Shown in pieces: positions 1 through 64,000 of a DNA stretch of 64,000 bases (its first letter is position 1; each line of letters begins with the position of its first letter). Where the stretch lies: the NCBI GenBank assembly GCA_033182465.1, contig CP137324.1, positions 2,582,849 to 2,646,848 on the forward strand. The letters run 5' to 3'. The translations under genes and the position numbers were made by a program. The notes below the pieces were generated by a model. It did not search any database. It was given only the letters and a program-made list of their open reading frames with translations, and was not told the DNA's origin. Source of the DNA: Sanghuangporus weigelae (lineage: Eukaryota > Basidiomycota > Agaricomycetes > Hymenochaetales > Hymenochaetaceae).

Positions 1-2040
1 CGGTGATGATGCGGATGGCCGTGTGGTGGAGCTGCGTTCCGTAGTCGCATATCTGCGCAAGGAGAAGGAAATTGTTGACCGTCAACTGGACCTCTCCAAG
101 GAGGAGAATGCTCGACAAAAGGCACAGATCGACCATCTCAGCCAGGCTCTTCAGGAAACAAGGTCGGTACTGTCAAATGTTCGTTCGTACCGTTCTGCTT
201 ATCCTTACAATGCATACTAACTCTTTCAAAGGGAGCGCGAAGAAGCGGCGAAGGCTGTCAGTAATTCTGTTGAGCATGTCGAACTGTTGGAGAGGATCAA
301 TCAACTCAGCATTCTCCGTGAAAGCAACGTCACGCTTCGTGCATAGAGTGAAGCACAAGCTCGCAAAGCACGCCGGCTTGAGACGACGCTCAATCACCTC
401 CAATCAGAACTGAAGCCGCTTAAAGAAGAGGCGAAGACGCTCCGCGCTGAGCTTGATGCCAAGAACTCTCAGTCCCAACAGCTTGAAGATGAGAGCCGTG
501 AGCCGTCAATGGAAGGGACGGAATGCTCAGCTTCTTACGAACGCAAGTCAATTGATCCGTATTTATAGTATTTATACTTGAGAAGGCTTATTGACAACGA
601 CTACAGTGCAGAGCGGCTAAAGCCGACAACTGAAGTCGCGTCAATTTGCAACTCTATCTCCTCCACCACAACCCCTCGGATTGACTTGGAAAGTGCATTA
701 GGGGGTAGCTAGAGGCCGTAGGAATACAACTTGCATTTTTAAATAATTTTATCTCAAGGTATGAAAAATTTGCTCAAGAAAATTGAAACAAATATTTTAA
801 ATATTTTAAAATCATTTTATTTATTAGTAATACCATCAGATACAGCCGGAACGGGTACACTATATAATACGATCACACAGATCATTGCCTTATCAAGAAA
901 GTTTTGTGAGAAAATTCACTGCATGCAACCCATTATGAGAATAGACATACTTTTCTTTGTCCTGAATCTTATGCTGGATGGCATTCTGGGAGCCTCTCGA
1001 GTACTGTATCATTGAGGAGGGAAGGCAAATTGTGCCAGATCAGCCCCTATTTTTTATTTGAATTTATTTTTTATTTTTTTTCTCGCAAAAATTGAAACAA
1101 TTTTGATGGCCCATCAAAAACCTCAAAATATTGAATAACTTTGTTACTTGTATTATAAAAGAAAAATTCGCCGGGTCTGAAACTCAAAATTACAGTCTCC
1201 ACCGAGTGGTCGACACGTGCCGCTCTGCACTGTAGTACGATCGCATTGACCCGAATGACGGCCAAGCTCTCAAGGACGAGATCGGAGACTTACAGATCGA
1301 TGTCCGTGAGGCCGAGGAAGAAACGGCGGCTTACACTGGCGAGAAGGATGCTCAGACTAAACTTGTATGTCTGGCTCACCTTCGAAACAGACGCTTCACT
1401 GGCCAATTGACCTTACAGCTTGAGGACACGCAGGCTACACTCGCCGACTTCCGAACGAAATACTCAACTCTAGGGCAAGAATCTCGCAACTGACTTGGGC
1501 AACTGAATCATCAGATTTCCAAGTCGAACGAGACTGTCGCTGAGCTGCGAAAGCAAGTCAAGGACCTGTCCGACGAAAAGGAATACCTCGCCAGTCAGGC
1601 CGCAGTCGCGACACCATCGGATTCAAATGCCGAGGTGGGGTCGTTGAAGACTCAACTGGCGGCTGCGGTGCAGGAGAGAGGGACGTCGGCGAAGTTACTA
1701 GCCGACGAGATGAGCAAAGTGGCGAAGGCTACCGCAGATCACGAGGCTGTTTTGGTGAGTGTACTGAGTTTTGACTACTAACGATATTTTCTCGGACAGA
1801 TTTCGTCTAGTCTGTTTCCGTCGGGAGAGGGACAAGTTACTCGTGGAGGAAGCTTCTTTGATCGCCGCTACTGAAAAACTGCGAGCTGAACTGCAGAATC
1901 TGGGTACGGATGCAGCGGAGATTGCCACTCGACATGCAGAAGAACTCCATGTGCTGTAAGCAAGACTCGCCGCAAAGCATGAGGAGGAACTGAAGGCAGC
2001 AATCGAAAGGACGCAGAAGGAGGCTAAGTAAGAAACCACG
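1..2040 (+). pseudogene. TPR/MLP1-like nucleoporin fragment, disrupted
   Basis: The translated pieces resemble the coiled-coil middle of nucleoprotein TPR/Mlp1, the filament protein of the nuclear-pore basket that handles mRNA export and chromatin tethering. Recognisable stretches are VVAYLRKEKEIVD and QIDHLSQALQETR near 30-170, YDRIDPNDAQALKDEIGDL near 1235-1300, and NETVAELRKQVKDLSDEK near 1525-1580. Heptad-rich coiled coil continues to about 2030. Short introns split it, and one holds a 629-bp MITE. Lesions seen: a one-base frame change near 1495-1505 (the reading shifts before QLNHQISK) and an in-frame TAA at about 1957-1959 inside the coiled coil. It is cut at the window's left edge and fades out near 2040, far short of the roughly 1,900-residue family length, so it is a fragment. 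Family call fairly sure; the pseudogene call depends on the two lesions being real. Confidence 0.7.
604..1232. mobile_element. 629-bp MITE inside a TPR intron, TA target duplication
   Basis: The ends are inverted repeats, CAGTGCAGAGCGGC at 604 and its reverse complement ending at 1232, with a weaker match extending about 15 bases inward. Both sides carry TA (602-603, 1233-1234), the duplication typical of Tc1/mariner-type elements. The interior is AT-rich and has no transposase, so it is non-autonomous. The host intron's acceptor was ctag; the duplicated TA after the element recreates tag immediately before the exon, so the splice site survives. Confidence 0.8.
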
Positions 2041-2607
2041 AAGGCAGGTGCATGAATGATCCCGGATCAGACGTGGCCGTCTATCAGCGCTCTCGACACA
2101 CGTGGCCGTCGCAGTAGGGGGGGCACAATCACAGTGTCCTTCGGAGACGAGGCAGGGAAGCTGTCCAATGCTCGTACACTTGGTGGAGATCGCGTGAGGG
2201 ATCAAGGCGAGAAGGAAGTACGCGAAATTAGAAGAATATTAATGGGTGACGAAACACTTGGATTGTGGAATTTTGGTGTTCCCACAAGATGGCCTCTTTG
2301 CGCCCTCCTGTGCCCTCCCTGCTCCCATAGCCCACTCTCTGTGTACCTTCTATGCGCCCCCTTTGCGCCCATGACGTGCCCTCGATGAGCCCTTTAGTCT
2401 CCATCAGTGCACCCAAACGTCGCCCACTCGTCGTGTATAAAGTCATTAAGAATGATATTGAAAATGATATTCACAATATAGTACTTTACAGCTAAACACA
2501 GCGGGCAAAAAAATCTAAGTGTTGCTTTCTGAAGCATACCATCCTCCTTCCATTTCAGCTTCGTCGCACGCAGACTCCATCGTGCTACATTCGGTCGCTG
2601 CGCTGCC
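2041..2607. other. No gene seen; faint LTR-like DNA
   Basis: No family is recognisable. Phrases such as tatgcgccccctttgcgccc near 2352 recall the interior of the LTRs at 18.0-19.5 and 48.6-50.0 kb, so part may be an old LTR remnant. The rest around 2430-2520 is AT-rich. Confidence 0.3.
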
Positions 2608-2943
2608 TTGAGTGTCTGCGCATGTTCCTCCTTCGAGATTATGTCCTGCGTGGTACCTAAAGAAATAGCGGTTCTCGAACATCGGATGACGATTGATGAA
2701 GCGCAGGTGAAGCCCCCCATGGAACGGCCCGTGAGCCTCTTGCCTGTGAAGAGGATCTCAGGGTTCGATGGTATCGACCGAGACAAGGACGGACAGAAGA
2801 AGGAAGACGAGTGTATGGATGTACTGACGAAGTTGCAGGAGAATGGATACCACGATTCTCAGCCGACTCGAAAGAGGGGGATGAGCACGAGCAGCTTCAG
2901 AATGTTCGTCAAGCCGACGACAGAGTCTGATGACGAGGATTAA
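2608..2943 (+). CDS. Hypothetical protein, possibly a 3' exon remnant
   Basis: A 111-residue open frame, charged and hydrophilic towards the end, with a basic/serine stretch (RKRGMSTSSFRMF) and an acidic tail (ESDDED) before a TAA. The acidic C-terminus and lack of a clear promoter or start suggest the last exon of a larger, now lost gene. I do not recognise a family. It sits between the TPR and RNA14 fragments, so it may be another decayed gene piece. Confidence 0.3.
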   Translation: MSVCACSSFEIMSCVVPKEIAVLEHRMTIDEAQVKPPMERPVSLLPVKRISGFDGIDRDKDGQKKEDECMDVLTKLQENGYHDSQPTRKRGMSTSSFRMFVKPTTESDDED

Positions 2944-4655
2944 TGAAGTCCTCATACAGGCTGGAGATGAATTACTTATTGAAGGGTTACGATTCTTTTA
3001 CTGGTTCTTGGTGGTATCTACGGATTTTTTTTTGCTTTCACGCACTCGGAGTTTAGCTTTCTTTTTTTCATTCAGACTGGACTGGATGAATTGTACACTA
3101 AACAATCAAGAGACACTGATGCCCCTATGCCAATGCATATTTTGTACTACATTGCAACATACATGCATACATCCCGTTCATTCTGATAACTAGTAATAAA
3201 TTTTGAGTAGAAAGGTGTTTTTATAGAAAGATGAGTGGGTTGAGGGAGTGTGGAGACTGCCTTTGGCAGTGTAAACAAGAAAGTGGCGCTATTAATGAAC
3301 GAAAATTACAGAGTCAAATAAAGGCCTTTGGTCGAAAGAAGATATCAAACTACATATAGAGCATGAATCCGCAACCCAAAGCAATCTCGATAGCACAAGA
3401 AAGTCGGAGAAAACAAAGTATAATCCCGGCAAAATAGCCAGTGTTCTGAAGTCTCCAAATAGCCAGTATTCTAGCCTCTTTTGAAGACTTTAGAAAGAGC
3501 TATTTTATCCCGGTAAACATTGTTTTCTTCGATATTCTGAATTGCTCCAGCGTTGCAGTCGCGTGTCTCGAGCTATTCGGAATGTCGATGTCAGTGCCAC
3601 CAAGGTCGCGAGCTACCTTGATTGAGACACATGCTGTGGTGATCGCAAAAATGGTCATGTAACGCGCGATCTCAGAAATTTCGAGCGGAGTTTGAAAACT
3701 TACCATAACTAGCAAGACATGTAATCCATAGTTTACAAAGGGTCTCTCCTTCGTACACATCGTGTCAGAAATTGAAGCACCACGTCAATCACTCAGAATT
3801 CTTGTCATAGCATTTGATTGGTATCTGATCCTGATATTCCTGCAGTCAGAACTCTTGGACCTAAGCTCAGCTAATTAGTTTTTGGATAACTCATATGCAG
3901 ACTGGTTGAACTGTTGGTCACAGACTTTGCATGATTACTCTTGCTCTTAAACTGTCAGATTTGGCTTCCTTTCTCTCAGGGGTAATTATACTGTGTGATT
4001 CTATGCTTCTGAAGGCTTTTTACTTCAAGTTTTATGGTATCTCAGTACAGAACTCACAGGTATCAATCACTGTGTTCCCGGTGAATCTGTCAATAGATAT
4101 GATAGATGTTGTAGTCTGTTTTTTTTTCATCTGTGACGATCAAATAAGAAAGATTGTCTCACATCATCCTTTGTAAACTCTGAAAATATATCTGTCTATA
4201 TCTGCTACAAGCTAATCCAGACAATATGGCTAAATATGAGACTAGATTTTTGTTCCAGATGGGTTTTCATTTGCCATGAAAGAAAAAGTATTTTGTTTTT
4301 CCTACCCGGCTCATTTTATTAAAAAGATCAACTGTATTTCGTAATGCTAGCAGTGGTACATGATCTTCACCATCTACCATTACCCCCACTAGACGAGCCG
4401 GGAACGCGGTGAATTCCTTTGTAAACCTCTTCAATTACTAATCTGAGCAGACGTTAAAAGGATTATTAGATCAGCAAGTATATTCAATGGCCAAGCAAAG
4501 GTCTGCCCAGATTATCTATGTTTTGACTACCCTAGGATTACCCAGACAACCTATGAATATCTACACTATGCTCTCCTGATGTGATCTGGGCCATGCATAC
4601 ACAGGTAGGCAAAGTGTGTCTTCATAATGTTTTGACCGGATCGTCAAAGGTCACC
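2944..4655. other. AT-rich stretch without a supported gene
   Basis: Only short, unconvincing reading frames occur, such as an 86-codon frame on the minus strand near 3500-3760 and an 81-codon frame near 3931-4176. Neither shows a recognisable domain or convincing splice context. Composition is AT-rich with several T runs. Confidence 0.5.
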
Positions 4656-4659
4656 TGGG

Positions 4660-5679
4660 ACACCCTGTCCCAGGCCAGCTTAGGTATATTCACCTACATA
4701 CGCCCTTCCCAGATAGGTCCAACATGCGGTGATTCTCAAATGCTTTGTAATCTTTTCAGAGCATCTCAACATTTTCGAGAGGAATCTGAACGGCGTGTTG
4801 GTAGATCTTGCGTAGTTGGTCCATGTTCTGCTGTTCTTCCCAAGTTGAGCTTGAGGGACCAGATTTGACAAATTGAATGTATTCTGTCCAAATATTGGCA
4901 CTGTCTTTGTCTTGGCCTACATGCTGTAGAGCAAAATTGTATGCCTTCGCGACTGTATCACACGTCTCTGGACTGGTGTTCACTCATCTTCCGATGTTGA
5001 TATAGATTAGTATACCGTGATCGCAACAAAGACAGCTAGCATAACTGACCTCACGTATATAACGTAGAACTTCCAGGGATCAACAAACACTGATGTTCTC
5101 AGAAGTCAAGCAAACAGGGCTTCGGCATAGGGAAATGTCGCTTGGTTTACCAAGAAATGGTTCAAATACAATATCTGGGCTGACAACTTTTCGGATGGGT
5201 GGAAAACACGTTTTCAGACGAGCATTCCAGGTCACGCATAAAATTAGATTGAAAAAAAGGCATAAAAACAAATATGAACAGTGTTTGGGTACTTCTGAAG
5301 CAAGGCCTGGTATGCTTCCTTTATCTTTTCAAGGTCACCTGACTCTTCGGCAAAGTTGAACAATGTGTTCCATGCAGCTTCACTGTATGGATTATCTTGA
5401 ACGTAGCTGAGTTTCTGCGACCATTCAGACGGTTGCGGTTGAGGTTGCACATACAGAGCGCTCTCGGTTGCTTCAGTCCTGTCCTGTGTGTTATTTGCTT
5501 GCACTTGCATGATTAAGTCCACCTTGGAAGTTCTTTTTCTTATAATTACATGAGTTGATTGTATTTCACCCAGCGAAATTTGAACGATCAATTCTGTCAA
5601 TGTCCTTACGCGTGTCAGCTGTCCCAAACTGTGAATCTTTTTCAGAGGCGAATTCTAGCTGGGCGTCTCTCATCGTCAA
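4660..5679 (-). pseudogene. RNA14 / CstF-77 N-terminal fragment with stop codons
   Basis: The minus strand encodes the first part of the mRNA 3'-end cleavage factor RNA14 (CstF-77), a HAT-repeat scaffold in the nucleus. A start codon near 5679 opens MRDAQLEFASEKD, followed by an intron, then PYSEAAWNTLFNFAEESGD and EKIKEAYQALLQKYPNT (HAT repeat 1), an intron, QILYLNHFL and PYAEALFA, WKFYVIYV, an intron, then NTSPETCDTVAKAYNFALQ, IWTEYIQFVKSGP and QLRKIYQHAVQIPLENVE. Lesions: an in-frame TGA after PYAEALFA where the family has Arg (consistent with CGA to TGA), and TGA where Trp is expected after IPLENVEML. The HAT array stops soon after, so most of the protein is missing. Confidence 0.75.
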
Positions 5680-7917
5680 TCAAGTCCAAAATGCCATATA
5701 TGGTGCATATACACTGATACCTACCCTGTATTATAGCTGAGCTTTCTCGGTTATTTGGATACATGAGCATTCGGCAAGAAAAGTTTGAAAGTGTTCATTT
5801 TCAAGATACATCGAGAACGGATGCAATACATAATCAAAGACACACAAAAAACTAGACTTCCGGGGTATCCTAGATATACCAGTATTTTCAAGCAAAACAG
5901 TTCACAATAAGATCAAAAGCATGAAGTAATGTAGAGAGATGTACGAGGATAGTCAGCTGACATTGACCAGAAGGAATCACTCTAAGTTTAGCGTATCTCA
6001 GTTGAACTTGAGGGTACCACATCCAGGAGTGTTTCCATCTGTGATGTACGTACCTGATGGCTACACGTTCAAACCTCATTAGCCTTGCAAACCTCAGACT
6101 TCAGCGGCTGTGGCAAACCTTGGATTTCTCTTCGCCCTTTCTACTAGCCCAGGGAGAACACCTTTCCTTCCCTTTCTTCTGACAAAGGAAACAGAGATGT
6201 GGTTCATTTCGGACTAATACCCACTAGATTATGACAATGCCAGTGTTAGTGATATAACTTGAATGATGGTTTGCCATGACACGCACCTTCTTTTGTTGCA
6301 TCTGGCAGTCACTGCAAGGTCTCTGATTGAGTCTATTAGCACTCGACTGGTGCGGTTTTCTATCCACCTCATCCTTCTGAGTCTGTGGCTTCTTGTTATA
6401 CCAACTTTCTGATCTGTACTATTTAAGACTAGATAAATAATGGGAAGTATATATTAGACAAAAATTACACTTGTTGACAGATAACAAGCCATCACCATGT
6501 ATTGAACTGTCTAATATCGTGATCAAGTGTGATTGACAAGAAACCATTGTAATGATTGCTGTACTAGACGAACAAAGGACTCTGACTGTATTGTAAGTGG
6601 AACTTCAGAATTACAAGTTTATTGCAAGAAATACAAACCAGCCATTTGATTTTTGTATTTGTCCATCAATCTCGTACCTCATTAAGTGTGACAACAAGGC
6701 ATATATTGCACATATTTGCCGAATCTTGTATCATATTTACTTTGTAATAGAGCCATCATAGTTGCCATCTCAGAATAAGTGTGAAAAGTGCCACCTTTTT
6801 CCTTACAATGATTTATAAATCTTATAGATATCTTATATTAGCATACAAGTTGAAAACAAGGTTTGTATTGTAATATCAGTCTTATATTTGATTTATATAG
6901 GGTAATCAACCTTATATTACCTAATTAATGCCATAAGTTCATCTATGCCACAAGACTTTTTCATGATGCCGCTATACTTCTGCACACAGTTTTCACAATA
7001 GGTACGCCCCTGGAATGTTTATCGACAATTATTGTCTAAGTTATTTTTTCCAGTGGTGACATCAGTTCAACTTGACTCAACACACAGCTATGATAGATAC
7101 TGGACTGGCTGATGTTGCTGGGGTGATATTATAAGGACATCTTGAATGATGAGCCGATTAATCTGGATTCACGTCCCACTCCGTATCCACAAAGAAACTC
7201 TATTGCACGACTTGGGGCTTGCAGAAAGGTGCATGAGCGAAAACCGTCTGGCACTGGATATGGTTGAAGGGTGAGCCACATGCGAAAGATTTGGAGATGT
7301 CTGGTTGTTGAGATGTTACAAATTTGCCGTTGCTGTTAAGCATCATCTTCCAGGTACGCTATTTGTTCACCAATGAAGCAAATTCAAATCATGAATCTTA
7401 TGAGTAATCTGCGATAGGCAAAATTGGAATATATTATGAAGACCTCTATCACCTTGTCAGACACCGCGTGTTGGGTCCATCTGGAAGGGGGCTATGCAGA
7501 TGTGAACAGAGAATCTATTTTAACCTATAATGGCATGTACTAGGTTATGTAGATGTATCTGAGTACAGACAGATGAACACTCTCAAAAATTACCTTGTCA
7601 AGGTCTCATGAAGATAATCTAGCGTACCCATAGGAAAGGTGTGAGTATATCATATAGGGACATCTATTGAAGGGCTCAGATATACCTCTGTTCAGATCTG
7701 CTCAGGCTTATGTAAAAGAGTTCAAGGTCCGAAATTTATGTAAGAAGAGAATTCACGGTCCGCTAGGCTAGGATTGCAAAATAAATATTGTATTTGTTGT
7801 ATGATAAAACAAAAATGATATAATATTAATACTCGTCCTTCTCTGAGTCCCGTATTAGGCAGGTCGCTGGTCCAGACTGAGCGAAAAGGAAAGTCGACCT
7901 CGAGAGTTGCTAGTGTT
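5680..7917. other. Gene-poor AT-rich region
   Basis: No conserved coding is visible on either strand in about 2.2 kb. A 63-codon minus-strand frame near 5888-6079 has no recognisable features. The DNA between 6400 and 7000 is strongly AT-rich. Confidence 0.5.
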
Positions 7918-8028
7918 CTGACCGTATCCGTATAAATCCGTATACGGGTTTCTGTATCCGGATACGGCCGTATCGTATAGGCGGAAAAGAAGAAATTATA
8001 TGGCCCGTATATATACGGCCGTATCCGT
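7918..8028. repeat. CGTATA-type palindromic satellite-like block
   Basis: Repeated and inverted motifs of the form CCGTAT and ATACGG (such as tatacggccgta) fill this block, which abuts the LTR start at 8029. A similar block lies at 17974-18027, directly before another LTR. Confidence 0.6.
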
Positions 8029-8964
8029 TGTAGCGCACTGGCTCCTCCTGTGCCAGTACACTCATACTATGGCTCCCTCTTACCGCAGATACCATATCCC
8101 AGCACTGCTGACACCTGAGAGTGTGAGGGCACACTCCTATTGCACTTGGGACATCATTTGAGCACGTATCCACTGATTCCAGCACACGTACTGTACTGCG
8201 GCGCCCTCCTATGACCCAAATCGATCTGCCGATGGCTCCCCGACACTCAGACAGGTCCGCCGACAGCTCCTACCCAGCACCAGGCACTATAGGACACATC
8301 CCCCAGTGACTACGTGCCGCCGATCTTATGATTTACCATACGTACAGCCGTGCGGCGACTCTGGATGCCTCCGAGTCGGCCCCCCTTGGCGCCGATCAAT
8401 GCGGCGGACACTCAGACATCCTCAGGTACCCTCGCCGACGCCTCCTACAGCTTACCAAGCAGTCCCCCATTGTCTAGGGAGCTATATATTGTCATATGTG
8501 CTTACATGCCTCATTACGATGTATCTGCCACCAGTCCGGCAGTCCCCCACAGCACTGCCGCTCCGGCCACTCATATTAGTCACTAGGGATCGCTCACACT
8601 CTGTATTGAGTGCCGCCGATGCATCGGACACCTCAGGGACATCGGCTGATGCGCCCTTTGTCTCATATACGCGATATCAGCCTCCAATCATCGGTTCCGA
8701 TGTTTCCCGACTTCCCCCCGATGCGGCGGCCCCCATTAGACCATGTATGGAAGGTAGGCATGTGGTACATCGGCGTGCCAAGCCACCGACTCGCGCCGCC
8801 AAGCCCAACTCCGCCGGCGCCCGTGTTATTGCAGATACTCAATATTTCATGTGATTGGATGCCCCCCTCACGTTGCTGCTCTCAGATTTCACCTGGGCGC
8901 TCCGGCAGCGGCCCTTGGCAACCCAGATGACTCAGGAGATGTTGTCAGACAGTAGGATGTGTCG

Positions 8965-9000
8965 GCGACAGCAGTAGAGTATATATAGAGCTTATACTAG
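8965..9000 (+). promoter_or_regulatory. LTR promoter TATA region
   Basis: The sequence agagtatatatagagc resembles the agtatatatagacc of the two solo LTRs near 46395 and 59925 and lies at the corresponding place, so it is probably the LTR core promoter. Confidence 0.4.
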
Positions 9001-9278
9001 CTTGTAGATGACAGGATTCCAAGCCTAGCAAGGATTTCAAGAGCATGTACCAGACCGAGCGCCAGAGTTTGAGATATCCCTCACTCTGAGTCTCCCCTCA
9101 TGTACTGAGCCTCCCCCTTGACTATATACTATCCTTGACATCTCCTCTTGTTTGACTCCACATTCTACTTGCCTTCGCCGCCTCCGGTACGCCTCTGCTG
9201 CTCTGACATTCAGTGAGTGAGTAGGGCTTGGGATTTAACCCTGAGCCTCCTCCCCACACTTTATACCTGTCCGGCGCC

Positions 9279-9645
9279 CCTCTATTTGACATCGGCGACC
9301 CTTCGGCGACCCAGGCTTCTTATCAGACTCCCCTTCGGCGTCCTTTCCAGCCTTTCACTCCAGTTTATCCCATCTATTGATCTTATACGGTCTTTTCCTT
9401 TCATCTATCGCGTTTATGCTACTTCGGCAGATTTGTGCAGCCTCCCCCTCAATCCTGCACCCCTCTATTTGACGTCGGCGGCCACCTGGCGACCCAGCCT
9501 TCCTATCATACACCCCTGCAGCCCCCTTTCCAGCCTTTCACTCCAGCTTAGTCCATATATTCATCTTATACGGTCCTTTCTCTCCATCTATTGTGTTTAC
9601 GCTACGTCGGCAGCCCCCTGTGATCCCCCCTCTCAAGCGACGGTC
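9279..9645 (+). repeat. Two tandem 183-bp units within the LTR
   Basis: Both units open with cctctatttgac (9279 and 9462) and share cctttccagcctttcactcc, tcatcttatacggtc and tttacgcta in the same order, giving a period of 183 bp with moderate divergence. Confidence 0.7.
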
Positions 9646-9963
9646 CTGTTATCCTATTCCCTTTATCCAGCGGCATCCCTAGACCCATCCATTACGTCTC
9701 CGACGGTTCCTGGCACCTGCCAGGTAGTAGGTCTTTGAGAGTCTGATAGCGTCGGCATCCCATTTTTGGAGGTCCCTTCATACATTCAGCACCCTTAGTA
9801 GGACGGACATCTGTAGCACCTTCAGATACGACACTGCCGACTGACATTTTGGAGCCCACGCGAGGGAGCTGTTTGTTTTTGAAGTCCCCTCCCTCCCACC
9901 CTTGATTTTGCTCATTTTTCGACTTGTTCAAAACTGCGGCGGACTGCCAACACCTGCGGCGCC

Positions 9964-11343
9964 ATGACAGTCCCACAATTCACTGATCCTGATGCACTCC
10001 CATTTGCCGGACCCTCTCCCACCATCTCAGGCTTCACTATGCCGCTCCCTGGTGACAAATCTATCCCCAAAATCGATGTTTCTGGCTCCCCCACCTCCAT
10101 ACCTAGGTTTCTTGATGCCGTCTACCTCCTTGGACGAACTGCCAACCTCTCCGACAGCCATATCATCACCTGGGCTCGATTCTATGTGCTGCCGAAAGAA
10201 GAACTGGTTTGGAGGCACTGTGCCAAAGCGGCAGGCAACAGCTATTCGGCCTTCCGAGATGCCGTACTCAAGATGTACCCACATTCCCAACCGGTTTACA
10301 CCTTCCAGGACCTTCGGCGCCTTGTTTTATCGACACAGGCATTCCCCCAACTCACCCTACAGTCCTTCGGTGCATTCCTGCAAGACTTCCACAGAGTTTC
10401 TGGCTACCTATTGCGAAGCGGCATGATTTCAATGTTTGAAGAACAATGAATGTTTGTAGAAGGTATCCCCGCCGCCTATCATCGGGAACTCAACTTCTCA
10501 CTTCGCCTGGCTCACCCTGATCACGCCGCCGGCATTCCCTGGCCAACAGAGGCAGTGGCCGACGAAATCCAGCGAATTCTCAAGGTACAACAGGTTTTAT
10601 CGCATACCGAGTCTCAAGCGGCCCCAGTTGAAGCCTACTATGCCAATGCAAGTCTCCCAGCTGTCAATCAGGTCCAGAACACCCTCGCTATCATTGCCGA
10701 CACCAAGTACCAGCTGCCGACACCTGGGGCATTACTAGTTAATGGTATACATACTCCGCCGCCTCACGTATGGACCCTCCAGCCGATCCCGAGCCCTATA
10801 CCGATGCCCCCTCATGCCCTGACCTCGCCGCCGCCGCTCCAGCATGTTCAGAAGCCTACCCTAGTGTCACCCTCGACTCTGCCGCTGATTGCACGCCAGA
10901 CTCAGTCCATACACTCTCCAGATGTGCAAAAGCGGTATTCGGTCTCCAACACGTCTCCCCCTGGCTTTCCTGTTACGTCGGCACCTCTCCCTGCCAAATG
11001 CAAACCTTCGGCAGATGTCCATAGCATCACTACCATCCCTCAGGCATGCACACAAGCATCCGCCGCTTCATACAACCTTGCTCAACAATGGTTTTCATCC
11101 GGTGTCTCTCTCATTCCAGCAACACATGAACAATTTTTTCGGCGGCCAGACCCTGGCTCCCCTGCTCCCCAGCTGCCATCGGCGAACCTCAAGCAACCTT
11201 CCAAGCATCCCCCAGAAAGTTCCCAAGCCCCGCCGCTCTCACCGGCATGCACGGTTTGTGGTTTTATAACGCACCGGACGATGAAATGCCCCATGCAAAG
11301 CTTCCTGCTCAACTCCGGCATTACTGTAGCTGATATGCGCTGA
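9964..11343 (+). pseudogene. Retrotransposon gag-like protein with one in-frame TGA
   Basis: A single reading frame of about 459 codons runs from 9964 to 11343, broken only by TGA at 10447-10449 followed at once by ATG. The first part (residues about 40-160) has the helical, tryptophan-containing look of a Gypsy-type gag capsid region. The second part is proline-rich. Near the C-terminus CTVCGFITHRTMKC fits a CX2CX4HX4C zinc knuckle, the nucleic-acid-binding motif of retroelement nucleocapsid domains. No protease, reverse transcriptase or integrase follows, so the element is gag-only or truncated. The TGA may be a decayed CGA codon. Confidence 0.65.
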
Positions 11344-12560
11344 AACTCCTTTGTACTTTCTGTTAGCAGAGGAGTGTCACAGTTCTGTTGGGGGCTGTCC
11401 TGTAGGATCAAGACGAATGGAATGGCGGAAGGATGACTATAGGCTAAAGCTGGGATGATTTCCGAAGGGTTAAGCTAAGTTCCGAAGCGGTTTCGGAGGG
11501 GATGAGTGAGTTTGAGATTTGAGGCTGCTGAAAGTATGCGGGGGTGGGGATTTGATTGGAGAAGAGATGCTAAGAAGCAAGCGGGAGAAGTCAAAGCGAG
11601 GGGGATCGGCGGCGGCGATACGATGGTACGAACGATATCCTCACAGGTAATCCTTCAATGGATTCGAACCCTGGGGACTAGAAGACAATGAGACGAAGCT
11701 TGGGACGATATTCCCAAGGCTTAGAACGAAGCTAGAGTGATCCTACGAGGATCCGATACGATGCGACGGGATGCGACGAAACGCGAGGTATTCCACAGCG
11801 TAACGATGCGAAACAACGCGGAAGCGGAGCGGGGAGACGAGAGCTGATTAGGGAGACGAGTAGTTTTCGAGTGAAGATTCTCTAACAGCAACGCGAGTCG
11901 AACTGAGCACACTAATCTCGGAACGCGACTGTTAAGCAGAGGTTTCGGGACGTGTGAAGCAGAACTATCGTATATTTGATAGAGGCAGGGGAGTCGAAGT
12001 GAGTACAGTGAGAGTTGAAGTGATTTGACTATAGCAACGAGAGAAGACGAGCAGGACTAGAAATGGGCTTTCAGATCCGGACTCGACTCCTGTACTGAAC
12101 TGAACTGTCTCCTCTACGCGAATAGATTGTCTATTTATAACATTGTCCATCCTGAGCCTTCGAAGCATCAGGGAGCATATACGAAGAGAAGTCGGAAGGC
12201 ATATCATAAAAGGGGAGCATGGAGAACAAAAGACGAGGTGAACATATCTGGAAAGTGGCGAGCATATAGATCATAGGGCATAAAACAAAATATGAGCACA
12301 TATAGAACATAAAGGGGAAAAGTCGGAGCACAATGCATCGGTTCGAAGCTTGGGAGGCGTCGGTGGTCGAGTCCAAGTTTCTCAATTCAAACCTCGAGAT
12401 TGGGACTGATAGGACGAATCAACTGAGCCTTCCTTTGTGGAGTCGACTGGGTGGCTCAGGTGTCCGATCTGCTACCCTTGTGTGATTTCCAACGTCGTAA
12501 GTCCTCTTCAGGCGGCAGTCCGATGCACGAGGCTGTAATAGACCGTTCCGCTTCGAATCT
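11344..12560. other. Diverged LTR-like DNA
   Basis: No gene is visible. The purine-rich text, with repeated gatgcgac / gaaacgcg phrases near 11750-11830 and aggggagcat / agcatata phrases near 12215-12300, resembles in style the minus-oriented LTR at 48558-50043, but I could not align it base by base. A TTCGAACCC motif near 11661 looks like a tRNA T-arm but folds into no tRNA. Confidence 0.35.
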
Positions 12561-12727
12561 TGTCGATCCGCGCTGGGTTAAGCTGTTATGACGCGGAACG
12601 TGGCGGAATATGTGTCACGTGCGTGATTTCGGACTTAGCGTGTCGGTGCTTCTTACATCGTCTTGATACCAGGTATATATTTCTAGTGGTTGGTCCGAGG
12701 TTACTCTCGTTCAATCTTCTTTCTGAC

Positions 12728-14225
12728 ATGGACACGCAGCATCATGTCTTGTTGTATGATGGTACAACACACAAGTACGTCCAAATGTTCGTTTTGTGAG
12801 ATATAATAAAGTCAATCGTCGCTGGTGCATCTAGCGCAAGCACAGTCACAAAATCGTCCGTCGCGCGCTTATACTTCTCCTTAGCACAGTCCGTGAGTCA
12901 AAAAGTATTTTATTGCATGAGTTATCTGGATAACCGTGCCCGGCTGGATAGGTCATGTGTCTACAGGGCGGCCCAGGTTCAGACGAGAGAGCAGGAGACG
13001 CGATCGACATACTCATTGCAGGCAGTATACCGGAGCGTGCCGCTCGAGGCCTGCGGGTCCTCTCGGGACTTTGTGAATGTGTTTCATTTGCAACGAGCGG
13101 TCAGTGTCTAACCTTCAGTTGGTGGAATAGTCCAACAAGGCCATCATATAACTATAATCGGCTACTCTCGAGGTGCGGTCATTGCTGCGATCGTGGCGCG
13201 ATTTATTCGAATTGTGAGTTTGTATTTTTTGTTCGATACCCAGCCTTTAACTGACAGGTGCGCCAGAATGGTTTACCGGGTCAAGACAGCAGCCTGGCGC
13301 AAATAACGGATGACGTCCACGCGCTCATCACAGATCGCGGTCTGAGCAATGCCGACCGCATCCAGGCAGTGAGTATCTCCTGGCGGTTCTTGATGTCTCT
13401 ACTCCCTGATATAAAGCCTGATAGAAACTATCCTCGTGCTTCCCCGATGTTATTGCGACCCGGTTGATCATGTTGTATGTGCCCCTTTATTACCAGCTAC
13501 TGTGTACAAGGGACTGACACTGTGGATGCGCAGTGATCCCGTTGCAGCTGCTTATTGTCTTGCCCGTGGCTTCACAGTTCGTAGCAGTGACGCGGAGCAG
13601 ACTATCGTTTGCTACGCGGCGGATGAATGTAGTCTCTTGTTCAGCCCCTTCTTTCTGAAGGGTGAGCCCGCTACACAGGAGGAACGGGAGAAAGAGGACG
13701 GGGTCACACGTCCAGCCAACCCAATTTGCGTGACGGCTGTATTTCCTAGAAATCACGCTGGTAAAGAAACTGTTTTGATATTAATCGAGGCCTAAAGTCA
13801 TGACCATTTTCGAAGATATAGGAGGTGTCAATGGCGGAATAGGGAGGGTTTGTCTCCGATTCGTCTTACGTATTGCACATCAGAGAGGCCCACTATTTGT
13901 GTGGCAAACTGGTTCCCCAGAGGCCCAGGAAATCGCCGATTCCCTTTTCAATTTGGATATGGAGTCAGCACCCCTCGTTGGCGAACGCGTTAACATTGGT
14001 CAGTTTTGTGAGATAAATAATCTGGGTGATGAAGTCAGAGTGGCATACGACCGCGACCGGGGGGATACTGTGATTAGTCCTGGCGGTATTATCTCGCTGA
14101 TAGCACCTGGGCGGAGGACATTCAACCACGAACGTGTTCATTGGACGTTGCTGTATTTGGAGAACTACAGAGGATATAAGCCAAAGGCAAACTTGAATCT
14201 GAATGGGAGGCAATACATAGCGTAG
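12728..14225 (+). pseudogene. Alpha/beta-hydrolase-like gene (possibly DUF2235/Tle1-like), copy 1
   Basis: An ATG at 12728 opens MDTQHHVLLYDGTTHK, recalling the N-terminal strand and DGT motif of DUF2235 (T6SS Tle1-like) hydrolases, and an intron starts at once. Further exon-like text gives GGPGSDERAGDAIDILIAG near 12965-13020 and, after another intron, ITIIGYSRGAVIAAIVARF near 13155-13210, whose GYSRG fits a GxSxG nucleophile elbow. A last frame (13800-14225) holds about 140 residues of unassigned sequence. I could not join all exons without stops, so it may be decayed. The family call rests on two short motifs. Confidence 0.35.
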
Positions 14226-14463
14226 TGTAATACAAGAAAAAAAATCTTCTGACGTAGTTACATTAGTTTTTTTATGTAAATGCAAATGATCCAAGTTGAG
14301 TGAGGGCCACACACAGTCATGTAATGACTCAACTCGATTCAGGAGATTGCTATGCACAGTCCCACAAGCGCTTTCGACACTCGCCAAGGACGACGTCATC
14401 CTACCCATATAAAACCCAAGGTACAAGAGCACTCACCCCACCCCCCCTCTCCACCAAACGAAT

Positions 14464-15735
14464 ATGCCACCCAGAACTAGCATGTATGAAATGTACGGCC
14501 TTAGGCCTGACTTTGGCTCCGACTTCAAGCACTCTGGTGTAACACATTTCGTCCTCTTTGATCACGAGCCCACCCAAGACGACCGTGAGAAATCTGTCGA
14601 AACTGTCGATTCAAATGAAATCCATAGCCCAATCATCTCGTCCTTCCACAGCGCCATACTCAGCAGAACCGGAAATTCCAAGACATTTGTTGTACATGTT
14701 ATTGTGAGTCGTCTTGAACTATTCATTTGCTTCTTTCTCTTATTTTACTTAGCCATCCGTTGGAAGGACGACCGAACTAAGTCGTTCAATGTTTACCTAC
14801 AAGATGCGCCATCCGTTCAGGACGTTTAGCACAGCGTTTCAATTTGCAAAGACGCACCCACATCTCCTCCAACAGGTATACGAGGGTTATAAAGTGCTAA
14901 TGCATAGCTGTGAGTAACAAGGAATATCTGGTGTTGGTTCCTCTTACTCATACGAATGCGCTGTCAGATAATATCGACGAAGCTCTCTCAACACGAGATA
15001 GAGTATACCTCTTCGGCGATGGGGAGGGAGCGGTCGTCGCCAATGCTACGGCATATATGATCCGAAAGGTTGGTTCCATTGAGTTTAACTGTTCTTTAAA
15101 TCTAATCAATGGGACCCACATAGACCGGAATATTTCAAAAAGGATGGAGCTTCGATTTCGATCATTTGTTTTGGGAGGCAATTGGCTTGAATGCATACAA
15201 CTTCACAGATGAAGTGAACACTCTGAACTTCATAAGCTTTATGGGTCAGTCAAAAATGTTGTTCTCACAGTCGATCCTTCCAGAGAGCGATGCGATGCCT
15301 CTTCATGAAGGTCGATCTGCTCAGCTTGTGGTGTGACACAAGAGCCAGATCCATGCGGAAAAGGCTGTTCAAATGACAGGAGCCCCTGGATACACCACCT
15401 TTGCACCTGCTGGAAGGGGGTGACTCTTTTATTGGTAGAGTCGACGTGTATCCGCGATCCACGTGTAAGTCCTTTACGTTCATCGCTCACTTCCAGAGAT
15501 TGTAAAACATGTTATCGATAGGTTTTATCAACGGTTTCATGTCAGTCCCGGTTGACTCTATGCTCAAGGCGATTCATTTGGGAAGCGAATTTTATTCAGA
15601 GACATCATCCAGTGACATCGTTCAAGATGGAAGCGACTTGTGATTCGACGATGGAAAGGCCGATGTTGCTGACGGTTTCCCACTCCGAGCCGTGCTTTTT
15701 TCCCTCCTCACTTGCGATAGAAATACTCTGCTAGT
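14464..15735 (+). pseudogene. Second hydrolase-like gene, tandem copy
   Basis: It opens MPPRTSMYEMYGLRPDFG and then VTHFVLFDHEPTQ, placed like the VLLYDGTTH of the upstream gene. Downstream DRVYLFGDGEGAVVAN occupies the place of the GYSRG elbow, so the nucleophile serine appears replaced by glutamate. Short introns (one near 14702-14750) are plausible. Later frames near 15330-15450 contain stops. It is probably a diverged, catalytically dead or pseudogenised paralogue; the link is tentative. Confidence 0.3.
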
Positions 15736-16147
15736 AGTCTGTAGAATCATGACTCTTCAGTGATGCCTGACTATATTTGAAGAGGAAATACGATTTATAT
15801 TGAAAACATACAAATCAGACGTGCCGCATAGTAAACAAAAAACAGTCGAGTGGTGGTCAGATAGTATACGCAGAACAAACAACATACACAGTCAACAATC
15901 ATTAAACACATCTAAACGAAGCACATAAGGCAGGCTTCCTTGTTTTCTAATGAGCAGCAAATCAAATCAGCTTCGCTTCAGCGAGTTGCCAGTCTCGCTG
16001 CTGCGCCAAACCTGATCCCACTGATTCCCACATCATGCCGGTCCATCAACAAGTCGTCCAGTATATGTCGTATCGCTTCAAATGAATGATCGCAGATGAT
16101 CGGGTTCAGGTGAAGGAGGAACGAGGGAATGAGAGACTCGGGAGATC
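15736..16147. other. No gene seen
   Basis: Spacer between the hydrolase-like pair and the next gene; AT-rich up to about 15940, with no recognisable coding. Confidence 0.5.
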
Positions 16148-17584
16148 ATGGATTTCAAGAAACGGGTCACGGAAGAGTTCATACAGAAGTTCAATTTTAC
16201 GGAAAACCTCGAGTTGGAACGGCAAGTAAGTACGGAATTATAAATCGATAAAAACACTTCTGATAGAGTATATATCAGAGAGTAATGCGCAAATTCTCGA
16301 ACGTGAAGATCGTAAACCTAAGATGTCCAAGGAGGCGAATAGTCATGCTGATAGACCAGCAGTGAAGACCATTTCAGAAATCTTTCGTTCCGTTCAACAG
16401 CGAAAAGTAACTGCTCGCGATCTTTGGCTGCGTGAAGTCGCATCTAGTATGGAGCATGCAGAAGCGCAAGAGCATTCGGAGAGTGAGGAGACGTATTCCA
16501 AGGTCCAAGGATGGTACGAAGCGTGGTCAGCACAACAAGATGAAGGCCGAGCATTTCGCTTCGTTGCCGAAAGACATTAAGGCTAAATACAAGCAGAAAG
16601 CGGAGGAGGAGAATGCAAGTAACGAGAAACACACCAGGGACATTTTGGATGATGAAGCGATTGCAAGGTACGTTATATGACATCTTCTAGTTACTCATTC
16701 ACACTTTAGGAATATCGAGCATCTCTCGGGCGTCTTGAAACAGTTCCTTACCGCCCGCCCCAGCAGGGAAAATCCCTTCTCGGTTGGCAATGCACTATTT
16801 ACGTTGAACATAGCGTATGTCTCTCCTGTGGACGGCAAGGTTCATAGTGATTTGTAAGTTCGCGCGCATATTCGACTTATTACTGAATTTCCTGTAGTAT
16901 ACATACATGTCATGGAAGAACCTTGTTCGTCAGATGTTCTAAGTACAACAGCTGCAAGAAGGTCTGGACGAAATTGGTCTTGTTCTGCAGCCGTCCGATC
17001 ATTCTTCGACTGATGCCAAAAACGAAACCGAGAATGACAACACCATTCGAGAATCACTGGTCTCATTGGACTCCAGTACCAAAAACGCATCTCTCGATGA
17101 TGATGGTCCTCGGGATAACGGTTCTGACGACGTAATGGTTGCGGATTCGACGGCAGGACGTGCATCTGACTTGCTTCGTTCTCCGACCATGGCATCTTGT
17201 CCGCAAGGCGGTCAGGTACCTTCATGCGATACGAATCATGAAGAAGCCGACAGTTTAGCATCTGATCAATCATCCGTCTGTCCCGCACCAGAGTCTGGTT
17301 TGTCCGCAACGAGCATGACTGGCACCGAAGTGCGCTCCGTTCATCGAAATGGCGAATTGCGGGACTCGGTGCTGGAAACACCCCCGAAGGATGAACCCCG
17401 GACTCCGAAACACACGTTAGATTCTTCCGAGTCCCAAACGAGACAACCTGTAAAACACCAGAAGTGGTCTGCAGTCGATGTTGAGATAATGCACAAGAGT
17501 TCCCGCGAAATCGTGAGGCTGTCCCGTCCAGATCAGGGTGTGCCGACACCTGTCAAGAAACCGACAAGGAGGAGGCGTAATTGA
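16148..17584 (+). pseudogene. Unrecognised multi-exon gene with HMG-like segment
   Basis: ATG at 16148 opens MDFKKRVTEEFIQKFNF, then introns. A basic helical segment (AEHFASLPKDIKAKYKQKAE, about 16547-16605) recalls HMG-box-like regions of large Agaricomycete proteins of unknown role, but it lies in a different frame from the preceding ISEIFRSVQQRKVTARDLW, so a frameshift is likely near 16530. NIEHLSGVLKQFL follows at about 16712-16750. The last 170 codons (17066-17584) are serine/aspartate-rich and end in a basic tail (KKPTRRRRN). I cannot name a function. Confidence 0.35.
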
Positions 17585-17763
17585 GCTTCTCATGAATGGT
17601 TCATTCTTACCTTACGAACGGTTCAATTCTTATGAACCGTTATTTTCCGACTTGTCTTTTCTGACTTGAAGAGCACGTCTTTTTTAAGCATTATTTTTTT
17701 TCTTCAACTTTCTTATTCTGACTGACTTGTATTCCGTCGAATGTATTTAATACAGGGCATATA

Positions 17764-18000
17764 CTAAGTGCTAACGAACTGTTCCGTTCAAATCGAACGG
17801 TTCGTTAGCACTTAGCGTAGATACAGTAGGTAGTTCTAAGGTCCAACGAACCGATCGAAACGAGATCGGTTCGTTGGGACTTAGAAGTAGTGTAGTTGTA
17901 GTAAGTAGATAGGCGTAGATAGGGAGGTCTTGAAATCAAGACCTCCGTTCGAACAGAGATTAGGGTTCCGCAGCGTATCGTATATACTGTATACGATACG
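17764..18000. repeat. Cluster of four hairpins
   Basis: Four inverted repeats follow one another: 17764-17815 (16-bp outer stem, ctaagtgctaacgaac), 17836-17884 (about 21-bp stem with two mismatches and the same ctaag...aacgaac arms), 17923-17946 (11-bp stem, 2-base loop) and 17974-18000 (11-bp stem, cgtatcgtata). The cluster lies directly upstream of an LTR. Confidence 0.75.
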
Positions 18001-18028
18001 GGCATATACGCGATACGGCCATATGCGT

Positions 18029-19519
18029 TGAAGAGTAAGACTAAAGCTTGGGAGCGTACGAAGTCGTTACGACCAGTCCCGCGGTATTCCGACTGGTTTC
18101 GCCCGGTTCCGACTGGTTTCGCTGGAGCGAGTGGACTTAGCAAGAACGCCATAGTCTAAATGGCACGTGCACCGTTCCGTGATCGGCCATCATATAAGAC
18201 ACGGCGGAAGAATCACGCGACAATCCTACACGCGTCAATCACAAGTCTCCGGATCCCGGATCCGTACTCCTGACAAAGAGATTTGACCCTGCAGCGTCGT
18301 CCACAGTCCCTCTCCCATTCGAAACGTCGCAGATTTGCCCTGTAAGGCTAGCCGAGGTCTTTCCAAGTCTTTTCCCCAAGTTCCGACTCGTTCCGCTCAA
18401 AGACACCCGGTTCCGAAGGCTTCGCTTATGATCTCACCTTTCTATATGCGTCCCTTTTATTTCTTTATGCTCTCGTTCCAACCATGCTTAGTATTGTTTC
18501 TTTCTGTTTTATGTGTCCCTTAACCATTCATATGCGCCCCTCTCCATGGTGGATAAGTGATATGCGTTCCCCTTTTTCTTATGGCTTATGTTTTCTGACC
18601 GATGGGAGGTTCAGTTTGGATGCTTAGTATAAATTTAGCACGACTCTTGTAGTGGGGGGACAGTTGAGGGGGAGCATAGCAGTTCTCACACCGTCTCAAG
18701 TCCCCCAGCTCCGAGTTATACTTGTTCGTAGTGGACTCTCTCGTCTCCTAAGTCTAAAATACGATATTTCGTGTTCTGTATAGTCGATCGGTGACCTCTC
18801 TTCGCAGCATAGCCGTCCGCACGTTCGTATAGTTCGCCGTGTTCGTGTAAAGGACTTCTCTTGTCTCTATCATCCGTATCGAAACCTCCTCGCGAGTTCC
18901 GATCTGTTTCGCTGGTTTCGCCCATAACCCAGTTACTTAGCGTGCCGCGTGCTTTCGGTCTCGTAACACCTTCCCTTCTCCACTGTCGTCGGAAAAGGAC
19001 ACCATATCATCCCCTTAGCCCCTCCGTCTCTCGTATCACGTTTCGGTCACTCAGTTATCGTCCTCCGCCCATCGTATCGCGTTTCGAATTGTTACGCCGT
19101 GTTCCGACACTTTAGACTACGAGTGAGATCAGCTGCCGTCGCTTCCCAGTGTGTTAGCACGGTCGATTAGTCACGTTCGAGTTGGTGGTTCGACTAGCGT
19201 AGCATTAGTTAGATTAGTTCTTGTGCCTTGTGTTAGTCGGCTTTAGTCCAGAGCTTGCAGTTGAGCCGGAGAGTCGATTTAGCCTTCGCACCGCCACCAT
19301 CAATCTCGGGAGAAGCCCATCCTCGGAACCCTTCCTCGAGCGCTTCCTGCGCGTTCCTCAGCCCTCATACAACCCTTCTCTCGTATATTCCATTATCCCT
19401 TCATTACCACTTGCCTTTGGTCTAGGTGTATCTCTCTGCTAACTACTCAAAGGTATTCTAGGGCAGCCCCTCGAACTTTATACTCCCTGTCCGATATCAG
19501 AACAGCCACAGGAGTTTCA
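18029..19519 (+). repeat. LTR, 1.49 kb (inverted mate at 48558-50043)
   Basis: It begins TGAAGAGTAAGACTAAAGC and ends GGAGTTTCA, so it has TG...CA ends, and it matches the 1486-bp sequence at 48558-50043 in opposite orientation over its whole length, with scattered differences. The flanks (gcgt and tcac) do not form a target duplication, so it is not a simple solo LTR. Its right end touches the outer end of inverted-repeat arm 1. Confidence 0.7.
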
Positions 19520-20638
19520 TCACTCGTCTGGAGAGAAGAGGGGCGCGCATGTAGGACTGGGTGGAGGGCCACATATTGGCCGTGTGTGAGCCATTATTAG
19601 CCTATAGGCAGCTTCGGCACCGGCTTTGACTTTAGCTCATTGATTGAAGAAATCAACGATCATCATGGGAATCTGCAGCCAATACGGTTGGTAAAAGGGA
19701 CCAGCAAGAGCAGTGGCTGAGGAGGGATGGTATCAGGAGGTGGAATGACCGATGTAGAAGACACCGAGGGAGAAGTGGACTAAGAAGTAAGCTTGTACGG
19801 AGAAAATGCCCGTGCATTCTCTGCAGAAATGAGACGTGATTTTGTCGCAATGGGTTCGCCAGAGAGATCTGATACGGAGTTTTCTGGCTCAGGATCATTG
19901 AAGCGTCCATATCCTTCTAACTCGCGAGCGAGCCTTTCCTCCTGATCTATTCGCTCTGGACTTTCTGTCCAACCTCGTTTCAATCCCTCCATGTATTCCT
20001 TGAAGGTCATTCTCCCAATGATGATCGAACCACCCTGTAGCTCACGTACAGCGAGCTCCTCTTTTGAGTAATTTGTCGGCGTAGGAACAGGTGATGAAGT
20101 GGGAGCCTCCAATCCTTCATCAATTCTGCGTTTCGCTTTGATCTTCTCAGATATTTGTCGGGCAAGATCTCCATGACGGCGACCATTCACCAGGTCATAG
20201 TCTATAGCTGCAGCAACCAAGACAGGCTGACACGAAAGTTCAGACAAATGAGCATGGAAGAAATATATCAAATGTACGAACCTTGACATACTTCCAAAAG
20301 TATTTTAGGCTGCGATTAACGTCTTTGTCACCCAGCCATTTACAGGCATACACAGTCACCTTACGAGGTAGCTCCATGCTATCCAAAGGCTCCTGAGCTA
20401 GGTGTGAGACCCGTCTGATGTACTTTTCGTGAATGTCTTTGCATTTCTTGCGATCATACGTGTACAGCCCGATGAGTGAAGAGGTGACGCGGATGAAAAT
20501 CAACCAATTCTGAGATGGAAGTTTGGGGCGTTTAGCAAGCCAGACCGGAAGACCAGAGTAGCGCAGAGTGGGCCGCACTCCACTGGAGCTTGAGCCCTGC
20601 GAGGCGGGCGGCGGTGGCTTGTCGCCCGAGGTGCTCAT
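19520..20638 (-). pseudogene. TIM54 copy in arm 1, truncated
   Basis: Mitochondrial inner-membrane import subunit TIM54 of the TIM22 complex. From ATG at 20638 it reads MSTSGDKPPPPASQG, RPKLPSQNWLIFIRVTSSLI (membrane segment), LPRKVTVYACKWLGDKD, an intron at 20227-20281, VLVAAAIDYDLVNGRRHGDL, FKEYMEGLKRGW and DLSGEPIATKSRL. An in-frame stop then follows (KLTS then TAG). Beyond it lie sequences recognisable as more TIM54 (LLLVPFTNRIG, MMIVDFFNQ in another frame, KVKAGAEAAYRLI). The copy is cut at 19520 by the LTR, losing the C-terminus. The stop and frameshift are shared with the arm-2 copy, so the decay predates the duplication. Confidence 0.85.
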
Positions 20639-20661
20639 GAACAACAGCACAACAGAGAGTA

Positions 20662-20808
20662 CTGTACCCATCTGTACGTGTACGTACGGGTGCAACCATA
20701 ACAACGGTAACACTATAAGAGTTGGGATTCGAAGCAACCATCCGTGTTACACGTTACACCAGGCAACCGGTGTTACCGTTACAGTTGCACCTGTACAGAT
20801 GGGGACAG
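20662..20808. mobile_element. 147-bp MITE (type B) upstream of TIM54, arm 1
   Basis: Inverted ends CTGTACCCATCTGTACGTG and its diverged partner (CTGTCCCCATCTGTACAGG read from the right), flanked by TA at 20660-20661 and 20809-20810. It lies only about 20 bp upstream of the TIM54 start codon. Confidence 0.7.
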
Positions 20809-20829
20809 TATTTGTTTGTGAGAATCTAT

Positions 20830-21078
20830 AATTGAATGTCTTCTAATCTTGAGGTAGTAGTGGGCAGGAAGTCACCCCAAGGATATCTGCTTTAGGTATC
20901 ACCATTGAGAAAAATTGTGCTTTTCTCCTTCTATGAGTAACACATGTAAAAGTCGCAACTGATGATTTTGTGAAGCTGTCGACCCTCAAATCCAACACTA
21001 AGTCCGCTCATCACGTGTTATAAATTGTCTCTTCTTCATTCAAAAGCAGTGCCATTACTAATGCAAACGGCTATGCTG
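20830..21078. mobile_element. Truncated type-A MITE, arm 1
   Basis: It matches one side of the full elements at 35314-35860 and 63287-63802 (shared cttgaggtagtagtgggcag, ctcatcacgtg and the end agtgccattactaa). Only one terminal repeat is present, ending at 21078 before a TA. The other end is replaced by the type-B MITE region. Confidence 0.7.
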
Positions 21079-21315
21079 TAATATTACAATCACTTTTCGA
21101 CGACAATTATTCTCGAGTGTAATTCGACAATATTACAATTAGGATAATTGTCTGAATGTATCCGGGTCCGTGTCTCATCTCAGACTGCGACAAAGAGGGG
21201 CGCTCCACCGACACGACGTTACCTCCTCCGCTACTATGTAACCTCGCCAAGTTCATTACGGCTTCAATAATCCCTCCCCTCCAACAGCGCAACGCCAAAC
21301 GGACACTCAACTCAG

Positions 21316-23909
21316 ATGCGCTTCCTCCCACTCCTCTATTCATCAACAACTACCCCGGGCGGTAGCAAGTTGTCCTCCCCGCCTCACTCCCGCTCTTCTA
21401 CTTCCGAGCTCGCTGACATTCCCAGGCCCAGCACTTTCCTGTGCGACCCACGCGTTACACTTGACCATCTCAACAACAAGGCTGACACGTCCGCTACGGA
21501 CTCTACTGCTGCGAACAACGGGTCCATACTCGTCGATGCTGCCCGCGAAGACTGGTGCTATGCAGTCGACGTAGCCTCTCAGTACCTGCCTGGCACAGTC
21601 GCTGGTGCATTTGGTTATGACTTCCATACGTGCTTTCAATAATGCTACCAGAGTCCGGTTTTAATTTGTGTCGCGCATATTTATAGCTTTCGGGACCACG
21701 AAACCCGAAGAGGCTCAGAAGAAGCTTCAGGCAGGCCGAGTGGGTCAACAAACTCCATTCGAATTGGATCCGAAGGACCTGGCTTTGGGGGGTATCGTAT
21801 CTGATTTCAGTAAGTAAATGGAACCGACGCTCACATTTACCGTTGCTTATTGAAATCTAATTGCCAGACCCGTCATCCAGCAGGTCTCACGCGTCAAAGT
21901 CAGAGTCCGAGCCCAGTTCGAACAAGTACGCGGTTGCAGCATTTACTACTGTTCCCGCTTCAAAAGAGCAGAAAAAAGACGACGATGTGCAAGAGGTTTC
22001 TACCAGACAGTCTCAATCCCAGTCCTCGGACCTGAGGAAGAGAGCTACCGAAACTGCTGCGCTCGGAGCGGGTGTAGGCACACTCGGTGGTAGAGCGTAC
22101 GGGTCTTCACGTTCGCCGGCTCAGCCGTCTAGCAATGTCAACCCAACTTACAAGGACTCGTCAACTGCTTTGTCCGAAAGCGCTTTCAGGAGCAGAGTGC
22201 GAAGGGGCATCCTGTGTTCGCAACGTACGCACCTGCTCCTGTTATCACGGACACCTCTTCCGAGGATGCTGCAAGGCCAACCGCTAGCGCTAAGGGTCCT
22301 AGCCGTCCATCTGAGCAGGCGCCTTCAGCTTCAACGTCAGTTTGGGATGAACGAGGAAGGAGCGATACTGAGAAGGCTTTGCATCCTCATCGGGCTGGCG
22401 GGACTGACACGAATAGCGAGGATAAGAAGAAAGCGATCCAGGCAGCTGCGCTTGGAGCTGGGATCAGCACGGTCGGAGGCGCGACGTATGCGCATTCGCA
22501 TTCATCAAAGGATACTGCTGACCAAGTCTCGCCCACCGGCACTGCCCAGCCCCAAGTTTCGGGCGACAAGTTGGAAGATATCCTTTCCGCCAAGGCTCGT
22601 GGAACTGACCCTACTGTTGCTGGTGCTCCAGGCGGTTAGCTGGCAGAGGACCAGCCTGCTTTCGTCCCATACGCACCCGCACACGTCATCACCTGGACTA
22701 CACACCCGATGTCCCCGAGGATGATGACGAGATTCCACCTACATCGTCAGTTCGTGACGGAAAGGCTTCTCCTACTGCAGACGCTCAGAAATTCACCGAT
22801 CAGGGCTACTCCGATTCGCTCAGTGACTCTAGAACAAAAAAGGGTGTTGAAGGGGCTTTTTTGGAGCGGGCGCCGGAGTACTGGGAGGTGCTGCATATCA
22901 GCATTCGCGGAAGAACGACAAGCAAAAGGTTATGTGGAAGTTTCGTGTTCACGTTCAGTTATTAATCCATTGGATATCTCTAGGAGACTTCGCTGTTGTG
23001 CCTGCAGGTTACGCAGAGACGAAAGATGAGACGAGCCCGACAGTGAAGGAGTCTCCTGTCAAATCGGAAACGCAGTCTCATACGACCCGAGATACGCAAG
23101 AGGACGCAGACCAGGATGTTTCGAGGAGTGACGCGAAGACAAAGAAACGTGCTGAAGATGCCGCCATCGGAGCGGAAGCAGGAATTCTGGGCGGTGCAGC
23201 GTACATGCACTTGCGTACATCCGGTCAAGACCCATATGTCGATTCCTCTACTTCAACTTCTTCTCCAACGGCGCTTTCAAGGGAAACGCCTTCAAATTTT
23301 GGTGCGCCTACGGACTCTCAGGCTCAACCAGCTTCCAAGCCAACTGCACCAAGCACGGACACGTCTGGGCCCGAAGTTACTCAGAAGGCCCCCTGAAGAC
23401 AATCCGATGTTACAGGCGACTCCGAGGTCAATAAGCCAGGAGTCGAGAGAGGCGCTGTTGGCGCGAGGGCTGGTCAGGCTCTTATAAGTCGTCTGGATCT
23501 GAGCCGTCGCGAGGGCAGACTACACCTGAAGCTGAAGAAAAAGACTCGACCGCCCCTCAAGAATCAAAGTCTAAGAAAGGATTCTGAGCCGCTGCGCTTG
23601 GAGCAGGTGCAGGCGTTTTGGGCGGCACTGCGTTGCATTATTCGCGTTAGAATGGAGAGGATGATTCTAGCAGCAGCGCGATAGAGGGTTCGCCGCCGGC
23701 TTCCCATTCCCAGTCTCAGCCTCAGACTGAGCCTGAATCTCAGTCCAAGTCAAGCACTGACCAGTTGCTGGATGCGGGTGGGGACAAAGACACGAAGTCA
23801 ACGGACAAGAAAGGGATCGCTGCTACTGCAGCCACGGGTGCCGGAGTGGGTGCCATCGGCAGTGGACTCGCCTCCGACAAAGAGGACGAGACAAATCAAC
23901 ATGAGGAGA
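21316..23909 (+). pseudogene. Glycine-zipper repeat protein, 5' part (arm 1)
   Basis: Spread over several frames the strand encodes repeated hydrophobic modules of the type TAALGAGVGTLGGRAYG, QAAALGAGISTVGGATYAH, DAAIGAEAGILGGAAYMH and AATAATGAGVGAIGSGL, separated by long Ser/Gln/Asp-rich linkers. These look like glycine zippers that could pack in or on a membrane; the function is unknown. Exons before it read REDWCYAVDVASQYLPGT and PFELDPKDLALGGIVSDF. Stops and frame changes break it (for example TAG after VAGAPGG at about 22639, a frame change near 22860). It is cut at 23909 before the C-terminus seen in the arm-2 copy. Confidence 0.6.
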
Positions 23910-25676
23910 ATTATCAACAACTAATGAAAGTAAGAGGAGTCAATTTAATCCTGCTGAAACCGGGGGAAATACGAAGTGCAAGAAACTGTACTCACTGACT
24001 GATGTTCCTGGACTGAGCTGTACCCAATACTCAGAATCCGCGCTCTTGAGTGTTTTGTTCCATAATCGCAAAGCCTCATACCTGCGCAAAACTCCCAAGT
24101 CTATGGCAAAATAGAAGAGACAGAAAGAAACCCATACCATTTCTCCAACACCTCCGAACTAACACCCTTCATCGCACTCCGATCATCATGATTATATCGT
24201 ACTTGATAAAGCTTGTCACTCGGACCCAAATTCAATATCGGATACCCTTCAGGAGGGTTAGGCCTGTAAAGATCGCCTGGTTCGCCAGCGGCGTGGGTTG
24301 GAAGAACACGTACGTACGTAAGTGTGTGGAATGCCTCGGGGTGTGGCTCTTTGGGATGGAGGCGACGTAGAAGCCGTCAACGAGGAGGGTCTCGCCGCCG
24401 TGTCCATCCTGGGTGGGAGAGTAGATGGAAGAGTCGGAGGCCACATGGATCAGTTTGAGAAGAAAATTAAAGTTTATGACATATATGAGAAGGCGTAACT
24501 GCTCACAAAGTAGGTCGTATCTGTATGTGCACCCAAAACGAGAGTCGTGTATGCGGTATCACCTTTCGCAAGATCGGATGTAAAATCCCAGAAGGTGCCG
24601 TCTCAGACAGGACATCAGAATGAGCAAGACATCCAGAATGAATAGAGAACCGTACATTGTGTTGATCGGATGTTCGCTACCCTAACAGCGAACCTCTCCG
24701 TAGCCTCAGGTGTAGCTTCGACTCCCTGGGTAAAGCAAAACCCAAATGTTTCCTATCCCATTTAAGTGCCCAGCTCAGCCCCCTTCCTCTCTTACCAACG
24801 ATATCACAACGTCAACGCACAATCTTCCTGAGTAACTTCCACAGCCCTCGGTCTTCGTTCATGACATAGTCATTTGCGATGGATGGTGGATCTTGCACGA
24901 TCGTTGCTCCCCAAAGCACCTTCCTAATAGGCGTGAGTTCAGATCCAACTAAATTGTACGGCATCCATAATCACTTACTCAAATGGCTGGATAAGCGGCT
25001 CCTTGGGAGGCAGTAGCGCGACAGACTCAGGAGAGTGCCATTCATTCCAGCCAGTTCCATGGGTAAATGGATACATGTGGTTTTAACGAAGCAGGCCCTG
25101 TGTGCCATCAGCGGCGAATGAACAAATAGGTCCCAAATTCATTCTTACAAGTTACTCTCAAGCCTTCTTCGGTAGCCTCGACATTCGCAGGTTGCACTTC
25201 TGGAGGAATCTGCACAAACGAGGTGTTCATCAGTTCCGATACAATTAGATAAGTCAATTTGAAGAGAGAACATACGTCAAACTTATCCACAAGCCATTGC
25301 TTCGTAATTTGATGGAAGCATTCCGGACATTGACAATGGTCTCTCAGCCAAAAGTTGAGGCTACATTCAATCACATCCTCGACCCAGACATTAGTCTTGC
25401 TGACTAAATGGCCTATCTTGAAAACTGAAGAACGCACTATCTTTACCAAGTTAACAGATCCCACCCGACGTGCACCTTCTTCTCATCCATCTTCACAAGC
25501 GGTAGGTGCTTGTCCGAAGAGCTCGCTGATTCTGGGGTGACATTCGTCTTAGCCTTTGGTGCATCGGATTGTGCGGTCGAAGCGGATGACGCTGGATCTG
25601 GTGTTGGATTTTGCGACGTCGCCGTCGCTGTCGATAAGTATCTCAAGTTCCGCATACATTTCGATCTTGTATGCAA
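23910..25676 (-). pseudogene. Trimethyllysine/gamma-butyrobetaine dioxygenase-like, C-terminus lost
   Basis: An Fe(II)/2-oxoglutarate dioxygenase of the carnitine pathway. The N-terminal zinc-type domain is visible as NFWLRDHCQCPECFHQITKQ (about 25310-25365). The TauD-type core follows: LGAHTDTTYF (HxD metal ligands, about 24505-24535), DPCGLRLFHLLSHP, GGETLLVDGFYVA, PTHAAGEPGDLYRPNPPEGY, YQVRYNHDDRSAM and SADSEYWVQLSPGT. Frame changes occur between LLSHP and GGETLL and again near 24325. The final part, expected to hold the distal histidine and the VFDNHRVLHGR-like motif, is missing because inverted-repeat arm 1 begins at 23909. The start at 25676 (with a mitochondrial-like, Ser/Arg/Thr-rich leader) is plausible. 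TMLH and BBOX cannot be separated here. Confidence 0.75.
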
Positions 25677-26139
25677 TAAACTTGTTAGTATGTACGACTG
25701 TGTTAACGCGGGAGCAGCCCTGCTCTAGAGAAACCAAGGCGTTCAGTAAACACGCGAGAAAGAGCGGTCGTGAGCAATCGGAAGAGTCTGTGCACCTTCG
25801 ATTCTGGTGTTTGTGCTCGAACAGTATTCCTACATAACGAATATCTCACTCCTTGTCGAGCAGCCAGCATCATTCCAGTGACGACGCTGCAAGATGATAA
25901 GAGGTAGAAGGGGGAACACCGAGACACGGAACAAAACAACTCGAAGCTCACAGCACGAATAGCCCACGTGAGAGTGAGGAACGTAATGACCGGCCCTGAG
26001 CTAAGGTACCAAGCGCATTTGATCGAGTCCGTTCGGCTTCGAAAACGCTTTCCGTTCAATACGACACAAGCATAGACCATGCGAAGAGGACATGGGTCAA
26101 CCAAGGTATGCAGCCATATCATTTCTTGTCGAATGCAGC
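25677..26139. promoter_or_regulatory. Divergent intergenic region
   Basis: It separates the minus-strand dioxygenase gene from the plus-strand Dpb11-like gene, so it should hold two promoters. N-terminal coding of the Dpb11-like gene may extend into it. I see no distinct motif. Confidence 0.35.
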
Positions 26140-29100
26140 TCATATCTTAAAAGGTGCCAGGCGTGAAACTACGACCAGCCGCGCCAACCAAGTCACGCAA
26201 GCCGGGCGAGCCATCCACGCAGTTAACCCGACTACATTCATCAATTCAAGACGATGTTGACTCGACGGAGATTCTGTGAAGCTGTTGGAAACTACTCGTC
26301 GGAGTGGTCATCTGCGGATCTGGCCTTAGCGACAAGGTAATGACCATGTGGAATATCCGTAATGTGGCTAATGACTTGGCCGGTTTGCAGGTCAATTTGT
26401 ACCAGCAAGCAGTACAGCTGGGAGCTCAGACATCGTCAGACCTAACAGATCAAGTCACACATCTCATCTGCGAAAGCCCTGGCACTCCAAAATACAAGGT
26501 GAGTATGTAACCAACTCATACTTGTCTCAGAGTTTATTTTCGCCAGTATTGTGTGGAGCACGGGATTCCGATATTACAACCATCTTGGATATCTGACATA
26601 TACGAAAATGGACCAACGGAGAAAATATCAATGTAGAGAAGGTATGCCGTTAAAATTAAGTTTCCTGTTTCTTATTTGCTCATGACCTACTCATGGAAAG
26701 ATTGCAGTTATGCATCGATTTCCGACCTTTAAGTCCATGAAGTTATGTATAACAGCAGTCAACGATGTTGAAAGGAGAAAACAAATCCAGAAGCAGCCCG
26801 AAAAGAATGGAGTAACATTTATTGAGACGTTCAGCAAAGGCATAGAACTCACACATCTTCTATGCGGTCCGGATAGAGGAGAAAATATGGACCAGATGGG
26901 TCTCACGCCGAAAATGCAATATGTTGTAAAATACAATGATACTCGGGCCAAAAAGGTGCATCTTGTTTGGGAAGACTGGTTTTGGGATTGCTTGGAGTTC
27001 AAAGGTGCGTGTCATCATCAAGGAATTTTTCTAAGCTCACTTTTCAATAGGTATCCTTGATGAGAGGAGTTATCTTGCAACCGGACTCGTCCTCCTCGTA
27101 GAATAAGACGGGAACGTAAGTTCTCGTTTTCCTTTTCTGTCCTCGACCTTGACCATGTTCTTCAGGTAGCTTCTCCTCTTGTCTTACCGATAACTTCAAC
27201 AGCCGAACAAAGTAAACAACGGGCTCCAACTCCCTCTTCTCAATTCGATACCAACGCGGATGCGGAAGAGACTGTCAACGTCAAATGCATGCCTGAAGCG
27301 GCCGCTCTTCTCTGGGAAAGTGCGCTAAAGAAGAGGGGTCTTGAAATCAAAGGCGGAAAGTTGTTACGGAGTCCCAGTAAATCAAGTTTTCTCTCAAGAG
27401 AAGGCTCTCAGATACCACCTTCTACCTCATCCCACAATCATGATGAATTTGCGACCTCATCGAGGACGAAGAGCTCTCTGAACGCGGCTTTCAAACGAAC
27501 CAAGTCATTCACAGCGAAGACAGCAGAACCTGACGCTACAAAATCTGCCTTTTAACGCGTGCTGTCGACTCCCGTGGCGATTACAGAAAACCGGCATGCT
27601 TCTGCAACAATTCCAGGCTCACCTGCTCTGCAGGACCATAATCAAATCCCAGAAGGAGAACGGGTTCTATTTGCTGGACTCAGATTTCGAGCTTTAGGAG
27701 AAGCAAGTGGACCGAAACTGACGGAAGCACTTGAGCTTTGGGGCGGTGCTGTGATTGTTGATGCCGATACTGAGGTCGACTTCATAGTTGTTTGCCTCGT
27801 GAGGTAGGTCTTCCACAGCATCGTTCTCGCTCGTACTGTCTGACAGAATACATAGCGGAAACACATTCTTTCGTAATGAGCCGAGTCAAACAGAGCGCCA
27901 GAAATTTCGAACAGAATACTGGATCGAACAGTGCATGTTTGAGGAAAGGATATGTGCTGGGGACGAGCACCCTGCGTTTGTTCCTCTCCGGATCTCTACG
28001 CCACTTCCAGGTGCGTTACTATGTCGGTTTATAGAATTCAGCTGATCGTCTTTGAAGGCGCCGATAAACTCATGGTTCACATATCTGGCTTGATACCATC
28101 AGAGAAGATGTCTTCTGTCCGGCTTCTCAAGCAATCGGTTCGTGTTGATATCATTTATAACTCTTCCCCGTTTGTAAATGTCTCAAATTGAACAGGTGAA
28201 ACTGTTATGGACCAGCTCTCGCGGCGAAATACGCACCTCATCTGTCCTTGCGGCACCGGTCCGAAGTTCATGAAAGCGCTAGAATGGGAAATTCCTGTTC
28301 TGAGCCTGCAATGGCTATTTGACACTGTGAAGTCCAGCAAAATACATGATGTCGACAACTATCTAGTTACAGCTGATGGTTCTTCTTCTGCTCCTGCAAA
28401 GAGCACTCCCGAGGGTGGGATGATGGCGGACATAACAAATAGCGATTTTGTCCAGGGCTCCTCAAAGAGCAAGGGCTTTGCCAAAAGCTCAAAAAAATCG
28501 CAGTCCTCGAACTCGTCATCTCTCGATGTTGCCCAACAAGTCTCTTTGGACGATTGGACAGCTAACGCGCTTCTTACGGAACCTGCTCCAGCGAACCCGC
28601 CGACTTCGTCTCCACCTGACACAGTTTCGACGACTACTTCCCCGTTCCGCAGGCATACTACTTTGGGAGAAAGCATGCTATCAAAGAGGCCCTCGATTTC
28701 TCCCTTGACCTCACCGAGTAAATCAAAGAGCATGGTAATAGAGCGCGTCTCGTCAAGCGCGACTCCTTCCCCAATGTGAATGCCCTCCAAAAACACTCGG
28801 GTCGAGCAACAGGAAGGATCAGCAACAGCAGCAGCGGGACGGATTATGTCGCCATCACCAGCTCTGGCGACTGCGAGCACGAGCACGCTCACCGGCGAGA
28901 GTGCTAGCGTGCTCAAAGACACCATCGCCTCGCTCTTGGGCAAACGGCCCTCTTCAGAGGACAATCGCAATAGCGACTGCAACAGCAATGACAACAACCC
29001 GGAGGGTGAAAATCAGGATAAGGCGCCTGCAGCGGCGCAGCAGCAGCAACAACAGGGTCTGACTACACGAGCGTCGAAACACTCGAAACCACCTCCGCGT

Positions 29101-29568
29101 ACGAAATCGCGGCAGGATCCTGTAGACGGTGGGTCCGGCGGCTGCTCGGCATGCTCGTTCTCCCACACGACGAGCTTGGAGGTCCTCGGGCGGACGTCGT
29201 CAATGCTTTCAGGCGCTGGTGGTGGTGGGTCCGCCTATCTATTCGACTTCACGCTGAGTTCCGGCAGCAACGCCGAGTCGTCGCCCACGGAGCTGTTCAA
29301 CCACCACAACTCGAGTGACGCGGCAGCGGAGGAGAGTATACGCGTGGCGTACGAAGACCCGAGCCAGAGGGCTGAGGAGCGGAGATTGTTAAGTCTTATT
29401 TCTGGGAATGGGGATGCTGATGTGAACACGATGGATGCGGATGTAGGTGAGAGTGGTGTGATTAAGGAAGAGTCGCAGGTTCCGCACACGGAAGGGAAGA
29501 AACCGCAGCCTAAGCCAAGGAGGAGGGGAAGGAACCTCGTGAGGAGGGTCAAAGACGAATACTATTGA
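26140..29568 (+). pseudogene. Dpb11/Rad4/TopBP1-like four-BRCT protein, disrupted
   Basis: A nuclear scaffold that links CDK-phosphorylated replication factors and activates the ATR checkpoint kinase. BRCT1: VVICGSGLSDK, intron, LYQQAVQLGAQTSSDLTDQV, THLICESPGTPKYK, intron, CVEHGIPILQPSWI. BRCT2: HRFPTFKSMKLCITAVNDVE to VWEDWFWDCLEFK. BRCT3: VLFAGLRFRALGEASGPKL and YWIEQCMFEERICAGDEHPA. BRCT4: MVHISGLIPSEK, RNTHLICPCGTGPKFMKALE and IPVLSLQWLFDTV. A long Ser/Pro/Gln-rich tail ends in a basic cluster (KPRRRGRNLVRRVKDEYY). Lesions: TGA near 26277 (after STEIL), a lost base around 26605-26635 that shifts frame after DIYEN, a TAA near 27554, and TGA at 28777-28779 between two halves of the same frame. 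The domain order is clear. Confidence 0.8.
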
Positions 29569-29820
29569 TGAGTTGTAGATTTCCCTAATCTAGCTTGGAT
29601 ATAATTGTATCTTCTCTACAAATTATTGTTTGAACGCAGCTCATGTTGGATACACATAGCACAAATTATGTATGGTTTTAAATATTTTAAATACTACATT
29701 CAATTACTGAATAAAATAAAATGGAGATACAAATACAGAAGCAAACTGAATCGTTGTGAAATGAAACACGAAGCACTAAGCTACTTTTCGGGAAAGGCAC
29801 CTCTCTCCACCTCGAAGAAA

Positions 29821-32800
29821 TCACTTCTCATGATGGTGCAACTTGTCCTTAACCTTCTCGACGATATGTTTGACAAGACCTTCCTTTTTTCCATGTCCAT
29901 TTCCATTCCCGTTCCCATTCCCATTCCCGTTCCCATTGTCATTGCCGCCACTTCCATCTCCGTTCCCGTTCTTGCCATTCCTCATCCGTTCAACCGTGCT
30001 CGACCTCAGTACTCCGCCTTCATGCTTCTCCTGAAGACCTTCCGAGCCGCGGTAACGCGAATTGTCTCCTCCCGCCGTGATAACTCCAGCAGCAGTGTTC
30101 GCTGTCTTCCACTCAGATTTCGAATGAACCTTCTTCGAGTCGGAATTGTTATCGTCAGTCGCGGAAGGCTTGCCAGATCCGTCAATATCGACAGCCTTGA
30201 GGGGCGCGACGTTCATCGAGCTCACATTCGCAGAGGGGAGCGGGAAGTCACTGTCTGCGCCCGATTTAGGGGAATTGTAAGGTCCGGCTGCGCCATGTGC
30301 GATTGGATCTGGACGGTGTTGTGGCAGGTTCGAAGCGGCTTTAATAGATGGATGAGCTTGCCGTTGTTGTGAGAGTTCGTCTGAGTCTGTGCCGGTGCCG
30401 GCTTGATGAGCTGTGGTGGTGGTGAGTTCATCGGATGGCTGGGGTTTCTTAGCATCTCTGAGCGAATTTGCAGCATGTCCTGTTCCAGCTCCGAGAGCAG
30501 TACCAGCCGCGGCGCTGGCTGCTAATCCCTTACTCTCAACCTGCGTCTTCGCATCCTTGCGCACGTTCTCGTTCAACTGTGGCTGCGTCACTTCCTTCGC
30601 TCCCTTCGCACGCTTTGCATGTTTATTGCCACTAGCAGCTGCAACATCGTTCTCGTGCTTCTTCACCTCCTTCTCCCGGTTCACAGCTTGATGCTGCTTC
30701 TGCGCCTCCTTCGCGTCATGCTTGTCTTCCTTCTTCGCCGCGCTTTCCTTGTCAGAGGAAGGAGCAGTAACGGAGGTGATGGTATCCTTTCGGTGCTTCT
30801 TCACATCCTTCTCGCGCTTCTCGGCCTCCTTCTTCCTCTTCTCCTCATGTTGATTTGTCTCATCCTCTTTGTCGGAGGTGAGTCCACTGCCGATGGCACC
30901 CACTCCAGCACCCGTGGCTGCAGTAGCAGCGATCCCTTTCTTGTCCGTTGACTTCGTGTCTTTGTCCCCACCCGCATCCAGCAACTGGTCAGTGCTTGAC
31001 TTGGACTGAGATTCAGGCTCAGTCTGAGGCTGAGACTGGGAATGGGAAGCCGGCGGCGAACCCTCTATCGCGCTGCTGCTAGAATCATCCTCTCCATTCT
31101 AACGCGAATAATGCAACGCAGTGCCGCCCAAAACGCCTGCACCTGCTCCAAGCGCAGCGGCTCAGAATCCTTTCTTAGACTTCGATTCTTGAGGGGTGGT
31201 CGAGTCTTTTTCTTCAGCTTCAGGTGTAGTCTGCCCTCGCGACGGCTCAGATCCAGACGACTTATAAGAGCCTGACCAGCCCTCGCGCCAACAGCGCCTC
31301 TCTCGACTCCTGGCTTATTGACCTCGGAGTCGCCTGTAACATCGGATTGTCTTCAGGGGGCCTTCTGAGTAACTTCGGGCCCAGACGTGTCCGTGCTTGG
31401 TGCAGTTGGCTTGGAAGCTGGTTGAGCCTGAGAGTCCGTAGGCGCACCAAAATTTGAAGGCGTTTCCCTTGAAAGCGCCGTTGGAGAAGAAGTTGAAGTA
31501 GAGGAATCGACATATGGGTCTTGACCGGATGTACGCAAGTGCATGTACGCTGCACCGCCCAGAATTCCTGCTTCCGCTCCGATGGCGGCATCTTCAGCAC
31601 GTTTCTTTGTCTTCGCGTCACTCCTCGAAACATCCTGGTCTGCGTCCTCTTGCGTATCTCGGGTCGTATGAGACTGCGTTTCCGATTTGACAGGAGACTC
31701 CTTCACTGTCGGGCTCGTCTCATCTTTCGTCTCTGCGTAACCTGCAGGCACAACAGCGAAGTCTCCTAGAGATATCCAATGGATTAATAACTGAACGTGA
31801 ACACGAAACTTCCACATAACCTTTTGCTTGTCGTTCTTCCGCGAATGCTGATATGCAGCACCTCCCAGTACTCCGGCGCCCGCTCCAAAAAAGCCCCTTC
31901 AACACCCTTTTTTGTTCTAGAGTCACTGAGCGAATCGGAGTAGCCCTGATCGGTGAATTTCTGAGCGTCTGCAGTAGGAGAAGCCTTTCCGTCACGAACT
32001 GACGATGTAGGTGGAATCTCGTCATCATCCTCGGGGACATCGGGTGTGTAGTCCAGGTGATGACGTGTGCGGGTGCGTATGGGACGAAAGCAGGCTGGTC
32101 CTCTGCCAGCTAACCGCCTGGAGCACCAGCAACAGTAGGGTCAGTTCCACGAGCCTTGGCGGAAAGGATATCTTCCAACTTGTCGCCCGAAACTTGGGGC
32201 TGGGCAGTGCCGGTGGGCGAGACTTGGTCAGCAGTATCCTTTGATGAATGCGAATGCGCATACGTCGCGCCTCCGACCGTGCTGATCCCAGCTCCAAGCG
32301 CAGCTGCCTGGATCGCTTTCTTCTTATCCTCGCTATTCGTGTCAGTCCCGCCAGCCCGATGAGGATGCAAAGCCTTCTCAGTATCGCTCCTTCCTCGTTC
32401 ATCCCAAACTGACGTTGAAGCTGAAGGCGCCTGCTCAGATGGACGGCTAGGACCCTTAGCGCTAGCGGTTGGCCTTGCAGCATCCTCGGAAGAGGTGTCC
32501 GTGATAACAGGAGCAGGTGCGTACGTTGCGAACACAGGATGCCCCTTCGCACTCTGCTCCTGAAAGCGCTTTCGGACAAAGCAGTTGACGAGTCCTTGTA
32601 AGTTGGGTTGACATTGCTAGACGGCTGAGCCGGCGAACGTGAAGACCCGTACGCTCTACCACCGAGTGTGCCTACACCCGCTCCGAGCGCAGCAGTTTCG
32701 GTAGCTCTCTTCCTCAGGTCCGAGGACTGGGATTGAGACTGTCTGGTAGAAACCTCTTGCACATCGTCGTCTTTTTTCTGCTCTTTTGAAGCGGGAACAG

Positions 32801-33433
32801 TAGTAAATGCTGCAACCGCGTACTTGTTCGAACTGGGCTCGGACTCTGACTTTGACGCGTGAGACCTGCTGGATGACGGGTCTGGCAATTAGATTTCAAT
32901 AAGCAACGGTAAATGTGAGCGTCGGTTCCATTTACTTACTGAAATCAGATACGATACCCCCCAAAGCCAGGTCCTTCGGATCCAATTCGAATGGAGTTTG
33001 TTGACCCACTCGGCCTGCCTGAAGCTTCTTCTGAGCCTCTTCGGGTTTCGTGGTCCCGAAAGCTATAAATATGCGCGACACAAATTAAAACCGGACTCTG
33101 GTAGCATTATTGAAAGCACGTATGGAAGTCATAACCAAATGCACCAGCGACTGTGCCAGGCAGGTACTGAGAGGCTACGTCGACTGCATAGCACCAGTCT
33201 TCGCGGGCAGCATCGACGAGTATGGACCCGTTGTTCGCAGCAGTAGAGTCCGTAGCGGACGTGTCAGCCTTGTTGTTGAGATGGTCAAGTGTAACGCGTG
33301 GGTCGCACAGGAAAGTGCTGGGCCTGGGAATGTCAGCGAGCTCGGAAGTAGAAGAGCGGGAGTGAGGCGGGGAGGACAACTTGCTACCGCCCGGGGTAGT
33401 TGTTGATGAATAGAGGAGTGGGAGGAAGCGCAT
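29821..33433 (-). pseudogene. Glycine-zipper repeat protein, copy with C-terminus
   Basis: Mirror copy of the gene at 21316-23909, continuing past the inner arm end at 30840 into unique DNA. The last frame (30984-29821, 387 codons) adds a highly charged Lys/Glu/Asp region, a further module (AASAAAGTALGAGTGHAANS), a Gly/Asn repeat (GNGNGNGN, 29890-29950) and a basic amphipathic end (LVKHIVEKVKDKLHHHEK). The same stops and frame changes as in arm 1 interrupt the upstream parts. It lies tail to tail with the Dpb11-like gene and head to head with TIM54, which looks like the ancestral arrangement. Role unknown; the zipper modules suggest membrane association. Confidence 0.6.
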
Positions 33434-33670
33434 CTGAGTTGAGTGTCCGTTTGGCGTTGCGCTGTTGGAGGGGAGGGATTATTGAAGCCGTAATGAACTT
33501 GGCGAGGTTACATAGTAGCGGAGGAGGTAACGTCGTGTCGGTGGAGCGCCCCTCTTTGTCGCAGTCTGAGATGAGACACGGACCCGGATACATTCAGACA
33601 ATTATCCTAATTGTAATATTGTCGAATTACACTCGAGAATAATTGTCGTCGAAAAGTGATTGTAATATTA

Positions 33671-33919
33671 CAGCATAGCCGTTTGCATTAGTAATGGCAC
33701 TGCTTTTGAATGAAGAAGAGACAATTTATAACACGTGATGAGCGGACTTAGTGTTGGATTTGAGGGTCGACAGCTTCACAAAATCATCAGTTGCGACTTT
33801 TACATGTGTTACTCATAGAAGGAGAAAAGCACAATTTTTCTCAATGGTGATACCTAAAGCAGATATCCTTGGGGTGACTTCCTGCCCACTACTACCTCAA
33901 GATTAGAAGACATTCAATT
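33671..33919. mobile_element. Truncated type-A MITE, arm 2
   Basis: Mirror of the piece at 20830-21078, with one terminal repeat (gcattagtaatggcact near 33690). Confidence 0.7.
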
Positions 33920-33940
33920 ATAGATTCTCACAAACAAATA

Positions 33941-34087
33941 CTGTCCCCATCTGTACAGGTGCAACTGTAACGGTAACACCGGTTGCCTGGTGTAACGTGT
34001 AACACGGATGGTTGCTTCGAATCCCAACTCTTATAGTGTTACCGTTGTTATGGTTGCACCCGTACGTACACGTACAGATGGGTACAG
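33941..34087. mobile_element. 147-bp MITE (type B), arm 2
   Basis: Mirror of 20662-20808, flanked by TA, directly upstream of the TIM54 start codon at 34111. Confidence 0.7.
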
Positions 34088-34110
34088 TACTCTCTGTTGT
34101 GCTGTTGTTC

Positions 34111-36154
34111 ATGAGCACCTCGGGCGACAAGCCACCGCCGCCCGCCTCGCAGGGCTCAAGCTCCAGTGGAGTGCGGCCCACTCTGCGCTACTCTGGTCTT
34201 CCGGTCTGGCTTGCTAAACGCCCCAAACTTCCATCTCAGAATTGGTTGATTTTCATCCGCGTCACCTCTTCACTCATCGGGCTGTACACGTATGATCGCA
34301 AGAAATGCAAAGACATTCACGAAAAGTACATCAGACGGGTCTCACACCTAGCTCAGGAGCCTTTGGATAGCATGGAGCTACCTCGTAAGGTGACTGTGTA
34401 TGCCTGTAAATGGCTGGGTGACAAAGACGTTAATCGCAGCCTAAAATACTTTTGGAAGTATGTCAAGGTTCGTACATTTGATATATTTCTTCCATGCTCA
34501 TTTGTCTGAACTTTCGTGTCAGCCTGTCTTGGTTGCTGCAGCTATAGACTATGACCTGGTGAATGGTCGCCGTCATGGAGATCTTGCCCGACAAATATCT
34601 GAGAAGATCAAAGCGAAACGCAGAATTGATGAAGGATTGGAGGCTCCCACTTCATCACCTGTTCCTACGCCGACAAATTACTCAAAAGAGGAGCTCGCTG
34701 TACGTGAGCTACAGGGTGGTTCGATCATCATTGGGAGAATGACCTTCAAGGAATACATGGAGGGATTGAAACGAGGTTGGACAGAAAGTCCAGAGCGAAT
34801 AGATCGGGAGGAAAGGCTCGCTCGCGAGTTAGAAGGATATGGACGCTTCGATGATCCTGAGCCAGAAAACTCCGTATCAGATCTCTCTGGCGAACCCATT
34901 GCGACAAAATCACGTCTCATTTCTGCAGAGAATGCACGGGCATTTTCTCCGTACAAGCTTACTTCTTAGTCCACTTCTCCCTCGGTGTCTTCTACATCGG
35001 TCATTCCACCTCCTGATACCATCCCTCCTCAGCCACTGCTCTTGCTGGTCCCTTTTACCAACCGTATTGGCTGCAGATTCCCATGATGATCGTTGATTTC
35101 TTCAATCAATGAGCTAAAGTCAAAGCTGGTGCCGAAGCTGCCTATAGGCTAATAATGGCTCACACACGGCCAATATGTGGCCCTCCACCCAGTCCTACAT
35201 GCGCGCCCCTCTTCTCTCCAGACGAGCGATCACCTGAGAATGATCTAGATTTCGATCGCCTGGGAGAATCGTACTATCAGAAATCATTCCTTTCGTTCCG
35301 CGATAATTTCTTACAGCTAATTGCGTTAGTAATGGCACTCCCATTGTCTCCCAAGTGTTTTTGAGTGACTCGGAAGTAGAGACAAATTATAACACGTGAT
35401 GAGTGGACTTAATGAAAATTTTGGTTGGATTTGAGGGTCAACAGCATTATAAAATCATCAGTTACGACTCTTTTTCACTGAAACTTGGTTTACATGTGTT
35501 ACTCATAGAAATGGAAAAGCACAATTTTTCTCAATTGCGATATCTGATGTAGATCTCCTTGGGGTGACTTCTTGCCCACTACTACCTCAACATCAGAAGA
35601 CATTCAATTATATTCTACAAACCAATTCTTTTCTTTCAAATTTTGACGGGCAGTAGACGGTCAATAATTAATTTAGAAATTTGTTCTGAGCAATTTGGTT
35701 GAGAATTGAGCTCAGGACAAAATGGGTAGTACCAGAGGAAAGGTGGAAGGCATGCCAGATGTGGAGTTGTAACGGCGAAGTCCATTTTCCCATCTGCTTT
35801 TGAAACAAGTTCTCTTCATTCAAAAAAAGTCCAGAGTGCCATTACTAACGCAAACAGCTGTAAAGGCATGCGAAGATTATTACTACATAACTTTGCCCGG
35901 ACAGACTCGCGGCTGCACGTACTCTAGCGCACGGCGAAAGGGAGCCAACGAAAGACGAAATGAACCACCCACCTCCGACTGAAGTTGAGCTCCGACAGGA
36001 ACGTTTGACGAAAGAGATGCGATGGAGGAATAACGAAGAGGGTTGGTAAATTATTCGACCGGATAAAGACGTCCCATGGGACGAACGATTTAGAGGTTCA
36101 CTCTCCATTTTTACGGATCCCCCTGAAGAGCCTACTAATGAAAATTCGCAATGA
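34111..36154 (+). pseudogene. TIM54 with stop codons and a MITE in an exon
   Basis: Full-length locus of the TIM22-complex subunit TIM54. Exon 1 is 34111-34467, the intron 34468-34522, and exon 2 opens PVLVAAAIDYDLVNGRRHGD. The membrane segment is near residues 40-56 (WLIFIRVTSSLIGLY). TAG at 34967-34969, a one-base frame change near 35082 and TGA at about 35106-35108 (after FFNQ; Arg expected, CGA to TGA) break it. Conserved text continues: AEAAYRLI, LGESYYQKSFLSFRDNFL, then a 547-bp MITE, then KACEDYYYITLPGQTR, LRQERLTKEMRWRNNEEGW, DKDVPWDERFRGSL and PPEEPTNEN to a TGA at about 36152. TAA near 36046 (after NNEEGW) is a further stop. It is divergent from the glycine-zipper gene and tail to tail with HFM1. 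Confidence 0.85.
35314..35860. mobile_element. 547-bp type-A MITE inserted in a TIM54 exon
   Basis: Inverted ends (CAGCTAATTGCGTTAGTAAT at left; reverse complement of CAGCTGTTTGCGTTAGTAAT at right), both reading on to GGCACTC, with TA at 35312-35313 and 35861-35862. Removing the element and one TA joins TTC TTA AAG GCA TGC, which reads FLKAC and restores the TIM54 frame, so the pre-insertion sequence is certain. Confidence 0.9.
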
Positions 36155-36219
36155 TATCGAATCTCGCATTAATTGTCTTTCAAATTTGTATCTAAAGCAG
36201 CATCCGTTTGATTTGTGTC

Positions 36220-39200
36220 CTATCCCACAATTTTCACCGCTCCACTATTCATGATCCAGTCCTCCATGTCTGCCCAATCATCATCCATGTGGTCGAAATC
36301 GTTAGTGTCTTTGCCTTCAGCTTTGGCGTCTGTTGTTACAATATGAGCCCCTGTTCTTCCGGATCCATTGTCTAAGTTAGCGGCCTGAGCAGTATCTGTC
36401 TGAACGGTACTTGTTTGAGTTGTATCGGAGTGAGGATCCCCAGTCTGCGCAGGTAAGGACGGAGGAAGAATATTAAACATTGAGTTATCGAGGGAGAAGA
36501 AATCATCATCTGGGTAATAGTCATTTGCTGAGCATAAATCACCACCGAGAGCAGTGGAAGTTGGCCGAGAGGAAGAAAGCGAAGACATATGAAGGAAAAG
36601 CGGATCGTTGTCAGACTGCAGCTTGGGTTGTGTATCGAGTCTCGTCTTCTTTGTCGCTGGCTCCCGAGACGACTGGGCGATCAAAGAGTTCGATTCTCTA
36701 GTGTGTTTCATTGTCCGCTTTGGCGCAACAAGGTCAAGTTCGGATTCGTTAGGTGCAGCGATGTTGGTCAAAGACACATTTGCAGAGTCAAAGATGGGAT
36801 TCGCTGTGTCCATAGTCAGCATTATTGCATCAAGTTCAGAATCGCCGAGACTGCTGTCTGAACAAGCGTCCTTATCAGATTCTTCATTGAGATCGGCAAA
36901 CTGTACGTCAAAGCTGGGCTTCACAGTCACCCCGGGTTTACGGGCAGCTAGGATTGGATCAAGCTTCAAGCGGCTTCCCTCATCCAGGCGAATAGATTCA
37001 GCAACGCCTGAACATTTATGGAGAGATCCCAGTTGTCCAAGTGTTGTGTCTTCCTTTATAGCCTTCTTTTGCACCGGTTCTCTGCGTTTCTTCGTTTCCC
37101 TCTTGTTAGCTTTGACCGCCTCCTTTGTAGCTGTGTGGAGATGTGAATTTGCTTTGAGATGCCTACAAGATTATATGCACTTACCTCTCCTCTCCTCAAG
37201 TACCTTTTTAGTGCCCGGCGGTGGCTTTGCTAAACCTTCGCGGCAGCTAATAGAAAAGACGTACAATGAATCCTTATCATATGTATGCGTGAAAGAGACA
37301 GAAAGACTAACCACAGATGGCGGCAGGCCATTTTATCTCTACAATTATGGTTGCAGCTACAGACAAGGAATATGAATAAAGGTAAAAGGTCATTTGCGGA
37401 ATACTAACACATAATTTCCGTTGGGCAGAGTCTTCCGCCCGAGAGGAGACCTAGCCTGCGAGACTATCATACATGTTGCTTAGTTGAATAAATGCCAGAT
37501 ATACTCAGGGGGCCAGGCGGAAAATCGCATACCCAACAGTGAGAACGAGCCTTTAGCATCCCGCAGGTCATCTTTGTATAGGTCGCAATTCGTGTCATCC
37601 CAAACTTCAGGGCCATCTTGCTGAGATGCTTCAATAAAGATGTCATTGGCGGACTTGTGCCGTATGTATCTCATGGGATACTTATTTGCAGGTACCAAGG
37701 GCTTATAAATCTGTGTGATCGTCAAACCAGCGAAGGTTTCCTGATTGTTTTCTTGTGAGCAAATGGCAGATCCATGAAAAGCGGAGCTTACAGAGCTGAT
37801 GAGCACGCAGATTATCTGGCTCGGCTTCGTCAATTCTGCGTTTACAGTGAAAATCTGCGGCTCGCTGAGAGCATCTGTCCTTTTAATCGAAAATTAAAAA
37901 TTAAAAAATAGCGAAGGTACGCAATGTTGTTTAGAGCAATCTGTACTCACGAGATGCGCCTGAAATCGATAAGGTTCAAATCCGAAGTCGTTGTTAATAC
38001 ACTAGTCATTCCCAGAGATTTTGCCTTCTGTTTAAACTTCTTCCGACTTGGCAATGCCTGCAACAAAGAGCACTCAATATTGAGCTCAATGGATACTGCT
38101 TTCTTTCCTGAGTACGAGGTTACTCCATTTCTATCCACAGATATGGATAATCCGTAGTGCGGCATGTCCTGTACTTGTTGCAAGACTTCGTGACCGTAGG
38201 GCGGACATCGGTTCAGAAGCTCAATATCTCGTTTGAGCACTAGAATTCTGTACAAGTATTAACACTCACCATCTCAATCCTTGACGGTTCTTGCTTCTCC
38301 AGGGATTTAAGGGAAGTTATCCCATGTTCAGCAAGCACCTGATGGAAGTTCGTGTAAAATTCTTGATACAGAAAGGCGACAGGAGACTGACCTTCAAGCT
38401 GAATGAACATAATTTATCAACATGGAGAATGCAACAGCAAGTTTGTAATGTACGATTTCTCTCCAATGGACTCTATTTGCTTCAATACAACTGGCCTGTC
38501 TTCCCAAACTTTAGCCATCAAACACCGTACTCTGTGGGATGCATGAGCTACGCTTGCTACTTGTTTGAAATAAGATGATACGGACAATTCAAGCCCGTTC
38601 TTCAACTGGGCACCATTCTTCTTGATTATGGCAACTTCTACGGCAACTATACACTAGATGAAGATCGATCTGGATACATTCGATGCATCTCCAGAACATA
38701 CCTCTCGCTATACGTGCTGCATGACGAAAGATTGATAACGCATCTAGAGCAGGCTGACTATCTGCTGTCTTGTATTCTGGAGCATTCAAAGATATGCCAC
38801 CGAGGACAGCCTGTACAGAGATAAGATGTATGAGTCAAAGTTGACAAAGGTCGCGCTCAAAATCGATATACTTGTATGATTATGAAGGCCTTGTCAGATG
38901 CCTTCTCGACTTTCTTTATCTTATACCGGATGTCGGGATGGTCTCTCATCTTGTTGTACACCTGATTTTGCTCTGAGTTTGCCAGTCTACCATCAAGGCA
39001 TGATTTGCGTACCTGTTTGTCACAACCGCGAAGTCTGACGTCCCCAAGTCTGGTGCAAGCTCGGTATTTGCCACAAATGACCATTTTCATGATCACACTT
39101 ACTCATCGGCACAGCTTATGACCTCAAGCTAAGGGGAAAGTGTCAAGGGTTGTGTAACGCAGACACGAGAGCACCTACAATCTCACGGATAGTAGCTCGG

Positions 39201-42200
39201 TCTGAAATCTTAAGAATACCTCCCATCTACAATACAAGAGGAGCAGAGGTCAAGCACATCACATGGCTCAAGAGTCTTGCTTACCGTCGACTGTCGTATG
39301 TAACACTAGAGTCGAAACAGAATCGTGAGGGGCTAGAGAACAACGTACACAAAAGAAGACATACCTTGCTCATAATATCTCCGTATTTAGTCACATGTAA
39401 TTCCATTTTGTCTTTATCGCCACTGTAAATTAGTTCGTTTGTCTTTAGCTTCTCAACCGCCTGCAAGACCATATCATCCATTTTCTCTTCCCACGTTTGT
39501 CCGGCTGTCTTCCCGATATGATAATGTCCAGGATTCTTTTGAATACGTTGATGAAGAAACGAGTTCCGAAGCCAGTCTTTCGCACTCTGAAGATCACTGA
39601 TAGCACCTATGCCAATCTCAGAATTTATGTGTTCTAGTAGATTTTCGTGGAGTGAACTCTCAAGGATTGTTTCACCCTGGGCGAGATTTCGATATTTATG
39701 CTCAAGGTCTTGCTCGCATAAAATAACAGCTATTCCTTCCTTGTCTGTAAAACAGGGCAAAAGAAAAATTGATCTTGAATCCTGAGGAAAAAGAAAGTGA
39801 CTCACCGAATTGAGGGCACCCCTAACGAAGATATTTCAGACAAAGATAAACTTTTCACAGTTGGAAAGCATACCGCTCGCCCAATCATTTGAATAATATC
39901 CAAATCGGAATATTCCTGCCAACTCGTACCAGTATACAATTTGACATCCTTTATCACGACGGTATGGGCCGCTGATAGTTGAAGTTTTTAGAGGTGAACG
40001 AGAGAGGAGACAGGTGAAAGGACTTACGAAAGTTGACGCCGACGGCGAGAGTCTGTATACAAAAGAAAAGAAGTCAGGAAGACTGAGCGTTAACGACTCT
40101 CTCGGCTTACCGAAGTAGCACAAACTACCCGCAAGGTACCGTCGAGGTAAAGTTCCTCTATTGCTCGTCTATCATCAAGGCTGAGACCTGCATGGTGCAC
40201 CCCTAACCCAACCTTTGCGAGCTCTTTTCTATTATTTCAGCCGTGATCTCACGACGGAGAAAGAGAATTCTCACTTTCAAGTCTCTCATCATGAAACAAG
40301 TGATTCAGACTAAGTCTTCGTTAATATATGTATTTTCCTATCCCGAGGCACTCACTGTTTCAGAGGTGCCCAGGCCGTCTTCTGCTTCTTCGTCACGGCT
40401 TCCTCATACTCTTTCAACAACTGCTCGGCAGTTGTCAAAGTGCCTATATTCATGTGTGAGAGATCAAAGTTATCCAAACACCTCATCAGCATACCCTTCC
40501 TAGTACTGCAAAAGATAAGGATAGGTTTTCCGCATGCGTGTTGTTCAAGCACGGAATAAACTTTATAGTCAAGCGCCCGAGAAAATTGGAAGTCGTTCTG
40601 ATTCTTGCGAGTAACTCCATATATGTGACGTGTTATCTTGCATGGTCGGTAGTCTTCTCCAAACTGAAGTTACACAGATCATCTAATACTGAAGACAGAA
40701 AAAGTAGAATGAGTCGAATGTTACCTCAAAGACTGTGGCCGAGGCGTTGCCATCGATCGACGGGTTTCCAATCCAGTCAGCAATGTCTCGAATGTTTGGT
40801 ACAGTTGCAGACACCATGATGAAACGAATATTACTTGCACGAGCTTTCATACGCGAAATGATCACTTCAAGAGTGCTGCCTCGCAGTTCATTCAGGACAT
40901 GAACCTTGGTAATACTTAGATAACATCGAGGCAGACAAATACAGAAACACACCTCGTCAACCAGAAAGAGTTTAACTTCGGATAGGAAGTCGCCATGATC
41001 GTGCCTATATTGATATATAAGTATGTTTCCACTTGACGATGGATTCTTGTTTACCATCCCCGCGTGAGGCTGTCCCATTTTTCACTCTGGTACTTCTCTC
41101 AGATAATCTCCTAAATGCAGACCAGGACAGTGTACCGTAGTAATTCTGGATGGCAATGAATTGATCATCACAATCATCATATGCACGGCCATGAAATAGA
41201 CTTACATGACCTTGGCAGTTCTCGCCGCAGTCCAAGCACTTTTACCCATTTGAACTGTGTCGCCCGTCATTTCGCAGCCTGTTTGAATTAAGAATGTAAA
41301 CTCAATCATTCGGGAAATTCGTTCGTACACTTGATGCCTAATGGCTCGAACTTCGCAGTCCAATCTCTTGTCCGTTCTGAACAGAGAGCCTGGCGAAGGT
41401 GCAGAGCATGAGAATGCGGCATTGCGGCCATAGGACCGAAATTACCTTCGTTGGTGCAACATACACGCACTTGGAGGAAGACTAATGCTTTGAATTCATC
41501 GACATTGCGATAAGACCGAGTTCAAAAAGTACGGTTTTGCCACCTCCCGTTGGGGCTGAGGAAGAAATTCATAATAGATGATAGGCCAAAATAACGACAC
41601 ACGTACCGCTCACGACCTATATCCAACGTCGTGAAGAGAATTTAGAAAGAAAGAAACCAACGTACCATATTCTCTCTCATTTCCATGATCTTGAGACAAT
41701 TTAGTGTCGAACAAAGACTTGGACTCGTACAAAAGAACGTACAGTGTGATAGCATTTTGACTGGACCGCATTGAAGACTCCGAATTTAAAGATCCCTCGA
41801 TAGATGTCCACTGCAAGCAAATCAATTTGAGATTCCCCAAACAGCAGGTAATAACTCACGAAGATCAGACACAGCTCGAAGACACAAGTTATGTGTGTTT
41901 CTCGGATTGGCACCGCGAGTGTCAGCAATTTGGAAAAAAGGTTCACTAGTCGATCTCATTGTAACGGAGTCGTTTCCTCTGTGTCGTACAATCGGTCCAG
42001 AGTTGTCTGACAGCATATATGCGTCAAAATCTGGATTATAAATGCGGAAGAAGCCACAAAAACACCTGGAGCTCATATGCATGCACTCTCAGTTCATTTT
42101 GAGAGGGCATGCAGACCTGGTATGGCGCAGACGCCCAATTGCCAGGCCTTGGTGCTTGCAGAGCAGCGGGAACAACAAACCCGCGAGACTGATTCGGCGT

Positions 42201-42585
42201 CGGACTCGACATGCTGTACGCAGAAGGGTCGGATGACCCGAATTCACCTATTTCATCGTCCAGCTGGCCGTCATATCTATTCCGGAGCGTCGTTGGTGCT
42301 GTATCTTTAAAAAATCCAGAGTGGCGCAGTTGTGTTGTTTAGGGTTAGTGCGGGAAGAAAACCTTCAGAAGACGCATCACCTCGATACTCTGAAGCAAAG
42401 TGATCTTCGCTGTAGCATTGCATGTTCGGATAAGTGCCATAACCGTTTCTTCGCCTATAGTCGTAGGAAGTGAATCCTACTCCGGAGTCGTAGGAATTGA
42501 ATCCTACTCTGAAGTCGTCTGAGAAGGGTTCTCCGTCGTCCCCGAACTGATCCAGGAACTCGTCAAGGTCAAAGTCTTCACTCAT
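36220..42585 (-). pseudogene. HFM1/MER3 meiotic DNA helicase, near complete with lesions
   Basis: A meiosis-specific superfamily-2 helicase (Ski2-like) that stabilises crossover intermediates. ATG at 42585 opens MSEDFDLDEFLDQFGDDGEP, and about 20 short introns follow. Visible in order: FKFGVFNAVQSKC, APTGGGKTVLFELGLIA (Walker A), VYVAPTK, MTGDTVQMGKSAW, SEKWDSLTRGW, FLVDEVHVLNELRGSTLE (DEVH box), MVSATVPNIRDIADWIGNP (SAT), YRPCKITRHIYGVT, PILIFCSTRKG, GVHHAGLSLDDRRAIEELYL, IKDVKLYTGTSWQEYSDLDI, IQMIGRAGCPQF (motif VI), then winged-helix and Sec63-type regions (YNLAQGETILESS-like text near 39690). The C-terminal tail is acidic, ending SGAVKIVG. Lesions: TAG near 41491 (after MNSKH), and Cys in place of the conserved second Arg of motif VI (GRAGRP), at 39825-39827. 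It could be a functional allele if both are sequencing errors. Head to head with MRP51. Confidence 0.8.
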
Positions 42586-42808
42586 GTCATCAGATGCGCA
42601 GCTGCAGGTAAGAGCGCAGCTGGTATATGTTTCCGACAGAATGTAATGATGGAGTAAAGACAAGGAGTCACGTCGACATTCACTTGAAGGAATAAGAGAT
42701 CATGTGGTCCTGTAAAGCTGTGACCAATGACCATCGCATCGAGTTCCTCAAGACTCGACCCAATCCTTCCCAGTCCGAGTCGTACACAACAATTGGTCCC
42801 CGGTCATC
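42586..42808. promoter_or_regulatory. Shared HFM1/MRP51 promoter region
   Basis: A 223-bp gap separates the two divergent start codons and must hold both promoters, unless the upstream in-frame ATGs are used. No distinct motif was recognised. Confidence 0.4.
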
Positions 42809-44187
42809 ATGTCTGCATCTGCCGCGTCTGCAGCAACGGCGGCAGCTGTGGTGACCAAAGCTCCAAGGATCCCTCCGTCAAATTTCGCTGTTCTCCTTCG
42901 CCGGTCGAAATTCGCCTCGTACGACCCGCAAATAGGCAGATCTACACTACCTACGATGGAAGCGCTCACAGGGGAGACTGGGGCTCAAAGAGGCCTCTCT
43001 CCGTGCGACTACGTCGCAATGGTCGCCTCATCAGCAGCAGCGTCGATACTTTATACCGGCAAACCGAATGGACCAGCACGTATTCCGATGCGAACGCCGT
43101 GCGCCAGTTTGGAGAGATTGGTGTGACTCCTTAGATCGACCCCAAGGGGCATTGGATAGGTCGGTCTAAGATGGACAACACGAGCTCACAAATGGAAAAC
43201 AATACAATGCGACAGATTAACTGGATGCACGACTCTGACTATGCCCAGGCGTAGTCCGACGATGTCAAACTGGACATCCAAATGTACTCACATGTCCCGA
43301 ACCCGGACGCGATGAAACCGAAGCGGTTCGAGCGTTACCTACGCAGACTGCGTCGCCTTGTCCCAGAGTTCCAAGAGTATGCGGAGATGAAGAAAGAGAT
43401 AGAGAAAGAGAAAAAGAAAGAGAAAAAGGAGACAGTCAATCCACCATCCCATCATTTGGCATGCCTTTCTCGTTATCACGAAGAGTTCTTGGGGGCCAAA
43501 TTCGTAGAATCTTGCAAAGAGAACCCAAACTTCATTCACTCCATGCCTCATCCAACCGGCGGGCTCACATATAACAATATGAACGAATTGCAAAGCACTA
43601 TTTCTGTGAAACCCATTCCGGGACGGAGGCTTTACCTAGAGAGGGATACGACAAACACACTTCGGGTCAAGATGAACGTAGCTTTGGGAGGCTGGGTCGG
43701 CGGAGAACACATGACTCTTAAGGGAGGCGAGAAGGGCAAAGAGTGTACTGTTCCGCTGACGGACGTTGGAATGAAGGAAGGAGAACCAAGGCGGGACCCA
43801 GATGCAGGAAAGGATGTGTTCAGGCCATTGTCGATGAAGTGTTTCCTACAGAATGCGCCTACTGTGGTCGGGAAGTACCCGCAATGGATTCAGGATACTG
43901 CTTTGAGGATGTAGGTTGTTAGCTGGTCCAACGCGGATAAAGCTCGCTCCAATCCATACAAGCCCGGGACTGTCGAGTCCGTTAAGCACGAGGAACGCTA
44001 ACATAACCCTCAGCATTCAGGACCCAAAGTATTGTACTCTGAAAAACAGAAAAGTGGCTTCGCAGCGTACAAACAGCGAGTGAGAACACCGCCAAAGGAC
44101 GACGGGAACCCTACAGCACTGATGAAAACTCTACGGAATACCATTGACAAGACGAAAGACCCGCGACCGGATCCTGAAAATAAGTAG
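42809..44187 (+). pseudogene. MRP51 / bS1m mitochondrial ribosomal protein, disrupted
   Basis: Small-subunit mitochondrial ribosomal protein of the Mrp51 family. ATG at 42809 gives MSASAASAATAAAVVTKAPR and LLRRSKFASYDPQ. A one- or two-base shift near 42935 leads into IYTTYDGSAHRGDWGSKRPL and VDTLYRQTEWTSTYSDAN, QFGEIGVTP, then TAG at 43132-43134. The reading continues IGRSKMDNTS, MRQINWMHDSDYAQA, TAG near 43252, MYSHVPNPDAMKPKRFERYL, HLACLSRYHEEFLGAKFVES, LALGGWVGGEH-like text, QWIQDTALRM, TAG at 43912-43914, WSNADKARSNPYKPGTVE. A final exon probably gives VLYSEKQKSGFAAYKQRV to 44187. Three stops and one frameshift make it a pseudogene. Confidence 0.8.
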
Positions 44188-44448
44188 CTGCGAGCCGATA
44201 GCACAGGGAATGATGAAGTCTAGTCTACATAGGTATCTATCGCGCATCCCCGGACTTGTGTCCAGGACTAATCAGATCCAACAATGCTTTCTCAAGGTCA
44301 CCCTCGTTTCGCCAAGTGCATGTTCTGCTTGTGCTCGAGGTATCTCGAGTTCGCGTACCTGAAAATGTATGACTGAACGAGAGGTCCAATAATTTAAGAA
44401 AAATACAAACATACAATCAGATCGACATCTTCTCTCTTCGCAACAAAA

Positions 44449-45036
44449 CTATATATCCTTTGCCTTTACAGCAGGCTTAGGAGGAAATAGCTCGCCGCTG
44501 AAGATTGCATCCTCCATCTTCCCCTTGTTATAAGAAAGGCCACCCACAAACTGTCCAAATTTGTCAGGTGGCAAAAGATGGGAAGAGCTGCTTCCGGAGC
44601 GTACATTTACGATGACCTCTGGTTCTGGTCTGCCGTTCAGCGGATTTCGTTGCATTATGGCCGTACGAAGACGAACGCACCATGTGCGTGCTGCGTGTCT
44701 CGCTAATCGACGGGTAAAGTTGTTGTGGCTGTTGTTATTGTTGTGTGTATTCCCTAGTGTCTCTATAACTGTACCCATACGACGGTGGTGCTAACCCTTT
44801 GAGGCTCTGCTGTCCCACTTGTACTGCATTGTAACCACGTTACCGCCGGCAGTAATAGTAGTAGCATTAGTAGTCGCAGCTGCAGTATCGGTAATGCCGT
44901 TCAGACTGTTGCTCATGCCCGTTGAGCCATAAATAGCCGTAGCAGCAGCCAAGAGGTGTGGGTGGTGGAAATGCCTTTCGTCAACAGCAGACGGGTATGC
45001 CGCCGTCGTAGTTGCCGTGGATGTCATGGCACACAC
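44449..45036 (-). pseudogene. Unrecognised protein with one in-frame TAG
   Basis: A single frame from ATG at 45036 to a stop at 44449 is broken only by TAG at 44791-44793. The first part is Ala/Thr/Asn-rich (TTNATTITAGGNVVTMQYKW), then NNNNSHNNFTRRLARHAART, MQRNPLNGRPEPEVIVNVRS and LLPPDKFGQFVGGLSYNKGK, a moderately basic pattern that would suit a mitochondrial or nuclear protein. I do not recognise the family. It lies tail to tail with MRP51. Confidence 0.45.
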
Positions 45037-45226
45037 CGACGCGAGCAGGGAAAGAAAGAAAGGGAAAAAAACGAGATGAAAAAAAGAGAGTACTGAGCAC
45101 TGAGTGGTAGTGACGGGAGGAGTGAAAGAAAAGAGGAGCGGAGCGTGACCAGCTGATACTACTATTTACACGCTAGTGACAAGCGATCCAAATGCGTAAA
45201 AGACTTCGCGATACCCGACGAACGGC

Positions 45227-45305
45227 GTCGAGAGCGTCGAGCGTCGAGAGCGTCGAGCGTCGAGAGCGTCGAGCGTCAAGAGCGTCGAGCGGAGAGCGTC
45301 GAGAG
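45227..45305. repeat. 16-bp tandem repeat, about five units
   Basis: The unit GTCGAGAGCGTCGAGC repeats three times exactly and twice with changes, then degenerates. It lies between the gene ending at 45036 and the chromodomain gene. Confidence 0.85.
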
Positions 45306-45497
45306 CTGACACTCAGTGAAAACTCGAGGCAATTGATTTCCCCGTCAACCTTAACTGGCGCTGACTAAGATATCTACAGTAGACCACAATCAGCAACTAG
45401 ATGTGTATACAGCCCCATTTGCAGATCAGTATTGAAGAGCAGTCAAGTTCAGAAGAAAAAGAACAAGCAACAAGAAACTATTCCCTCTTCCTCTTCC

Positions 45498-48400
45498 TCA
45501 GGCCACAACCTGTTCATACTCCTCCACAGCAAGCGGCGCATCGTCCAAAAGACTCTCCCCTAGGCTCCCACATCCGCACACTCGCAGGATACCCAAACCA
45601 ATCCACGAAATAAATCACCTCCCCATCCTCCATCTCGCCCTTATCCAATATCCGATTCACAACATACACCTTCTCCGCCCGCGCGTTCCCCAATCGCCCA
45701 GGCTCAGGCTTCGGCCTCGTGCGCTGTAGTGCGCCGCACTTGCCTGTACCGGTACGTCGGTACAGGCCCCTCAGTACTCCATACAGTATACCATCGTGCG
45801 GCGACCGCTACACCTCCGCCGCTCCTTAAGACCTTCCAAACCGCCGCTCCTTGATTCGCGGCTCAACCAATACGTCCGCTGCCTCCCGTCCTTCGAAGAC
45901 TTCCCAAACCGAGTATGCTTGGCCAGCCGCACTTTCTGATACGCGGGCGCCGGGAACGTTGCAGCGGATGTATCGGCTACGGCGGCAGAAGGATATCGAA
46001 CCGTATAGCCGATGGAATATTCGTCGGCTCCTGTTGATTGGCTTATCCGACGTCGGGTAGTGGTTTTACAAGGTCCCAGGTACCACATTTCATGTTCATA
46101 CCCTGCTGCTTCGTGCGCCGAGTCCGATTGTCGGACGCGGCGGCCACTCGCGTATTCCCCTTTTAGTATTATTGCCTCCCCTGACGTTTCATATTCGTGT
46201 GGTGCGACCACTTAGCGATCCGAGCGCGCCCGATGATGATGCGCCGCGCCAGTCACCGCCAGCCCGATCAGCGCGCGCTCGTGTCTTGGCAGCTTCGCGG
46301 CGCGCCCCGATCTTCGGGTCCGCACCGATTGCGCGCCTGTGACGCGCCGTCACTGTCGCCGTCTCTGTGACGCTCTTCCCCAGCATTCCCCAGTATATAT
46401 AGACCTCATGTATGTAGTGTTCAGAAGCAGTAGTTCAGAATAGATCTCAGTGCACTCCTCTCATCTCTGTTACCCCCTTTTGCTCTCTATCGTCTTCACC
46501 GAAGATCGTGTGCCGTCACAAGATGCCCCCCCCCCCGTTTAAGGGAATAACAGGGGCACGTGCTCACTCGACACTGCGCAAGTGATCGGCAGAGCTATCC
46601 CCGGTCCTGGGAATCGGCAGCGCCATCGCCCTCTTGACAATCGGCGACACCGTCGCTCTCCTGGGAATCGGCGGCACCGTCGCTCTCCTGGTAATCGGCG
46701 GCACCGTCGCTCTACTAGTAATTGCCGCCGCTCGCAGGACTCGACAGCGCCGTCGCTCTACTACTTATTCGCGACGCCGACATCTTGACTCGTCGGCAGC
46801 TCTGTCTCGTACATTATCGGCGGCGCCCCCTCTATACGCAGATCATACCATAGCCCTTACGATTGAGCTCTCCCCACGACTGAGCACGCATCCTGATCGG
46901 CAGCAGTGCTTCCGGGTCAAATTGTCCGCCGCGGCACCGAGCTGTCCAGGAGGTTTAGCCACGAGTTGGATCCCTTCTTACCTCTCCGATCTTTGACACC
47001 GCCGACGCCTCTCTGTGGTCAAACGCCGTCGCCTTCGCCGCTGCTTAAGAGGGTCTGATAGTCTACAGCGCGTGCGCGCCGGTGGGCCCATGCACGCGGG
47101 AACACAGGACACCGAGGAAGCCGCGCCGTCTTCTGCGCAAATCGCTTACCGTACCCGCCTCCCTGCGTGCTCGACAGTATCCGCACGTACTTGTGCAGCT
47201 CGCACAGCGTGTGCTCCATATCCACCAACGTCATCTTCCGCTTCTCATCCTTCCCATTCCCATTCGAGAGCACTGCAGGCTCCCACCCCAACCTCGCGAA
47301 ATGCCTCTTCTGCGTATCCGTCATCCACCTAATCAGCGCGCTTTCGCTTCCGCTGACCAAATCTGACGGCGAGAAGCACTTCTTGAGCCCCTTGACGGCT
47401 CCGACGCCCGCGATGACAAAGTCGTTCTCGCTGAAATTCACCAGGGGGTGTACGAGAGGTTGATAAGCAGCTGAAAAGCTACAAAAATCGCCCAAACCGG
47501 GGAACTGGTATATCACATCAAACACATTCGCCATGTACTTGCACTCCTTCAGCTGCCCGAGCAGGTTATTGCTTGTCATAATCTCCAACAATGCCAGGTG
47601 GTCCTTATGTGCATGGCTGTACCCCAGCTGCGGCGGGAACTTCTGGAACGCGCCCGTGTAGATGCTATCACCGTTATCAGCCGCCTTGAGCAGCACCCGC
47701 GCGTATTTCGCATGGTCATACGTCTTCCACGAGAGCGGGCCAAGCGCCTCTGCGAGAAGCTTGTACGTCTCGACGCGCACGAAGGAGCTGTAGAGCAAGA
47801 CTCGGAAGAATAGCTCTTCCTCTTCTTGCGACCCACCCCTCTCGACCACTTCTTTGATGAGGAACTGCGAGCCGCGGTCTGCGACGCGGAAGCCGCTGCA
47901 GAATTTGCACTCCCGGAACACGCTCTTCTTGCTCCATCTAGCGACATTTCGGATTTTGTGTGTGTTTGGTCGTTTGCGTGTCGGGGGGAAGAGAAATATG
48001 AACTCACGGCTGCAGCTTCCCGGCCCTCCTCCTCTCCTCGACAGCATGTCTCTCAGACGCATACTCCCAGAACGTATCGGAAGCCGGCCTCGTCATGAGC
48101 GGCTTCCCATCCACTTCCACCGGAATTGATGCGAACTTGCGCTTCAGAGGAGGAGTCTTCACCGCTGTTGCTGCTGAACCGGGGATGGCTGTACTGCAGG
48201 TAGAACCGAGCCCACCACTCGTCGTTGGTTTCGGTTTCGGTTTCAGGTTTGCTACACGGACAACGCACACCTCGACGACTCGCACTTTCGAGTTCTCCTT
48301 ATCATAGAGGGGGGATTTTGCCAAGTCGAGGAACAAACCGCCGAACCCGGTCTTCCGCAAATCCAGAATACTGGTTACGCTCTTGTCCGACTGAGCGCCA

Positions 48401-48543
48401 TGCCCTTCGCGTTCTTGGGCTTTGCTCCCCTCGCCTGAGGCGTACACGTATCGTGCAGAGGTAAGCCAGACACAAACTGACTGAAGACCGACCGAACACG
48501 ACGGAGGCGTTGTGAATAATACACGCGTCCGAGGTGAAAACAA
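45498..48543 (-). pseudogene. HMUDK-helical-domain plus chromodomain protein, split by a solo LTR
   Basis: Exon 1 (to 48008) ends FWEYASERHAVEERRRAG; an intron at 47938-48007 leads into FRECKFCSGFRVADRGSQFL, IKEVVERG, LGPLSWKTYDHAKYARVL, IYTGAFQKFPPQLGYSHAHK, FPGLGDFCSFSAAYQPL and NFSENDFVIAGVGAVKGLKK. This pattern fits the fungal family named after the helical domain of phage 5-hmdU DNA kinase (HMUDK_hel), placed by comparative genomics among DNA-base-modification systems. After the LTR (45725-47067) the strand resumes with a chromodomain: NRILDKGEMEDGEVIYFVDW, FGYP and MWEP, then in a shifted frame ESLLDDAPLAVEEYEQVVA and TGA. The linker also changes frame near 47130. An LTR begins 15 bp upstream of the first ATG, so the true N-terminus may be lost. 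The biochemical role in fungi is not established. Confidence 0.7.
45725..47067 (+). mobile_element. Solo LTR, 1343 bp, TSD GCGC
   Basis: TGTAGTGCGCCGC...GATAGTCTACA ends, with GCGC at 45721-45724 and 47068-47071. No internal region remains, so it is a solo LTR left by recombination. It contains a TATATATAG promoter box near 46397 and tandem GGCGACACCGTCGCTCTCCT-type units at 46610-46720. It is inserted in the HMUDK/chromodomain gene. Confidence 0.9.
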
Positions 48544-48557
48544 GTTAGGGTAAACGT

Positions 48558-50043
48558 TGAAACTCCTGTGGGCGTTCTGATACCGGACAGGGAGTATAAA
48601 GTTCGAGGGGCTGCCTTAGAATACCTTTTGAGTAGTTAGCAGAGAGATACACCTAGACCAGAGGCAAGTGGAAATGAAGGGATAATGGAATATACGAGAG
48701 AAGGGTTGTATGAGGGCTGAGGAACGCGTGGGAAGCGCTCGAGGAATGGATCCCGAGGATGGGCTTCTCCCGAGATTGATGGTGGCGGTGCAAAGGCTAA
48801 ATCGACTCTCCGGCTCAACTGCGAGCTCTGGACTAAAGCCGACTTACACAAGGCACGAGAACTAATCTAACTAAGGCTACGCTAGTCGAACCACCAACTC
48901 GAACGTGACTAATCGACCGTGCTAACTCACTGGGAAGCGATGGCAGCCGATCTCACTCGGAGTCTAAAGTGTCGGAACGCGGCATAACGATTCGAAACGC
49001 GATATGAAGGATGGGGACGGTAACTGAGCGACCTTAACGTGATACAAGAGACGGAGGGACTTTACGGTGATGAAAAGGGATAATATGGTGTCCTTTTCCG
49101 ACGACAGTGGAGAGGGGAAGGTGTTACGAGACCGAAAGCACGCGGCACGCTAAATAACTGGGTTACGAGCGAAACCAGCGAAACCGATCGGAACACGCAA
49201 TGAAGTTTCGATCCGGATGACAGAGACAGGATGGGTCCTTTATACGAACCAGGCGAACTATACGAATGTACGAACGGCTCTGCTGCGAAGAGAGGTCACC
49301 GATCGACTGTACAGAACACGAAATATCGTATATTATGCTTTAGAGACGAGAGAGTTTTCTATGAACAAGAAGAACTCGAAGCTGGGGGACTAGAGACCGT
49401 CTGAGAACTCCCTCCCCCACTACGAGATTCGTGCTAAATTTATACTAAGCGTCCAAACTGAGCCTCCCATCGGTCAGAAAACATAAGCCATAAGAAAAAA
49501 GGGGAACGCATATCACTTATCCACCATGGAGAGGGGCGCATATGAATGGTTAAGGGACACATAAAACAGAAAGAAACAATACTAAGCATGGTCGGAACGA
49601 GAGCATAAAGAAATAAACGGGACGCATATAGAAAGGTGAGATCATAAGCAAAGCCTTTGGAACCGGGTGTCTTTGAGCGGAACAAGTCGGAACTTGGGGA
49701 AAGACTTGGAAAGACCTCGGCTAGCCTTACAGGGCAAATCTGTGACATTTTGAATGGGAGAGGGACTGTGGATGACGCTGCAGGGTCAAATCTCTTTGTC
49801 AGGAGTACGGATCCGGGATCCGGAGACTTGTGATTGACGCGTGTAGGATCGTCGCGTGATTCTTCCGCCGTGTCTTATATGATGGCCGATCACGGAACGG
49901 TGCACGTGCCATTTAGACTATGGCGTTCTTGCTAAGTCCCCTCGCTCTAGCGAAACCAGTTGGAACTGGGCGAAACCAGTTGGAATACCGCGGAACTGGT
50001 TGTAACGACTTCGTATGCTCCCAAGCTTTAGTCTTACTCTTCA
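48558..50043 (-). repeat. LTR, 1.49 kb, inverted mate of 18029-19519
   Basis: On the plus strand it runs from TGAAACTCC to CTTACTCTTCA and is the reverse complement of the LTR at 18029-19519. No target duplication is visible (acgt left, ccga right), so it is a recombined end or a piece of a larger element. It separates the HMUDK gene from the open frame at 50044. Confidence 0.7.
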
Positions 50044-50524
50044 CCGACTCCTTCAGTCCTTGTACAAGTCTCTCGACCGCGTTTCGTCGAAAACGAAGAC
50101 CATCAAGGTGTCACCGGAGGAGATCTTTATCCACAATTCATTGTCTTCACCAGCGCCACCATTTGTTGAATTGAAGGTGCAGAATTCTTTCCGGAATATC
50201 ACTGGAGAGGAGAAGGAAGACGCGGTGATAGACCTCAAGTACACAGGCATTTCGAAACCACATCACATACCAGGGGCTTGGGGAAAGTGTTATGGATTTC
50301 TGCGAGAGGCAGTGAAGGTGCTAGGTCCCGGGTGCATGTTACTTGCGTCTATACGGAGTGCCTCCAGTTGGAGAGATGGCTCAGATCTAAAGGAGTCTTT
50401 GATGGCAGAACTTTCGGCTGATGGTGACTTGTCCAGAGATTTCGTACTTTTAAATAATTTCCTTGAGAGATTCGCGCCGGACAGATACAGATTCACAAAA
50501 AATGTTTTGCTCTTCCCTATGTAG
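50044..50524 (+). CDS. Unrecognised gene 3' end, cut by the LTR
   Basis: A clean open frame of about 160 codons continues out of the LTR and stops at 50524: KTKTIKVSPEEIFIHNS, DAVIDLKYTGISKPHHIPGA, YGFLREAVKVLGPGCMLLAS, FLERFAPDRYRFTKNVLLFP. The globular pattern looks like a real protein C-terminus. No family is recognised. It is tail to tail with the KDZ gene. The upstream part was removed or displaced by the LTR. Confidence 0.5.
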
Positions 50525-50683
50525 TATATTCTTTGCTTGAATTAAATTACGATATGTGCGATAGCAATGATATTTTAATAGTCGACAGTCTCGAGAGTGG
50601 AATAGAAAGGACCTTGGCACAACTCCTCGAATCGGGTACGGTTAATCGATGTGTAGAAGTCGATGCCCTCATAGACCACCCTC

Positions 50684-53600
50684 TTACTCGTCATCACTAT
50701 CAGGTAACAACGAGTCGAGCTCCTCTTCCGGGTCTCGAGCCGGACCGAAGAGCCGTTCCAGTTCCATATTCTCGATGAATTTCCTTAGTTGTTCCTCTTC
50801 GACATCTGATATAGGCGGCGGAACGTTCATGGAATTGTAACTTTCATTCGGCCTGAACAGAGTACGAATCTCGGCCAACCAAAGCGGAGTCTTCTTCAGA
50901 CGGCCGAGAGCTGGATACCACAGTCGGAAGAAGCAAATAGCGAGGTTTTGTTGTATATCCGCCTGTTTTGCGGCGTACGCTCTAAGACCCTCATTCAGCT
51001 CTTTGGAACCAAAATCCGAACTTATTCCTCGCTGGTCCCACTGCTTGGCTTTCCAGATGAGAAAGACCAGGGTTCGGCGCATCTCCTCCATTACAAGTTC
51101 GATCTCTTCTCGCCATCTGTTCCGTTTTGCACGAAGTTTTGCCCACTCGCATCGCAGATGTTCCCCCAGTGCAGGCAAGGAGCTGTCCGAGGTATCTATA
51201 GTGCCAGATGTGAGCCAGGTCCAGGAAGGGGGGGTCTGGTGTCCTTCGCCAGATTGCGCTTCCACGTCCCTACCAGGGTCCCGGACATCCTCGTTGCGGA
51301 GAACTTGAAATTTCTTTCTCCACTCGCCATCGGGCTCTAGCACTTCAAGCGCGTTCTGGGCCTTCCTGTAGACCTCCACGTACTGTTTGATCTTGGACTG
51401 AAAACGCTCAAACACAGCCTGGATTCGAGTATACGGACAGTTCCCTGTCTCTGATACGTGCATGTCTCGCATGACACTGACTGCATGAAGAGTTTGCCTA
51501 TAGTTGCAGATTTTCTCTAGTGCATCGTCCGCTTGGCCGAGGCGAAGGCGCAGTTCGATTGATCGCAGCCTTGAATCGACCATCGAGGGAGATAAGGACG
51601 AAGGCAAGTATAGCGGAGCATGTTCCACATTGTTCGACGTTACATCGATAGTGGGGATGCCCGGAGCATTCTGACACGAGCTGTTTCCCTCAGGATCCTG
51701 GAATAAGAAATAAAAACAAATAGTGAGTTCTTGCGCGACTTAATCTTCTTACTTACAATGGGGTTTCTCCCAGAGACTGATGATGACATGCCAGGACTGC
51801 CTTCAGGTCGAATGGCCTCAGTCGTCTGGTCTTTCACCGCCTCGGATCGAAATACGGCCGCTCCGGGCATATATATGTCTTGAATCTTGCGCCATTTGAT
51901 GATTTGACGACAGAGAGCGTCGCGTTTCATTTCAGACAAAGAGCGCACGCATGAGTCAGAGTCGATGGAAAATTGCAGGGCGATTCTAATAGGCCATTGG
52001 CATTAGTCACGAGTCGTGAATGAAAAGAAATGATGTGAGGCATACTGTTGAGCCTCGAGATCTAAACCACAGGACAAAAATTCCTTTTCGGACATGAACA
52101 CAGGAGTCAAAGCTCCTTTTCTCGCGTCCTCGGCATCCTCCTTGGCGAACTGCAGGCGTATATCCTTCAGGGAAGAATCTTCAAAGAGGAGTAAGCTGAT
52201 GTATAAATTTTAGCAAGAAATACTCACTTGATGTATTCTCATGAAATGGATTCGTGCTCGAGCAATCTGCGTACCACGCGAGAACCTCCGCCTCCCATTG
52301 AGAAACCATTTCTCGAGGGAACATCGATGAGAACTCTGCCAGGGCCTTTTTGCTCCTTGCACTTTCCTTGTTGGCCTCCTTAAGCATCTTCTTCAGCCGT
52401 GACCCAAGAAAAATATATTTTCTCCAGTTCCACCCCGTCCAATGATCGTTGAGGGTCTCCTGTCTTGCGTACATGCCCATTTCTCTTGTTTTCAAATCGG
52501 TCCAAGTCATCCCAACACGTTCCCCGTATGTGCGCCCAACGTAAGGCAAATAGTTCATGTTCTCACTTGCTTGGCATGACTCGTCATGAGCATAGAGATG
52601 AAATTTCGGAACTGCTGAGCGTATGTTGACTGTGGTACTATCGAGCCTCATGTCGTGAGGGAATTGCAACATCCTCTTCGTAAAATTCTGCTTCCATCGA
52701 CATGCAATATGATATGAGACGAATAAATATTTCGCTTTACTGCGTTTGACCAAGGAGAGCAAAATATAATCGATGTTAGAGTAGCTACTAATCTGTCAGT
52801 AATTCGAAGAAAAACAATGAGGTTGGATACCGACCATTCACCCTTTCGCAGATTGCCTACACCACTTGGGAGTACAAATGCGTGTCGTCCGCAAACAACA
52901 GCCGCTACTCCAGTAGCGGCCCGATCCTCATTGGTATTTGCTTGCATGACAGCGTTGTGATGAGAGCGGCAAGTATTATCCTGGACAAGACAGGTAAGTG
53001 AGTCGAAAAAAATATGTGCATGACGAAGAATAAGCTTACTACGCGTGATGTCGGAAGAGTTTGAAGAGTGGCATTGTACCGAGCGTTGTCAACGTAGTAG
53101 GACCATCCCGGGGCTAGATCAACGTCCTTGATACCTCTGTCTTTGAGCCACAAGCAGAAGTTCCTGTCTACGGCCAAAAATTGCATATGAATCCATCTGG
53201 ATGAAGCGTAAGGTACAAGCCATACGTTTATAAGCACTGTGCACTCACCGCTTTTCCGATGGTAGTGATTCCCATTCACGAGGTAAGTTACAGTCAGGAT
53301 GAGGGCAAGCAGGACACTCGACAGTCAGCTCACCTTCCTCTGTCCCCGCTGCACCCGTTGCAGAGTGGCCGCGACCTGCACACTTCAACATCATGAGATG
53401 TTTCCAGAGGCAGATGGAAATCATGAAGTCATCGTATCCATACTGAGAAGACATGTTAGTAGGTAGCTGCGTGAAATACAAGACATTCCTTACAAATTCG
53501 TGTGGCTTGCTGTTGTCTGTACGGCGGAGCATTGAGAGATAGAAATCATGGGCATTGATCTTGCTCTGTAACGTGAGCTCGTGGAAGAGATCCAGAACAT

Positions 53601-54438
53601 CAAAGGTGAATGCTGTTCTCGGCCGCTTTCTTGATGCTGAGAACAATCGTGATCGCAGAAGCTGGATGCGATAAGGAACGAATTCACCACAGTGGCAAAA
53701 GTCAATGTCGACACTGTGAAATCCCGTCATGTCCATGACAATGAAATCTTTGTGCCCAGGACTAGGTGTAATGCAAGACTGGCCGTAATGGCCCAGCTGA
53801 AAGCGGTAGCCAAGAGACTTGAGAGACGTTTTCTTGAAAAATTGACCAGTCCAGGACTTCATAAAATGATTAGACATGTCACACAGCCAACTCGGAGAAA
53901 CGTGGCTCACTTCAATTCGGTGAAACGGCATCATCTTATGACTGTCACAGATGCACGTCTTACACAAAAGAGACACCTGGCCGCAGTCGATGCACCTATA
54001 CTGTCCAAAATTTCCTGTTTTCTCTGCGCAGCTAGTGCACAGTCCGTCATCTCGACATCCCTGCCTTCCTTCGTGCCGTAGGATCTCGTTCAGGTAAGTA
54101 TTGCGTTCCGGAATCCAGGAAAGTAATCGCTTCTACTGAAGGTTTATAATTCGGTATGCTGATCAAGACAAGATACTCACCTGAATTGTGCCACGACCAC
54201 TCTTTATCCTACCAGACTCTTCCTCACTGGATGAATTGACAGTGTCGTTATCGTCTGAGGACCAGCCCGAAGTCAAGGGCCCAACACCACTGGGTATATC
54301 ATTCTCTTTCTCCTCTTCAGCTGTATCCTCAGCAGTCCTCCGACGTGTAGGACGTTTCTTCGAGTGCTGGGCCGTGCCCTCTTGAAATTCCACCACCTTG
54401 CGCATGACAGAGTCAATCCACATGAATGCGTCAGTCAC
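50684..54438 (-). CDS. KDZ-type transposase with CxC2 cysteine cluster
   Basis: A transposase of the Kyakuja-Dileera-Zisupton class. Exons join without stops as far as I could follow: 54438-54181 (acidic, Ser-rich leader), 54132-53494, 53442-53249, 53196 onward and further exons to the stop at 50684, about 1,000 residues. N-terminal zinc-type cluster: [40 protein letters not shown]. Then [95 protein letters not shown] (first acidic residue), [27 protein letters not shown], then [14 protein letters not shown] and a long helical C-terminus ending [16 protein letters not shown] has His where the family usually has Asp (YDIACQW), a position thought to be catalytic. No terminal repeats or target duplications were found. 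Confidence 0.85.
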
Positions 54439-54919
54439 GACTTTGTCTTACATCATAAACTCTCAATCGCATTATCATGCTTCTCTTTTCCCATGAGTAA
54501 CATTTGTACCAAGCACAGGGCAGGAGGAATTTTTTTAGGCAAGCATCTGCATGAAAAGTTCAGAGTGCCATTATTTATATTATTGGAAAAAAAAAAGCGC
54601 TGTAATCATCATCCGATTCGAAATCAATCTTATTCTTCTTGTCGTACATATTTCAACACGAATTCGAATGAACTAATTTAGTCCCTAACTGCATTCTGAA
54701 CACAAGTTGCATTTCCGTTTCGCTGAACCAGGACATATCGTTCCTATACACATATTGGTCTCCAGTAAATCAGTTTAGACAACTGGACTTACCTGTTTGG
54801 AATATGCCCACTCGACTACCAGCCGCCCACCTCGGATTCTGCCGGACATTAACGGAGGATGGTATGAGATCAGGGTGACTTAAAAAATATATCCTGATGA
54901 CCTGACCTTCTTGGTTTTG
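54439..54919. other. AT-rich spacer, no gene seen
   Basis: Upstream flank of the KDZ gene, including an A run near 54585; presumably contains its promoter. Nothing specific is recognisable. Confidence 0.45.
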
Positions 54920-55735
54920 TTATCCCTCCTGAGCAGCATGAGACGGACGATGCTCAGGAGAGGGGACGCTTGACCAATTACCACTCCACGTCGTTTGTTG
55001 TTCCACCTGGGCACGAGACGGACGATGCTCCTCAGGAGAGGGGACACTTGACCAATTACCACTCCACGTCGTTTGTTGTTCCGAGAGACGACGCTGCTCA
55101 GGAGAGGGGGCCCTTGACCGATTACCACCCCACGTCGAAGGGGGAGGAGATAATGACATGGGGGACATGGGCGCGGAGTGATCGGAGATCCCGCCTTGAT
55201 AATCACTCCCACCGCTCCCCAGAGACAACGGACTGACTGCCTGTCCACGACGGACCTGGAAGAGTTCGGTGATGGTTGTCTGTGGACCCCCAGCCTGGCC
55301 CCCAGCAGAAGGACTACTGCCGGTTGACCTACTGCCGGTTGACCTACTGCCGGTTGACCTACTGCCGGTTGACCTACTGCCGGTTGACCTTGAATCTGGG
55401 TCTGAGGAGGAGGGGATGCTACGATGATGCATTAGGGGAGAGCCCGTGGAGGGCCCCGACCGACCCGACGACGAGCCATACAACGAATATGTGAGATCGG
55501 GGACACCCTGGTGGGAACGACCCCCACGCCTTCTGCGGTTGGGGTGGTCGTGGAGGTATGCTAAAAAACCGAGGGCGCACTCCATAAAATCATCCTCATT
55601 CGGGCGACGCCCGCAATCCGTCGCATCTTGATTGGAAGGACTAGCAGCATCTTCAGCACCGGCGAGCAGTTCCGAAATTTCTCGTATCACATTTCTTATA
55701 GTGGAAGGCTGGGCAGTGCGTGTGCCTGAACACAA
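54920..55735 (-). CDS. Low-complexity repeat protein of unknown function
   Basis: A 271-codon frame. The N-terminal third is helical (IREISELLAGAEDAASPSNQ, DFMECALGFLAYLHDHPN), followed by five RSTGS repeats, Ser/Gly/Pro-rich sequence, and three copies of a module around QTTWSGNWSSVPSPE. Upstream exons probably exist beyond 55735 (an intron acceptor would suit that position). The repetitive C-terminal half recalls regulatory or adaptor proteins found beside basidiomycete transposons, but no family is recognised. Confidence 0.45.
   Translation of the reverse strand: MCSGTRTAQPSTIRNVIREISELLAGAEDAASPSNQDATDCGRRPNEDDFMECALGFLAYLHDHPNRRRRGGRSHQGVPDLTYSLYGSSSGRSGPSTGSPLMHHRSIPSSSDPDSRSTGSRSTGSRSTGSRSTGSRSTGSSPSAGGQAGGPQTTITELFQVRRGQAVSPLSLGSGGSDYQGGISDHSAPMSPMSLSPPPSTWGGNRSRAPSPEQRRLSEQQTTWSGNWSSVPSPEEHRPSRAQVEQQTTWSGNWSSVPSPEHRPSHAAQEG
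54952..55140. repeat. Three tandem copies of a 60-70 bp unit
   Basis: Units share gctcaggagagggg and gaccaattaccactccacgt; they encode the repeated WSGNWSSVPSPE module on the minus strand. Confidence 0.8.
55316..55391. repeat. 15-bp tandem repeat, five units
   Basis: The unit CTGCCGGTTGACCTA repeats exactly five times (RSTGS on the minus strand). Confidence 0.9.
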
Positions 55736-57431
55736 GCATGCATTGCCTGGATGAATGAGCGTCAGATCAGATCAATATTCATCAAAACGAGTGCGGACTC
55801 TGACCAGGTTGGCCAGTTTGCGCTAGACGATTATCGATAAGCAAAAACAGGAAGAAAGGTATATAACAAGTCTACTCACGGACTTGCAAATTTGGAAGTG
55901 GGGCGGTGTTGCGAGACCGCCTGGACGAGGATGAAGATGGAAGTGAGGCGGTGTTGCAAGCCCGCCTGGATGAGGATGAAGAGGAACTATAAGCCATTGA
56001 TGCGAGTGGGCATTTGGTTTCAGTACAAGACTAGAGGGGTGAACCTAAGATCTTTTATATTGATCAAGTGGGAACATGCATATAACTGGACCAGTACTCA
56101 CAGGACCCATACGAGAACCACGAATCCCGAGCCATGGGACCATGAAGGTATTGAAGAAGCGATAGTAAGAAGCAACAGTACCTGGGAGCATGTATAGTCG
56201 TTGTAGTGAACATGATACCAAATCAAGCGTTGTAGCCCCAACTTAAACATCTCATCGCCTGTCTGAGCATATCTGGAGGGGCTGGAATAGATCAGCTGGG
56301 CTGACCAGTACTGATTTAGTCCATCTTGTCGACTGTACTAGATAGAAATAGATCACAATTACCCTTGTGTTATCTGGGAGCCCTCACGTCTTTCTTCCTT
56401 CTCGACACCATCCACAATAGATTGTATTATGTTGTCCGTTATGGATTTGTGATTCCCAACGACCTGCCTGTCGTCCTGGTATCACATCAGCCGCCATCGC
56501 TTCTCTCGCTTCTCCCAGTACACTTCCGCAATTCGGTCATCTGCTTGCTCGAACACCCCTACCCTCCAAACACTTCTGAGAGAGGACGACTGACCCTTCC
56601 CACTCGTCATCATCGACATAAAGTTCGCAGTGAAGTCGGGGTCCTGTTGGTCATGTGGATCCGGCGAGAATCGAGCTCAACACACAGACAAAAATAATCA
56701 GATCCCAAAAAACAGAACGGCACTCTTAATTCTCGAATCACGGTTTGTGAAACTGACGGGCTGACTACCCGAGAACCTAAACTGAACAAACGGAGGAAAC
56801 GGCGTTCTATGGTCTCGCCTCTAAATTAAGCCTGAAGAGATGGCAAGAACAAGTCAGTAATAATCAATCGTCGACACATACCTCCGTCATTCGTAATGTT
56901 GAAGAGCTTTATGATCTCAAACAGTGTCTCTTGGTCAACAGCAATGAACTTCTGGTCCCATTCGCGTGATATTGGTCATGCACAGAGATAGGCGTGGGTC
57001 GTTTTTTGTATTTTTTATGTCAACGAGCCGCATGTCAGACCATACAACCGCTTCTTCCATCCGTTCTCTAATTGCTGCTCTTCGTCCTCTGCTTGAGAAT
57101 GTCGCCCATATGGCCTCCTGTGCAGAGGAGCATACATGTGAAGAGATGTGATTGCTAGTCACCAAGTAAGCCACCTCGTTGTTGTGGTTGAGTCAGACAA
57201 CAGCGAGGGAGATCGACAAACCCTAGCCTAGCCTCAGCTTGATTACGGGATCCAGTCATGATGACAACGCCTCTGGGGATTTTAGTTCGACTACAGGTTC
57301 TGATTCTGTAATCTGATTAAAATTTGAGGTAATTGCTATATTTGGGATGGTTTACTTAATTCAAAACCCGTGACTTTAATATGGCACAACTGCTCTGCAT
57401 GTCACGTAGAAGTTGTCTACTACTCTGCAAA
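55736..57431. other. No supported gene
   Basis: It contains a short local duplication near 55900-55980 (gaggatgaagatggaagtg) and open frames such as 56326-56697 without recognisable features. Some exon of the low-complexity gene may lie at its left end. Confidence 0.35.
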
Positions 57432-58450
57432 ATGAATACACAATTTTCCGACCAGTATATGCTTGTGAGGCACCTCTCCGAGCAGCAGTATCAAGCCGAC
57501 GCTGCACGATCTTCACCTGTACAAGCAGGCTCGAGCCTTCCGCCCTCTACCTTGTCCAGTTCGGACACAGGACCGAGCCTCTCTGACCCGCCTTTGCCTG
57601 ACCCTCTGCCTGTGGAGCAAATTGATGCACTAAAGAGTCGAGTTGCTCAGCCTGAGGTACGTATTGCTCAATTGTCACTATACTTCTTACTTACCAGGGC
57701 TGTCTTTGTTCTTCCCTCTATATGAAGGAGTTGACCGGTTTCGTAGACGACGAAGGAGATGGAGGCCCACAAGCGAGAAGAAATCAAAAGAAAGACTTTC
57801 TGTTGGGTGGGAAGTGCAAGTTTCTGTCAGCCGAGCAAAAAAAAGCTCGGCAGGAGCTTGCAGTACGTACCTTCATATTTTTTTTCGACTGACTATATGC
57901 GACTAAGAAACATCAGATGAGAATCAAACAGGTCATGAAAACGCTCACCAACAGAGGACAAGACCCTGAGAGCAGTGAGGATGCAGCCCAGGCCAGTCTT
58001 CCTGACCTTCCCGACCACCACCAACAACGGCCGAAGTTTGCTGAAGATGCAGAACTGATCAATGGAACCGTCGAGTTGGTACTTATTGATCACAGAGTGA
58101 GGACCGGCCGACTCGAGCTTGACTATATGTCTCGTAGCTTGTTCAATACTCATGTTCGTCAAATAGATCGATGAACAGACGGGCAATTTTTTGTGCGGCG
58201 ATGTTCATTTCAACAAAGCCGACTTGTGTCAGCTTGCAACACTGGCCTTTAGGAACCAAAAAAGACAGTACCTGATGCAGCTGAACATCTCGATGAAGAA
58301 AGACAGACTTTGTATAGACTGTAGAGCTTCAAGAAACACGGACATGCATTTGTGCTCGACCTCCAACCTGAATTGTTATGTTTTCGGCATAAATGTTCAA
58401 GCAGTCATTCCGATTGGCATAATTTACCTTCTGGGTGTGTATTTCAGGTA
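57432..58450 (+). pseudogene. Unrecognised Agaricomycete-type gene, N-terminal half
   Basis: ATG at 57432 opens MNTQFSDQYMLVRHL, a Ser/Pro-rich stretch, then a coiled segment (IDALKSRVAQPE). After an intron: ELTGFVDDEGDGGPQARRNQ, KKDFLLGGKCKFLSAEQKKA. After another: MRIKQVMKTLTNRGQ. Then FNKADLCQLATLAFRNQKRQ near 58210-58265, which is followed by stops in the same frame. I recall such patterns from large, unnamed mushroom proteins, but assign no role. The C-terminal half is missing on this strand; see the minus-strand gene at 58585-59252. Confidence 0.35.
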
Positions 58451-58584
58451 ACCATTAATAGACGTACATGCATTGTTTCAGGATCCTGATTTACAGTTAT
58501 AATGGGACGACCAAGCACGAGAGTACATTGCACGCTGCTTTTAGAGTGTTGAACCCAGATGCAGTAACTAGAAGCCATCAAGAA

Positions 58585-59252
58585 ACCTAGTCGACGTCGA
58601 CATCAGAAACAAAGCCAAGGTCAAGATCAGCTGGGTCAGAACGCTGAAGCTTCGTCCAACAAGATTTCTTGTGGTCTTCGTCGTCTGACAGCCACGCCGT
58701 ATCAACCATAAACGGCCAAACCACCTTCTTGCACTTTGGGATTTTGGAAGAGGTGTTGCCAATGAAAACCCGCCTAGTCCGGTGATGTGAGTTTGCCCGA
58801 GTTTCATTCTTAAGCTTATCCAGTCGCTTATAGACCTCAGTAAGCTGTACGAGTTCGTGAGTTGGCGTTGATAGCGACTCATCAACTGACCTTCGCTGAG
58901 CGAAACGCAGGCTTCCTCTCCTCCCACATCTGGACCTTCTGCGCCCTCTGGGTAAGTCCAGTGACCGTAAAACGGATCGTTCGCGCCATTTGCACGACTT
59001 CTTCTCTTTTCTTCAGTTCATCATCTTCCTCATCTTCGTCTGATTCTCCTTCATCACTCGATGGGTTCGGAATGTCCGTAGAGTCTAGTTCACTGAGGAG
59101 CTCTGTCATGCAGTCCGATTGAAAAATTTCGGCTGGCAAATCCATCCATAGAATGTGGTGCAACCAGCTAGGCCGAAGGGAAGTGCACAATTGGGAAGTA
59201 GCTCGCATTGATATAGATAATGAGTAGGAGCACTTGCACAAACAGGTACACG
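58585..59252 (-). pseudogene. Unrecognised gene, cut at its 5' side by a solo LTR
   Basis: Read leftwards from the LTR at 59253: LHHILWMDLPAEIFQSDCM, an acidic block (SSDEGESDEDEEDDELKK), ARTIRFTVTGLTQRAQKVQM, an intron near 58880, ELVQLTEVYKRLDKLKN, CKKVVWPFMVDTAWLSDDED and DLDLGFVSDVDVD to a stop at 58587. The WPFMV...W motif and acidic end look like the C-terminus of the same kind of protein whose N-terminal half lies at 57432-58450 on the opposite strand. Function unknown. Confidence 0.4.
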
Positions 59253-60774
59253 TTGTAGTGCGCCGCACTTGCCTGTACCGGTACATCGGTACAGGCCCCT
59301 CAGTACTCCGTACAGTATACCATCGTGCGGCGACCGCTACACCTCCGCCGCTCCTTAAGACCTTCCAAACCGCCGCTCCTTGATTCGCGGCTCAACCAAT
59401 ACGTCCGCCGCCTCCTGTCCTTCGAAGACTTCCCAAACCGAGTATGCTTGGCCAGCCGCACTTTCTGATGCGCGGGCGCCGGGAACATTGCAGCGGATGT
59501 ATCGGCTACGGCGGCGGAAGGATATCGAACCGAATAGCCGATGGAATATTTGTCGGCTCCTGTTGATTGGCTTATCCGACGTCGGGTAGTGGTTTTACAA
59601 GGTCCCAGGTACCACATTTCATGTTCATACTATGCTGCTTCGTGCGCCGAGTCCAATTGTCGGACGCAGCGGCCACTTACGTATTCCCCTTTTAGTATTA
59701 TTGCCTCCCCTGATGTTTCATATTCGTGTGGTGTGACCACTTAGCGATCCGAGCGCGCCCGATGATGATGCGCCGCGCCAATCACCGCCAGCCCGATCAG
59801 CGCGCGCCCGTGTCTTGGCAGCTTCGCGGCGCGCCCCGATCTTCGGGTCCGCACCGATTGCGTGCCTGTGACGCGCCGTCACTGTCGCCGCCTCTGTGAC
59901 GCTCTTCCCCAGCATTCCCCAGTATATATAGACCTCATGTATGTAGTGTTCAGAAGCAGTAGTTCAGAATAGATCTCAGTGCACTCCTCTCGTCTCTGTT
60001 AGCCCTTTTTGCTCTCTATCGCCTTCGCCGAAGACCGTGTGCCGACACAAGACGCCGCCCCCGTTTAAGGGAATAACAGGGGCACGTGCTCACTCGCCAC
60101 TGCGCAAGTGATCGGCAGAGCTATCCCCCGTCCTGGGAATCGGCAGCGCCGTCGCCCCCTTGATAATCGGCGACACCGTCGCTCTCCTGGTAATCGGCGG
60201 CACCGTCGCTCTACTAGTAATTGCCGCCGCTCACAGGACTCGACAGCGCCATCGCCCTCTTGACAATCGGCGACACCGTCGCTCTCCTGGTAATTGGCGA
60301 CACCGCCGCTCTCCTGGGAATCGGCAGCGCCATCGCCCTCTTGACAATCGGCGACACCGTCGCTCTCCTGGTAATCGGCGACACCATCGCCCTCCTGGTA
60401 ATCGGCGGCACCGTCGCTCTACTAGTAATCGCCGCCGCTCGCAGGACTCGACAGCGCCGTCGCTCTACTACTTATTCGCGACGCAGACATCTTGACTCGT
60501 CGGCGGCTCTGTCTCGTACATTATCGGCGGCGCCCCCTCTATATGCGGATCATACCATAGCCCTTACGATTGAGCTCTCCCCACGACTGAGCGCGCATCC
60601 CGATCGGCAGCAGTGCTTCCGGGTCAAATTGTCCACCACGGCACCGAGCTGTCCAGGAGGTTTAGCCACGAGTTGGATCCCTTCTTACCTCTCCGATCTT
60701 TGACACCGCCGACGCCTCTCTGTGGTCGAACGCCATCGCCTTCGCCACTGCTTAAGAGGGTCTGATAGTCTACA
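59253..60774 (+). mobile_element. Solo LTR, 1522 bp, TSD ACGT
   Basis: Same family as 45725-47067 with the same ends and ACGT at 59249-59252 and 60775-60778. It is longer because the tandem block at 60120-60440 holds more copies of the unit (atcggc / ccgtcgctctcctggtaat). TATATATAG lies near 59927. Confidence 0.92.
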
Positions 60775-60778
60775 ACGT

Positions 60779-62005
60779 AGGTCGAGAATATCAAATAATC
60801 CAACATAGTGGCAGGAGGAACATTGCAGAGCAGTACTACAGTGCATATCACGTAGAAGCGGCAACTCTGCCGAGCTCGTAAATTTCAATTTTTTTGCAAA
60901 ATCTCTCGGATCTATCAGGAAAGTAGCTAAAATGTACATTTTTTTGCATTTTCAAAAAATGCCAAGACTGTTTCAATTTTTTTTGGAAAAAAAAAATCAT
61001 GTGAAATTCAAAAAAAAATCCTGGCACGTCTGGACAACTCTGCATGGCCTGTAAACACTTCAGAATGCCGTTCCCGTAAATATGCCACTGGGAAATACAA
61101 GATCTCGTATAGCAAAGCAAAGAAGGTTTGCTAGTGGCAAGACCTTTAGCAAGACTGACACAGCTGACGGAGATATACTATCATAGAACCCCTCTTTTCA
61201 ATTCTGGCCTCCTGCAACTCAATGAATTTGCCTCGAAAAAAAATCTCACAGTTCTCCTACAAGCAAAATATACTACCTGAATTTTTTCAAGGATGAGTTT
61301 AGCTGGTGTTGAGCCCACAATATGGATTTGAAAAGAGGGGGAACTTGAAAAGAAGGGTTTATATCAGTTCAAAAAGCCCCCAACAGCTTAATAAGTCAAA
61401 AGATCGACGCACCAATTAAATAATTCCCTTTTCGGGATAAGTTATTAATACTTTTGCCAAGATGTTTCAATTTTTGTCTCGAAAAAAATTCCCCCCCACT
61501 CAATGACTCATAATAAAAACATGACCAAGTAACTATATAGTATTGGACTCCCTCTATCTACTACAAGTCACTGCATATTAGGGGTCACTAACACGGCCCC
61601 ATGTAGATGTGTGTACCCAAGATAAGGAAATCTAAGCAAAACTCTGTATTAGATCACACGAAAAGAATTGTGTAGAACAGGGTATATTATCTACACAAAT
61701 ATACATGTTTTTCTGTAGATCACCTAACATGGAATCCTGTGTATATTTGACCAGGTGACTCGCTACCTGGTTAGATTGTGAGAGTTGGTGTATAAACTAG
61801 ATCTGCCTAAGTGAGCTACGCAAATCTACACAAATCGCGAGTGTCAGTATATGACGGACTTAGATACATTCTCGACGCGTCGCCCTCTTTGTCTTCTTGT
61901 CACCACCATCGTGCCACTCCATCCACCCCCAGCACCTACAAATCATCACCGTCCCTGCTTCATCCACCTCATCCACGACTATCTCACTATTTTGACAGCA
62001 TTGTC
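60779..62005. other. AT-rich region without genes
   Basis: Long A and T runs at 60890-61010, no coding seen. A motif ctacagtgcatatcacgtag near 60835 resembles the end of the MITE at 604, but no second end was found. Confidence 0.4.
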
Positions 62006-62951
<946 letters not shown>

Positions 62952-63286
62952 GTTCTTACTGAGAGGCTTTGGTAGTTCACATGTATTTTGATATTTTCTA
63001 ATCAAATATAATTATAAATTGGTCTGAAAACGGAAAACAAAATTTCTGAATGCCGAGGCAGCAAAGCAGAGGGTAAATGTATGCAGGCCTACACATGAAA
63101 ATGTAGGTCATGTACACATATCTACACATATGTGCTGCCTATTTCATCTACATGGTCCGAGCTAGAACAGTGCTGGTTAGACGATCACAATTTAACCCGG
63201 ATCTCGTGTAGATGATGTACATAGCTCGTGTAGTCGCGGGTTATGTGACCTACCCAAATCTACACGGACATGTAATATATTTCTTA

Positions 63287-63802
63287 CAGCGGTTTGCGTT
63301 AGTAATGGCACTCTGGACTTTTTTTGAATGAAGAGAACTTGTTTCAGAAGCGGATGGGAAAATGGACTTCGCAACTTCTGGCATGCCTTCCACCTTTCCT
63401 CTCGTACTCCATTTTGTCTCGAGCTCAATTCTCAACCAAATTGCTCAGAACAAGCTTGTAAATTAATTATTGACTGTCTACTGCCTATCAAAATTTGAAA
63501 GAAATGATTTGATTAGTAGAATAAAATTGAATGCCTTCTGATCTTGAGGTAGTAGTGGGTAGGAAGCACCCAAGGAGATCTGCATTAGATATCGCCATTG
63601 AGAAAAATTGTGCTTTTCTCTTTCTATAAGTAACACATGTAAACCAAGTTTCAGTGAAGAAGAGTCGTAATTGATGATTTTGTGATGCTGTTGACCCTCA
63701 AATCCAGCCAAAATTTTCACTGAGGCCGCTCATCACGTGGTATAATTTGTCTCTACTTCACTCAAAATCACCTGGGAGTGCCATTATTAACGCAAACCGC
63801 TG
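63287..63802. mobile_element. 516-bp type-A MITE near the chromosome end
   Basis: Inverted ends CAGCGGTTTGCGTTAGTAAT and its partner, each followed inward by GGCACTC, with TA at 63285-63286 and 63803-63804. The interior matches the MITE at 35314-35860 (shared cttgaggtagtagtgggtag, aaattgtgcttttctc and ctcatcacgtg in opposite orientation). Confidence 0.9.
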
Positions 63803-63876
63803 TAATACACAGTGAGTGTTTTTGAAGCAATATATGCATTTGTGAGGAGGAGTAAAGTTGTGAAATTGACGCGACT

Positions 63877-64000
63877 GGGTTAGGCTTAGGCTTAGGGTTA
63901 GGCTTAGGGTTAGGCTTTTGGGTTAGGCTTAGGGTTAGGCTTAGGGTTAGGCTTAGGGTTAGGCTTAGGGTTAGGCTAGGGTTAGGCTTAGGGTTAGGCT
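63877..64000 (+). repeat. Telomere-like array of TTAGGCTTAGGG units
   Basis: About ten 12-bp units alternating TTAGGC and TTAGGG, with a few slips (ttttggg near 63916, a missing base group near 63977), reach the last base. The G-rich strand points right, as expected for a telomere at this end. Confidence 0.85.

Follow-up and report, generated by a model that had tools for sequence, protein, structure and literature searches.

Palindromes of the human and ape Y chromosomes, which span tens to thousands of kb, are reportedly kept alike by arm-to-arm gene conversion (a finding said to be that of Rozen and colleagues in 2003), and subtelomeric segmental duplications form a patchwork of duplicons from several chromosomes by the telomere. 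Among fungi, accessory chromosome 14 of Zymoseptoria tritici is described as having a large palindrome, located between about 500 and 550 kb and flanked by two outward-facing LTR remnants (PMC3681731), putative subtelomeres of Marasmius oreades carry large structural variants (PMC9674265), and a C-to-T bias at CpG in fungal transposon copies is attributed to methylation followed by deamination (PMC4352252). The inverted repeat described here, from the final 64 kb of contig C7 of Sanghuangporus weigelae (the window, 64,000 nucleotides), is a good example of an already known kind. It resembles the Y-chromosome type in its near-identical inverted arms, whose identity would stem from conversion rather than age, but its arms are 4.4 kb long and carry pseudogenes, so selection for gene upkeep offers no motive here. 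The patchwork of subtelomeric segmental duplications is the same, with no difference in principle, the inverted pair with its reset core being a special case. The likeness to Z. tritici (PMC3681731) is that of a fungal palindrome associated with transposable-element remnants, whereas the 4.4-kb arms here lie close to a telomere, arm 1 bordering a dispersed element and arm 2 having a MITE close by. Compared with the CpG bias of fungal repeats (PMC4352252), the changes here fall in duplicated chromosomal DNA and are the sole type of difference between the arms.

Arm 1 (19520-23909, + strand) and arm 2 (30840-35229, - strand) are each 4390 bp long and align to one another with no indel, at a coordinate sum of 54749, and with nine mismatches (99.8% identity), while their flanks are unrelated. 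A repeat search on the window returned the inverted pair 19519-23910/30839-35230 (4392 nt, separation 6928 nt). The inverted repeat is confirmed as genuinely present in the assembly, and its initial annotation as indel-free reverse complements stands, short of full identity. When 1.5 kb of the core was searched against the genome, two identical copies turned up, each inside the window, and the next-best match had 75% identity (seven of seven candidates scored). Origin-dependent inverted amplification (ODIRA), which is defined by an inverted triplication, does not fit a locus with two copies. Cruciform extrusion is implausible across a 6.9-kb spacer, and gene silencing through hairpin RNA, also raised in the initial annotation, is unsupported here.

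The window terminates in a telomere repeat array (TTAGGG/TTAGGC, 63880-64000, + strand), and its telomere-proximal paralogous blocks derive from contigs C7, C3 and C5, as in subtelomeric segmental duplication. The spacer, itself a chromosomal duplicon, starts with block A' (23911-25950, + strand, 88% identical to C7:1168190-1170213), oriented opposite to block A (25954-33597, - strand, 80-86% identical to C7:1147731-1155215), which extends without a break past the inner end of arm 2 and contains an apparently broken BRCT gene and a glycine-zipper-like gene. Block B (34088-44663, - strand, 91-95% identical to C3:1000574-1010719, with the sub-part 42756-44663 inverted) contains gene copies for Tim54, an SNRNP200-like winged helix and a protein with a weak resemblance to Mrp51 (below the Pfam cut-off). 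The A/B junction lies within the arms (33597-34088, no strand assigned) and contains a MITE remnant (33677-33939 in arm 2 = 20810-21072 in arm 1); a further MITE in block B (35311-35863, - strand) is located 81 bp past the outer end of arm 2, where the C3 paralog has an empty site. Searches for tRNA genes and Rfam families gave no matches.

Alignments to C7:1.147-1.155 Mb and C3:1.000-1.011 Mb pass uninterrupted over the ends of arm 2, and arm 1 is flush with a dispersed 1.5-kb element. As judged from these paralog alignments, arm 2 is confirmed as the original and arm 1 as the copy, the polarity first proposed. The collinearity of arm 2 with its paralogs over both ends also implies a spacer without a net flip: no net inversion of the kind suggested earlier is visible, and the spacer retains its ancestral contact with arm 2. 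The genes noted as crossing both ends of arm 2 resemble broken copies, with longer open frames elsewhere. Each arm contains a Tim54 (PF11711) paralog with a broken reading frame (19520-20746, - strand, in arm 1, ending abruptly at the dispersed element; 34003-35310, + strand, in arm 2, split close to its 3' end by a MITE), and stops and a frameshift are common to both; a second functional Tim54 is rejected, since the frame is disrupted in both arms. A truncated copy of the low-complexity glycine-zipper-like gene (21271-23995, + strand; weak Gly-zipper match, E 0.029, below the Pfam cut-off) is cut at 23910; the arms hold only part of this gene, and its internal C7 paralog keeps longer open frames. 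The inverted repeat likely has no cellular function.

All nine differences between the arms (arm 1 positions 19522, 19622, 19899, 19943, 23552, 23566, 23842, 23870 and 23887) oppose CpG to TpG or CpA. Paralogs carry C (G on the other strand) at every one of these sites, making C ancestral, and have it in CpG context at seven (the exceptions are 19522 and 19943); polarised by the paralogs, arm 1 has four of the changed bases and arm 2 has five. The changes are limited to CpG with C ancestral, the pattern of CpG deamination. Site 19522 falls within a 3-bp overlap with the end of the dispersed element and so may belong to the element itself; when it is left out, eight of eight remain. In a 98% duplication shared with C5, CpG changes number 43 of 85, and at this background the chance of nine in nine is ~0.002 (0.506^9), an excess that is not fully explained. 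CpG loss is faster in the subtelomeric copies than in internal paralogs (230 losses against 87, a manual tally with CpG assumed ancestral and arm 1 excluded), and the C5 DNA methylase family is represented above the family cut-off at four places in the genome. The C-to-T changes at CpG would most simply reflect deamination of CpG that is presumably methylated.

The nine mismatches are confined to the outer 424 bp and 358 bp of the arms. These shoulders have nine differences in 782 bp (1.15%), versus none in the 3608 bp of the core (19944-23551 in arm 1, no strand assigned, identical to 31198-34805 in arm 2). The core contains 224 of the 271 CpG sites, all nine differences being among the other 47; when the differences were placed at random on CpG sites, a gap of at least 3608 bp without any arose once in 200,000 trials, and the 224 core sites have none of the ~43 differences expected from the shoulders. 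The arms are more alike than would be expected for a duplication of this age, although assembly collapse may also account for the identity of the core. The repeat called young in the initial annotation is so by half: with shoulders at 1.15% and a core at zero, the core appears reset rather than the entire repeat young. The restriction of mismatches to the edges supports gene conversion between the arms, as had been suggested.

The locus is probably, at a chance of about two in three, a subtelomeric inverted segmental duplication that was eroded at CpG and had its core homogenised by gene conversion without net inversion. Two duplicons, related to C7:1.15 Mb and C3:1.00 Mb, would have been joined close to C7's right telomere and then decayed, and a 4.39-kb piece over their junction would have been copied in inverted orientation beside the end of the dispersed element, possibly by break repair at that end (overlap 3 bp on one side, 0-1 bp on the other). 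After copying, C-to-T changes at CpG would have arisen in both arms through deamination of putatively methylated sites, and arm-to-arm conversion without net crossover would have reset at least 3.6 kb of core, the ~0.4-kb shoulders staying unconverted. Read in this manner, the polarised changes display CpG decay and gene conversion as two opposed forces on duplicated DNA by the end of a fungal chromosome; the mismatch-free core sets a lower bound of 3.6 kb on conversion tract length, and the shoulders measure how near the arm ends conversion gets. Arm identity is an unsafe clock, as one repeat reads 0% or ~1% diverged depending on the place of measurement.

At 424 and 358 bp, the shoulders are about as long as a short-read insert, and lengths of this order fit paired-read anchoring, so that a collapsed core consensus is conceivable. 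It is nevertheless unlikely that a real repeat has an identical core only as an assembly artefact, with a collapsed consensus placed twice and only the differences near the flanks resolved, because 24 of the 26 contig ends carry telomere repeats terminally or close by (the right ends of C5 and C13 have none listed), which implies long reads able to span 4.4-kb arms, and ordinary polishing leaves true differences unhomogenised. Slightly less likely again is that the duplication is very recent and underwent no conversion, mutation having been focused at the arm ends, for example by methylation spreading from the dispersed element at the outer end of arm 1 or the MITE just past that of arm 2. CpG decay versus outgroups is somewhat higher in the shoulders (16/49 in arm 1 and 21/53 in arm 2, counts that contain some of the nine arm differences) than in the core (53/247, arm 1, both parts), and the contrast between them may partly be a difference in mutation rate; but a rate ratio below 2 still predicts ~20 or more core differences where none is observed, the inner shoulders, with five of the nine changes, adjoin ordinary spacer on both sides rather than an element, and decay in the core is like that in the spacer (46/208 in the C7-paralog part of arm 1 versus 62/243 in the aligned spacer portion 27756-30839; Fisher p 0.44). 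A CpG-sheltered core is unsupported, decay there being similar to that of the spacer.

It is doubtful that duplication draws RIP-like C-to-T changes in CpG context onto both copies while arm pairing repeatedly clears the core and fails in the ~0.4-kb ends. Such RIP-like change would concern ordinary chromosomal DNA, not transposons. Classical repeat-induced point mutation (RIP) of the duplicated arms is very improbable: the changes are exclusively C-to-T, occur in both copies and are confined to CpG more strictly than those of the local background, but classical RIP is dense and mainly at CpA, whereas here there are nine changes per 4390 bp, all at CpG, and the core is spared. A single large mobile element, with the arms as its terminal inverted repeats and 6.9 kb of cargo between them, could be suggested by the long and almost identical inverted ends that enclose a spacer with genes. 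This reading has almost no probability: the ancestral setting of arm 2, collinear across its ends with two other chromosomal loci, refutes it, besides which the genome search found these two identical copies only, a duplicated target is absent from the outer flanks, and the spacer matches chromosomal DNA.

The dispersed element beside arm 1 (18026-19522, + strand, ~1.5 kb) has no long ORF (longest stop-free frame 100 aa) and ends in CGN...NCG; its last 3 bp (19520-19522) are also the first of arm 1, and no target-site duplication was seen by eye. It is found at 38 or more further places, each at least 0.87 kb long, with 89-97% identity. A sliding comparison of 18 copies from these places and the second window copy did not support a chimeric element as a sign of inter-copy recombination: no switch is peculiar to the window copy, and copy L048 has much of the same pattern. 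At the right end, these 18 genomic copies and the second window copy have NCG in 15 of 19 cases and NCA or NTG in the other four.

The window (C7:2582849-2646848) contains an inverted repeat, the two arms of which (arm 1, 19520-23909; arm 2, 30840-35229) pair as reverse complements over 4390 bp with no indels, as the initial annotation had held for 4.39 kb, but with nine mismatches. A repeat search of the window added one base to either end of the arms (4392 nt) and gave a spacer of 6928 nt. The nine mismatches are confined to shoulders of 424 bp at one end and 358 bp at the other; the intervening core of 3608 bp (19944-23551 in arm 1) is identical between the arms and holds 224 of the 271 CpG sites. 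A genome search with a 1.5-kb core query found two identical copies, both within the window; the next-best match (C7:1147731-1149025) was 75% identical, and the hits ranking after it were short pieces of a dispersed MITE.

The repeat occupies a stretch about 29 to 44 kb from the end of C7, one of the 13 contigs of the 33,870,148-base genome. The size of the genome, its short, broken-up exons and its Pfam content suggest a filamentous fungus, probably a basidiomycete. This contig is 2,646,848 bases long, so the last base of the window is the contig end, which is an array (63880-64000) of alternating TTAGGG and TTAGGC units. Among the best 40 of 47 candidate matches, 24 of the 26 contig ends have a similar telomere array at the end or close to it, the exceptions being the right-hand ends of C5 and C13.

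Genome comparison of the window, with positions 1-9999 and 54501-63199 set aside, indicates that the region around the repeat is a patchwork of duplicated blocks. One duplicon (25954-33597, 80-86% identical to C7:1147731-1155215) adjoins a block in the opposite orientation (23911-25950, 88% identical to C7:1168190-1170213), and another (34088-44663) is 91-95% identical to C3:1000574-1010719, its part 42756-44663 being inverted. Further duplications are shared with contig C5 near 1.871 Mb (50476-55137, 98% identity) and with C10:1677437-1678776 (10000-11340, 99%), and dispersed elements occupy 11338-12661, 18026-19522, 45722-47070 and 48555-50046. The best 40 of 100 candidates for 12662-18025 included no match beyond the window itself. 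Relative to the internal paralogs, the related non-subtelomeric copies, there are two small inversions, one per duplicon (42756-42760 and 25950-25954); at both, the paired alignments meet within 4-5 bp in the window.

The proposal that arm 2 is the original and arm 1 the copy was borne out by the paralogs: the C7 alignment continues across one end of arm 2 (30839/30840) and the C3 alignment across the other (35229/35230), whereas arm 1 lies between the right end of a dispersed element, which overlaps its start (19520) by 3 bp, and the block at 23911-25950, where the sequence shared across the junction is 0-1 bp. The spacer retains its ancestral contact with arm 2, and there has therefore been no net inversion.

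At all nine mismatches, CpG in one arm faces TpG or CpA in the other, and the paralogs (C3 as reference for four sites, C7 for five) have C, or G on the other strand; so polarised, the change is in arm 1 at four sites and in arm 2 at five. The paralog base at 19522 and 19943 is C but not part of a CpG, and the base at 19522 may be the dispersed element's own, because it lies inside the overlap with the element's end. CpG transitions make up 22-33% of substitutions where the window is compared with its paralogs over older divergence, 18-54% when the window's dispersed-element copy is set against 18 others (the top value in the closest copy), and 43 of 85 in the main alignment of the C5-contig duplication; at this last background the chance of nine in nine is 0.506^9, about 0.002, and the arms thus exceed it. 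With CpG taken as ancestral and arm 1 omitted to avoid double counting of the repeat, losses number 230 in the window versus 87 in the internal paralogs; CpG loss would then be quicker in this subtelomere's copies. The genome has four places matching the C5 DNA methylase family, one interrupted by an internal stop, which makes CpG methylation machinery plausible. In Agaricus bisporus, CpG methylation is described as almost limited to repeats (PMC7473861), and repeats of some fungi, basidiomycetes among them, are reported to show a C-to-T bias of the CpG type (PMC4352252).

When nine CpG sites were drawn at random, 1 of 200,000 trials left a gap of 3608 bp or more, and the shoulder rate predicts about 43 core differences, versus 0 observed. 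The core shows no visible sheltering: its CpG decay relative to the outgroup (46/208) resembles that of the aligned spacer 27756-30839 (62/243, p 0.44). Shoulder decay is somewhat higher (arm 1, 16/49; arm 2, 21/53, counts that include some of the nine arm-to-arm changes) than in both core parts of arm 1 (53/247), and a difference in mutation rate may therefore add to the contrast. The evidence is most simply explained by an inverted duplication whose age roughly matches the shoulder divergence (9 in 782 bp), after which CpG deamination would have marked the arms and later gene conversion between them would have reset the core without net crossover; arm 1 itself may have arisen through templated repair where the dispersed element ends. 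The main rival is that the core consensus was collapsed in assembly. Conversion-maintained inverted repeats, subtelomeric duplication and CpG decay are each already known, and a large palindrome of Zymoseptoria tritici is reported to have element remnants on its flanks (PMC3681731).

The arms are best regarded as dead DNA. The junction of the C7- and C3-related duplicons sits inside them, with a Tim54 paralog (PF11711) on one side and a low-complexity gene on the other. The C3 copy of Tim54 matches profile positions 3 to 325 in open frames, whereas both arms share in-frame stops and a four-base gap; the arm 2 copy is additionally split by a MITE that the C3 paralog lacks, and the arm 1 copy ends abruptly at the dispersed element. 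A BRCT-domain gene lies in the spacer. Where the internal C7 paralog has longer open frames (including 345, 615 and 461 aa), the window sequence shows stops and gaps that change the frame; conversely, some window frames fail against the C7 paralog and others hold, such as a 195-aa BRCT frame, so decay at both loci, or differing exon structure, may be involved.

The MITE family (about 0.5 kb, inverted ends TACAGCGG...CCGCTGTA) occurs at 33677-33939, 35311-35863 and 63284-63805, the last copy just inside the telomere. The separate 1.5-kb dispersed element family (18026-19522, 48555-50046) is symmetrical at its ends (CGN...NCG), and visual inspection found no target-site duplication. Adjoining a dispersed element is a 347-aa open frame (47019-48062, minus strand) that had no relative among solved structures in a sequence search (E up to 1) and strongly matches PF18723, the helical domain of 5-hmdU DNA kinase, a DNA base-modification family (E 7.4e-81).
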